Part shown: piece after piece, positions 1 through 32,172 of the stretch
Numbering within the stretch: position 1 is the first letter of the stretch
Layout: every line of letters begins with the position of its first letter
Program-made: the position numbers and the translations under genes
Origin: a virus
Strand: one strand, 5' to 3'
Length of the DNA: 32,172 bases
Virus record (IMG/VR): IMGVR_UViG_3300031227_000243
Span: 1 to 32,172 of that record
The notes under the pieces: model-generated
What the model saw: only the letters and a program-made list of their open reading frames with translations
Told to the model about the DNA's origin: nothing
Database searches by the model: none

Positions 1-832
1 TATGTTCTTTATCAGCAATCATACCTACACCACGCCAGTGAATACTCCCTATTACCGAATAATAACCAGTAACAGGAACTACGAATTTGTAGTCAGCAAA
101 ATTGCCTCCTGGGTCATAAGTTTCAGTATCAAGAAGAACTTTAGTTGCAGTAGAATCGGTCAAATTTTCTTGATTCGTTGATAAAGAAACCCTACATTTG
201 GCGGTGGTAGATAAGACTGTTGCTTTTGCCGCATTGCCATCTTTAATAAGTAGGCTGTCGATAGTTACTCCTGCCGCTCCTGTTTTTTCGTTAATAGTAT
301 CGGTAGTAACCTCGCTGTCTTTGAGTAGTACACCATCTATTGTTACTCCTGCCGCCCCTGTTTCTTCATTTATAGTGTCTGTGGTAACTTCACCATCTTT
401 AAGGAGAACCCCGTCAACAGTTACTCCCGCCGCACTTGTCTTTTCGCTAATGGTGTCGGTGGTGTGAGCGCCCAACTGGCTATGTTCTGCCAATATCCCA
501 TCAACCAAATCGCCCCAACCTTTATTAGTAAAGAGGATTTCTACTACCGCTCCTGCTGAATGGGCTTGGGCTGTTCCCTCTGCCCCTCTCGTGCAGGTAA
601 CTAAGTTTGAGCCAGAGACAACGCCGATAACCGACTCTTCTATGGTTGGTGTCTTTGTGCCATTAGCATCTACTCGGTCAATTACTGCTACAACGGATGT
701 ATCGGTAGGAAGGTTGGTAGAAGAGGCTAAGGGGACAGTAGTAACCGAGGCGTCAGCTACTCCACCCGACCCGATTGAGCCAACCCACTTACGGGCTAAT
801 TTCTTAAATAAATCTGTGTTTAAACCAGGCAT
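1..832 (-). CDS. Tail fibre/spike-type virion protein, 3' end cut by window edge
   Basis: The frame is open from ATG at 832 to the window edge, giving at least 277 residues. I see an N-terminal region (about 1-120) rich in S, T, V and G. Three 26-residue repeats follow, with the pattern TDTI-E-T-AAGVTIDG-LLKD. The visible C-terminal part (GYYSVIGS-HWRG) resembles the beta-jelly-roll (C1q/TNF-like) tips of phage fibres. The gene is last in the tail gene order, after the nozzle-like protein, which fits a fibre or spike. Family knowledge: such proteins contact the host surface. No Shine-Dalgarno sits before the ATG; a terminator hairpin and six U residues lie directly upstream, as at three other virion genes. 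Fibre function is inferred from order and composition. The true C-terminus is not in the window. Confidence 0.7.
   Translation of the reverse strand, partial: MPGLNTDLFKKLARKWVGSIGSGGVADASVTTVPLASSTNLPTDTSVVAVIDRVDANGTKTPTIEESVIGVVSGSNLVTCTRGAEGTAQAHSAGAVVEILFTNKGWGDLVDGILAEHSQLGAHTTDTISEKTSAAGVTVDGVLLKDGEVTTDTINEETGAAGVTIDGVLLKDSEVTTDTINEKTGAAGVTIDSLLIKDGNAAKATVLSTTAKCRVSLSTNQENLTDSTATKVLLDTETYDPGGNFADYKFVVPVTGYYSVIGSIHWRGVGMIADKEH
250..470 (-). repeat. Three tandem 78-nt repeats in the fibre gene
   Basis: The plus-strand string GTTACTCC/CGCCGC recurs at about 264, 342 and 420, a spacing of exactly 78 nt (26 codons). The copies differ at many third positions and at some residues (E/N, K/E, G/S), so they are old in-frame duplications. 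Inferred role: a repeated structural unit in the fibre shaft or linker. Confidence 0.85.
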
Positions 833-833
833 T

Positions 834-902
834 AAAAAAGGATGAGCCACTCAATTAACGAGCTACTCATCCAACCCGCCACTCTTGCGGGTAAAGATAA
901 CT
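834..902 (-). ncRNA. Two-hairpin leader RNA with intrinsic terminator (L1)
   Basis: Hairpin 1 (892-874) pairs ACCCGC with GCGGGT around an AAGAGTG loop. Hairpin 2 (872-840) pairs GGATGAG(T) with (G)CTCATCC and has an inner CTC/GAG stem with loop GTTAATT. It is followed by TTTTTT (839-834), and the fibre ATG starts 2 nt later. The layout is promoter, two hairpins, terminator, start codon. Cassette L2 at 3637-3706 has the same loops with compensatory stem changes. The product may be a short terminated RNA of about 70 nt, or a readthrough-controlled leader of the fibre mRNA. Confidence 0.75.
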
Positions 903-908
903 ATCTTC

Positions 909-937
909 ATTATATATTGATAACAACTTACTGTCAA
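909..937 (-). promoter_or_regulatory. Sigma-70 promoter before the fibre gene (cassette L1)
   Basis: On the minus strand TTGACA (937-932) and TATAAT (914-909) are both perfect, with a 17-nt spacer. The TGA inside TTGACA is the stop codon of the upstream nozzle gene. The predicted start of transcription is near 902. Confidence 0.85.
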
Positions 938-2943
938 CTTGTCCAAGATGAGGGAATTTTCTTGCGTAACAGTAATCCCTTGGCTTGGACATTTAAGATA
1001 CTAAAGCTGGTGTCGGCAGTGGTGCTATATACTTTAAACTGTATTGCGTAAACCTGCGCATTTTTCTTAATCGCTCCCCTTGTGAACGCCTGCTGGTAGG
1101 TAGAGGGGGTGGCGGTAAGATAAATCGTCCACGTACCGCTTACCTTCTTGACGCTGGAATTAGTCGAAGAGGCGTAAAACTCACCAGGAAGGTCTGTGCC
1201 GACTCCAATGTTAGAGCCAAAGTCGGTGATCGTTTTGGTGGCGATAGAGGCAAAGGAGTTATCCTTACCTACCCCCAAGATTTGGAATTTAATTGACCCC
1301 TTTGGTCTTCCCAAGGTAACGATTGCTTCCCGTAACTTCATAATATAGGTTTTGTCGTCGGAGACTGGCAATAGAGGAGAGATATAAGATTGGTTAAAAG
1401 CCGTTCCTAAATCGTTGAGGCTATTCTCGGATATCTCAATTAGCTTGTTGCCGGAAAGAGGGATACAAAGAAAGTGGCTTTTATTATCTGTGTCGGTGTA
1501 TTCCAAGAATTGTTTAGCGCCAAAAGACCAGTCAACCATCCAAACCCCCCTCTCGGTATCATAAACAAATGTTTTATCGTTACCGTCTGAAGAAGAAGGG
1601 ACGGAGATAAATATCTTAGCGTCGTAAAAGTAAGAGGCAATGGTAGAAATCTTGCCTCCCCAAAGACTGCGCCAGTCGGGGCGGATATTAGAGGAGCGTT
1701 CTCTTGTTCGTAAAATCCCGTAGTAGTTCTTCTCGGGCCCGAGCGAGAACCACCCCATACGGTTAGGAAAAGCAATATCGTTTTCAGTCGCTACTACCCC
1801 CAAAGCTGACTCCGTTCCAAAAGAGCCGACTACCTTTGAGGCAGAAGGCACGGAGAAAGTGGTGTCGCCAACGGTAGCGGTAGCTATTTGTAGTTGCCAA
1901 ACCGCCCCCTTGCCATCGGGCGTTTTACACAAAACCGTTGCTCGTCCCTCTCCTGACCCACTTTGATAGTGTTTGACGGCAACAGGTGTTTCCCTCCCGC
2001 CCTTTTCAAGGTTAATCCAACCCCCGCCATAGAAGTCGGAGAAATTACCGATATATTGTCCCGTGCCAGAGAAATATACTTTATATTTATCGTTGGTATC
2101 ATTGGTTGCCCATATCCTATTGTTAGAAATACACATTGAAATGAACTTAGGCGCACCAGTGGTATTTTGTTCAGGCGGCTCTACATAAGGATTAAGGTCA
2201 TTAGTGCCATCATCGGTAAAGTTGGTTTCTGTCGTTGAAGCCAAAAGCGTTTCGTACCCAGTTTCATTGGAAAGATAGAGTTGGTAACGAGCGGCGGTCG
2301 CCACCGCGTCCCAATACCAAACCAGCTTATCCGTTGTTGCTGTCCAAGTGTCGCGGTCTTTATCAACGGTAATTGAAGCCTCTGTTGAGCCGACTGTTTC
2401 TCCGATAGAGTTAAGAGCGGTCACCTCAGCGTAATAGGTATAAGTGCCAGAGGATAGGCCAGAGGCGACACGAGATGCCCCTAAATTGGCTGGTTTAGCG
2501 ATTTCGGTATAGGTGGCAAGGGTTGTGCCATTATAGCGTGCTAAATCGTCTGTGCCGTTGGCAATATAGAGATAACCGGCTATCTGCATAAAGTAGCATT
2601 GCGTTCCTGCCGTAAAGGTCGCCCCCGTTACCTCTGTTTTCGCCCCAGCGTCAGTTGATTTCCACGCCTTGCTGTTGGCGATAGTGATTAGTTCTGTACT
2701 GCCATCAGATTTGACATATTCACAAGCTCCGTCAGGATTAGCGCCAAAGTCAGCGCCATAGTAGGTCGTCCCCCACCGTGTTTTCCAAATTGCATCTTGG
2801 CTCATCATCATGTTATTGCTTTGCACGGCAAACTTAGGAGGCATCCGTGCCTCGTCAATAAGGGAGTTATAGCCGCCAGAGAAGTCCTTAATATCAATGA
2901 GAATTTTCTTTGCCGTGGATTTGCCTAATCGTGCGAATTTCAT
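934..2943 (-). CDS. Tail nozzle-like protein (P22 gp10 / T7 gp12 type)
   Basis: 669 residues. The N-terminus has the pattern DFSGGYNSL--EARMPP with a nearby MMMSQDAIWKTRWG, typical of podovirus tail-tube (nozzle or stabilisation) proteins. These form the distal tail tube and are rich in beta-propeller strands. Residues about 150-260 (from 'TYTYYAEVTALNSIGE' to 'YQLYLSNETGYETLL') look like a fibronectin-III-type insert. A WQLQ / GWFSLGPE / RGVWMVDW series suggests propeller blades. The ATG lies 6 nt after the preceding stop with no clear ribosome site, so translation is probably coupled. The last codons overlap the promoter of the fibre gene. The assignment rests on residue patterns and gene order, not on a search. 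Confidence 0.65.
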   Translation of the reverse strand: MKFARLGKSTAKKILIDIKDFSGGYNSLIDEARMPPKFAVQSNNMMMSQDAIWKTRWGTTYYGADFGANPDGACEYVKSDGSTELITIANSKAWKSTDAGAKTEVTGATFTAGTQCYFMQIAGYLYIANGTDDLARYNGTTLATYTEIAKPANLGASRVASGLSSGTYTYYAEVTALNSIGETVGSTEASITVDKDRDTWTATTDKLVWYWDAVATAARYQLYLSNETGYETLLASTTETNFTDDGTNDLNPYVEPPEQNTTGAPKFISMCISNNRIWATNDTNDKYKVYFSGTGQYIGNFSDFYGGGWINLEKGGRETPVAVKHYQSGSGEGRATVLCKTPDGKGAVWQLQIATATVGDTTFSVPSASKVVGSFGTESALGVVATENDIAFPNRMGWFSLGPEKNYYGILRTRERSSNIRPDWRSLWGGKISTIASYFYDAKIFISVPSSSDGNDKTFVYDTERGVWMVDWSFGAKQFLEYTDTDNKSHFLCIPLSGNKLIEISENSLNDLGTAFNQSYISPLLPVSDDKTYIMKLREAIVTLGRPKGSIKFQILGVGKDNSFASIATKTITDFGSNIGVGTDLPGEFYASSTNSSVKKVSGTWTIYLTATPSTYQQAFTRGAIKKNAQVYAIQFKVYSTTADTSFSILNVQAKGLLLRKKIPSSWTS

Positions 2944-2949
2944 ACATAG

Positions 2950-3636
2950 TTAAACACCAAAACCATCCTCTTCCCTATTGCGGAGGGAAGTATCCTCGTA
3001 AAAAGAGGGCATCATGTTTTTAGTTCGCATTGCTTCCAGTTTTTGAGTAGCAATTACCGATGAGGTCGTATCTCCCTCGTCTTTCCTTAACTCCGATAGG
3101 GCGTAAAAGATAGCAAACATTGGGTCAGCCATTTCAAACTTGTCAGTTGCCGCCGAAAGAGCGGTAGCGTTCTTGTAATACTCATAGGCGATTGTATCTC
3201 CTGTCGTTAAAGAGAGGTCGGGATTAAAGTGAATGTCAAAACCCGCAGAGACATTGCCAGTAAAGTAACACCATTTAGAAGAATTATCATCATAAAGGCT
3301 AACATCAGTAACGGGGATAACCTCATAGTATGAAGATACACCGCTCGGTGAAACAAGCCTTACCTTGCCAACGACAAACCTAAAGTCGGTGGGGCAGTCA
3401 TAATCCCAAGTAGAGGCGGCGATAGTGGTATCGCCATCAGCGGCATTGGCAAGGGTAGCATAAAGTTCTCTCCAAAGCATCCCTTCCTCGCTTTCCCAAA
3501 TGTTGATAGCGACATTAAACAAAGAAGTCCAGAGGACATAGGTTTCATCTCCGGCTGTAGGGTCGGTATCGTCCTGCTCGTAGAGAGAGTTTAGATAGGT
3601 AATTGCGTCTGATAGTGCTGAAATAATTGCTGCCAT
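2950..3636 (-). CDS. Head-to-tail connector / tail-tubular-A-like protein
   Basis: 228 residues from ATG 3636. An in-frame TTG start at 3657 would extend it, but that would translate the terminator hairpin, so ATG is preferred. Its start (IISALSDAITYLNSLYEQDD), a beta-rich middle (DCPTDFRFVVGKVRLVSPSG---YYEVIPV) and a helical end (PMFAIFYALSELRKDEGDT) resemble small adaptor proteins that sit between portal and nozzle. Its place directly before the nozzle-like gene supports that. The ATG abuts seven U residues of the L2 terminator, and no Shine-Dalgarno is present. Function is inferred from position and general architecture. Confidence 0.5.
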   Translation of the reverse strand: MAAIISALSDAITYLNSLYEQDDTDPTAGDETYVLWTSLFNVAINIWESEEGMLWRELYATLANAADGDTTIAASTWDYDCPTDFRFVVGKVRLVSPSGVSSYYEVIPVTDVSLYDDNSSKWCYFTGNVSAGFDIHFNPDLSLTTGDTIAYEYYKNATALSAATDKFEMADPMFAIFYALSELRKDEGDTTSSVIATQKLEAMRTKNMMPSFYEDTSLRNREEDGFGV

Positions 3637-3706
3637 AAAAAAAGACGAGCTGCCCAATTAACGGGTTACTCGTCTAACCTACCACTCATGTAGGTAAAGA
3701 TTAACT
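3637..3706 (-). ncRNA. Two-hairpin leader RNA with intrinsic terminator (L2)
   Basis: Hairpin 1 (3695-3677) pairs ACCTAC with GTAGGT around ATGAGTG. Hairpin 2 (3675-3643) pairs AGACGAG with CTCGTCT and has an inner CCC/GGG stem with loop GTTAATT. Seven T residues follow, and ATG 3636 comes immediately after. Compared with L1 the loops are kept, while stem pairs change on both sides (C:G to U:A, G:C to A:U, U:A to C:G). Confidence 0.75.
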
Positions 3707-3712
3707 AATACT

Positions 3713-3742
3713 ATTTTACTATTTATACCGCCCTACTGTCAA
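3713..3742 (-). promoter_or_regulatory. Sigma-70 promoter of cassette L2
   Basis: TTGACA (3742-3737), an 18-nt spacer and TAAAAT (3718-3713). The -35 box lies in the last codons of the 1176-residue gene, whose TAG stop is inside the spacer. Predicted transcription start is near 3706. Confidence 0.75.
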
Positions 3743-6700
3743 GGTGGGGGTTTTGCCAATCTTGATAGTCGGTGCTTTATAGGTAGGCATTGATATCTTT
3801 GTTGCCTTTCGAGCGGTTGTTTTTAAGGTGGGCGGTTTGGCTATCTTGAGAGCGGGGAGTTTGCTTTTTCTCGTTGTTCCCGATACTTTCAGTTTAGGGA
3901 TAGTTACTTTTTTAATGGTGATCGCTTTTGGTTTCTTAGCCTTTGCTCCCCCCTTGCTCGTGCCAGTATAGCCCCAGACATTGAGGCCGAGGTTATCCTC
4001 TAAGTATTGAGCAACGCCCTTTGCCCCCTTAGTAATGACCTTCTCATCCCAGAGGCGGTTGACCATTTCCTGCCGTGCCTTATCGTCTAAGCCCTCGAGC
4101 GTTTCGGCAACCCACTTAGCCCTGTCTTCTACTAATTGACCGCCACCGGATTTATAGGTGCTAATATGGATGTCAAGCACTTGGTCAGGGTGTTCTTTTT
4201 CAATCCTTTTCTTTAAGGCAATGGCTTTGTCCATATCCGCTTTTACATCTTCTACATCGGTAGAAATCAATCCGTGTTCAATCTTCAATCTCTTATCTCC
4301 ATATCTGTCGATTGTCCCCTGAGCATTTTTATAAAGAACCCCCAGGTCTTCCGTGCTTTCTGGGAGGGCAATTTTGATTGTAGACTGAATTTTTCCTGCT
4401 GGGCTTATCTTGAAACCTTGTTTCTCCCGACTAATCCTTAAAGGTGAAATGGCATTAAGAAAGGGTAGGTCTCGCTTAGATATTTCCCCTTGCGGAGTAG
4501 TATATGGCTCAACCATTTTTGATACGAAGGGAATTTGTGTCATAATGCTCTTGGTTGCTTGGCTAACTACTCCGCCCCCCGATGATTTTCTATAAACAGG
4601 GTCTACTAATCTGGCAATCCAACCTTGTAAGGCACGATAGGGGATTACCTGTGAGGGAATATTTGATAGCGCCCTTCCTTGTTTAAACTCATCGCCTCTA
4701 ACCGCATCAATAACATCTCCTATCCCCTGCATATACGATTGATCGGCAAAGAATTGTAAAAATCCCCCCATTCCTATTCCTACTTGTTTCAGAAAATTCT
4801 CCTCTGCTCCATTGTCTTTTGCCCATTTCATTGCCGAAGCCATTGCCATAGGGTATGATAATGGCCCTAATTTAGAATATGAAACCCATTTGTCACCTAT
4901 CTTTACCGAATACGGCTGTAGTCCTGCCGCATAAAACTCTTGACGCTTCTTAGAGCTTGTCGGAGTGTCCCAAGTGGTTAATCCACTGTTAGCAAGAGCA
5001 TAAGCCCCTGCAAAAACGCTTGTCCCGATAATTGCTTTTGATAACTGTTCTAATGGTTCTTTTGCTCCAGGGATCGTTGCTACTCCCAACGGAGAGTATT
5101 CTACCCCTTGTTTTAGGATATTGGTTGGTGTTTGTAGGAATGGCACTACCCACTTTCCGCCAGGTAGTCGTCTTAAACGGCTTATTCCTACGTTCCACTT
5201 ATCCCAAAGTTTTAATAATCCTCCCTGTCCTAACTTCCCATCAGGATCAAATGCCTGTCTAAAAAGCGTATATTCTGCCGAAGCCTCTGCTTTTTTAGCA
5301 ATCTGTGTTGTCGTCAATACAGTGTCCTTTAATGCTCTTTTCTCGCCACCTATTACCAGTGCCTTGAAGAATTGATCGGATGCCTCTAATGCCCTTAGTG
5401 GTGTTGTAAATAACTTGTGAACCCTACCTGTTCCCGTAGGGATAAAGTCAATATCTGGTTTTCTTAACCCACCTTCTCCCGCCATTGTTGACCTAAAGTT
5501 TGTCCACGCCTCTGGCAATGATTTCCAATATCCTTTGGCATAATCGACCCCTTGTCTGGCAAAGTATTTTTGTTCACTACCCGTCAGCCGTGATCTAACC
5601 CAATCAAGTTGGCCGGTTATTGTTTTTTCCACTGGTTTGACAATAGCACTCTGTAAGAAATTGCTAAAGGTATTGCTAAGATGGGTGTTTGGGCTGGAGA
5701 GCATATTTACATAACGATACTCCTGTAGTTTCTCGGCAAAGGTAGCTGGTTTGAATTTGCGGTAAAATTCGGTTACTTGGTTAGCATCATTCCAATCAAC
5801 TCTCTTTCCAGCTTCTACCAGTCTTTTTGTCTCAATACCCAATGCCTTCAAATCTTTTATTATTGCCTGTTTAATCCCTACATCCTCAGCGTTGACCGCA
5901 AAAGACCTTAGTCTGCGCCCTGTGTCTGCCGCCGTTGAAGATAGAATGTCTATTTGAGAAAGATACTCTGGGGTAATTCCCTTCTTGCCACTGGCGGTTT
6001 TCAGGTAATTGCGAGTAGCTTGTAGTTTTGAAGAAAATTCTGCCGCCTCTTCCCGACCCATAACTTTTCCCAAAACATCTGCTTTTCTTCCGTTCCTGAT
6101 TATCTCCTCGTCGGTTAAGGGCATCCCCTTCCTTTGTTCTAATATCGGTCGCATCTTCTTCACAGTAGCGTCTAACTTTTGGGCTGGTTCACCCGTCAGT
6201 CCCAGCTTCTTTTTGTTGATATTGAAGGCATATTTCTCATCTCGTGGTATAATAACTTCTGATGGAGAAACAGCCTTTTTTAATCCAGCTTCTGCTCGGA
6301 CTTGTGGCAACTCCTCTGCTCCTTTTATTCGGATTGACGGTAGTGGCTCTGATATTTTCTTTCCTATCTTCACTGATGGCCCTACTCCTTTAGTGACTTG
6401 GTTGTAGAAGTCTTTAATCGCCTCTTCACCATGTCCGTATTTTTTAGCAAAACTTTCTATTATCTCGGGTTGAAATCTTGTTCCTATTGCCACTTCTGCC
6501 AAAAACCTATCTTCTTTTGGCAATGACCTTATTCCCGCCTCTGCTGTTCTTGCACCCCTCGCTTGTTCCGCAAGGTCTTTTAGTTTCTTAGTAAAATCTT
6601 CCGCACTCTTATACTTCCGTGCCTCTTTAGCAAGCGACTCTAAGCCTTCCGGGATAGCTTCCTTTGCTCCTTTTTCACCTATCTCTTTTGCCGCCTTCTC

Positions 6701-7249
6701 CGCTAATTCTCTTGCTCCTTTTTCACCTAATTCCTTTATTGTCGCTCCAAACAAAAACCCTCCAGGTAAGATGTCAGGAACGTCAAAAGCCCACCGAACC
6801 GCCGGTTCTTCCAATGTCTTTAGAGAAGGCTTTTCAGTAAGCACCTTTTTGAGTGAAAGAGCAGCTTTCTTTCTGCCCTCTTGAGTAGCAACTTCCTCCA
6901 GTGTTTTTCCGTAGCTTCTTATCTGGCTCCCTACCATTCTTGGCCCCCATTCAGCCAAACCAGTAAACGGTCTCAAAGGCTTAACTACTCGCTCTTTAGG
7001 GATTTTGTATTCTGGGGCTTTCTGTAGAAATCTACCAACTTCAGCAGCACCTGCTTGAATTGGGCGTGGTCTGGTCTCTTGAAACCTCTTAATCGGCTGG
7101 GTAACCCTCTGAACCGCCGGTTTAGCCACCTGCTGAGCGTATTCCTGCCGTAATTTTGGTTGCGTAGCCACCTGCCCCCACGCCTTGAGGTTCTGGGCTG
7201 GTAATCTGAGGAGTTTCCTAATTTTGGAGCTGAGGTCGAGCAAGCTCAT
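3719..7249 (-). CDS. Very large probable internal (ejected) virion protein
   Basis: 1176 residues. The N-terminal 100 residues are basic and rich in Q, P and R. An Ala/Glu/Lys helical region (about 170-240) carries repeated 'EKGA(R/K)E' units. The centre is helical. Around 690-850 there are hydrophobic, Gly-rich stretches (from 'WVVPFLQTPTNILKQ' through 'SVFAGAYALANSGL' to 'GIGMGGFLQFF') that could enter a membrane. The last ~75 residues are a Lys-rich low-complexity tail of repeated 'P-T-(I/L)-K' units. Podoviruses encode such long proteins between head and tail genes and eject them with the DNA. I see no catalytic motif such as a lysozyme. The start is supported by a strong AGGGGGG site just upstream. 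Exact function is not recognisable. Confidence 0.55.
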   Translation of the reverse strand: MSLLDLSSKIRKLLRLPAQNLKAWGQVATQPKLRQEYAQQVAKPAVQRVTQPIKRFQETRPRPIQAGAAEVGRFLQKAPEYKIPKERVVKPLRPFTGLAEWGPRMVGSQIRSYGKTLEEVATQEGRKKAALSLKKVLTEKPSLKTLEEPAVRWAFDVPDILPGGFLFGATIKELGEKGARELAEKAAKEIGEKGAKEAIPEGLESLAKEARKYKSAEDFTKKLKDLAEQARGARTAEAGIRSLPKEDRFLAEVAIGTRFQPEIIESFAKKYGHGEEAIKDFYNQVTKGVGPSVKIGKKISEPLPSIRIKGAEELPQVRAEAGLKKAVSPSEVIIPRDEKYAFNINKKKLGLTGEPAQKLDATVKKMRPILEQRKGMPLTDEEIIRNGRKADVLGKVMGREEAAEFSSKLQATRNYLKTASGKKGITPEYLSQIDILSSTAADTGRRLRSFAVNAEDVGIKQAIIKDLKALGIETKRLVEAGKRVDWNDANQVTEFYRKFKPATFAEKLQEYRYVNMLSSPNTHLSNTFSNFLQSAIVKPVEKTITGQLDWVRSRLTGSEQKYFARQGVDYAKGYWKSLPEAWTNFRSTMAGEGGLRKPDIDFIPTGTGRVHKLFTTPLRALEASDQFFKALVIGGEKRALKDTVLTTTQIAKKAEASAEYTLFRQAFDPDGKLGQGGLLKLWDKWNVGISRLRRLPGGKWVVPFLQTPTNILKQGVEYSPLGVATIPGAKEPLEQLSKAIIGTSVFAGAYALANSGLTTWDTPTSSKKRQEFYAAGLQPYSVKIGDKWVSYSKLGPLSYPMAMASAMKWAKDNGAEENFLKQVGIGMGGFLQFFADQSYMQGIGDVIDAVRGDEFKQGRALSNIPSQVIPYRALQGWIARLVDPVYRKSSGGGVVSQATKSIMTQIPFVSKMVEPYTTPQGEISKRDLPFLNAISPLRISREKQGFKISPAGKIQSTIKIALPESTEDLGVLYKNAQGTIDRYGDKRLKIEHGLISTDVEDVKADMDKAIALKKRIEKEHPDQVLDIHISTYKSGGGQLVEDRAKWVAETLEGLDDKARQEMVNRLWDEKVITKGAKGVAQYLEDNLGLNVWGYTGTSKGGAKAKKPKAITIKKVTIPKLKVSGTTRKSKLPALKIAKPPTLKTTARKATKISMPTYKAPTIKIGKTPTLTVGRYK

Positions 7250-7261
7250 TGTTTACCCCCC

Positions 7262-8422
7262 TTATGCCATCCATGCTGGATTACTAAATAGTTGCTTTTG
7301 TTTTTCATCTTCCTGATTAGAACCGTAATATCCTGGCACGTTTATATTCCCCTGTGCCCCCATTTGAGGCTGTCCCGCTATTGCTCGAGGAGCTTGGGGT
7401 AGTTGAGGATTAAATCCTTGCACTCCCTGCATATTGGCTCTTACTTGTTTAATATCGGAAGCGTTGCTCAAAGCCCATTCTTCAAGTGCCGTCCTCTTGT
7501 TTTTTTCTTCTTCTTTAACAGCATTAAGTTGGTTAATAGCGTTGTTGAGTAGGTTTTCGGATAGGCTTTTTAAGTCGAGACCTTTTTCCAATTCTCCTCG
7601 TCCCTGAGCATCTCTTATTTTATTTTGGGCGTCGTGAAACCAAGAAGCAATCCCCATTATCTTCTGGTTCTTCAATTCGGTAAGGTTATTAGTTTCATCA
7701 GTGTAGATATTCTGGAGCTTTGCTTCTCTATCGCCAATCTCTTTTTGTATATCGGCGGTTTGCCTCATTACGTCCCCTCTTTGGCGAGTGCCCATCTTGG
7801 TTAAGGCATAAGAGTATTGGTTAGCGGCTGAACTATCGCCTGCTCCCTGTGCCCCTAAATAGACATTGCCAGCCATAAAAGAGTTTCTAAGGTTAGAGGA
7901 AATGTCACGGAGGTTTCTTGCTTGGCCTTCCGTTGCTCTTTCTCTTTGTCTGCCGAGCAGTCCCATTCCTTCTGTCCTTTGTGAACCAAGACCTGCTACT
8001 CCCTGCCTGTATTGACTTTCAGCAATTCCCTTTTGAGCTGTTTGTTGAGCAGGCAAACCCTCGTTAAGCATTGTGTTTAGTTGGTTGAAGTAGCCAGAAT
8101 AGCCTGACTCTATTTCACCTCTTGCTTGCTGTTCTCGTTGCTGAACGGCTAACTCTTCTGCCGAAGGGCCACCGCCTCCGCCACCGTCTCCACCGCCACC
8201 ACCATCGCCACCTGTTGGTGTTGGTGGGGTATAAGTGCCTCCACCGCCACCCGTTGGTGCTGTCGTTGCTCCAAGAACACTCCCTGTTGGTGCTGGTGTA
8301 AATCCACCACCTGGGTCATATGTGCCAAAGCCACCTGGGCCTGGCCCAGAATAGCCCTGTTCAGTTGTTCGAGTTTGTTGATACCCTGGAGTTGTCCAGG
8401 GATTTGTGTCCCATAACGCCAT
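7262..8422 (-). CDS. Glycine-rich, coiled-coil virion protein
   Basis: 386 residues. Residues 1-90 are a flexible Gly/Pro/Thr linker with runs of glycine (GGGGG, GGGGGG) encoded by GGTGGC-type triplets. Residues 90-330 are predominantly helical and Gln/Glu/Arg-rich, with coiled-coil character and several 'LGRQRERATEG'-like segments. The C-terminus is Pro/Gln-rich. It lies 12 nt before the giant virion protein and both share cassette L3, so an internal or ejection protein is likely. The ATG at 8422 has no Shine-Dalgarno: the upstream sequence is A-rich and follows a three-codon mini-ORF (8452-8441) after the L3 terminator. No known family is recognised. Confidence 0.6.
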   Translation of the reverse strand: MALWDTNPWTTPGYQQTRTTEQGYSGPGPGGFGTYDPGGGFTPAPTGSVLGATTAPTGGGGGTYTPPTPTGGDGGGGGDGGGGGGPSAEELAVQQREQQARGEIESGYSGYFNQLNTMLNEGLPAQQTAQKGIAESQYRQGVAGLGSQRTEGMGLLGRQRERATEGQARNLRDISSNLRNSFMAGNVYLGAQGAGDSSAANQYSYALTKMGTRQRGDVMRQTADIQKEIGDREAKLQNIYTDETNNLTELKNQKIMGIASWFHDAQNKIRDAQGRGELEKGLDLKSLSENLLNNAINQLNAVKEEEKNKRTALEEWALSNASDIKQVRANMQGVQGFNPQLPQAPRAIAGQPQMGAQGNINVPGYYGSNQEDEKQKQLFSNPAWMA

Positions 8423-8452
8423 ATTTTTTTAGATAAACTTTTACAATCTCAT

Positions 8453-8522
8453 AAAAAAAGCCCCCACGACAAAGTCGTGAGAGCTAACGCACTACTCTAA
8501 TGGTAGCCGAAAAGCTTACTTA
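8453..8522 (-). ncRNA. Leader RNA with hairpin and intrinsic terminator (L3)
   Basis: A small hairpin (8506-8492: CTAC, loop CATTAGA, GTAG) is followed by a terminator stem (8485-8459: AGCTCTCACGAC, loop TTT, GTCGTGGGGGCT). Seven T residues follow (8459-8453), then ATGAGATTGTAA, a three-codon mini-ORF placed after the G-rich stem. The layout matches L1 and L2 but the stem sequences are unrelated. Confidence 0.7.
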
Positions 8523-8528
8523 ATACTA

Positions 8529-8558
8529 ATTATATAACACTTTATTTATCCTTGTCAA
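8529..8558 (-). promoter_or_regulatory. Sigma-70 promoter of cassette L3
   Basis: Perfect TTGACA (8558-8553), 18-nt spacer, perfect TATAAT (8534-8529). The -35 lies in the codons for Leu-Asp-Lys at the end of the preceding glycosyltransferase gene. Predicted transcription start is near 8522. Confidence 0.85.
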
Positions 8559-9642
8559 GAAAGACCTTTTTGAAGAATTGACCGTAGGCATCAAGGTGGT
8601 CTTTAATTTGCCAATCCCTTTCTATTGTTTCAAAGGCGTTCTTGCCCATCTTCTTTCTTAGCTCTTTGTCGTATATAAGCCTCTTAATTTTTTGATACCA
8701 ATCTTGGGCGCTTCTTGCCAAAAGACCATTCTTGCCGTCATCGACCACCTCTTGATATTGGCGAATGTCTTGCCAAACCCCCGCCCTCTTAGCACTTGAC
8801 GCTTCTATAAACTTAATAGAGCTCTTACAACGGTTATAGGTATTCTCTGTAAGAGGCGCTACGAAGATGTCCGTTTCCTTCATTGCTAAAGGGAATTTAT
8901 TTTTAATCCATTTATACACATCGACATTACCGAAGGAGTGGGAGTATCTTGCCCCCCAGCGCATCTTATACTTGGGGATAAATGCCCCGACCGTCTTAAA
9001 GATAACATTGGGGTATTCCTTGAGTATCTTGTCTATCCCTTTGTTAAACTCCTCTGACTGGAGGCTGGCAAAGTGGCTACTACTCCCAAAGTGAACCAGT
9101 TGTATTTGCTGGTCGTCTTTGAAACGAGGGTGGTATTTATAGAGGTCTAAGTCAATGTAGTTGGGAAAGACCTTGATAGACTCGTGCCGCTTGAGTGTGT
9201 TATGGGCAATGGCGTTTTTAAGGTAAGAGTTGGTACAGGTAATATAGTCAACCTCGTTGGCGATAGAGGTTATTACCTTAATCCCCTCGCTCCCCTTCTT
9301 ATAGACTTGATAGGCGGTGTTGTCGGGGAGAATACCCCAAAGGTCATCGTCAAAATCCATTACTATATTCCGCCCATACTTTCTCGCCATCGCTCCCATT
9401 GCCGCAAACCCCCATGCTTGGTTGAGATAGTTAAGATAGATAACGTCATAGTCTTTGGCTATCTTACGCCAGTCAGCATTATTCTTATCAAAGATGTTCC
9501 AGACATCGGTCTTGATTTTTACCTCTCCGTCTGTCCAACCGTTAAGGTGTTCCATTGGCTGAATGATACGGGTGAAATCTACCCCCGATACTCGCTCCTT
9601 AGAAGCGTGGCTTGGGAGGCAAAAGATTTTTATTGTTTTCAT
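8542..9642 (-). CDS. Glycosyltransferase, GT-B fold (GT4-like)
   Basis: 366 residues, the usual length for a single-domain-pair GT-B enzyme. The first half has 'GVDFTRIIQPMEHL' and 'VIYLNYLNQAWG', with 'VMDFDDDLWG' and 'VFPNYIDLDLY'. The second half has 'LVHFGSSSHF', 'PLTENTYNRCKSSIKFIEASS' and 'NGLLARSAQDWYQKIKRLI', the family pattern for the nucleotide-sugar site and C-terminal helix. It should move a sugar from a nucleotide donor to a glycan in the cytoplasm. Last gene of the sugar operon; it overlaps the preceding gene by ATGA (4 nt). Donor and acceptor cannot be told. Confidence 0.75.
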   Translation of the reverse strand: MKTIKIFCLPSHASKERVSGVDFTRIIQPMEHLNGWTDGEVKIKTDVWNIFDKNNADWRKIAKDYDVIYLNYLNQAWGFAAMGAMARKYGRNIVMDFDDDLWGILPDNTAYQVYKKGSEGIKVITSIANEVDYITCTNSYLKNAIAHNTLKRHESIKVFPNYIDLDLYKYHPRFKDDQQIQLVHFGSSSHFASLQSEEFNKGIDKILKEYPNVIFKTVGAFIPKYKMRWGARYSHSFGNVDVYKWIKNKFPLAMKETDIFVAPLTENTYNRCKSSIKFIEASSAKRAGVWQDIRQYQEVVDDGKNGLLARSAQDWYQKIKRLIYDKELRKKMGKNAFETIERDWQIKDHLDAYGQFFKKVFLDKDK

Positions 9643-10421
9643 TTCTGCGTTATTTCAATAAACTTATTTAGCTTTCGGTCGAAGGTCATTATCATATCAA
9701 TATAGTGATCCATAAACTTGTCGGCATCAAGGGGTACATTCTCTTTTAATCCCCAGCTAATTCCGTTCATTCCTGGCTCATATTGGCTAAACTCTTTCTT
9801 GGTCATCTTGCCATACTTGGAATGAGCATAAGGCTTAGGGGGAATAATTACCACTCGACAACCACACAAGCGGGCGCACTCAAAGATGGCTGAAGCAGGG
9901 TCGTAAGAGTAAAGCACCTCACACCCGTTCAAATAGTCGGCTAAGGCTTGCTGGTCAACCGCCATCTCCTTGTGAAGCTCCTCTACCCCCTCAAGCTCCG
10001 GCAGGTGGAGGTCAATCCCCTTGCTAACATACTTACATTTCTTGGTTCTCTTGTTGAAATTGGTTTCGTGGAAGATATTAATGTCAACGGCAGGGAGAAA
10101 CATTATATGGTCATCGTCAACGCCCATAGTGTTATAAATCTTAGAAAAGACAAAGATTTGGTCTGTCTTGGCAAACTTAGTCGGCCCGCCACCGATAAAG
10201 CCTGGCCAACTCAATATCCACCGCACCACCCGCTTGCTGTTAAGGGGGTTGCCTTGACAAAGCTCCGGATAGACGGCGATAAAGTCTTGGTCTTGGATAA
10301 CAGCATTAATAAGCACCTGTTGCCCCTTTTTCTTGAGGGCATCGACTAAGGCGTGCATCACCCTAATCCCACCACTCCAGGGAACAAATTGTGGTGTCCA
10401 GACGCTATAAGGCTTATTCAT
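9639..10421 (-). CDS. Glycosyltransferase-like protein, GT-B type
   Basis: 260 residues, shorter than most GT4 enzymes (about 350). The start 'SVWTPQFVPWSGGIRVMHAL' is the typical N-terminal Gly-rich donor/acceptor loop of GT-B enzymes. 'DQIFVFSKIYNTMGV', 'FLPAVDINIFH' and 'VLYSYDPASAIFECARLCG' fit the interdomain and C-terminal nucleotide-binding regions. It overlaps both neighbours by 4 nt (ATGA), so the three glycosyltransferases are translated together. The short length suggests a compact or partly degenerate second domain. Function is at family level only. Confidence 0.65.
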   Translation of the reverse strand: MNKPYSVWTPQFVPWSGGIRVMHALVDALKKKGQQVLINAVIQDQDFIAVYPELCQGNPLNSKRVVRWILSWPGFIGGGPTKFAKTDQIFVFSKIYNTMGVDDDHIMFLPAVDINIFHETNFNKRTKKCKYVSKGIDLHLPELEGVEELHKEMAVDQQALADYLNGCEVLYSYDPASAIFECARLCGCRVVIIPPKPYAHSKYGKMTKKEFSQYEPGMNGISWGLKENVPLDADKFMDHYIDMIMTFDRKLNKFIEITQK

Positions 10422-11164
10422 ATATCTCCATAAACAGCACTCTTGCCATATCCGCTGACAAAGTTCATATAGGTAACCACATCATCGTTAAACCCCATCT
10501 TCTCGAATTGGAGCTTAGGCATTGCCCCTGGGCCTTTGGCGTGGTGATAGAGCCTCACTTGCTCTCCTCGACACATCACCTTATTACCATCAACAACAAA
10601 CTCCTTCTCTCTTCCCAAAGACTTACAACCATAGTAATCCTTTTTCTTATCAAATATCTTCTTCCTGAAAGCGGTGTTGTTATACCAAATGAGATTGAGG
10701 ATATCATTCTCGGCGCAGACATATTTATAGGCTTCGCGGTTCTCTATCTCCCAAATATCCCAAAACTCCTTCTTTCGTGAGGCGACCATTCCTGCGTTGA
10801 CAAACATCTTCTCGGTAACATTCTTTACCTTCCTGTTCTCGAAGTCATTATAATTCCATGCCGCTCCTACCTCGTAGTCTTGGGCTAACACCGCGTCTAG
10901 CCGCCCTAAGATGACGCTATCAGCGTCAACATTGACCACCAAGTCATACTTATCGGTTAAGAGTTTAGCGAAGGTTGGTTTAGCATTGAGCCAGTTGAGA
11001 AAGCCGAACCGCTTGAACATATAATCAACCACATCTTGCCTAAAGACCACCAAGTCAATATCGGGGTGGAAGCGCTTAAAAGAGTTGATCATTTTAGGCG
11101 TGCCGATAGGCTTGTAATAGTCGTCGCTTACAAAGGTAAAAAACACAACCTTTTCTTTTTTCAT
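10418..11164 (-). CDS. Glycosyltransferase, GT-A fold with DxD motif
   Basis: 248 residues. Begins 'VVFFTFVSDDYYKPIG' and carries 'KYDLVVNVDADSVILGRLD' with the metal-binding DAD at residues 80-82, the hallmark of GT-A (GT8-like) transferases. 'VNAGMVASRKKEFWDIWE' and 'CAENDILNLIWYNN' match the usual acceptor-side region. It should transfer a sugar from a nucleotide sugar with Mn/Mg. ATGA overlaps at both ends tie it to the FkbM methyltransferase before it and the GT-B gene after it. Specificity is unknown. Confidence 0.75.
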   Translation of the reverse strand: MKKEKVVFFTFVSDDYYKPIGTPKMINSFKRFHPDIDLVVFRQDVVDYMFKRFGFLNWLNAKPTFAKLLTDKYDLVVNVDADSVILGRLDAVLAQDYEVGAAWNYNDFENRKVKNVTEKMFVNAGMVASRKKEFWDIWEIENREAYKYVCAENDILNLIWYNNTAFRKKIFDKKKDYYGCKSLGREKEFVVDGNKVMCRGEQVRLYHHAKGPGAMPKLQFEKMGFNDDVVTYMNFVSGYGKSAVYGDI

Positions 11165-11799
11165 CTTGTAAATAAAATTATAACAGCGCTGGACTCGTAT
11201 CGCCTGGCGGTATAGCCCAGCTTAATCATGTGTTCTACTATCCTCTCGAAACCAGGAAAATGAAACTCTACTTCAATCGCCAAAACCTTGTCCGCTACAG
11301 AGGTAAACCCCTCGCTCATAAGGATTGACTCCTCTGCCCCCTCAACATCAAACTTAACAAAATCAATCTTGTCAATCTTGTTCTCCTTCATAAAAGTAGC
11401 AAAGGTTTGGGTCTTAACCATCTCTCCGCCCTCGTTTGTACCCAAGACAAGGCTGTGGCAAGTTCTGTTTTGTGAGTTAAGGTTTAAGACCATCTCTCCA
11501 TTCTGGCTGGCAATCGCCATATTGAAAATATCCACATTGTCCCACTTATTAAACTCCTTATTCTTCTTTAGGGCTTCAAAGTGTTCGGTCGAAGGCTCAA
11601 TGGCGTATATCTTTTTAGCGAACTGTCTCATATAGTGAGTAACGATGCCAATGTTAGCGCCGACATCGACAATAACCATATCTTTCTTTTGGTTAAAGAT
11701 GTCCACATAGACCCCCTCGAGGTATATCTCCTTAAAGATGTAGGGGATAAAGAGGCTGTCAAAAGGAACATCTGGATAAAATAGTGCTTTTAACGCCAT
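11161..11799 (-). CDS. FkbM-family SAM-dependent methyltransferase
   Basis: 212 residues from ATG 11799, chosen because GGGAGG sits 5 nt upstream; a longer in-frame start at 11811 is possible. Motif I 'VIVDVGANIGIVTHY' (residues about 42-56), 'IYAIEPS' and 'VKFDVEGAEESIL' are the characteristic FkbM sequence blocks. FkbM enzymes O-methylate sugars or polyketides using S-adenosylmethionine. In this operon the likely substrate is the sugar or glycan made by the neighbours. The start lies inside the end of the LicD-like gene (10-nt overlap). Confidence 0.85.
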   Translation of the reverse strand: MALKALFYPDVPFDSLFIPYIFKEIYLEGVYVDIFNQKKDMVIVDVGANIGIVTHYMRQFAKKIYAIEPSTEHFEALKKNKEFNKWDNVDIFNMAIASQNGEMVLNLNSQNRTCHSLVLGTNEGGEMVKTQTFATFMKENKIDKIDFVKFDVEGAEESILMSEGFTSVADKVLAIEVEFHFPGFERIVEHMIKLGYTARRYESSAVIILFTR

Positions 11800-12329
11800 A
11801 AATCCTCCCACTTTCTAAGGTTCTTATTATCCCACCAGTTACCCGCAATAGGTGTTTGCCAACTCTCGCCGTAATAATACTCCAGCCATTTTTCAGGATC
11901 ATGCGGGGCCTTGAACTCCCGACCAAGATACTTAATCGTTGACCAAGTTTTCTTGGGGTAATCCTCAGGTTTCCAAACAATACAATCATCGTCAGTAGGG
12001 TTCTGATAACAAACCCCTTTCTTCATCCAAAGAGGATTAAAAGCCACCTTAATTCCAATGGGGCCGACAACATTGGAAAAAGAAAGATACATCTCTGGGT
12101 ACTTCTCTTTAGCACGAAGAGGAGAGAATAAGAGGCCGTCAGACTCCATTGTGCTAATCACCTTATCGGTTAAGTCCTTACCGTGAACACAAATATCGAC
12201 TTCTTTATCATGCTTAATCAAATGTCCCCCCCTGATTATCCCTAACAAAGAGGAGGCAAAGACCATATAATCTACCTTATCCTTTAGGTAGTCATCAGCC
12301 ATTAATAGTAGTTTCTCTGTTCCTGTCAT
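11790..12329 (-). CDS. LicD-like nucleotidyltransferase-fold protein
   Basis: 179 residues from ATG 12329, which overlaps the upstream stop by ATGA. 'VFASSLLGIIRGGHLIKHDKEVDICV' is the LicD/Fukutin signature: G-S-L-L-G, then an acidic D-x-E-x-D pair that binds metal. 'PEMYLSFSNVVGPIGIKVAF' and 'FKAPHDPEKWLEYYYGESW' match the rest of the family. Family members attach phosphocholine or similar phospho-groups to cell-surface glycans, or form sugar-phosphate links. The protein is shorter than typical LicD (about 270), so the C-terminal part may be reduced. Confidence 0.75.
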   Translation of the reverse strand: MTGTEKLLLMADDYLKDKVDYMVFASSLLGIIRGGHLIKHDKEVDICVHGKDLTDKVISTMESDGLLFSPLRAKEKYPEMYLSFSNVVGPIGIKVAFNPLWMKKGVCYQNPTDDDCIVWKPEDYPKKTWSTIKYLGREFKAPHDPEKWLEYYYGESWQTPIAGNWWDNKNLRKWEDLWR

Positions 12330-12523
12330 ACCTTCAATCCATACTTTAATCCGCACTGCCAACACAAGTGAAACTCCCTCTTATACCCCTCAATAACGCA
12401 ATGAATGTGCCAAGCCTTTCTAATCGTCCCCCCGCAACCACCACAGATAAATGACCGATACTGCGGCGTATAGTCTATCGGCCACTTGTTAAGAATTTTA
12501 GCACATTGCTTTTGTGTTATCAT
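12326..12523 (-). CDS. Small zinc-ribbon protein inside the sugar operon
   Basis: 65 residues with two knuckles, CGGCG near residue 27 and CWQCG near residue 54, plus His residues between them: a zinc-ribbon pattern. No enzyme motif is visible. It overlaps the methyltransferase gene before it by 4 nt (ATGA) and the LicD-like gene after it by 4 nt, so it is part of the operon. Role unknown; a binding or regulatory protein is possible. Confidence 0.65.
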   Translation of the reverse strand: MITQKQCAKILNKWPIDYTPQYRSFICGGCGGTIRKAWHIHCVIEGYKREFHLCWQCGLKYGLKV

Positions 12524-13218
12524 TTTTGCCCCCTAAAATAAATCCAGTTTGAATGAATATCGCCTGGGCCTGTCCGCCCAATCTTATGCTCAAAATTATT
12601 AAAACCTATTTTCTCTAAATCCTTCTTTAGGTAATCCGCATCCTCAACTCTCGTATCGCAAGAACTATTTGTTCCAGTAGCATCATAGTAATTCTCATAA
12701 TACCCAACCGCATGGTCTTTTCCCCCGTAACCCATTTGGGCAGTAAACCAACCCTCTGGTTTTAAGACTCGGTAGATTTCCTTCATCAGGTTGTATCTAA
12801 TCTCGTGAACGCAAATATGCTGTAGAGTAATTGTCGAAAAGACAACATCATAAACTCCGCCCTTAACACCATTCAAAGATATCCCGTCAACCAAATAAAG
12901 ATGACAAAGACCCTTAACATTATCCTTGATGTATTTGGCCCCCTTTTCTAATAAACTCTCGGAGATATCCGCCCCATCAATTCTCTTAAATCTATCTTTA
13001 TACAAGACAATCGCCCTACCTGGCCCGCAACCAAAGTCCAAGGCGACCTTATCTTTACTCTCTATCCCTTTTAATAAACACTCATAGTCCTTCCACTGGT
13101 TGTGTTGATCGAAAGACCCCACAATCAAATCACGGTTGTCATAAGACCACTCTTCGCCTGTGGAAGAATAGTAATCCCTCTGCATATTTGTGTATTTATT
13201 GTTTGATGATATGGTCAA
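12520..13218 (-). CDS. Class I SAM-dependent methyltransferase
   Basis: 232 residues. Motif I 'VALDFGCGPGRAI' (residues 58-70), 'IDGADISESLLEKG', 'YDVVFSTITLQHI' and 'IYRVLKPEGWF' are the methyltransferase fold motifs in order. The start is a TTG at 13218: a strong AGGAGG lies 4 nt upstream and overlaps the end of the nucleotidyltransferase gene, while the next ATG (13185) is too far from it. Probably methylates a sugar nucleotide or glycan. The rest of the operon suggests sugar rather than DNA as substrate, but this is inference. Confidence 0.8.
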   Translation of the reverse strand: MTISSNNKYTNMQRDYYSSTGEEWSYDNRDLIVGSFDQHNQWKDYECLLKGIESKDKVALDFGCGPGRAIVLYKDRFKRIDGADISESLLEKGAKYIKDNVKGLCHLYLVDGISLNGVKGGVYDVVFSTITLQHICVHEIRYNLMKEIYRVLKPEGWFTAQMGYGGKDHAVGYYENYYDATGTNSSCDTRVEDADYLKKDLEKIGFNNFEHKIGRTGPGDIHSNWIYFRGQK

Positions 13219-13924
13219 GATACCTCCTTAATGTTTCAGGCGTGCCTATCGTGTAGGCATCCTCTTTATTAACCTCATAGATTTTAACTTTCAGTCCATT
13301 CTTGATAACACGATTATAGACCGGACAGTTGTAAAACTCTCCATTCGGTTCTCTGTCATTACTGCCTACCTTCTCTGCCGCCGCATTGACAAAATCCCGC
13401 CCGTGCCTGAACCAATACAGCCCTATGGTAGCATGGTTAGAAATGACTATCTTCTCCGCACACTCAGTCACATACCCATCCTTGACCTTAGCAAAACTGT
13501 GGTGCGGCTCTCTACTCTTATAAGTTAGGATAGCTCCGTCCGCATCGCTTTTTCTTGCCGCCTCGTAAAACTCATTTATATCAAACTCTATCACTTGGTC
13601 ACAATTAGAAATCAACAGCTCATCTTCATTGTTAATCAGGCTGGCGGCGGTTAGCATCGTGCACAAAGCCCCTTCCGTCTGTCTCTCGAGCTGGATTATC
13701 TTTGATGTCGGCTCCCACGACTTCAATGCTCTGCTTATCTCCCAGCCGTGATCCATTTCCTTATTAGTCATAAAGATAAAGCGGTAGTCGCTCTTAGGCT
13801 TGATACAGTCAATAACTGCCTTGACCATTGGCTTACCGTCAACATCAATCAAGGGCTTAGGCTCTTTATAGGTAAACTGAAACCTTGAGCCCAACCCTGC
13901 CATAGGAATTGCTATATTTATCAT
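13196..13924 (-). CDS. Sugar-phosphate nucleotidyltransferase
   Basis: 242 residues. 'INIAIPMAGLGSRF' (2-15) with 'EPKPLIDVDGKPM' is the nucleotide-binding signature of the family that joins NTP and sugar-1-phosphate. 'LLISNCDQVIEFD' carries the metal-binding aspartate and 'DAYTIGTPETLRRYLD' closes the active site. Product: an NDP-sugar for the glycosyltransferases downstream. Which base and sugar it uses cannot be read. ATGA overlap with the transketolase C-terminal subunit suggests that they act on the same intermediate. Confidence 0.85.
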   Translation of the reverse strand: MINIAIPMAGLGSRFQFTYKEPKPLIDVDGKPMVKAVIDCIKPKSDYRFIFMTNKEMDHGWEISRALKSWEPTSKIIQLERQTEGALCTMLTAASLINNEDELLISNCDQVIEFDINEFYEAARKSDADGAILTYKSREPHHSFAKVKDGYVTECAEKIVISNHATIGLYWFRHGRDFVNAAAEKVGSNDREPNGEFYNCPVYNRVIKNGLKVKIYEVNKEDAYTIGTPETLRRYLDHIIKQ

Positions 13925-14418
13925 CGGTGTAAGTGTAAAAATGCTGGCTTCTTGTTTTCAATCATCTCTTTGACCATTGCTGGCACTAACTCCTTAGTAT
14001 CAGGATAAAACTGCTGAATGTTAGGGTAACGACTGACGATGGTGTTAAATGGCTCATCCGACCAATGAGTGAAGCCATCATCCTTGTAATCCTTACCAAC
14101 TCCCGCTCCGACCAGCTTAACAGGGATATTCTCGTGATGTAGATAGTTCTTTATCCACTCTAACGGCCGATAGAGCAAAAACGGGGTAATGCTGTAACAA
14201 AATGGTATCAAGCCTTTTAGAGCCATTCCAACGCCAATGCCGACCATTGCTTGCTCTGCCGCGCCTATGTTAATAAAGCGGTCGGGGTAGTCCTGCTTGA
14301 TAGCGTCAAACATACCAAAACCCAAATCGGCAGTGATTACCCAAATGTCGGGGTTCTTCTTCATTTGCTGGTGTAATTCGTAGGCAAAATACCCACGAAA
14401 GCTATTGTGTCTTTTCAT
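13921..14418 (-). CDS. Transketolase-like C-terminal subunit (pyrimidine-binding domain)
   Basis: 165 residues. Contains 'WVITADLGFG', 'FINIGAAEQAMVGIGVGMAL' with the catalytic glutamate (E55) that activates thiamine diphosphate, 'DGFTHWSDEPFNTI' and 'FYPDTKELVPAMVKEM'. This is the PYR domain only; the third transketolase domain is missing. Paired with the PP-domain gene just before it (17-nt overlap), it should form a split two-subunit enzyme that transfers a two-carbon ketol group. Such split pairs occur in surface-sugar clusters. The start has a GGGGGG site. Confidence 0.8.
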   Translation of the reverse strand: MKRHNSFRGYFAYELHQQMKKNPDIWVITADLGFGMFDAIKQDYPDRFINIGAAEQAMVGIGVGMALKGLIPFCYSITPFLLYRPLEWIKNYLHHENIPVKLVGAGVGKDYKDDGFTHWSDEPFNTIVSRYPNIQQFYPDTKELVPAMVKEMIENKKPAFLHLHR

Positions 14419-15034
14419 TTGTCCCCCCTAATTCTTTATATTGCTTCTCGTCTAATTTTAAGTAATGACCGCTTAATCCCTGTAAAAAATCAGGCAGGTT
14501 AAAAAGGTTGGTTCTAAAGCAAAGGGTGGGGTAAAAGGCGTTCAGTCTGGTATCGAGGTCGTCAACGTCAACCCTGCCATAAGCAGAATAGCCGTTACAA
14601 ACAACCGCGATGTTCAAGTTCTCCAATCTTTGTTTAGAAGCTACCTGCAATGCTTCCCAAACCGCTCCCTCGGCACACTCGCCGTCGCTCATTAAAACAT
14701 ACACCTTGCTTTTTCTATCGGCCAATGCCATCCCCACCGCCACCGTTATCCCCTGTCCCAAAGAGCCAGTCGAGCAATAGATACCATCTCCCAGATCGCG
14801 GCTAGGGTGCGTGCCGTGCTTCAGGTATAGTTTCTCGGCATCCTTACCTTCATATTTTTCTAACACTACATAGAGGGCTAATGCGGCGTGTCCATTACTC
14901 AAAATAAAGGGGTCTTTTTTCTTCTTGACTTGATAAATCTTATCAATCACATTAACGCTGGTTAAACACGAGCCAATATGGGTTAGACCATGCCTGTAGC
15001 TGATATCAATGATGCGCCGTTCTAAAGTATTCAT
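14402..15034 (-). CDS. Transketolase-like N-terminal subunit (diphosphate-binding domain)
   Basis: 210 residues. 'HIGSCLTSVNVIDKIY', 'FILSNGHAALALYVVL', 'CSTGSLGQGITVAVGMAL' and 'VLMSDGECAEGAVWEAL' followed by 'VVCNGYSAYG' match the thiamine-diphosphate motif (GDG-like SDG at 117-119, Asn near 147). It binds the diphosphate end of the cofactor and needs the downstream C-terminal subunit. It overlaps the epimerase gene by ATGA. It may make or modify an unusual sugar by two-carbon transfer; the substrate is unknown. Confidence 0.85.
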   Translation of the reverse strand: MNTLERRIIDISYRHGLTHIGSCLTSVNVIDKIYQVKKKKDPFILSNGHAALALYVVLEKYEGKDAEKLYLKHGTHPSRDLGDGIYCSTGSLGQGITVAVGMALADRKSKVYVLMSDGECAEGAVWEALQVASKQRLENLNIAVVCNGYSAYGRVDVDDLDTRLNAFYPTLCFRTNLFNLPDFLQGLSGHYLKLDEKQYKELGGTNEKTQ

Positions 15035-15807
15035 TTTTTATATGCCTTCACTTGTTCTAAAATGCTCTCCTCTAAAGAAACACGAGGCAACCACCCATAA
15101 CTCCTTGCTCGGAAGTTAGATGATACCCAATCCTCATTATCGTAAAGCCTCAACTGCCCTACAGTATTAACATTGGCTTTCTTGTCTGTTATCGCCTCAA
15201 CTATCTCTAACACCTGCTGATTGGTATGCTTCCTGCCTGAGCCTAACTCAAATATCCCCCTGGCGTGATGGGAAGAGAGGTTGACTATCCCTGCCGCCAC
15301 ATCGTCAACATCTATAAAGTCGTGGACGGGGTCAGGAACAAAATTAACCTGTTCTCCTTCAAGACAACTCCTAATAAGGGTAGGGATAAGATGCTCTTTC
15401 TGCTCGCCAACGCCAGTAATAGAGTAGGGGCGGATTATACAAAAAGGCTTGTGGTACTTCTCGGCAAAGGATAGCAGTATCTCTTCTGACGCTTTCTTGG
15501 TGCGGGAATACATTGTCTGCTTAGGGAGCTTGACTGAAGAGGTGCTCATATAGACAAAGGAGTTGAAGGGTTCGCCGTCCACCTGGAGAACCATACTGAT
15601 TAAATCCGATACATTAGCCTGTATTATCTTTTTGTCGTCCTTATGAAAATACATATTGCCGTAGGTAGAGAGAAAGTAGAAGTTATCAAAAGGCTCTAAC
15701 TTGGTGGTCTTAATCTTAGCGTGGGGTATAGCGGTAACTTCCCGTCCTTTGAGGGCTTGGAGAAGATGCGTGCCTAAAAATCCGTGACTGCCAGTAATAT
15801 AATCCAT
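15031..15807 (-). CDS. NAD-dependent sugar epimerase/dehydratase (SDR)
   Basis: 258 residues. 'DYITGSHGFLGTHLL' holds the Rossmann G-x-x-G-x-x-G motif (6-12), 'FVYMSTSSV' the catalytic Ser/Thr and 'MYSRTKKASEE' the Y100-x3-K104 pair. 'FIDVDDVAAGIV' and 'FELGSGRKHTNQQVLEIV' are typical of extended SDR sugar enzymes. At 258 residues it is shorter than UDP-glucose epimerases (about 330). First gene of the sugar operon, 23 nt from the predicted transcript start, with only a weak AGG ribosome site. Confidence 0.8.
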   Translation of the reverse strand: MDYITGSHGFLGTHLLQALKGREVTAIPHAKIKTTKLEPFDNFYFLSTYGNMYFHKDDKKIIQANVSDLISMVLQVDGEPFNSFVYMSTSSVKLPKQTMYSRTKKASEEILLSFAEKYHKPFCIIRPYSITGVGEQKEHLIPTLIRSCLEGEQVNFVPDPVHDFIDVDDVAAGIVNLSSHHARGIFELGSGRKHTNQQVLEIVEAITDKKANVNTVGQLRLYDNEDWVSSNFRARSYGWLPRVSLEESILEQVKAYKK

Positions 15808-15836
15808 AAATAAGCCTAAACTAACCTACTAAAACT

Positions 15837-15866
15837 ATTATAACACTACTTACTTCCTCTGGTCAA
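15837..15866 (-). promoter_or_regulatory. Promoter of the sugar operon
   Basis: TTGACC (15866-15861), 18-nt spacer, perfect TATAAT (15842-15837). It lies directly after the stop of the 144-residue gene. Unlike the four virion-gene promoters it is not followed by a terminator hairpin; the leader is about 25 nt. Confidence 0.75.
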
Positions 15867-15868
15867 TA

Positions 15869-16303
15869 TTAGCTATGACCATACTTATAATTATGATAAT
15901 CAATATCCATCGTCTTGTTAAGAAACTCCGTATAAGCGGCTATCTTCTCTATCCGCATTGTTACCCTTTCGCTTTTATCCGCTCCGCACATCTTCTCTAT
16001 CTTCTTTAAAGCCCCCTTGACCGCCTCGACCGAATTGTCTATCTTGCCATACTTGATTTGGTTAGCCAAATAGCCATCTATCGTCCCTATCTCTTCTCCA
16101 AAACCGCCCATCTTGTCTTGCCAGCTATCGCCTAACTTAAAGTGGTCAACAAGGTATGGGTGACCATTTACCTTCTCATAATCAAGAAAAGGCGGCTCAA
16201 TGGCTGTCTTGCCATCGGTCTTAGCGTCAACAGGCTTAGTCGTTTCCTGCTTTGGTCTTGCCTCTGCCTCACTTGGTTGTTCTCTAAAGGTTGTATCAGT
16301 CAT
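15869..16303 (-). CDS. Small head-region protein of unknown function
   Basis: 144 residues from ATG 16303. I chose this start because it overlaps the upstream stop in the sequence ATGACTGA (8 nt), a junction type seen elsewhere in this genome. The first 45 residues are Glu/Lys/Thr-rich and probably disordered. The rest is helical, with 'WQDKMGGFGEEIGTIDGYL' and 'RMEKIAAYTEFLNK'-like helices. Lies two genes after the capsid protein, so a head-completion or decoration role is possible. No family is recognised. Confidence 0.6.
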   Translation of the reverse strand: MTDTTFREQPSEAEARPKQETTKPVDAKTDGKTAIEPPFLDYEKVNGHPYLVDHFKLGDSWQDKMGGFGEEIGTIDGYLANQIKYGKIDNSVEAVKGALKKIEKMCGADKSERVTMRIEKIAAYTEFLNKTMDIDYHNYKYGHS

Positions 16304-16532
16304 TTCTATATTTACTCTGCCTATCAACGGAATAATGTATTTCCGCTATTCTTTTAGTGTCCCCCTTACGATGGGCTTTAATCAGCTCCTGCCTCATTGA
16401 CCGCACCGCTTTTGACTCATTGACAATCTTATGAGCGGCTCCGTTTATACGCCTCCGACCATCTTTGTCCGCATAGCGGTAATCTTTCTTTAGACTATCT
16501 AAATCTGCTTGTCTGGTTGACCTATCTTTCAT
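16296..16532 (-). CDS. Small basic helical protein after the capsid gene
   Basis: 78 residues, very rich in Lys, Arg and Asp, with no hydrophobic core longer than a few residues. 'RRRINGAAHKIVNESKAVRSMRQELIKAH' is a likely long helix. It ends with '-RND', and its last 8 nt (ATGACTGA) overlap the start of the next gene. It follows the capsid gene at about 100 nt. A minor virion or DNA-binding protein is possible, but there is no firm evidence. Confidence 0.6.
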   Translation of the reverse strand: MKDRSTRQADLDSLKKDYRYADKDGRRRINGAAHKIVNESKAVRSMRQELIKAHRKGDTKRIAEIHYSVDRQSKYRND

Positions 16533-16634
16533 GTTAGTTTGTTAAATTGGCGGTACGGTGCTTCGATAGTTTATCTTTTTCACTATCAATTGCCGCTCAA
16601 GCTGCCGCCTCAGCATTTTAGAGTTACTTCTCTA

Positions 16635-17558
16635 TCAAGAAGCTGCGCACTTAGCTACTAATGCCCATTCGCTATTAAGTAGTTTGGATGCGTAAGAACC
16701 TGCCCAAGAAATCTTGGTCAGTCTTCCTGCTGGGTTGCCGCTGTCAATCTGGTTCGCCAAAACGTAAAGCTTTGGTTTGTCGCCTTCTAAATCGAAAGCT
16801 CCAAAAGCGTCTTGTCCGTGAACGTATGAATAATACATTACCACCGCACAGGCTGCGCTTGCCGGATCTCCAGTCGCTGACGCTACATCCTTATTCAAAA
16901 GCCAGCGAACTTGATACAGTTCACCCATTTCGCCCTTGTAAAGGTCTTTAACGTCAGAATATGTCTTGGAATTAACCCAGGTTGTATCCCCAAGCAAGTC
17001 GTACTTGTTTTGAGGTGTGGTCTTACCAATCCATAGTCCGTCAGGATAAGGTCGAGCCTTATTGATCTCCAACGTCTTCGTAAAGCCTCGAATTGCTGAT
17101 GCACTCAACTTATCAGTTGACGCAATGGTGCTTGATGTCGCACTATTGGGATAAGCTTGTGTAGCATTAGAAAATTCGTTTCTTACTAAACGGTTGAGAG
17201 TTTCACCCATGTTCTGTCCGGTTAAAGCTATCTTTTCCGCCATACTCTTGTCGATAGAAACTAAAGACAATAGCTTGGAAGTATTAACAGTTAGACCATA
17301 CTCAGAAAGAGTAACGGCCACTGTGCAAGCAGTAATCGCGCAGATTGTTGGGTTTGAAGACTCAGTCAATGGGTCAGTAATAACCGTCAACGGTGTGTAC
17401 CGTGTAAAGTTGATTGTCCGACCTGAATTGTCCGAGTGGCTTCTCATTTGAGCCCCTTCTTTCAAAATTAACTCATATTCCGCCCTGGCAAGAAAGACTT
17501 TCTCATAGTAAGTCATTACCTCCTGCGTAAGGGTGGTTGTGATGTTAGTTTGTGCCAT
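16635..17558 (-). CDS. Major capsid protein, N4-gp56-like family
   Basis: 307 residues. The start 'TTTLTQEVMTYYEKVFLARA', then 'RTINFTRYTPL' and 'DPLTESSNPTI', 'LSEYGLTVNTSKLLSLVS' and 'NRLVRNEFSNATQA', match the N4-gp56 type of HK97-fold capsid proteins. A good AAAGGAGAG site sits 8-9 nt before the ATG. It directly follows the scaffold-like gene, the normal order. A 6-bp hairpin (AGCAAG/CTTGCT) lies just before the ribosome site. The main shell component of the head. Confidence 0.85.
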   Translation of the reverse strand: MAQTNITTTLTQEVMTYYEKVFLARAEYELILKEGAQMRSHSDNSGRTINFTRYTPLTVITDPLTESSNPTICAITACTVAVTLSEYGLTVNTSKLLSLVSIDKSMAEKIALTGQNMGETLNRLVRNEFSNATQAYPNSATSSTIASTDKLSASAIRGFTKTLEINKARPYPDGLWIGKTTPQNKYDLLGDTTWVNSKTYSDVKDLYKGEMGELYQVRWLLNKDVASATGDPASAACAVVMYYSYVHGQDAFGAFDLEGDKPKLYVLANQIDSGNPAGRLTKISWAGSYASKLLNSEWALVAKCAAS

Positions 17559-17617
17559 ATATTTTCACTCTCCTTTTATAGCAAGCCTGCTAATTTGCTA
17601 AGTTCTTGCTGAGAGCC

Positions 17618-18409
17618 TCACTGGACTACTCCGAGCTTCTTCTCCATATCCTTTAGAGACAGCTCTTCGAATTTCTTCTCGCTTGATGCTACGCCAGTCG
17701 GTCTTGTTGCGGTCTCCGATACTTGCTTAGCGATATTTTCGGTAACCTTGCCAACTTGCTTAGTTACTGCCCTTTGGTAAGGTTTCATCATCTTAGCGAC
17801 AAGCTTTTTCGGTGATGCTTTGTACGGGTCGGCTCTAACTGTTGCCTCCACCGCCGCAGTAACTGAATCAGAAAGCTCTCGGTCAAACTCCTTGCTATTA
17901 GGGTCAAGTTGAGGGTATTCACCTACCACCTCGTTGGCTTCGTTGTTAATACGATTAACAGCGTCTTGCTGTTTTATCCTAATCTGAACGATGCTATCGG
18001 CTGTCCGCATCACATCTTGCTTATACTGATCAGGACTTATTTCAGCACCCGGTGTCACTTGAGGCTTGTATGGTCCTTTATCGGACGAAGGCTCTTCTGA
18101 GCCTGTAAGTTCCCCAAGTTTCTCCGCCAATGACTGTGCTTTGGTTTCTGCCTTCTCTGCTCGTACCTCTGCTACCTTAGCTTTGGTATTGAGCTCTTGC
18201 ACCCGTTGGCTGTAGCCCTTCTTTGAGCTTTCTCCTGTTTCCGCCCCTTCGCCTTTCGCTTCTCCCTTTCCCGTCGGTTCGGTCTCTGCAACTGGCTCTT
18301 GAACTTCCCCAGTAGTTTTTTCTTCTGTCACCGGCGTAGTGTCAAGGATGTTATCCTCATCCTTCCCGTTTAACGCCTTTGCTTGATTTTCATCATTTTG
18401 ATGAGTCAT
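17618..18409 (-). CDS. Scaffold-like acidic head-assembly protein
   Basis: 263 residues. Highly acidic, low-complexity N-terminal third (Glu, Thr, Gly, Lys), a Lys/Ala/Glu coiled-coil at about 70-105 ('KAKVAEVRAEKAETKAQSL'), a middle helical part and a basic C-terminal region (from about 205) with 'FEELSLKDMEKKLG' at the end. Scaffold proteins place a short basic helical C-terminus against the shell. Position between portal and capsid supports this. Strong GGAGGTGAG site before the ATG. Confidence 0.75.
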   Translation of the reverse strand: MTHQNDENQAKALNGKDEDNILDTTPVTEEKTTGEVQEPVAETEPTGKGEAKGEGAETGESSKKGYSQRVQELNTKAKVAEVRAEKAETKAQSLAEKLGELTGSEEPSSDKGPYKPQVTPGAEISPDQYKQDVMRTADSIVQIRIKQQDAVNRINNEANEVVGEYPQLDPNSKEFDRELSDSVTAAVEATVRADPYKASPKKLVAKMMKPYQRAVTKQVGKVTENIAKQVSETATRPTGVASSEKKFEELSLKDMEKKLGVVQ

Positions 18410-18490
18410 TTCCTACTCACCTCCTTTTACACACCTGTATGGTAATGTGAGAGAACCCGAGCTATAAAACGCCCGTAGAGAGATTTTAGG

Positions 18491-18733
18491 TTAAAATCCC
18501 TTTATGGACTTTCTACTTTTCAATATCGGTTTGCCATCCTTGTTCATTCCCACCATCACCTTATCCATTCCTATAAAAACCGCGTGCTGTAACTCGCACG
18601 ACTTACAAACCAAGTACGGTCCTTGTTGCCGCCACTTATGGTTTCCCTTTGGTATAAAGGCAAAACTTGGCTTATTAAAATCTAAAACCTCCTCATTCTT
18701 TCTCTGGTTGCTTTTCACAAATTTCTTTGGCAT
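18491..18733 (-). CDS. Small protein with one Cys pair, head region
   Basis: 80 residues, basic (Lys-rich), with 'CKSCELQH', a CxxC knuckle followed by His four residues later. This could be half of a zinc site. The start overlaps the end of the preceding gene by about 40 nt in another frame. Found between portal and scaffold genes. No family recognised; it may be a packaging or head-assembly accessory. Confidence 0.55.
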   Translation of the reverse strand: MPKKFVKSNQRKNEEVLDFNKPSFAFIPKGNHKWRQQGPYLVCKSCELQHAVFIGMDKVMVGMNKDGKPILKSRKSIKGF

Positions 18734-19031
18734 CAGACACTTTGTCTTTTATCCTTTTTATTACCCCTTTAGCTAAGTTGACAACTAATGTGTTCCGTCC
18801 AATTTCTTCAAAGGTAGCCCCACTGGATATCGCCTGGTCATTAACATTGTCTAAATCACTGACAAGGCGGTCAATATACTCGCCTAACATCTTCCACCCC
18901 ATTGTTTCAGATAGAGCCATTAATGCCCGCTCTTCTTCTGTCGTGCCTTTCTTCTTGGCCTCTTCGTCTTTAATGACGCTCGGTAGAGAAGAAAAGTATT
19001 TATCTGGTCGGACCGCTTGGTAATCCTTCAT
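18693..19031 (-). CDS. Small helical protein downstream of the portal
   Basis: 112 residues, mostly helical and charged: 'DEEAKKKGTTEEERALMAL', 'MLGEYIDRLVSDLDNV', 'LAKGVIKRIKDKVSDAKEI'. Its first 32 nt overlap the end of the portal gene in another frame and its end overlaps the next gene by about 40 nt, so it is probably translationally coupled. Function unknown. Confidence 0.6.
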   Translation of the reverse strand: MKDYQAVRPDKYFSSLPSVIKDEEAKKKGTTEEERALMALSETMGWKMLGEYIDRLVSDLDNVNDQAISSGATFEEIGRNTLVVNLAKGVIKRIKDKVSDAKEICEKQPEKE

Positions 19032-20799
19032 TTGGTTGTGCTGGTATTTGGTTCATATTCGCTCCTGCTCCACCGGCTGGCTGTTGCATCTGCTCCATCG
19101 CCATTGCCAACCTCTCAGCGTCATCCTGTAAAGTAGCATCGGCCTTCTCATCCTCTGTCTTCTCCTCTAAAATCTTATCCCAATCCTGAACACCTGAATT
19201 GGATATCACCCTCTTAAACAATTCGCCCATCTTTATTGTGTAGCCTTCTTGACTAATCATCTGTATCAATTCTGGGCTTTTCAATAGAAGCTGTAAGAGC
19301 ATCACCATATTTTGCTGTTGCGACTCTTGGTCAACAGCGTAGGTCGAGCCCGAGACTATCTCGTAGTCGTAAATTACCGAGCCAGTCTTGCTCTTATCAA
19401 TAGTTATCTTGCCTGTCTTTTCGTCATAGTTCTCTTCTAAATCGGGGTTGGTACGCTTCATCTTCTCAAAGTCATCACCAAACAAGCGGAAGACAATCGG
19501 CCCCATTTGCTTCTTGGCAACGAGGTTGACCATTTTAGTCATCGTTGTCTTCAAGAACCGTTCCATATAGAAGCGGTCAGCATTATCACGAGTGTTTTCC
19601 CTTCTCCCCTGCATCTTTAACGCCTCCGGTGTCTTGCCAAAGCCCGCTTCTGTCTGTGAGGTAACAGCAGTATCGCTCGTGCCAAACATATTAAGGAGGG
19701 CGGCGTTAGCGACCTGGTAGGTGTTATTAAAGGTGGCAATGCCTTTAGGACTAAGGTTGACTGCTTGAGCGACATTATTAATCTGTCCCCTTCCTAACCA
19801 CTTCTCGGCCGCACCATACTTGAAAGAACTCTCAGCGGCAACATTGTCTTTGTTAATTATCACTGGTGGGAATATGGACATCTTAGTAGCGTCTAAGTAT
19901 AAGTTCCAGATAGAGTTAATCACCATCTGCATTGACTTGCCCCTCTCAAAGTCGCCCATCCCCATAAAGTCATCTAACAAAGGAATTGAGTATTTACAAG
20001 CCACTGGTAGCTCTCCGTTCTCGTGAGGGTTCTTGATATCCCTATACTCCATATCAGCATCTACACAAAAGTCTACCCAACGGTCTTTCTCGTATTGTGT
20101 CAGCACTTCAAAGTAACCAGCCTCTTTAGCCGCCATTGCTGAAGGATACTGGGACTTCTCCCTCTCCGATTTGTCGGTGCTATCAGAGCGGTTCTGCTTA
20201 GAGCCGGAGATATCCTTAAGTTTAGTGATAATCTTGCTAACATTCTTATAGCCTTTTTGCTTAGAGAGGTTTTCAAAGTAAGAGAGAGGCTTCCAGGTGC
20301 GGACGATTATAAAGTCGCTATCCTCTACTGATACTGACCCCACTTGAGGGAAGATATCACGGATATTCAAGAGCCAAAGGTCGGGGCCGACATAACCGTT
20401 CTTCTTTACATCCCAATCTATTAAAGCAAAGAAGTTACCATAAAGGTTAGAATAGATATCTATCATCCGGAGCTTGGTCAAGAAATCAAACTGGGCATTA
20501 GCGTGAGGGATAATGTACTTATCTAACACCAAGTTCATCATCGTGCTGGTCGCTTGGTCGTTAGAGGATACTGCCCGCACCTTGCCGGTAGGCAGTTGCG
20601 CCATCACCCGATAGCCTCGTTCCAGCGTTAAGGTGGTTAGTTTAGGGTCAAACACCCTTGATTTGCCTTTGGTAGCGATAGAAGAGGTTAGTTGGTTATG
20701 GAAGAGCTTCTCAACCTCGTCCCACAAGTCCCGCTTAGTAACTAAACTATCTTCGGCGGCACTTTTTCGAGTTAGTATCTGGTCTCGGAGTTTGGTCAT
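19000..20799 (-). CDS. Portal protein
   Basis: About 599 residues from ATG 20799. In-frame TTG 20808 or GTG 20820 are alternatives, but the GTG would lie in the terminator stem. 'NLVLDKYIIPHANAQFDFLTK' and 'NLYGNFFALIDWDVKK', 'DIFPQVGSVSVEDSDFIIVRTW', 'GMGDFERGKSMQMVINSIWNLYLDATK' and 'GFGKTPEALKMQGRRENTRDN' are typical of large podovirus portal proteins. The C-terminus is Gln/Met-rich. The portal forms the dodecameric DNA channel and docks the terminase. It follows cassette L4, with no ribosome site directly before the ATG. Confidence 0.85.
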   Translation of the reverse strand: MTKLRDQILTRKSAAEDSLVTKRDLWDEVEKLFHNQLTSSIATKGKSRVFDPKLTTLTLERGYRVMAQLPTGKVRAVSSNDQATSTMMNLVLDKYIIPHANAQFDFLTKLRMIDIYSNLYGNFFALIDWDVKKNGYVGPDLWLLNIRDIFPQVGSVSVEDSDFIIVRTWKPLSYFENLSKQKGYKNVSKIITKLKDISGSKQNRSDSTDKSEREKSQYPSAMAAKEAGYFEVLTQYEKDRWVDFCVDADMEYRDIKNPHENGELPVACKYSIPLLDDFMGMGDFERGKSMQMVINSIWNLYLDATKMSIFPPVIINKDNVAAESSFKYGAAEKWLGRGQINNVAQAVNLSPKGIATFNNTYQVANAALLNMFGTSDTAVTSQTEAGFGKTPEALKMQGRRENTRDNADRFYMERFLKTTMTKMVNLVAKKQMGPIVFRLFGDDFEKMKRTNPDLEENYDEKTGKITIDKSKTGSVIYDYEIVSGSTYAVDQESQQQNMVMLLQLLLKSPELIQMISQEGYTIKMGELFKRVISNSGVQDWDKILEEKTEDEKADATLQDDAERLAMAMEQMQQPAGGAGANMNQIPAQPNEGLPSGPTR

Positions 20800-20809
20800 A
20801 TTGGTCAAT

Positions 20810-20868
20810 AAAAAAGACACCCCCTAAAGGAGTGCCTTACATCTGCATTAGAGCAGTATCGGTCTTAC
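20810..20868 (-). ncRNA. Leader RNA with hairpin and intrinsic terminator (L4)
   Basis: Hairpin 1 (20856-20843) has CTGC paired with GCAG around TCTAAT. Hairpin 2 (20836-20816) pairs GGCACTCC with GGGGGTGTC around TTTA and is followed by six T residues (20815-20810). The G-run of the terminator (AGGGGG) is the only Shine-Dalgarno-like sequence near the portal start, so folding could also hide it. Same order of parts as L1-L3. Confidence 0.7.
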
Positions 20869-20873
20869 CTATA

Positions 20874-20903
20874 ATCTTACTATATCAAACCCCACCTTGT
20901 CAA
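20874..20903 (-). promoter_or_regulatory. Promoter of cassette L4
   Basis: TTGACA (20903-20898), 18-nt spacer, TAAGAT (20879-20874), just after the stop of the small gene at 20910. Predicted transcription start is near 20868. Confidence 0.7.
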
Positions 20904-20909
20904 CAAGCC

Positions 20910-21107
20910 CTACATTTTATACCTAATCCGCTTGTTCTTAACAATGTTCAGCGTTTCTATATGAGCCTCGCTATCCTTGAGAATAACATTGAAAGTTATC
21001 TGTCCGTACTGCGTCTGTCCCACCTCATTCTCAATAATGATGTGAAGTGGTAGATTTGGCGACAACAGCTTTCTTAAATCCGAGATACTTTCGCTTGACA
21101 TCAACAT
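20910..21107 (-). CDS. Small beta-rich protein, paralogue of the gene before it
   Basis: 65 residues. 'NLPLHIIIENEVG' and 'QITFNVILKDSEAHIETLNIV' align with 'NIPAHLDIERDIK' and 'LFTFTLRINGGNIVDYSLMEYV' of the preceding gene, so the two are tandem copies of one small beta-strand-rich fold. The start (ATG 21107, or ATG 21101) overlaps the preceding gene by about 70 nt in another frame. It lies between large terminase and portal. Function unknown. Confidence 0.6.
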   Translation of the reverse strand: MLMSSESISDLRKLLSPNLPLHIIIENEVGQTQYGQITFNVILKDSEAHIETLNIVKNKRIRYKM

Positions 21108-21261
21108 ATTCCATTAGACTGTAATCTACTATATTACCACCATTAATCCTTAATGTAAAAGTAAACAAGCCATTCTTCTTCAACTTTATATCCCGCTCAA
21201 TGTCTAAGTGGGCAGGGATATTATGCTCACGGATAGAGAGTTCATATTTAGTAGAAGCCAT
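21031..21261 (-). CDS. Small beta-rich protein between terminase and portal
   Basis: 76 residues from ATG 21261, or 79 from ATG 21270; both overlap the end of the large terminase gene. Alternating hydrophobic residues ('FTFTLRINGGNIVDYSLM') suggest beta strands. Paralogous to the next gene. Overlap at both ends points to translational coupling within the packaging operon. No known family. Confidence 0.65.
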   Translation of the reverse strand: MASTKYELSIREHNIPAHLDIERDIKLKKNGLFTFTLRINGGNIVDYSLMEYVDVKRKYLGFKKAVVAKSTTSHHY

Positions 21262-22423
21262 CGTTGTCAAACATTTTAGTATCGTCCGGTATCTCTCCCT
21301 CCTCCTCTCGTGGCTTCAAGCTCTCCATTCCGTACCGCACCGCGTCCATCGCATCGCTAAAGATGTGTTCGGGAACATTGATTATCTTGCCGTCCCTATC
21401 AGTTTCCCAAAGATAATTACGATAAGATTTAAGAACATTGAGGCTTCTTTTAGTAACTGATATCTTTTGGTCTTGAACATACTGAATGCCCTGTGAGACG
21501 CTCCCTTGCCCCTTCTGCGCCCCAATTATGTTCACGCCGTATCCCCGTATCTCGTCAATGCTCTTCGGTTCAGCACTATCGGCAATCGTCAAGGTATCAC
21601 TGGAGTTTAACAGGGTATCAGCAATCTGCTTGTTTGCCATTCCCTTTCTATGAAGTATCTCATCTAAGATAAAACCACCATCGTATCGGTATATTGCCAC
21701 TATTGAGGTAGGGTCGTTACTATACCCAAAGTCAAGACCGTTCCTCTCCAACCTTGCCTCGTGGGGTATCTTACTAATTGTCTTCCAACCGGTAAATATC
21801 CGCCCCTCTGCTTCCCCTAACAGTCCTAAACCATACACTCGCCACCAGTTCTTATTGCCCTTCCTTGACTCAATCGTCTTGACAATGTTCTCGTTGAGGC
21901 GCTCGTTGTCTTTATAGGTTAAAGTGATAAAATCACAGTCAACCTTGCCATGAACCTCTGTGTACCACCAAAACTCACTAACAGGGTTCCAGTCCAGCCA
22001 AACTATCTTGCGTGTTCTTATTTCTAACTGGGTATAGGTTTCAAAGGAGATGTTGTTCGCTTCGTTGATAAACAAAACGTCTCTTCTCGGCCCCCTTACT
22101 TTACCCGGTTGGTCGGCACTAAAAAACTCAAGCATTGACTCTTTCTCAAAAGTATAAACATAGTCGGTCTTATTCCACTGCTTGTCTTTGAAGTAACCAT
22201 GCTCTTTCATGATGCTCAAGAAGTCTCGGATAACGCCACGCTTGAGATGAGGGAAAGACTCGGAGACTACCGATACTAACTGCCCCTTAGTTGCTTGGCA
22301 GTAGTCTATCAGCCAAAGCATTATGCTGACAGTCTTAGAAGCGCCCGTACCACCGGCTACTCCCCTAATCCTTTTGGTTAGTTCAAGAAGTTTCTTGGTC
22401 GCTGTTGTTTGCGTGTATAACAT
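21248..22423 (-). CDS. terL: Terminase large subunit
   Basis: 391 residues. Walker A 'GGTGASKT' (24-31), Walker B 'VLFINEA' (116-122) with catalytic Glu 121, coupling motif near 'RTRKIVWLDWNP', and a RNase-H-like nuclease domain with acidic residues in 'LDFGYSNDP' (D231), 'ADSAEP' (D282) and 'IFSDAMDAVRYG' (D357/D360). This is the motor and nuclease that packages DNA into the head through the portal. The start overlaps the small subunit gene by 41 nt. Length fits the shorter phage TerL group. Confidence 0.95.
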   Translation of the reverse strand: MLYTQTTATKKLLELTKRIRGVAGGTGASKTVSIMLWLIDYCQATKGQLVSVVSESFPHLKRGVIRDFLSIMKEHGYFKDKQWNKTDYVYTFEKESMLEFFSADQPGKVRGPRRDVLFINEANNISFETYTQLEIRTRKIVWLDWNPVSEFWWYTEVHGKVDCDFITLTYKDNERLNENIVKTIESRKGNKNWWRVYGLGLLGEAEGRIFTGWKTISKIPHEARLERNGLDFGYSNDPTSIVAIYRYDGGFILDEILHRKGMANKQIADTLLNSSDTLTIADSAEPKSIDEIRGYGVNIIGAQKGQGSVSQGIQYVQDQKISVTKRSLNVLKSYRNYLWETDRDGKIINVPEHIFSDAMDAVRYGMESLKPREEEGEIPDDTKMFDNDGFY

Positions 22424-22796
22424 TTTTAGCTGCTTTGCCGCCTAATATCGGCTTAATATTTATTTGTATCGCTACTTGTGGGCCCTCATTAAGTCTGTGG
22501 ATTGCTTTTAACAAGAAGATTGCCATTGCCGCATTGACTTCCCTACCACCATACAGCCCATCATCCATTAGTTGTTTCTTTTGTTTATCTGCTACCCTTT
22601 TAAGGTAGTCGGAAAAACCAGCGTGTCTTTTAGCCCATTCATAGATGGTATCTTTATGAACACCCAAATATATCGCTAACCCCTCAACGCTCGGTAAGCT
22701 CGTCTGCTCCCGACCAACAGTAGTTAGATATTCTTCTATCTTAGGGAAAATAACAGCCGGAATATATTTAGTCGGCCTACCGATCGCTTTCTTCAT
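22383..22796 (-). CDS. terS: Terminase small subunit
   Basis: 137 residues. Starts 'GRPTKYIPAVIFPKIEEYL', continues with a helix-turn-helix 'SVEGLAIYLGVHKDTIYEWAKRH' and 'FSDYLKRVADKQKKQLMDDGL', the typical layout of small terminase proteins that recognise DNA for packaging. The C-terminal 'QVAIQINIKPILGGK' would contact the large subunit. A 41-nt overlap with terL in another frame strongly supports the pairing. Separated by 9 nt from the upstream membrane protein gene. Confidence 0.9.
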   Translation of the reverse strand: MKKAIGRPTKYIPAVIFPKIEEYLTTVGREQTSLPSVEGLAIYLGVHKDTIYEWAKRHAGFSDYLKRVADKQKKQLMDDGLYGGREVNAAMAIFLLKAIHRLNEGPQVAIQINIKPILGGKAAKNVIHANNSDQETS

Positions 22797-22805
22797 ACTC
22801 TTATT

Positions 22806-23039
22806 TTACCACTCGGGGCAATAATAATCTAAAAACCCCTCCACCCAACCGCACCCTCTCTCTATGTCGCAAAACCTTTCTCCTGTGCTGGTGTAGTAAC
22901 CATCAACCCGACAACTACCATTACAAATCTCTTCTGAAGTAAAGGCTCTTGTTGTTGGCTTATTAAAGTAAGTCAAACAACCAACGCCCACTATTATCCC
23001 CACCGCTACACTAATTAAAAATATCTTTGTTGTATTCAT
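22806..23039 (-). CDS. Small cysteine-rich membrane or exported protein
   Basis: 77 residues. One N-terminal hydrophobic helix (residues 5-26, 'IFLISVAVGIIVGVGCLTYF') followed by a Cys-rich outer part with five Cys (CNGSC, FCDIERGCG, YYCPEW). Looks like a signal-anchor with a disulfide-bonded external domain. A GGGGGTGA ribosome site precedes the ATG. Possible roles include host envelope modification or superinfection exclusion, but this is a guess. Confidence 0.65.
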   Translation of the reverse strand: MNTTKIFLISVAVGIIVGVGCLTYFNKPTTRAFTSEEICNGSCRVDGYYTSTGERFCDIERGCGWVEGFLDYYCPEW

Positions 23040-23061
23040 ATTTCACCCCCTCTCCCCCACA

Positions 23062-23095
23062 CACTCCCCCACCGATTTTAGGCAGTAGGGGAGTG
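23062..23095 (-). other. Stable 8-bp hairpin upstream of the Cys-rich membrane gene
   Basis: CACTCCCC (23095-23088) pairs with GGGGAGTG (23069-23062) on the minus strand. No U-tract follows on this strand; the next sequence is the purine-rich ribosome site. It may limit translation or stabilise the mRNA. Read on the plus strand it is followed by only four T residues. Confidence 0.35.
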
Positions 23096-23107
23096 GGTTT
23101 TGTTCGG

Positions 23108-23437
23108 TTATTTACCCCTTTTCTTTCTTGGTCTCCTCGCCTTTCTTGGCAACTTTGCGACCAAAACCTTTTCCTGCTCCTCCTTCCATTCAAACTCAGC
23201 ACCTAATAACTTAGCAATCGCATCAACCTTTTCTTCTAATGTCATTTCTCTACTTGGCTCATCATGAAACCACATTGTCCATACTTGTTCCATCCAATAT
23301 TTAGTCGTGAGTTCACTTGTATCCTTAGGAGCTAAAACCTTAGTTTCAAGGTTCTCTACATCTTTCTCTAACTGCTTAACATTAGATACCAACGAAAACA
23401 AGTCTTTCAAAAACAGTGTTAATTTTTTCACCTTCAT
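23108..23437 (-). CDS. Coiled-coil protein with basic tail
   Basis: 109 residues. 'LFSLVSNVKQLEKDVENLETKVLAP' is a heptad coiled-coil (about 13-37). 'EEKVDAIAKLLGAEFEWKEEQEKVLV' is a second helix, and the end (KLPRKARRPRKKRGK) is strongly basic. This could bind nucleic acid after forming oligomers. The start overlaps the zinc-protein gene by ATGA. Function unknown. Confidence 0.6.
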   Translation of the reverse strand: MKVKKLTLFLKDLFSLVSNVKQLEKDVENLETKVLAPKDTSELTTKYWMEQVWTMWFHDEPSREMTLEEKVDAIAKLLGAEFEWKEEQEKVLVAKLPRKARRPRKKRGK

Positions 23438-23658
23438 TTTTTATTCACCCCCTTCAACTTCTCAAAACAGCTCTCGCACACAACATATTTTGGCTCGTTT
23501 AAGTAATGCTTCTTTGAGCAACGCTGGCAGTACCAAGCATTCCTCTCCCGCCGCCTCTTCTCCATTGTTTTAGTCATCGACTTCTTCCGCTTTCGTTCCG
23601 CATCGACGGTTCTCTTTTTACCTGTTGATGGACCTTTTTTCCATGTGTATTTAGTCAT
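23434..23658 (-). CDS. Basic zinc-binding protein
   Basis: 74 residues. Lys/Arg-rich N-terminal 40 residues, then 'WYCQRCSKKH' and 'YVVCESCFEKL', two CxxC knuckles 17 residues apart: a zinc-ribbon or zinc finger. Begins with MTKYTWKKG; the ATGACTAA at its start is also the end of the upstream gene (...KQND stop), an 8-nt overlap. Likely nucleic-acid binding. Confidence 0.7.
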   Translation of the reverse strand: MTKYTWKKGPSTGKKRTVDAERKRKKSMTKTMEKRRRERNAWYCQRCSKKHYLNEPKYVVCESCFEKLKGVNKK

Positions 23659-23670
23659 TTTGTTTTAAGT
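23651..23670 (-). repeat. Junction cassette copy, 8-nt overlap form
   Basis: ACTTAAAACAAAATGACTAA: end of one gene (YLKQND stop) and start of the next. Same as the copies at 26124-26160 and 26421-26452, located 2.5 kb away from the main group. Confidence 0.75.
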
Positions 23671-23902
23671 ATTTAATCGCCTCTTTAACAATACCTGCCT
23701 TAGTTTCTAAGTCAAACTTATCCCACCTCGTAAGGTTGATAGACGTATAATATATACTTAAACCATCTGTTATCTCTAACCAGTATTGTCTTTTATCAAA
23801 TTCTTGTTGTACAAACCGAATGATGGGGAGAGGATGTCCGAACAATATTACCAGTTCGCCAACATCAGCATAACGCCATTTCTTTTTCTTTATTTTAATC
23901 AT
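23651..23902 (-). CDS. Small protein of unknown function ending in the KQND tail
   Basis: 83 residues from ATG 23902, picked because GGAAGGGGGAAGAG lies upstream and it overlaps the microprotein stop by ATGA. Rich in aromatic residues ('KKWRYADVGELVILFGHPLPIIRFVQQ', 'YWLEITDGLSIYYTSI'), suggesting a compact alpha/beta or SH3-like fold. C-terminal 'IKYLKQND' is shared with two genes at 26.1-26.7 kb because of the common junction sequence. Confidence 0.65.
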   Translation of the reverse strand: MIKIKKKKWRYADVGELVILFGHPLPIIRFVQQEFDKRQYWLEITDGLSIYYTSINLTRWDKFDLETKAGIVKEAIKYLKQND

Positions 23903-23988
23903 CTCTTCCCCCTTCCTTCCCACCAAATAAGGAAGGCAAAGAAGCCGATAATAATAATAAAACCGATGGGATACAGCAGTGCTTTCAT
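23899..23988 (-). CDS. 29-residue single-helix membrane microprotein
   Basis: MKALLYPIGFIIIIGFFAFL, then IWWEGRGKR: one membrane helix with Trp pair and a basic end (inside). It is linked by ATGA overlaps to both neighbours, which argues that it is a real gene. The purine-rich end of its own sequence acts as the ribosome site for the next gene. Role unknown. Confidence 0.6.
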   Translation of the reverse strand: MKALLYPIGFIIIIGFFAFLIWWEGRGKR

Positions 23989-24335
23989 TTCTTTTTCTTC
24001 TTAAATGTTCTACTTATTTTATCAAGATAAAAACTTTGTAGGTGGGTAAATACCTCCTCTGTGCTTTTCTCTATCGGTATCTCCTTAAACCTCATCCAGT
24101 AAAAGACAAGATGGGCTGTTTCGTGAACTGTCTCAAACATATTCTCATCCTTTGCCCACAAAAGAACTTCATCTTGCTCATCCAAAATGACAAGTTTTCC
24201 CCATATCGTCTCTCCGCCTGGTGTGTCATAGTCAAACTTTTTCTTAACATAGCGACAAAGGTCGTCGATAGAGCAATCATATATTAACCTGACATATGTT
24301 TCAAAGACTGGTTCAGTGATAAGTTTAGTTCTCAT
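23985..24335 (-). CDS. Small HETAH metallopeptidase-like protein
   Basis: 116 residues. 'FETVHETAHLVFYWM' holds the zinc motif HExxH (H71, E72, H75), followed 16-18 residues later by 'STEEVFTHL', where a Glu can be the third ligand, as in ImmA/IrrE-like and related peptidases. The N-terminal part has beta strands (LVILDEQDEVLLWA). The basic end (TFKKKKK) precedes the stop. Could cut a host or phage regulator; substrate unknown. ATGA overlaps at both ends. Confidence 0.65.
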   Translation of the reverse strand: MRTKLITEPVFETYVRLIYDCSIDDLCRYVKKKFDYDTPGGETIWGKLVILDEQDEVLLWAKDENMFETVHETAHLVFYWMRFKEIPIEKSTEEVFTHLQSFYLDKISRTFKKKKK

Positions 24336-24388
24336 TTTTTAGCTCCTCTTTCTGTCCTTATCCACCTTTCAATATCATCGCCCCTCAT
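24332..24388 (-). CDS. Possible 18-residue microprotein
   Basis: MRGDDIERWIRTERGAKK. It is linked to the nuclease gene before it and the metallopeptidase-like gene after it by ATGA overlaps (4 nt each), and AGAAAGAGGAG within it serves as the next ribosome site. It may exist only to couple translation, so the product itself is uncertain. Confidence 0.4.
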   Translation of the reverse strand: MRGDDIERWIRTERGAKK

Positions 24389-24729
24389 ATCAGCTTCTCC
24401 CTCTTCAACAACATCAATATCTCCTTAAAATCACTGAAAGGCATTATCACCAATGGCTCTTCTCTATCAGGCAACGCTAACACCACATCCCAGTTAATCT
24501 TTACACCCTCTTCCGCCACCTGATTTAACCAACCCCTAACCTTCTTAATGTTGGCTATCTTCCCATGCTTAACCTCAAAATTGAACGGATATGTCCCCTC
24601 TAAGTCGCACCCATTAGCTTTTCGGGCGGTCTGGGCGTGCCAATTACGGTGGCAGTTGGGGAAGATGTCGGATAAGAGGTGGACGGCTTTGAGTTCGCCC
24701 CTTTTTCCCTTAGACCTTGAGTTAGTCAT
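24385..24729 (-). CDS. PD-(D/E)XK nuclease, Holliday-junction resolvase-like
   Basis: 114 residues. 'SKGKRGELKAVHLL' (E12), 'GCDLEG' (D42), 'FNFEVKHGK' (E52-x-K54) are the ordered active-site residues of Hjc/RecB-type nucleases. Length agrees with small Hjc-like resolvases. Family role: cutting branched DNA in recombination or before packaging. Only the motif level is seen, so another PD-(D/E)XK nuclease is possible. The start shares an ATGACTAA overlap with the upstream gene. Confidence 0.8.
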   Translation of the reverse strand: MTNSRSKGKRGELKAVHLLSDIFPNCHRNWHAQTARKANGCDLEGTYPFNFEVKHGKIANIKKVRGWLNQVAEEGVKINWDVVLALPDREEPLVIMPFSDFKEILMLLKREKLI

Positions 24730-24877
24730 TTTTTACCTTTTTATACTTTTTAGGGAAATCTTCCCAGTCCCAAATAATTCCTGCCACCTTATCTACATCA
24801 ATCCCATGTTTTTTAGCTAAAGCGTGAAACAGGCGATGAATATGCCCTGCGTTTCCTTTTTGCGTTACTTTAGTCAT
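24722..24877 (-). CDS. 51-residue protein of unknown function
   Basis: MTKVTQKGNAGHIHRLFHAL onward, with 'AKKHGIDVDKVAGIIWDWEDF' and a Lys-rich end. Coupled at both ends: ATGA overlap with the previous gene (GGAGGTAAAAG ribosome site) and ATGACTAA overlap with the nuclease gene. His-rich start, otherwise helical. Function unknown. Confidence 0.65.
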   Translation of the reverse strand: MTKVTQKGNAGHIHRLFHALAKKHGIDVDKVAGIIWDWEDFPKKYKKVKND

Positions 24878-25125
24878 CTTTTACCTCCTTCAACTCTTAA
24901 ATCCCCATACCTTCTAATCGCCTTCATAACATCATCAATCACTTCGTCATCTTCAATTAGCTCTAGGTTGGCACGGATAAAGTCCCAGATGCCTTCTATT
25001 TTCGCTTCTATTGGTGGCTGAAACTCTATCGCCCCTGCCGTTTTAACCATCAACATTCGTTGTGCAGGGGTAAGCCTATCATATAACCTTTTACCGATAG
25101 TGGCTTTTAGTTTTGAGTTAGTCAT
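24874..25125 (-). CDS. Small helical protein of unknown function
   Basis: 83 residues. 'KLKATIGKRLYDRLTPAQRMLMVKTAG' and 'FIRANLELIEDDEVIDDVMKAIRRYG' are two long amphipathic helices. The end 'VEGGKR' encodes the ribosome site for the next gene. First gene of the array running to the terminases after the 25.19-25.54 kb interruption; its start (MTNSKL) resembles that of the nuclease gene (MTNSRS). Its own ribosome site is weak. Confidence 0.6.
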   Translation of the reverse strand: MTNSKLKATIGKRLYDRLTPAQRMLMVKTAGAIEFQPPIEAKIEGIWDFIRANLELIEDDEVIDDVMKAIRRYGDLRVEGGKR

Positions 25126-25192
25126 TTTTTATTGCTACTAATGCTACTAATTGTAAATAGCCTTTGCTTATAAGAAATCCCTCACATCAAGG

Positions 25193-25351
25193 TTAAATAT
25201 CCAAGCTAACCTTACTGAATTTTTTTAATAACCCTTTGTTTCCTGTTAATTGAAGCTCTCTCCAGACCAAACCATTGTGGTGCGTTAGGGGATATTTCTT
25301 TTCCCCCACAACCAAACACTTATCTTTCGTATTTAAAAAAATCTTATTCAT
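25193..25351 (-). CDS. Possible 52-residue protein in the large intergenic region
   Basis: ATG 25351 to TAA 25193: 'MNKIFLNTKDKCLVVGEKKY', then PLTHHNGLVWREL and 'GNKGLLKKFSKVSLDI'. 'HHNG' followed by 'WREL' is reminiscent of small HNH or AP2-type DNA-binding segments, but there is too little to claim it. The ribosome site is weak. It lies directly after the palindrome at 25378-25398. Coding quality looks fair but not compelling. Confidence 0.45.
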   Translation of the reverse strand: MNKIFLNTKDKCLVVGEKKYPLTHHNGLVWRELQLTGNKGLLKKFSKVSLDI

Positions 25352-25377
25352 CTTTTGAATAATATATCAACCACCAC

Positions 25378-25398
25378 TTGTCAAGGATTACTTGACAA
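25378..25398. promoter_or_regulatory. Palindrome holding TTGACA on both strands
   Basis: TTGTCAAG, 5-nt spacer GATTA, CTTGACAA: a perfect 8-bp inverted repeat. Each arm supplies a -35-like TTGACA, one per strand. On the plus strand a perfect TATAAT (25420-25425) lies downstream, but 22 nt from TTGACA, longer than normal. On the minus strand only weak -10 candidates exist. Looks like an operator for divergent control. Confidence 0.5.
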
Positions 25399-25431
25399 CT
25401 GCTTTATAAACTCTTTTTTTATAATTCTCTC

Positions 25432-25553
25432 AAATCAAGGGCGGGTAATACTGGCTTATTACTTGCCAGTGGATTGAACCTCACGGTTTCTCCCCACCGC
25501 CCCTGATGTCAAAGAACGACTGAGTGTAATGGCTAGAACGCTCAGTCTTTTTT
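25432..25553 (+). ncRNA. Structured RNA candidate with terminator, only plus-strand unit
   Basis: A GGGCGG/CCGCCC closing stem (25439-25444 with 25497-25502) encloses ACTGGC/GCCAGT (25450-25470) and a GGA-GAACC/GGTTT-TCC arm (25471-25493): a three-way junction. A 9-bp hairpin (25518-25547) followed by six T residues forms an intrinsic terminator in plus orientation. TATAAT ends 7 nt before the proposed start. The core could also fold as minus-strand RNA, where its outer stem is longer (11 bp) and one loop is a GTGA tetraloop, so strand is not proven. No known RNA family is recognised. Confidence 0.5.
25518..25553 (+). terminator. Rho-independent terminator, plus orientation
   Basis: GACTGAGTG pairs with CGCTCAGTC around a 12-nt loop, then TTTTTT. 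On the minus strand no T-run follows, so it ends plus-strand transcription. The A-run and the first arm of the stem encode the last residues of the minus-strand gene at 25542. Confidence 0.75.
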
Positions 25554-25838
25554 AATCTCCTTAATCTTAGCGTTTAGTTTCTTGACGGCTTGGTTATACT
25601 CTTCTCTCTCTCTAACCGTTTCTGGAGACATTGATGGTGTGTGGATGACCATTTCTTCCATCTCCAACCCCTTCAAAATCTCCTCTATTTGGCGGCGGTA
25701 AAAATCCTTAATATGCCCCATCGGCCCAAGAGCAGTTCTATAATCCGAACTCATGTGAATAATTGTATTAAAGAATCGTCTAAACTTATAATCAAACCTT
25801 TTTTCTATCCCCTTAATCGTTGGTGGTTTTTTAGTCAT
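25542..25838 (-). CDS. Small helical protein, last gene of the junction-cassette array
   Basis: 98 residues. 'RFDYKFRRFFNTIIHM', 'FYRRQIEEILKGLEMEEM' and 'REREEYNQAVKKLNAKIKEIKKD' are long charged helices. Begins MTKKPPT after a cassette with a full GGAGAG ribosome site and a 4-nt ATGA overlap. Its end overlaps the plus-strand terminator. Function unknown. Confidence 0.65.
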   Translation of the reverse strand: MTKKPPTIKGIEKRFDYKFRRFFNTIIHMSSDYRTALGPMGHIKDFYRRQIEEILKGLEMEEMVIHTPSMSPETVREREEYNQAVKKLNAKIKEIKKD

Positions 25839-25864
25839 TTTGTTTTCTCTCCTTTCTTGAGGGA
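25833..25864 (-). repeat. Junction cassette copy, ribosome-site form
   Basis: CTCAAGAAAGGAGAG followed by AAAACAAAATGACT. Upstream gene reads it as ...SLKKGEKTK-stop; the downstream gene starts at the ATG (ATGA overlap). Confidence 0.9.
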
Positions 25865-26146
25865 GGATAAAAATCTATCCCTAATACCATTTCTAATATG
25901 TTTAAAAGCCTTCCACTCTTCCAGGGTAGTATCTCTGTAAGATAGTTCCACCTCGTCAATAAATTTAACTATCCTCCCCACCACTTCATCCTCTTTGGCT
26001 TGGATAGCTCGGATTACAAAATACCACATATTTTCATATACAATATCCCACATTTTATATTTAACAATACCTCTTGTGTTGCCATATCGCATAAAACCAA
26101 ATTGTTTCTTAAACTCCACTTTCAACTCTTTCTTTGTTTCAGTCAT
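25835..26146 (-). CDS. Small helical protein of the junction-cassette array
   Basis: 103 residues. 'FKKQFGFMRYGNTRGIVKYKMW' at the start, then 'VIRAIQAKEDEVVGRIVKFIDEVE', a segment also found in the gene at 27202 ('ALQAKEEEVVGRIETEM'). Ends SLKKGEKTK. MTETKKEL start. Helical, charged, possibly DNA- or protein-binding; unknown. Confidence 0.65.
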   Translation of the reverse strand: MTETKKELKVEFKKQFGFMRYGNTRGIVKYKMWDIVYENMWYFVIRAIQAKEDEVVGRIVKFIDEVELSYRDTTLEEWKAFKHIRNGIRDRFLSSLKKGEKTK

Positions 26147-26160
26147 TTTGTTTTAGGTAA
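26124..26160 (-). repeat. Junction cassette copy, 8-nt overlap form
   Basis: TTACCTAAAACAAAATGACT plus GAAACAAAGAAAGAG. Upstream gene reads YLKQND-stop in a different frame from the GEKTK form. Confidence 0.9.
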
Positions 26161-26438
26161 TTATCAATAACTCGGTCTAAGTCCTGCAAGCAACCATCAG
26201 ACCAAAGCTCAACGGTAATTCCTTTCCTTACCGCCTCCCCCATCTCCTCCTGTTGCTTTTTAAGAAGTTGAGAGATAAATCGTTTTAAGTTTTTAATCAA
26301 TAGCATTTTCAACTTGCTATGGTCTTCTCCTCCAACCCCTTTAACATAAATCTCATCACAAATTAACCTAATCTCCCCACCGATACTATTTTGCTTATCT
26401 AAAAGGTCTTCTCGCCAGTCTTTCTTTACTTTAGTCAT
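26139..26438 (-). CDS. Small protein of the junction-cassette array
   Basis: 99 residues. 'LLIKNLKRFISQLLKKQQEEMGEAVRKG' is a long helix whose 'KKQQEEMGE' matches 'LKQQRKEMGKE' in the next gene upstream (26431). Ends 'DNYLKQND'. Start MTKVKKDW. No motif of known function. Confidence 0.65.
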   Translation of the reverse strand: MTKVKKDWREDLLDKQNSIGGEIRLICDEIYVKGVGGEDHSKLKMLLIKNLKRFISQLLKKQQEEMGEAVRKGITVELWSDGCLQDLDRVIDNYLKQND

Positions 26439-26452
26439 TTTGTTTTAGGTAA
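26421..26452 (-). repeat. Junction cassette copy, 8-nt overlap form
   Basis: TTACCTAAAACAAAATGACT then AAAGTAAAGAAAGA. Same upstream half as the copy at 26124-26160. Confidence 0.9.
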
Positions 26453-26718
26453 TCTTCTATTGCTTCCTTCATTTTTCTTTCAGTAATCATCCAGCCATCA
26501 TCAAGGATACTTTGGAGCTCGCAATAAAGCTCTTTCCCCATCTCCTTCCGTTGCTGTTTGAGGGCTTGGTCAAGTTCCTCTTGGTCGTACATCCTAATCT
26601 TGGAAAAAGTCACTCTTTTCTGGTGTCGCTTACAGTTATACGCCGTGTTACCACCACGGTTTCTTTGAACCCTTTTGCAATATCCACACTCTCTCAACTC
26701 TTTCTTTGTTTTAGTCAT
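26431..26718 (-). CDS. Small protein with Cys/His pairs, junction-cassette array
   Basis: 95 residues. 'ECGYCKRVQRNRGGNTAYNCKRHQKRV' contains CxxC, then a Cys and a His, a likely zinc finger near the N-terminus. A helix 'LDQALKQQRKEMGKELYCEL' follows, and the end is 'EDYLKQND'. It shares its helix and tail with the gene at 26139, so they look like mosaic relatives. Possibly binds nucleic acid. Confidence 0.65.
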   Translation of the reverse strand: MTKTKKELRECGYCKRVQRNRGGNTAYNCKRHQKRVTFSKIRMYDQEELDQALKQQRKEMGKELYCELQSILDDGWMITERKMKEAIEDYLKQND

Positions 26719-26744
26719 TTTGTTTTCTCTCCTTTCTTGAGGGA
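26701..26744 (-). repeat. Junction cassette copy, ribosome-site form
   Basis: CCCTCAAGAAAGGAGAG, AAAACAAAATGACT and AAAACAAAGAAAG: the most complete copy (about 44 nt), almost identical upstream to the copy at 25833-25864. Confidence 0.9.
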
Positions 26745-26900
26745 ACTTGCATCGGGGCTTGCCAGCCTATCCCTAACATCAAAAAGTACTTCACTTAAAT
26801 TATCAAAAGCACCGGCTAGTTCTGTAATCAAATCAAGCAAAACCATTTCAAGCACTTCATTAGATGGCTCCCCTCCTAGCTCTTTCTTTGTTTTAGTCAT
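26715..26900 (-). CDS. Short acidic/helical protein of the array
   Basis: 61 residues. 'LEMVLLDLITELAGAFDNLSEVLFDVRDRL' is one long amphipathic helix pair, suited to dimerisation. MTKTKKEL start and SLKKGEKTK end are both derived from junction cassettes, leaving only about 45 unique residues. Function unknown. Confidence 0.6.
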   Translation of the reverse strand: MTKTKKELGGEPSNEVLEMVLLDLITELAGAFDNLSEVLFDVRDRLASPDASSLKKGEKTK

Positions 26901-26914
26901 TTTGTTTTCTCTCC
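26882..26914 (-). repeat. Junction cassette copy, ribosome-site form
   Basis: AGGAGAG, AAAACAAAATGACT, AAAACAAAGAAAG. Upstream gene ends ...ERGEKTK. Confidence 0.9.
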
Positions 26915-27205
26915 TCGTTCTAACTCCTCTAATGACATTTTTTTAAGTGCAGCCAACCACTCTCTAACGCTCTGTTGTGTCGCTTCCCTAGTTAATGCAA
27001 AACCACTTCCAGCAACCATGCCATCATAATCAAATAAACCCTTTATATGCTCAACCATTCCGCATTTCCTCAACCCATCCATTACTTTCTTAATTCTTTT
27101 TCTTGGCTCACCTGTGTTTTTCTCAAAATAACGATAATAATAAGCATCCTCATCACTATCACCAAATAATTCAAGAATTTTTATTTTTAGTTCTAAATCT
27201 GTCAT
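26897..27205 (-). CDS. Small winged-helix-like protein
   Basis: 102 residues. 'IKILELFGDSDEDAYYYRYFEKNTGEPRKRIKKVMDGLRKCGMVEHIKGLFDYDGMVAGSG' runs helix, helix, recognition-helix-like segment, then beta hairpin, similar in order to winged-helix DNA-binding domains ('R-IKKVMDGLRK-GMVE'). Starts MTDLELK, the only array member without MTK. May be a regulator. Inference from pattern only. Confidence 0.6.
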   Translation of the reverse strand: MTDLELKIKILELFGDSDEDAYYYRYFEKNTGEPRKRIKKVMDGLRKCGMVEHIKGLFDYDGMVAGSGFALTREATQQSVREWLAALKKMSLEELERGEKTK

Positions 27206-27231
27206 TTTGTTTTCTCTCCTTGCTTGAGGGA
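27200..27231 (-). repeat. Junction cassette copy, ribosome-site form, downstream half lost
   Basis: CCCTCAAGCAAGGAGAG and AAAACAAAATGAC are kept, but after ATGAC the sequence is unrelated (AGATTTAG), so the conserved unit can end at the start codon. Confidence 0.85.
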
Positions 27232-27654
27232 ATTTAAATATATAAGAACATCATCAAGCGTGTCATCAACTACCTTATGGGCGAATCTCTCCTTTGCCGT
27301 TTTCGGTGGCAACCCAACAATATATTTAGGCCACACGCACCGACCGCCACCCCCTCTCCACTCTTTCATTTCAGTTTCTATCCTCCCCACCACTTCCTCC
27401 TCTTTGGCCTGAAGAGCTTTTTCTATAAGCGGCCAGTATCTCTCAACCTGTTCTCTATCACTATCTTTTTCTTTTTCGGTTAAGTCTTTATAGTCTGTAG
27501 CGATTTGTTTATCCCATCTCTCTAAAACTTTCTCTAATTCAGGTGATGGGCAATTTTCTCTTAATACTTTATGACACCATTTTTGCCAATCAGCCCATCT
27601 TTGATGTTCTATATTAGCCAGTTTTTCTTTTAACTCTTTCTTTATTTTAGTCAT
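27202..27654 (-). CDS. Largest array protein, Trp-rich
   Basis: 150 residues. 'NIEHQRWADWQKWCHKVLRE' (several Trp), 'KVLERWDKQIATDYKDLTEKEKDSDREQVERYWPLIEKALQAKEEEVVGRIETEM' and 'VGLPPKTAKERFAHKVVDDTLDDVLIYL'. The 'W-x-W-x-x-W' start resembles a phage family with a conserved N-terminal HQRW-DW-K motif. The 'QAKEEEVVGRI' block is shared with the gene at 25835. Ends SLKQGEKTK. Function not known. Confidence 0.65.
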   Translation of the reverse strand: MTKIKKELKEKLANIEHQRWADWQKWCHKVLRENCPSPELEKVLERWDKQIATDYKDLTEKEKDSDREQVERYWPLIEKALQAKEEEVVGRIETEMKEWRGGGGRCVWPKYIVGLPPKTAKERFAHKVVDDTLDDVLIYLNSLKQGEKTK

Positions 27655-27666
27655 TTTGTTTTAGGA
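27637..27666 (-). repeat. Junction cassette copy read in a third way
   Basis: TTCCTAAAACAAAATGACT, same bases as the 8-nt form, but the upstream gene reads it as ...FPKTK-stop (4-nt overlap). Shows that the DNA, not the peptide, is what is kept. Confidence 0.85.
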
Positions 27667-27776
27667 AATAAAAAGAATATAACTCTCCAAAACCCTTGCC
27701 AAGCCAACTCTGCACAAACCACTCCCAATACCGCCCCAACTACTATTGCTAAAAAGCTCAATATTACTTTACTCAC
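27651..27776 (-). CDS. 41-residue membrane microprotein
   Basis: Starts with GTG 27776 in a GTGA overlap with the preceding gene. 'KVILSFLAIVVGAVLGVVCAEL' is a membrane helix; a second hydrophobic stretch (WRVIFFLF) precedes the end PKTK. Third of three small membrane proteins after the RlpA-like gene; possibly holin-like or a lysis regulator. Confidence 0.6.
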   Translation of the reverse strand: MSKVILSFLAIVVGAVLGVVCAELAWQGFWRVIFFLFPKTK

Positions 27777-27955
27777 ACCAGCCACCCCCACAACAGCCAC
27801 CACACCAAGAGGACGAGTAGCAACGCTAATGGTATTTCTATGTCTTGTTTTTTCATTTTATTTGAGGCTCTCTTTAAAGCCCGATTATATTCCCTCACTT
27901 GAGGCGTATTCTTTAGTTTTACGTGTCGGCGTTTCATTTTATTTTCAGTTTTCAT
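27773..27955 (-). CDS. Small protein with C-terminal membrane helix
   Basis: 60 residues from ATG 27955 (ATGA overlap); ATG 27937 would give 54. Basic N-terminal 40 residues ('MKRRHVKLKNTPQVREYNRALKRASNKMKK') and a C-terminal helix rich in Leu and Trp (LALLLVLLVWWLLWGWLV). A tail-anchored protein with a positive inner part, a shape seen in some phage lysis proteins such as short amurin-like peptides. Function inferred only. Confidence 0.6.
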   Translation of the reverse strand: MKTENKMKRRHVKLKNTPQVREYNRALKRASNKMKKQDIEIPLALLLVLLVWWLLWGWLV

Positions 27956-28101
27956 TCGGAAAGAATATCTAACCCAGCAATCGCCATCAAGGCTATCACG
28001 GAGCTAACAATTACTGCCAACAAAATGCCTGCCTCAATCATAATGGCGACAATCAATATAGCTAATGGTAACATTAATAACAGTCCAGCTATTTTTTTCA
28101 T
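27952..28101 (-). CDS. 49-residue two-helix membrane protein, holin candidate
   Basis: 'MKKIAGLLLMLPLAILIVAI' and 'EAGILLAVIVSSVIALMAIA' are two membrane segments separated by a Glu, with a short acidic end (GLDILSE). Size and topology suit a class II holin or pinholin. AGAGGTGA ribosome site precedes the ATG; ATGA overlap joins it to the next gene. Confidence 0.6.
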   Translation of the reverse strand: MKKIAGLLLMLPLAILIVAIMIEAGILLAVIVSSVIALMAIAGLDILSE

Positions 28102-28150
28102 TTTATTCACCTCTTTTTATTGTCAAGTTAATTGTAAGATTAATTGTCAA
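28102..28150 (-). promoter_or_regulatory. Possible control region with repeated TTGACAAT
   Basis: TTGACAAT occurs twice 24 nt apart (one at the stop of the RlpA-like gene) with CTTACAATTAAC between. Neither copy has a good -10 at normal distance, so this may be an operator or a weak promoter (TTGACA-15-TAAAAT) in front of the membrane trio. Confidence 0.3.
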
Positions 28151-28655
28151 CTACCTCCCACCTCACTCGAATAACCCCCCTTGAACTCGGAGCTAACCTC
28201 TTAAAAACAGTTTCAGAGAAGTCAAAGTCCCTTCCTGCTATGAATGGCCCTCTATCGTTACAAACAGCCTCAACCACATTCCCCTGCCCATCTCCGTCTG
28301 GGTCGTATAAGAACCTAACCTTAGTGCCAAATTTCATTGTTTTGTGGGCGAATGTCAACGCATCACAGGAGTAAATCTCACCCGACGCTGTGTGATTGCC
28401 CTCAAACCCCTCGCAATAGTAGGAAGCATAAGAAGTATTAGCGAAAGGCTTCCACGCCTTTTTAGCGGGTATGCCTGTCGGAATTAAGGTGATGCTCTCC
28501 TCACTCACAGGGCTTATTATAACGGCTTCTTGCCCGAAGCCAAAGTAAATGAACAAACTGCCTGCGAAGAGGAGAGCCAGAGTTAGTGCCACCCAAATAA
28601 TAGTGGACTTCCTGATGCCGAGATAGTGATAGTATTTAGATTTTCTGTATCTCAT
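28140..28655 (-). CDS. RlpA-like double-psi beta-barrel protein, membrane-anchored
   Basis: 171 residues. Residues 18-41 are a membrane/signal-anchor helix after a basic N-terminus. 75-170 match the RlpA barrel: 'SYASYYCEGFEGNHTASGE', 'LTFAHKTMKFGTKVRF', 'VCNDRGPFIAGRDFDFS', 'FKRLAP'. NDRGPF (133-138) contains the Asp used by RlpA glycan hydrolases. Three Cys could form disulfides outside. Likely acts on peptidoglycan in the periplasm or wall, in lysis or in wall remodelling. It stands upstream of three membrane microproteins. The start overlaps the previous gene by ATGA. Confidence 0.85.
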   Translation of the reverse strand: MRYRKSKYYHYLGIRKSTIIWVALTLALLFAGSLFIYFGFGQEAVIISPVSEESITLIPTGIPAKKAWKPFANTSYASYYCEGFEGNHTASGEIYSCDALTFAHKTMKFGTKVRFLYDPDGDGQGNVVEAVCNDRGPFIAGRDFDFSETVFKRLAPSSRGVIRVRWEVVDN

Positions 28656-28939
28656 GTTTGTTTTTTGACTAATAATTTATCTCTAAGTTTACGTTGGGAT
28701 TGTCTAAACTGATTTCTCCCCTTACTTGAAGCTATTAAGCCTCCCATTTTTTCGGCACATTCTGCTGTTACTTGAATTGCTGGCAGTTTCTCGTCCTTCC
28801 CTATCAACTCCTCGCTAAAGTCGTGGAGGAGGTCTAAAATATCATTGAAATAAAATGATGAATGCTTGCCAACCGCATCTTCTCTAGTAATCAAACTACA
28901 CCTCGTCCTGTATATTCTCTTTAAGTATTTAGATATCAT
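28652..28939 (-). CDS. Small basic protein of unknown function
   Basis: 95 residues. 'YFNDILDLLHDFSEELIGKDEKL' and 'KGRNQFRQSQRKLRDKLLVKKQT' are helices, the last highly basic. Coupled by 4-nt overlaps to both neighbours. No known domain is seen. Confidence 0.6.
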   Translation of the reverse strand: MISKYLKRIYRTRCSLITREDAVGKHSSFYFNDILDLLHDFSEELIGKDEKLPAIQVTAECAEKMGGLIASSKGRNQFRQSQRKLRDKLLVKKQT

Positions 28940-29406
28940 TTTTCTTTTCTTTCAAACAAATCCTCATATATCTGCGCCTTAGTCTCATGGATAGCATTGC
29001 TTACAACCCTGTCACACTCATCTGTCATCCCCTTGCCGATAAAAAATACTGGCTTGCTTTTCTTTACTATACCCTTCATTTCCTTTTCACGGGCTTGGAG
29101 GGCTTCTTTTTTCCCTAATTCATAAGCATTAACCATACCACGCAACATAAATAGCTTTAACGTTTTGACACCAGCCAGTCTTGCCAAATCGAAATCAACA
29201 ATTCCTGGCTTGCCTTGGGTAGATAGTTTCTCCAAAAGACTCTTTGCTTTTTCAACCAACTCTTTTTCCTCTGGTGATACTTCCTCTCTCAACTCTTTTT
29301 GTGTTTTCATAGTTTTGTTTTCTTTAGGCTTCAAATCTGGTCGCCTAATCCCTTCATATATATCTTTCTTGCTCCAATCTATTCCCACTTTCTTTGTTTT
29401 GGTCAT
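28936..29406 (-). CDS. Apparent fusion of two cassette-type genes
   Basis: 156 residues. Part 1 (1-32) starts MTKTKKVG and ends 'DLKPKENKT'. At residue 33 a second cassette-like start appears, 'MKTQKELREEVSPEEKELVEK' (ATG 29310), preceded by AAGAAAACAAAACT, a damaged copy of the junction sequence in which the stop is gone. Part 2 has helices 'KAKSLLEKLS' and 'ALQAREKEMKGIVKK', similar in style to other array genes, and 'FFIGKGMTDECDRVVSNAI'. Alternative: the true start is ATG 29310. Function unknown. Confidence 0.6.
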   Translation of the reverse strand: MTKTKKVGIDWSKKDIYEGIRRPDLKPKENKTMKTQKELREEVSPEEKELVEKAKSLLEKLSTQGKPGIVDFDLARLAGVKTLKLFMLRGMVNAYELGKKEALQAREKEMKGIVKKSKPVFFIGKGMTDECDRVVSNAIHETKAQIYEDLFERKEK

Positions 29407-29420
29407 TTTGTTTTCTCCTC
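29389..29420 (-). repeat. First junction cassette of the array
   Basis: GAGGAG, AAAACAAAATGACC, AAAACAAAGAAAG. Here no gene end overlaps it; the upstream gene stops 86 nt earlier. Confidence 0.85.
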
Positions 29421-29429
29421 TTATCCTAC

Positions 29430-29515
29430 CGCCCCCTCCACCCAGCCTCGTTTTGGTTGCCCCTAATCGGCAGTTTTACCGCCACCAGGCGGGCTGGGGA
29501 AGGCGTTAAGCCTTC
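29430..29515 (-). other. Intercistronic region with two GC-rich hairpins
   Basis: GAAGGC/GCCTTC (29515-29499) overlaps the stop of the upstream gene, and CCGCC-TGGT-GGCGG (29492-29479) follows. No T-run, so not a standard terminator; may act in mRNA processing or protection at the upstream border of the array. Confidence 0.4.
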
Positions 29516-29826
29516 TCCTCGGTGAAATCTTCTTTGCTAATCGTTTTCGGTTGATAGACTACAAAGTCATTCCAAAAATAACCCCCCGCCTTATATCTTC
29601 CCAACTTTGACTTCGCCCCACACTTAGGACATTTATAACTAACATAAGTAAAAGTCCCCTCATCTGTCGTTGATTTGTTGGTAGTAAAGTAAAAGCCCTC
29701 TTGATTACCACAAACACAAACCTTTCTGGGATTGGCTAAGACTATTGCCTTGTGGAGAGTTTCCATCTCCTGCTGTTCCTCTATCTCTAAAGTAATTCTA
29801 TCGCCTAATTTTACAGTTGCTTTCAT
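29506..29826 (-). CDS. Zinc-ribbon protein of phage type
   Basis: 106 residues from ATG 29826 (GGGGGTGG ribosome site, ATGA overlap with the previous gene). 'ITLEIEEQQEMETLHKAIVL', then 'NPRKVCVCGNQEGFYFTTNK' and 'YVSYKCPKCGAKSKLGRYKAGGYFW': two CxxC/CxC knuckles with a basic, aromatic surface, suggesting nucleic-acid binding. Similar small proteins are common near single-strand-binding genes of phages (general recollection, not checked). Confidence 0.7.
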   Translation of the reverse strand: MKATVKLGDRITLEIEEQQEMETLHKAIVLANPRKVCVCGNQEGFYFTTNKSTTDEGTFTYVSYKCPKCGAKSKLGRYKAGGYFWNDFVVYQPKTISKEDFTEEKA

Positions 29827-30080
29827 TTTTCCACCCCCTTTAGTGGCGTTTTGATAACTGTTTTGAAAAAGTTCTGATATTGGCGGGTCTGTATCCAAGC
29901 CGCATCAATGCTTCCTGACTGGATTGCTAACTGTTGGTTAACCACATCCCACGCTTCCTGTCTGTTTATTTTCTCGCCTTCCTTGACTTCGACAACAATA
30001 GTGTGGCCGACGGTAATGTTGCTAAAGTTCGGCAAGCCTACTTTGAATTGCTTGGAAAATGTCTCTTGGATTATTTTCAT
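29823..30080 (-). CDS. Small beta-strand protein of unknown function
   Basis: 85 residues from ATG 30080. 'FSKQFKVGLPNFSNITVGHTIVVEVKEGEKINRQEAWDVVNQQLAIQ' looks like a small beta-sheet plus one helix. The compact layout and the coupling to a zinc-ribbon gene suggest a DNA-metabolism helper. The ATG overlaps the preceding stop (TAATATG context). No family named. Confidence 0.65.
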   Translation of the reverse strand: MKIIQETFSKQFKVGLPNFSNITVGHTIVVEVKEGEKINRQEAWDVVNQQLAIQSGSIDAAWIQTRQYQNFFKTVIKTPLKGVEK

Positions 30081-30081
30081 A

Positions 30082-30264
30082 TTAGTCGCTAAGTGTAATT
30101 CCACAACCAAGGCACTCAACCATTATGTTGTAATCGCTGTTGCCGTTTGGTTCGTGCCATATTCTCAAGGGCTGTCCGCATTTAGGACAAGAATTTTCTT
30201 TAATTAGTTCTTGCGGGGTTTGGTCAAAATCAAACCCGCTTAGTCTTATTAGTGTGTTAGTCAT
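30082..30264 (-). CDS. Small zinc-ribbon protein
   Basis: 60 residues. 'CPKCGQPLRIWHE' and 'VECLGCGITLSD': two CxxC knuckles 22 residues apart, a classic zinc ribbon. Preceded by 'SGFDFDQTPQELIKEN'. ATGA overlap with the KOW-like gene before it. Probably binds nucleic acid or partner proteins. Confidence 0.7.
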   Translation of the reverse strand: MTNTLIRLSGFDFDQTPQELIKENSCPKCGQPLRIWHEPNGNSDYNIMVECLGCGITLSD

Positions 30265-30668
30265 GTTAGTTTCTTTAAACGAAAACTCGTTGCCACTCCA
30301 TACACATCCTTCACCTCATACACCTCTATTGATTCAAAAACAATATCATCATCTTCACGAGCTTCCTTGAGCCATTTATTAAGGGCTGTCTTTGAGACAA
30401 ACTTTTTGGTTGGGTCGCCATCTTCTTCGTCATAGATAGCAATGAATTTGACTGGTTTGGGCTTACTGGGGCGACCTCTTGTTACGACAGATAGCTCTTC
30501 TTCCTTCCAATCACTCTCTTTACCATCTCCAAACAGAACATCATAGGGGTATGTGATGTGTTTAATAACCCCTGTTACTTTCCCAACCTGACCAATGTAT
30601 TTATCATAAACCCCAAGGCCAGAGTTATTCTCGATGACTTTTACTTTATCTCCTTCTTTGTATTTCAT
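30261..30668 (-). CDS. KOW/SH3-like small protein
   Basis: 135 residues from ATG 30668, which overlaps the preceding stop by ATGA. 'YKEGDKVKVIENNSGLGVYDKYIGQVGKVTGVI' with 'YDVLFGDGKESDWKEEEL' has the KOW/SH3 barrel pattern (GDKVKV---G-VGKV). The C-terminal part has 'VSKTALNKWLKEAREDDDIV' and beta strands. A nucleic-acid or ribosome-binding role is possible. Longer in-frame starts exist but lack the coupling. Confidence 0.7.
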   Translation of the reverse strand: MKYKEGDKVKVIENNSGLGVYDKYIGQVGKVTGVIKHITYPYDVLFGDGKESDWKEEELSVVTRGRPSKPKPVKFIAIYDEEDGDPTKKFVSKTALNKWLKEAREDDDIVFESIEVYEVKDVYGVATSFRLKKLT

Positions 30669-30838
30669 GTTTTCAAAAACCTTATAAGCGCTCCCCAAGC
30701 CTGTTTCTTTAAGGTAGCCACTGGCTTCATCGGCAAAATATCATTATCTATCTTTTCCCAAATGGTCAACCGCCCCGTTTCCTTGTCGAGTTGGAATACC
30801 CATTTAGTGAGTGCTTTTTGTTTAGAATGGTTCATCAT
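30665..30838 (-). CDS. 57-residue protein of unknown function
   Basis: MMNHSKQKALTKWVFQLDKE, then TGRLTIWEKIDNDILPMKPV and a helix. Starts at ATGATG inside the end of the previous gene (17-nt overlap) and ends in an ATGA overlap with the KOW-like gene. Coupling on both sides supports it. No motif. Confidence 0.6.
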   Translation of the reverse strand: MMNHSKQKALTKWVFQLDKETGRLTIWEKIDNDILPMKPVATLKKQAWGALIRFLKT

Positions 30839-30989
30839 TTTCCATAGCTTTCATAATCTCAGGGTCAATGTTGCTAAAGTCAGAGGGAGTGTCGGTAACG
30901 TCGGGGTAGAAAGGGGGGCGGATGTTCGCCATCGCGTCCTCAAAGGAGATAAGATTTTTTAGGGTTAAAACGCCTGTTTGTTTGTTCAT
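30822..30989 (-). CDS. 55-residue acidic protein with leaderless start
   Basis: MNKQTGVLTLKNLISFEDAM, then ANIRPPFYPDVTDTPSDFSN and an acidic end (MENDEPF). The ATG lies exactly 7 nt after a TAAGAT -10 box, so the mRNA should begin at or one base before the ATG. No ribosome site is present. Unknown function. Confidence 0.65.
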   Translation of the reverse strand: MNKQTGVLTLKNLISFEDAMANIRPPFYPDVTDTPSDFSNIDPEIMKAMENDEPF

Positions 30990-30996
30990 TATCACT

Positions 30997-31025
30997 ATCT
31001 TACACTACTTGTCAGCGTTTGTCAA
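30997..31025 (-). promoter_or_regulatory. Promoter for a leaderless mRNA
   Basis: TTGACA (31025-31020), 17-nt spacer, TAAGAT (31002-30997), then AGTGATA and ATG 30989. TGACAA repeats 10 nt apart in the -35/spacer, as at 31641-31669. The -35 is in the end of the upstream gene. Confidence 0.8.
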
Positions 31026-31266
31026 ATGGCAAATTTAGTTTCTCTTTAGTTCCTTGCCAAAGAGCATCGCAAAGTTCATCATTTTTTGCCATTGAACCAT
31101 CACGTTTCCAAATTGATATATCCCATTTATCTCCCAAAAACTCTATCATCTGGCCGATAGAGAGTGTTAAAAAATCATATTTCTTCTCTGTGCACCATTT
31201 ATCTAATTTTCCTCTCCCCTTATCGCTCAACTCGTATAGTTGTTTTACCGTTATATGTTGCTTCAT
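31012..31266 (-). CDS. Small phage protein of unknown function
   Basis: 84 residues. 'ITVKQLYELSDKGRGKLDKWCTEKKYDFLTLSIGQMIEFLGDKWDISIWKRDGS' and 'ELCDALWQGTKEKL': helices typical of small accessory phage proteins. Reads directly after the HTH gene with an ATGA overlap, so it may be its partner. No family named with confidence. Confidence 0.65.
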   Translation of the reverse strand: MKQHITVKQLYELSDKGRGKLDKWCTEKKYDFLTLSIGQMIEFLGDKWDISIWKRDGSMAKNDELCDALWQGTKEKLNLPFDKR

Positions 31267-31448
31267 TTCTTTAATGAATTAGCATTGCGTATAAATGTAG
31301 GTATAGAGAAGATGCTAATCGCCCAGCCGCCGTTTTTCCCTACCTTAGCGGCATCAAAGCGGCCATCAGCAATTCTTTCATAAACATTCGGACGGGAAAT
31401 ATTAAGGAGTTTCATTACCTCTTGCGTGGTATAGTAGGTTCTTTTCAT
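31263..31448 (-). CDS. Excisionase/MerR-type helix-turn-helix protein
   Basis: 61 residues from ATG 31448 (ATGA overlap). 'YYTTQEVMKLLNISRPNVYERIADGRFDAAKVGKNGGWAISIFSI' fits the HTH_17 pattern: T-x-E-(V/A)-x-x-L-L-x-(I/V)-S, then a recognition helix, then a wing (R-F-x-A-x-K-V). Such proteins act in excision or as small regulators. Likely a DNA-binding regulator here. Confidence 0.75.
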   Translation of the reverse strand: MKRTYYTTQEVMKLLNISRPNVYERIADGRFDAAKVGKNGGWAISIFSIPTFIRNANSLKK

Positions 31449-31633
31449 CTTATGGGAGTACATCTAATAATTTCATCTCCTATTTTTAGTGCTATACGCC
31501 CATTTTTACGAACCCTGAAGTCTCCCCAGTCTTTAGTTTTTATAATCTTAGTCTGTAACTCCGTTGCCTCTAAAAGCTCAGTATAAGGCCAAGCCCTATC
31601 AATCCCCTCGCCGACATAATGAAACATTTTCAT
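31445..31633 (-). CDS. 62-residue protein, leaderless start
   Basis: MKMFHYVGEGIDRAWPYTEL, then 'QTKIIKTKDWGDFRVRKNGRIALKIGDEIIRC', beta-strand-rich. The start at ATG 31633 is set by the promoter directly upstream: TAAGAT ends 7 nt before it. A longer in-frame start (31684) is unlikely, as it would lie upstream of the -10. First gene of the HTH operon. Function unknown. Confidence 0.65.
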   Translation of the reverse strand: MKMFHYVGEGIDRAWPYTELLEATELQTKIIKTKDWGDFRVRKNGRIALKIGDEIIRCTPIR

Positions 31634-31640
31634 TACCCCC

Positions 31641-31669
31641 ATCTTACACCCTTTGTCAAGTCTTGTCAA
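31641..31669 (-). promoter_or_regulatory. Promoter for a leaderless mRNA, with direct repeats
   Basis: TTGACA (31669-31664), 17-nt spacer, TAAGAT (31646-31641), then GGGGGTA and ATG 31633. A second TTGACA lies at 31659-31654, 10 nt downstream (one helical turn), as an operator-like direct repeat. Confidence 0.8.
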
Positions 31670-31676
31670 GTCATCA

Positions 31677-31844
31677 TCATCCAAACAACCTCTGTGCCGT
31701 CTCCACAGCCTTATCCTCTTTATTCTTATCTCTGTTAAAACATCGGGCTCGCCGGATTATAATTTGTTGGTCAACTCCTCTGTCCGCCACCTTATACTTT
31801 TGGCGAAGCGAATTTAGTTTGGCTTCTGGATTTGTTAAAGACAT
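31677..31844 (-). CDS. 55-residue basic protein of unknown function
   Basis: MSLTNPEAKLNSLRQKYKVA, then 'DRGVDQQIIIRRARCFNRDKNKEDKAVETAQRLFG'. Basic and helical, one Cys. The start is 2 nt after the preceding stop with no strong ribosome site, so coupled translation is likely. Ends just before the leaderless promoter. Confidence 0.6.
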   Translation of the reverse strand: MSLTNPEAKLNSLRQKYKVADRGVDQQIIIRRARCFNRDKNKEDKAVETAQRLFG

Positions 31845-31846
31845 AA

Positions 31847-32059
31847 TTAAAATAGTTTCGGTTGACGTTTCTTATTTAAAATAGCCTGTGCTTTTTTTGA
31901 AAGTCTTGTTGGAATATCCAAATCCTTAACTTTTTTAGTATGTACCCATCCGTGAATCTTACAATAGCCCTTTAAGAACATAGTATCATTAATTCCCGAG
32001 ACATAGTGTAATTTATCTAATTTACAGCCGCATCTCGAACAATTAAAGGTTATTTTCAT
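31847..32059 (-). CDS. Small zinc-binding protein
   Basis: 70 residues. 'FNCSRCGCKLDKLHYVSG' and 'GYCKIHGWVHTKKV': CxxCxC, then C and His residues, an odd zinc-finger pattern. Basic C-terminal half (RLSKKAQAILNKKRQPKLF). A clear GGGGAGAGGTGA ribosome site is present. Possible nucleic-acid-binding accessory protein. Confidence 0.65.
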   Translation of the reverse strand: MKITFNCSRCGCKLDKLHYVSGINDTMFLKGYCKIHGWVHTKKVKDLDIPTRLSKKAQAILNKKRQPKLF

Positions 32060-32087
32060 TTTGAGTCACCTCTCCCCTAACCCCAGT

Positions 32088-32172
32088 TTAACCTATATCA
32101 GGAGGCAAGATTGCATTCCGATGTCCAAATAGGGTTTCTCTCCCTCTCTTATTGAATATTCGGTGCTGTTTT
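32088..32172 (-). CDS. Partial gene end at the window edge, frame undecided
   Basis: Two minus-strand frames are open to the edge. One stops at TAA 32088 (...GHRNAILPPDIG), the other at TAG 32093 (...YLDIGMQSCLLI). The strong ribosome site of the next gene begins about 15 nt later, so a gene does end here, but the frame cannot be decided from 80 nt. Confidence 0.35.
   Translation of the reverse strand, partial: KQHRIFNKRGRETLFGHRNAILPPDIG

Follow-up and report, generated by a model that had tools for sequence, protein, structure and literature searches.

Why should a strong promoter be followed by an intrinsic terminator just ahead of the first codon of a virion gene? The question is raised by two leaders, L1 and L2, in a virus record of 32,172 bp (analysed in full and called the window below), in which every nameable gene (terminase, portal, head, internal virion protein, adaptor-like, nucleotide-sugar and methyltransferase) lies on the minus strand. 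The initial annotation described both leaders as a promoter followed by a two-hairpin terminator (hp1, then hp2), placed them before virion genes, and took paired differences between their stems as a sign of selection on an RNA fold. A base-by-base check of L1 and L2 agreed with the order of promoter, terminator and start codon, and each of the listed stem changes was found in the sequence (Table 1). The genes that follow also fit: an adaptor-like gene and gene A, which looks fibre-like from repeats in its sequence, a putative function. Three tandem 78-bp repeats, 74 and 71% alike to the first, lie at window positions 240–473, as in fibre-like proteins.

Table 1. Leader cassettes and associated genes in the window
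Feature	Position	Strand	Details
Gene A	1–832	–	N-terminal 277 aa inside the window, rest beyond its edge; led by L1
L1 hp2 and T6	834–872	–	hp2 872–840, T6 839–834, ending 1 nt ahead of ATG 832–830; intrinsic terminator (fold, terminator scan, paired changes)
L1 hp1	869–897	–	UCUUU flank; stem ACCCGC/GCGGGT, loop AAGAGUG; hairpin proper 892–874 (ACCCGC-AAGAGTG-GCGGGT); covariance model R1, 37 bits
L1 promoter	909–937	–	TTGACA 937–932, 17-bp spacer, TATAAT 914–909; 12/12 consensus; start expected near 902
Adaptor-like virion gene	2950–3636	–	led by L2; Pfam SU10_adaptor E = 0.003, below the curated cut-off
L2 hp2 and T-run	3637–3675	–	hp2 3675–3643, T-run to 3637; intrinsic terminator adjoining ATG 3636–3634
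L2 hp1	3672–3700	–	UCUUU flank; stem ACCUAC/GUAGGU, loop AUGAGUG; hairpin proper 3695–3677 (ACCTAC-ATGAGTG-GTAGGT); R1, 44 bits
L2 promoter	3713–3742	–	TTGACA 3742–3737, 18-bp spacer, TAAAAT; 11/12 consensus
L3 cassette	8453–8558	–	TTGACA-18-TATAAT, hp1 CTAC-CATTAGA-GTAG, terminator, T7; before gene 7262–8422 (g386)
L4 cassette	20810–20903	–	TTGACA-18-TAAGAT, hp1 CTGC-UCUAAU-GCAG, terminator, T6; before the portal gene
Two overlapping related mini-genes	20910–21270	–	21031–21270 and 20910–21107; between terL and L4

L1 and L2 are present as placed, and the layout proved wider than this pair. A consensus promoter scan of the window also found L3 and L4, so that there are four promoter-hairpin-terminator cassettes, one per virion operon (portal, g386, adaptor and gene A), with distances of 69, 69, 69 and 58 nt from the –10 element to the T-run. 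L3 has a homologue in the nearest relative. The ATG past the L3 U-tract opens a three-codon ORF only (ATG AGA TTG TAA, 8452–8441, minus strand), and the real g386 start seems to be at 8422. In the same window scan, the top-scoring promoters found in the early region and the glycan region (31669, 31025 and 15866) had no terminator. Several small early genes at 25830–27660 and 29259–29414 (minus strand) have a common start context and N-terminus, AAAACAAAATGACTAAAACAAAGAAAGAG; this repeated start-associated sequence is accompanied by GGAGAG in some of them, and others have no Shine-Dalgarno sequence.

In L1 and L2, hp1 consists of a 6-bp stem and a 7-nt loop and is separated from hp2 by a single unpaired nucleotide (T in L1). 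Both leaders fold better than their dinucleotide shuffles (L1, z = –4.1, 0 of 200 shuffles equally good; L2, z = –3.2, 1 of 200). When they are compared with the two homologues of the nearest relative, 5 of 19 pairs are double-changed and 98.7% of cells are paired; within hp2, three pairs are double-changed. As for the loops, said to be shared, that of hp1 is kept across the family, but the hp2 loop GTTAATT is found only in L1, L2 and the nearest relative. Inspection by eye revealed neither an alternative antiterminator fold excluding hp2, hp1 and hp2 having no overlap, nor the complementarity for kissing between the hp1 and hp2 loops. A search of the window against Rfam gave no match above the gathering threshold, and L1 had chance-level matches only.

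Relatives were gathered with the major head protein (71 loci) and with a profile of gene 934–2943 (42 loci), and their cassettes occupy the same four operon positions as in the window. The distinct leaders that passed automatic criteria number 44 for portal, 28 for adaptor, 8 for gene A and 5 for g386. In nearly every relative with the 5' end included, the order upstream of portal is TTGACA/TATAAT, 45–70 nt, a stem with T5–9 and the start codon, and the T-run directly touches the start codon (0 nt) in 16 of 43 portal leaders. The association of promoters with terminators is far above chance: the 11 long records contain 46 strong coding-strand terminators, of which 28 are 47–96 nt downstream of a promoter, compared with a mean of 0.97 and a maximum of 5 for shifted promoters and with 1 of 21 on the antisense strand. 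Ten further records gave 15 of 39 (shifted promoters, mean 0.64, maximum 4). Many terminators without a promoter above the cut-off still lie where a portal, adaptor, g386, gene A or epimerase gene begins. A cassette also precedes the glycan gene in some relatives; the late-only placement of cassettes is not strict.

Neither the internal virion protein nor the exact L1/L2 DNA pattern found relatives in viral_contigs, and L1 DNA and the portal protein had no match among phage records. The major head protein shares only 24–29% identity with isolates among the matches listed; one of these, Bacillus phage Pascal, lacks a leader, its portal gene starting within the gene before it. In two relatives (G012 and G014; loci L061 and L065), homology in the major head gene is split in two by a gap of several hundred bases, which may reflect an insertion (intron or homing element).

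The initial annotation had made its reading depend on covarying homologues in related phages. A covariance model was built and searched, and such homologues were found, giving strong support. In an alignment of 18 leaders (A3: adaptor, gene A and one other; gapless over 29 columns), a hand-picked and trimmed sample that is not blind, double changes occur at all six hp1 pairs and 91.7% of cells pair. The covariation score is 0.72, versus 0.29 in shuffles and at most 0.18 with the partner slid, and there are 26 double-changed cells versus 7.9 in shuffles. The kept parts are the loop, ANRARYG, and the 5' flank, UCUUU, which is found in 15 of 36 adaptor/gene A leaders (shuffle mean 1.7) and in none of 44 portal leaders. 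With six pairs covarying over 18 leaders around a kept loop, selection on the RNA fold is borne out. Matches of model R1 to hp1 are confined to cassettes, at most two per genome, plus one weak antisense match (G022, at 4476), at which no promoter or terminator was seen and which we judged to be due to chance. R1 also matches adaptor leaders outside its training rows (G002, E = 0.002; G024, E = 0.007).

Portal leaders have a distinct hairpin, with a 4-bp stem and the loop UNURAU, often preceded by GCYRA (covariation score 0.92 versus 0.25 in shuffles; A4, 11 rows). In an unselected test of 84 leaders, which are related by descent so that its p-value is not literal, the pre-terminator segment outfolds its own shuffles (mean rank 0.23). 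Information content in the –35/–10 spacer, taken from 35 portal and 29 adaptor/gene A promoters, is at most 0.7 bits per column, and most hp1 loop positions reach 0.9–1.6 bits. By its pattern of variation, hp1 is a structured RNA and not a DNA operator: a double-stranded operator is rejected because the arms vary with pairing kept and the asymmetric loop is constant. A CsrA-like GGA loop was ruled out as well, GGA being present in few loops only.

Promoter, hairpin and terminator, their order, their syntenic recurrence and the covariation can all be read from the DNA itself. The polymerase must pass the terminator to transcribe the operon and, therefore, either readthrough is regulated or the terminator acts as a fixed throttle; from the fact that a specific loop is kept, we infer regulation. 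On balance, we think it probable that attenuation would keep the late operons off until an antiterminator made by the phage reads hp1 and opens them. Host RNA polymerase would start at the strong sigma70-type promoter of each late (virion) operon, the nascent leader of about 45–75 nt would fold into hp1, and by default the polymerase would stop at the intrinsic terminator (hp2 and the U-tract) beside the first start codon. At a late stage of infection, a factor made by the phage would recognise hp1 in the nascent RNA, through the loop ANRARYG and the UCUUU flank or through the portal-type UNURAU loop, and readthrough would follow. All late operons would be opened together, and early promoters, having no terminator, would fire at once. 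Efficient termination, regulated readthrough and a trans factor that reads hp1 are predicted, and partial constitutive readthrough may occur at the cassettes. It is uncertain that a single factor reads every hp1 type, because hp1 differs between operon classes and the hairpins of several distant relatives match neither type.

Lambda-Q and 21-Q families (PF06530 and PF03589) had no match in 20 and 25 records, in searches in which controls matched; 82-Q (PF06323) had none either, but no control matched in that search, so this negative carries no information. The two mini-genes between terL and L4 are present in nearly all relatives covering the region and match each other by profile, and their position before the portal cassette recalls the place of Q in lambda. 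One member of the family weakly matches DUF2292, and the second mini-protein has a basic tail, TLNIVKNKRxRYK. The protein encoded at 20910–21107 has no Pfam or PDB sequence relative, and its structure model, although confident (pLDDT 86), has no fold match in the PDB. We regard the pair as speculative candidate regulators. A tentative extension, which we would call possible rather than probable, is a new class of RNA-guided late antitermination, in which a small phage protein, perhaps the mini-protein pair, would read the covarying hairpins and open every virion operon across a widespread family of uncultured phages.

Several other readings of the cassettes have to be weighed. Passive attenuation or insulation, in which the terminator stops transcription arriving from the operon before it and holds the output of the next promoter at a constant level, would leave hp1 only to stabilise the RNA 5' end or to set a pause. 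There are few other strong coding-strand terminators, so those of the cassettes could end operons, and 5' hairpins are well known to protect mRNA. We nevertheless consider this reading unlikely: it leaves unexplained both the kept 7-nt loop with its UCUUU flank and the position of the terminator after, not before, the promoter at every late operon. A second possibility is that a Q- or AlpA-type protein binds promoter DNA, loads onto the polymerase while it is paused close to the promoter, and then reads through the terminator, with hp1 as the pause hairpin. The layout equals that of lambda pR' and of AlpA targets, and, as in Q-dependent late antitermination, late genes here lie beyond a promoter that has an intrinsic terminator close behind it. 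However, no conserved DNA element was found in or near the spacer of the 35 portal and 29 adaptor/gene A promoters compared, and this spacer is the binding place of AlpA; PF06530 and PF03589 relatives were not found, and the conserved part is an RNA hairpin. Such a mechanism appears distinctly improbable here.

It is very unlikely that the main product is a trans-acting RNA of ~65 nt (hp1 and terminator), with the downstream genes expressed from other promoters or by leakage. Promoter and terminator do delimit a small transcript, but the cassette keeps to the same four operons, and in many leaders it adjoins the start codon, which argues for action in cis, and the several copies per genome differ and have no long sequence in common. 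We see even less chance of put-like cis antitermination, in which hp1 and hp2 RNA would bind the polymerase directly with no phage factor. The cassette has two adjacent stem-loops with a one-nucleotide spacer, about 70 nt in all and directly after the promoter, as in HK022 putL (PMC9378689), but a put-like element is made less likely by the second hairpin, which is followed by the U-tract and is itself the terminator; moreover, similarity to put was not recognised, Rfam gave no match, and a constitutive readthrough element would make the terminator pointless. Translational control, in which the hairpin beside the start codon masks or exposes the start site, hp1 binds a repressor and the U-tract serves as an S1-binding site, would fit the rarity of Shine-Dalgarno matches of at least 5 bases at cassette-led genes (9 of 81 versus 77 of 251 other long ORFs), but can be set aside as scarcely credible, given the canonical GC stem with T6–9, the fixed promoter distance and the several cassette-led genes that start 10–30 nt downstream, some with a Shine-Dalgarno sequence of their own.

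Similar leaders exist outside the family. The exact pattern of a perfect promoter, 46–74 nt and T7ATG occurs in 116 viral contigs; among the 80 examined, 62 have a terminator and 3 belong to the phage family of the window. Some 20 of those 80 have another common leader, mostly with a large gene ~40 nt further on. This leader of ~60 nt (CCGTGTGAAGGAAGCACTC...AATCAACC and a terminator) lies past a consensus promoter and before the large gene (MPLSRLDNFLKN...), at loci that include L149 (8230–8349), L155 and L174, and it is also present in cultured Kyanoviridae (Synechococcus phages such as S-B05, L274); the loci tested had no Rfam match. The similar Synechococcus phage layout suggests that the promoter-terminator logic has arisen more than once.

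To our knowledge, few models exist for late-gene switches in phages without a polymerase or sigma factor of their own. In the present case, dozens of uncultured phages retain one architecture despite sequence drift, and therefore comparison alone pinpoints the promoters, the stop signals and the RNA loop that would be recognised. The arrangement suggests that the virion genes of this family of uncultured tailed phages may stay off until RNA polymerase is allowed through the stop. A default-off late operon becomes directly testable with short synthetic leaders, and the covariance model provides a tool for annotating elements of this kind in viral contigs.

A description of the phage family with these leaders was not found in the open-licence papers searched. 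Several known systems share parts of the layout. Like the leaders described here, lambda N/nut (boxA-boxB) has a small hairpin with a constant loop and a variable stem; the short U-rich UCUUU box that precedes hp1 in part of the adaptor/gene A leaders may resemble boxA, and we take the hp1 loop sequence to be unlike known boxB. However, nut acts at early operons, on distant terminators and with Nus factors, whereas the phage cassettes stand at late operons with the terminator within a few nucleotides of hp1, and we know of no N-like gene for these phages. Lambda-type pR'/tR'/Q systems (lambda, 21, 82) likewise have a strong promoter, an early intrinsic terminator to be overcome and late virion genes beyond. 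Q is guided by a DNA element and a sigma-dependent pause (PMC7171158), whereas here a covarying RNA hairpin is conserved and there are four cassettes per genome instead of one. In Pseudomonas aeruginosa, several operons (alpBCDE, PA0807) are under one antiterminator, AlpA, with intrinsic terminators beginning as close as 26 bp past the start; AlpA binds a site between –35 and –10 (PMC7969949), a region that is little conserved in the phage leaders.

The HK022 put element resembles the cassettes in its two stem-loops, its length of about 70 nt and its place directly past, or close to, the promoter (PMC9378689). It differs in that it is factor-free, serves early genes and acts through both stem-loops on terminators further downstream, whereas in the cassettes hp2 with T6–7 is the terminator. 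ANTAR targets (EutV) have a small hairpin with conserved loop bases ahead of an intrinsic terminator, but these are hexaloops with A1 and G4, and the terminator is excluded by alternative pairing (PMC3369931); the L1/L2 hp1 loop has 7 nt, the portal loop is UNURAU, and hp1 does not overlap hp2. Mycobacteriophage SAS/ESAS elements are repeated inverted repeats just before start codons in one phage group, SAS being a conserved 13-bp sequence (PMC3203893), and they are not known to form part of a promoter-terminator cassette of this kind. The initial view that no described family has this layout has to be amended: a promoter followed by a terminator is known from lambda pR' and AlpA, and what is new is a covarying RNA hairpin signal repeated at every late operon, without a conserved DNA site in the promoter spacer.

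Follow-up and report, generated by a model that had tools for sequence, protein, structure and literature searches.

A short repeat forms the start of eight small genes lying in one 3.6 kb row of a phage genome, and of one more gene 2 kb further on, and it usually doubles as the end of the preceding gene. We think, with moderate confidence, that it is a phage-specific initiation element, comparable in its working to the start-associated sequences (SAS) of other phages, that also couples the stop of one gene to the start of the next and that spread by duplication or recombination within the genome. The sequence analysed, hereafter the window, is one genome, an IMG/VR virus record of 32,172 bases. 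The presence of terminase, portal-like and packaging genes identifies a tailed phage. All relevant genes are on the minus strand, and no tRNA genes were found. The structural arm includes glycosyltransferase, epimerase and nucleotidyltransferase-like genes (8542-15807), which suggests sugar modification or surface glycan synthesis. Small genes are numerous in the non-structural arms of phages, and their acquisition and expression are poorly understood.

The exact 13-mer AAAACAAAATGAC occurs nine times on the minus strand and never on the plus strand, when approximately 0.005 copies per arm strand are expected under a second-order Markov model. Its ATG is the start of a gene in all nine copies, and all nine are plausible genes, named here by these positions (29406, 27654, 27205, 26900, 26718, 26438, 26146, 25838 and 23658). 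A search for AAAACAAAATGACT with up to two mismatches gave 10 matches, against 0.56 expected from shuffles. The core is found at 9 of the 34 starts of the non-structural arm and at none of the 24 starts of the structural arm (Fisher p = 0.007). When aligned, the nine junctions agree in a block of 13 consecutive columns, outside which the sequence splits into classes, the core being often extended to ATGACTAAAACAAAGAAAGAG. The initial annotation had described a sequence recurring at gene borders, and this is borne out, since every exact core lies at a start. Its positions were also right, but the site at 27205 holds only the left part (ATGACAGAT and following) and 29406 has ATGACC. The left sides are of two types: type A (ending in CTCAAGAAAGGAGAG) has a Shine-Dalgarno sequence, and type B (ending in TACCT or similar) lacks it. 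The copies, and the genes most discussed below, are:

29385..29423, minus strand: copy 1, type A left side (AAGAGGAG, shorter), ATG at 29406, no overlapping upstream gene
27634..27672, minus strand: copy 2, type B left side (TTTCCT, no Shine-Dalgarno), ATG at 27654, 4-nt overlap with ORF 27803
27195..27232, minus strand: copy 3, type A left side, ATG at 27205, left half only, 4-nt overlap
26880..26920, minus strand: copy 4, type A left side, ATG at 26900, 4-nt overlap
26694..26745, minus strand: copy 5, type A left side, ATG at 26718, 4-nt overlap, 36 nt identical to copy 8
26415..26455, minus strand: copy 6, type B left side (ATTACCT), ATG at 26438, 8-nt overlap (LKQND-stop)
26119..26165, minus strand: copy 7, type B left side, ATG at 26146, 8-nt overlap (LKQND-stop)
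25829..25864, minus strand: copy 8, type A left side, ATG at 25838, 4-nt overlap
23650..23676, minus strand: copy 9, type B left side (TACTT), ATG at 23658, 8-nt overlap (LKQND-stop)
25542..26900, minus strand: run of five small cassette genes (26900, 26718, 26438, 26146, 25838), mostly unrelated outside the cassette-coded ends
27202..27654, minus strand: cassette gene 27654, with a conserved LA-IEHQRWADW domain at about residues 10-73 and a homologue in another phage contig, L151

Upstream genes enter the cassette in two frames. At five sites (27654, 27205, 26900, 26718, 25838) they end in KTK-stop, with an ATGA overlap of 4 nt, and at three (26438, 26146, 23658) in LKQND-stop, with an overlap of 8 nt; these are the overlaps of stop and start codons associated with termination-reinitiation. 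Only at 29406 does the upstream gene stop short, leaving a gap of 99 nt, and intergenic DNA is absent at the other eight sites. Three upstream peptides had been proposed, but GEKTK-stop and PKTK-stop share one frame, LKQND-stop being the second, and ORF 27803, the source of PKTK-stop, is a doubtful GTG ORF. The logic of the junction lies in ATGACTAA, which is free of stops in its own frame but gives TGA and TAA, respectively, in the two alternative ones. The earlier proposal of conservation at the DNA level stands: one core is used in two upstream frames, with no differences in nine copies, and the gene bodies are mostly unrelated. That the cassette supplies a stop, a ribosome site and a start is true of the stop and the start, but a Shine-Dalgarno is present at only five of the nine sites.

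Three further elements were absent from the initial annotation. Two genes contain cassette-like sequence in frame 0, and a second start repeat, TAAAAAATGACTAACTCAA, has two copies (at 25131 and 24735) with the same ATGACTAA stop/start logic:

29259..29321, minus strand: decayed copy inside gene 29406, frame 0, KENKT-MKTQKELREE
23560..23595, minus strand: cassette-like internal start (at 23577) in gene 23658, ATGACTAAAACAA, frame 0
24717..24735, minus strand: second start repeat, copy 1, gene 24729, 8-nt overlap
25113..25131, minus strand: second start repeat, copy 2, gene 25125

The decayed copy looks like a fusion across a cassette. The in-frame internal starts of 29406 and 23658 suggest joins in frame 0, which would have yielded fusion genes.

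The right sides of the cassettes vary as well. ATGACTAAAACAAAGAAAGAG and its near variants are found at six sites, and different right sides are found at 27205, 25838 and 23658. One right side follows left sides of either type, and type A precedes several, so the two flanks have been reassorted around the core. Nothing else in this genome points as strongly to past recombination at gene borders. Long identical stretches are also shared between sites: junctions 26718 and 25838 have 36 identical nt, and genes 26900 and 26146, with unrelated bodies, share 30 nt without a difference at their ends.

Cassette starts are predicted to be more accessible than the other starts (mean unpaired probability of 0.74 versus 0.54, p = 2e-4) and are more A-rich at equal GC (p = 1e-4). 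These features and the overlaps jointly suggest a role in initiating and coupling translation. The core AAAACAAAATGAC would serve initiation as a weakly structured stretch rich in A. Type A copies have it downstream of the Shine-Dalgarno GGAG, which lies approximately 8-9 nt upstream of the ATG. In type B, which has none, the start would probably be reached by termination-reinitiation from the upstream gene, across the 8-nt overlap or, at 27654, the 4-nt one. In both alternative frames, ATGACTAA would halt the incoming ribosome at the start codon, and we infer that the upstream gene is in this way ended and coupled to the next one. In the third frame the two genes would fuse, of which 29406 and 23658 may hold the relics. 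Copies would spread within the phage by duplication and by recombination among direct repeats (of up to 36 identical nt), and translational selection would afterwards keep the core. The conservation of the core could partly reflect recent copying rather than selection, because a block of 41 nt outside the junctions is 90% identical between 26146 and 27654.

The cassette genes themselves show little kinship. Once the cassette-coded ends were trimmed, 26146 and 27654 were clearly related (Z 8.7), over a 3' module, and 26438 and 29406 weakly so, which leaves one clear and one weak pair among 45 and not the homology of a tandem array of paralogues. Gene bodies being mostly unrelated, common descent of whole genes is not the explanation, and the identical ends of 26900 and 26146 on unlike bodies, with so few related pairs, indicate that the cassette is more widely shared than the genes. 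No solid family emerged for the cassette genes from Pfam or PHROGs. No relatives of gene 27205 were found, and it shows only a weak hint of a domain, different from that of 27654.

The only shared cassette gene that we found elsewhere is the homologue of 27654 in L151 (IMGVR_UViG_3300020171_000065), which is 82% identical over 73 residues. It has on both sides a different, unrelated repeat, AACCCCAAAAATATGAAGGAAG, which is found four to five times at starts in that contig. L151 thus shows the same arrangement with its own repeat (AATTATTAACCCCAAAAATATGAAGGAAG at four to five gene starts, 9535-10470), the 20-nt core of which matched no other IMG/VR contig. Among homologues of 27654, the domain at about residues 10-73 is conserved and both ends vary; the L151 protein ends where the cassette of L151 begins. 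The AlphaFold model of 27654 is confident in the domain and poor in the cassette-coded C-terminus, and the N-terminal end extends a helix. Since the flanking repeats are unrelated, homologous recombination through a shared cassette did not move the gene between these two lineages. That one gene has, in each phage, the junction proper to that phage speaks for its having acquired the junction locally and against an exchange by way of a common cassette; judged from these sequences, the cassettes would be phage-specific and not a shared recombination site. Neighbouring proteins of L151 share an SQKQEI motif (9535-10470), and a GroEL-like chaperonin gene was noticed by eye in its translation (11231-12778).

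We searched for the cassette in other genomes. An exact scan of IMG/VR with 23 nt gave no match, and one with 20 nt gave single-copy matches only. The 17-nt AAAACAAAATGACTAAA was found in at least 119 stretches, one match each, and its ATG starts an ORF of at least 40 aa in 108 of 119 sites among the matches listed, as expected of a generic start context. The core plus ATGACTAAA is such a context in other, AT-rich phages. In none of the three scans was the cassette repeated in another contig among the matches listed, of which L134 agreed best in extended sequence (14 of the 20 nt that follow), with only a weak protein link to the window. The search in related genomes that the initial annotation had suggested returned nothing: the 25 loci with a related terminase (56-74%) have neither the cassette nor the small genes. 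L015, the closest over the structural genes, has small genes of its own with ATGA overlaps and one ATGACTAAA start. The terminase was found in none of the genome contigs searched, INPHARED phages gave no DNA match and little by protein, and none of the collections searched yielded a close relative that shares the cassette. A survey of shared starts in 156 contigs is a lead only, its control being flawed because most contigs were retrieved through the 17-mer. This inflates sharing across contigs up to 17 nt and leaves only the 20-nt threshold informative, at which we counted 7 pairs within contigs versus 2.2 across, all 7 in this phage.

Other contigs showed repeats of different sorts. L103, L114, L136 and L137 have shared start stretches of their own. 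In L044 (620-2960), a long repeat, TCTGTGGGTAAATGACCATAGTAGTATCACCAACCAA, precedes genes at four places and may be a different kind of element. Three consecutive genes of L059 (reverse complement, 7538-8034) have AAGACAAAATGA junctions resembling the type A frame, two upstream genes there ending in KTK-stop with an ATGA overlap. Adjacent genes of L016 (1129-1330) share CCAATCTCTAAAAAG right after the start codon (MTTPISKKK and MTPISKKK).

Other readings of the repeat must be weighed against an initiation and coupling element. The cassettes could be kept because recombination between copies, within or between phages, swaps intact genes, as the initial annotation had proposed. Direct repeats of 21-36 identical nt do separate gene-sized units, so that unequal exchange would delete or duplicate whole genes and leave the junction intact. 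The reassorted modules and the truncation of the L151 homologue at the L151 cassette speak in the same direction. We nevertheless find this rather unlikely: exchange also took place inside genes (the internal block of 26146 and 27654), the cassette is repeated in no other contig among the matches listed, no recombinase was recognised among the part of the proteins that was scanned, and the two phages with a common cassette gene have unrelated cassettes and thus no shared-cassette transfer. Of the recombination proposed, reassortment within the genome is supported, and the L151 junctions give no sign of a swap between phages. Plain tandem duplication, with the genes as paralogues and the cassettes as their conserved ends, would account for the 3' module of 26146 and 27654 and for the resemblance of 26438 to 26718 and 29406. 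It is improbable as a general account, because most pairs are no more alike than shuffles without the cassette-coded ends, 27654 has its own conserved domain (with the hint of another in 27205) and the core is identical despite two reading frames.

A site for DNA binding or transcription control (promoter, operator or stoperator) that happens to be at starts would explain the fixed orientation of the repeat, and extended cluster K repeats contain putative promoters (PMC11373665). However, promoter-like sites in the arm number 29, versus 22.7 in shuffles (sd 4.9), and are not on the cassettes as a class, there are no inverted repeats of note, and the A-rich core is fixed relative to the ATG in a repeat that often extends to codons 2-7. 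We regard such a role as very improbable. An artefact of chance or of codon use at A-rich gene starts is scarcely credible, even if, among the matches listed, AT-rich phages commonly have the motif as the context of a start: shared stretches reach 36 nt, and the counts (9 found versus 0.005 expected) refute it.

If the repeat is indeed an initiation and coupling element, one may speculate further that phages keep private, frame-tolerant junction cassettes that are copied onto incoming small genes, converting them to their own junction. A gene could then be inserted in two of three frames and still be translated, and this phage (9 copies) and L151 (4-5) would be two independent cases. We offer this tentatively, as a possibility. 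If true, genes would be plugged in behind a local start signal and not exchanged through a common site, a route that is testable. The repeat would also help to recognise such arms by their sequence and could be used as a compact part in synthetic operons.

Among known systems, the PeSL cassettes of T4-type phages are reportedly repeated between genes, and are said to have been proposed for modular shuffling by Arbiol in 2010 and Comeau in 2014. PeSLs are promoter-terminator elements located between genes. In contrast, our cassettes have no recognisable stem-loop and no intergenic DNA at eight of nine sites, and promoter- or terminator-like sites, which are about as frequent as in shuffles, do not coincide with the cassettes as a class.

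Cluster K and Microbacterium EF SAS seem the closest in role and layout. The cluster K SAS is a short asymmetric repeat in 11-19 copies, nearly always in one orientation, restricted to the non-structural arm and in the position of a ribosome-binding site before unrelated genes (PMC3203893). It lies 3-7 nt upstream of the ATG and contains a Shine-Dalgarno (PMC3203893); its function is itself still unresolved (PMC11373665). Our repeat shares the multiple copies, the single orientation, the start codons and the non-structural arm (9/34 versus 0/24 starts). It differs in that the invariant core spans the ATG, that four of nine copies have no Shine-Dalgarno and thus do not fit a ribosome-binding position with one, and that it often reaches codons 2-7 and the tail of the upstream gene. 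The overlap with coding ends, which had been taken to set it apart from cluster K, does so only partially, because some marked cluster K cases also have the upstream stop codon inside the repeat (PMC3203893). The cluster K consensus GGGATAGGAGCCC (13 bp, up to 2 mismatches) is absent from the window, with matches at three mismatches only (4 versus 7.2 expected), and the extended 17-bp inverted repeats found at about half of cluster K sites have no local counterpart at the cassettes, only weak distant pairs.

Microbacterium phages of clusters EF, EC, EG and EI have start-linked or intergenic repeats that are unrelated between groups (PMC7302621), and are thus private to the group, as in this phage and L151. 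Those of EC and EG lie 14-30 bp upstream of the start, and those of EC and EI are in intergenic gaps (PMC7302621). The EF consensus GGGAAAGGACCCC is absent from this phage. Given the absence of consensus matches and a repeat that spans the start codon and both coding ends, the cassette would work like a SAS without belonging to the SAS family. In bacteria, termination-reinitiation is an established process, and ATGA overlaps couple the translation of neighbouring genes (PMC6728339). That coupling belongs to overlaps in general, whereas here a longer fixed sequence is repeated around the overlap. The role of the cassette would be similar to that of repeats known from a few actinobacterial phages, with a stop-plus-start layout that is unusual.
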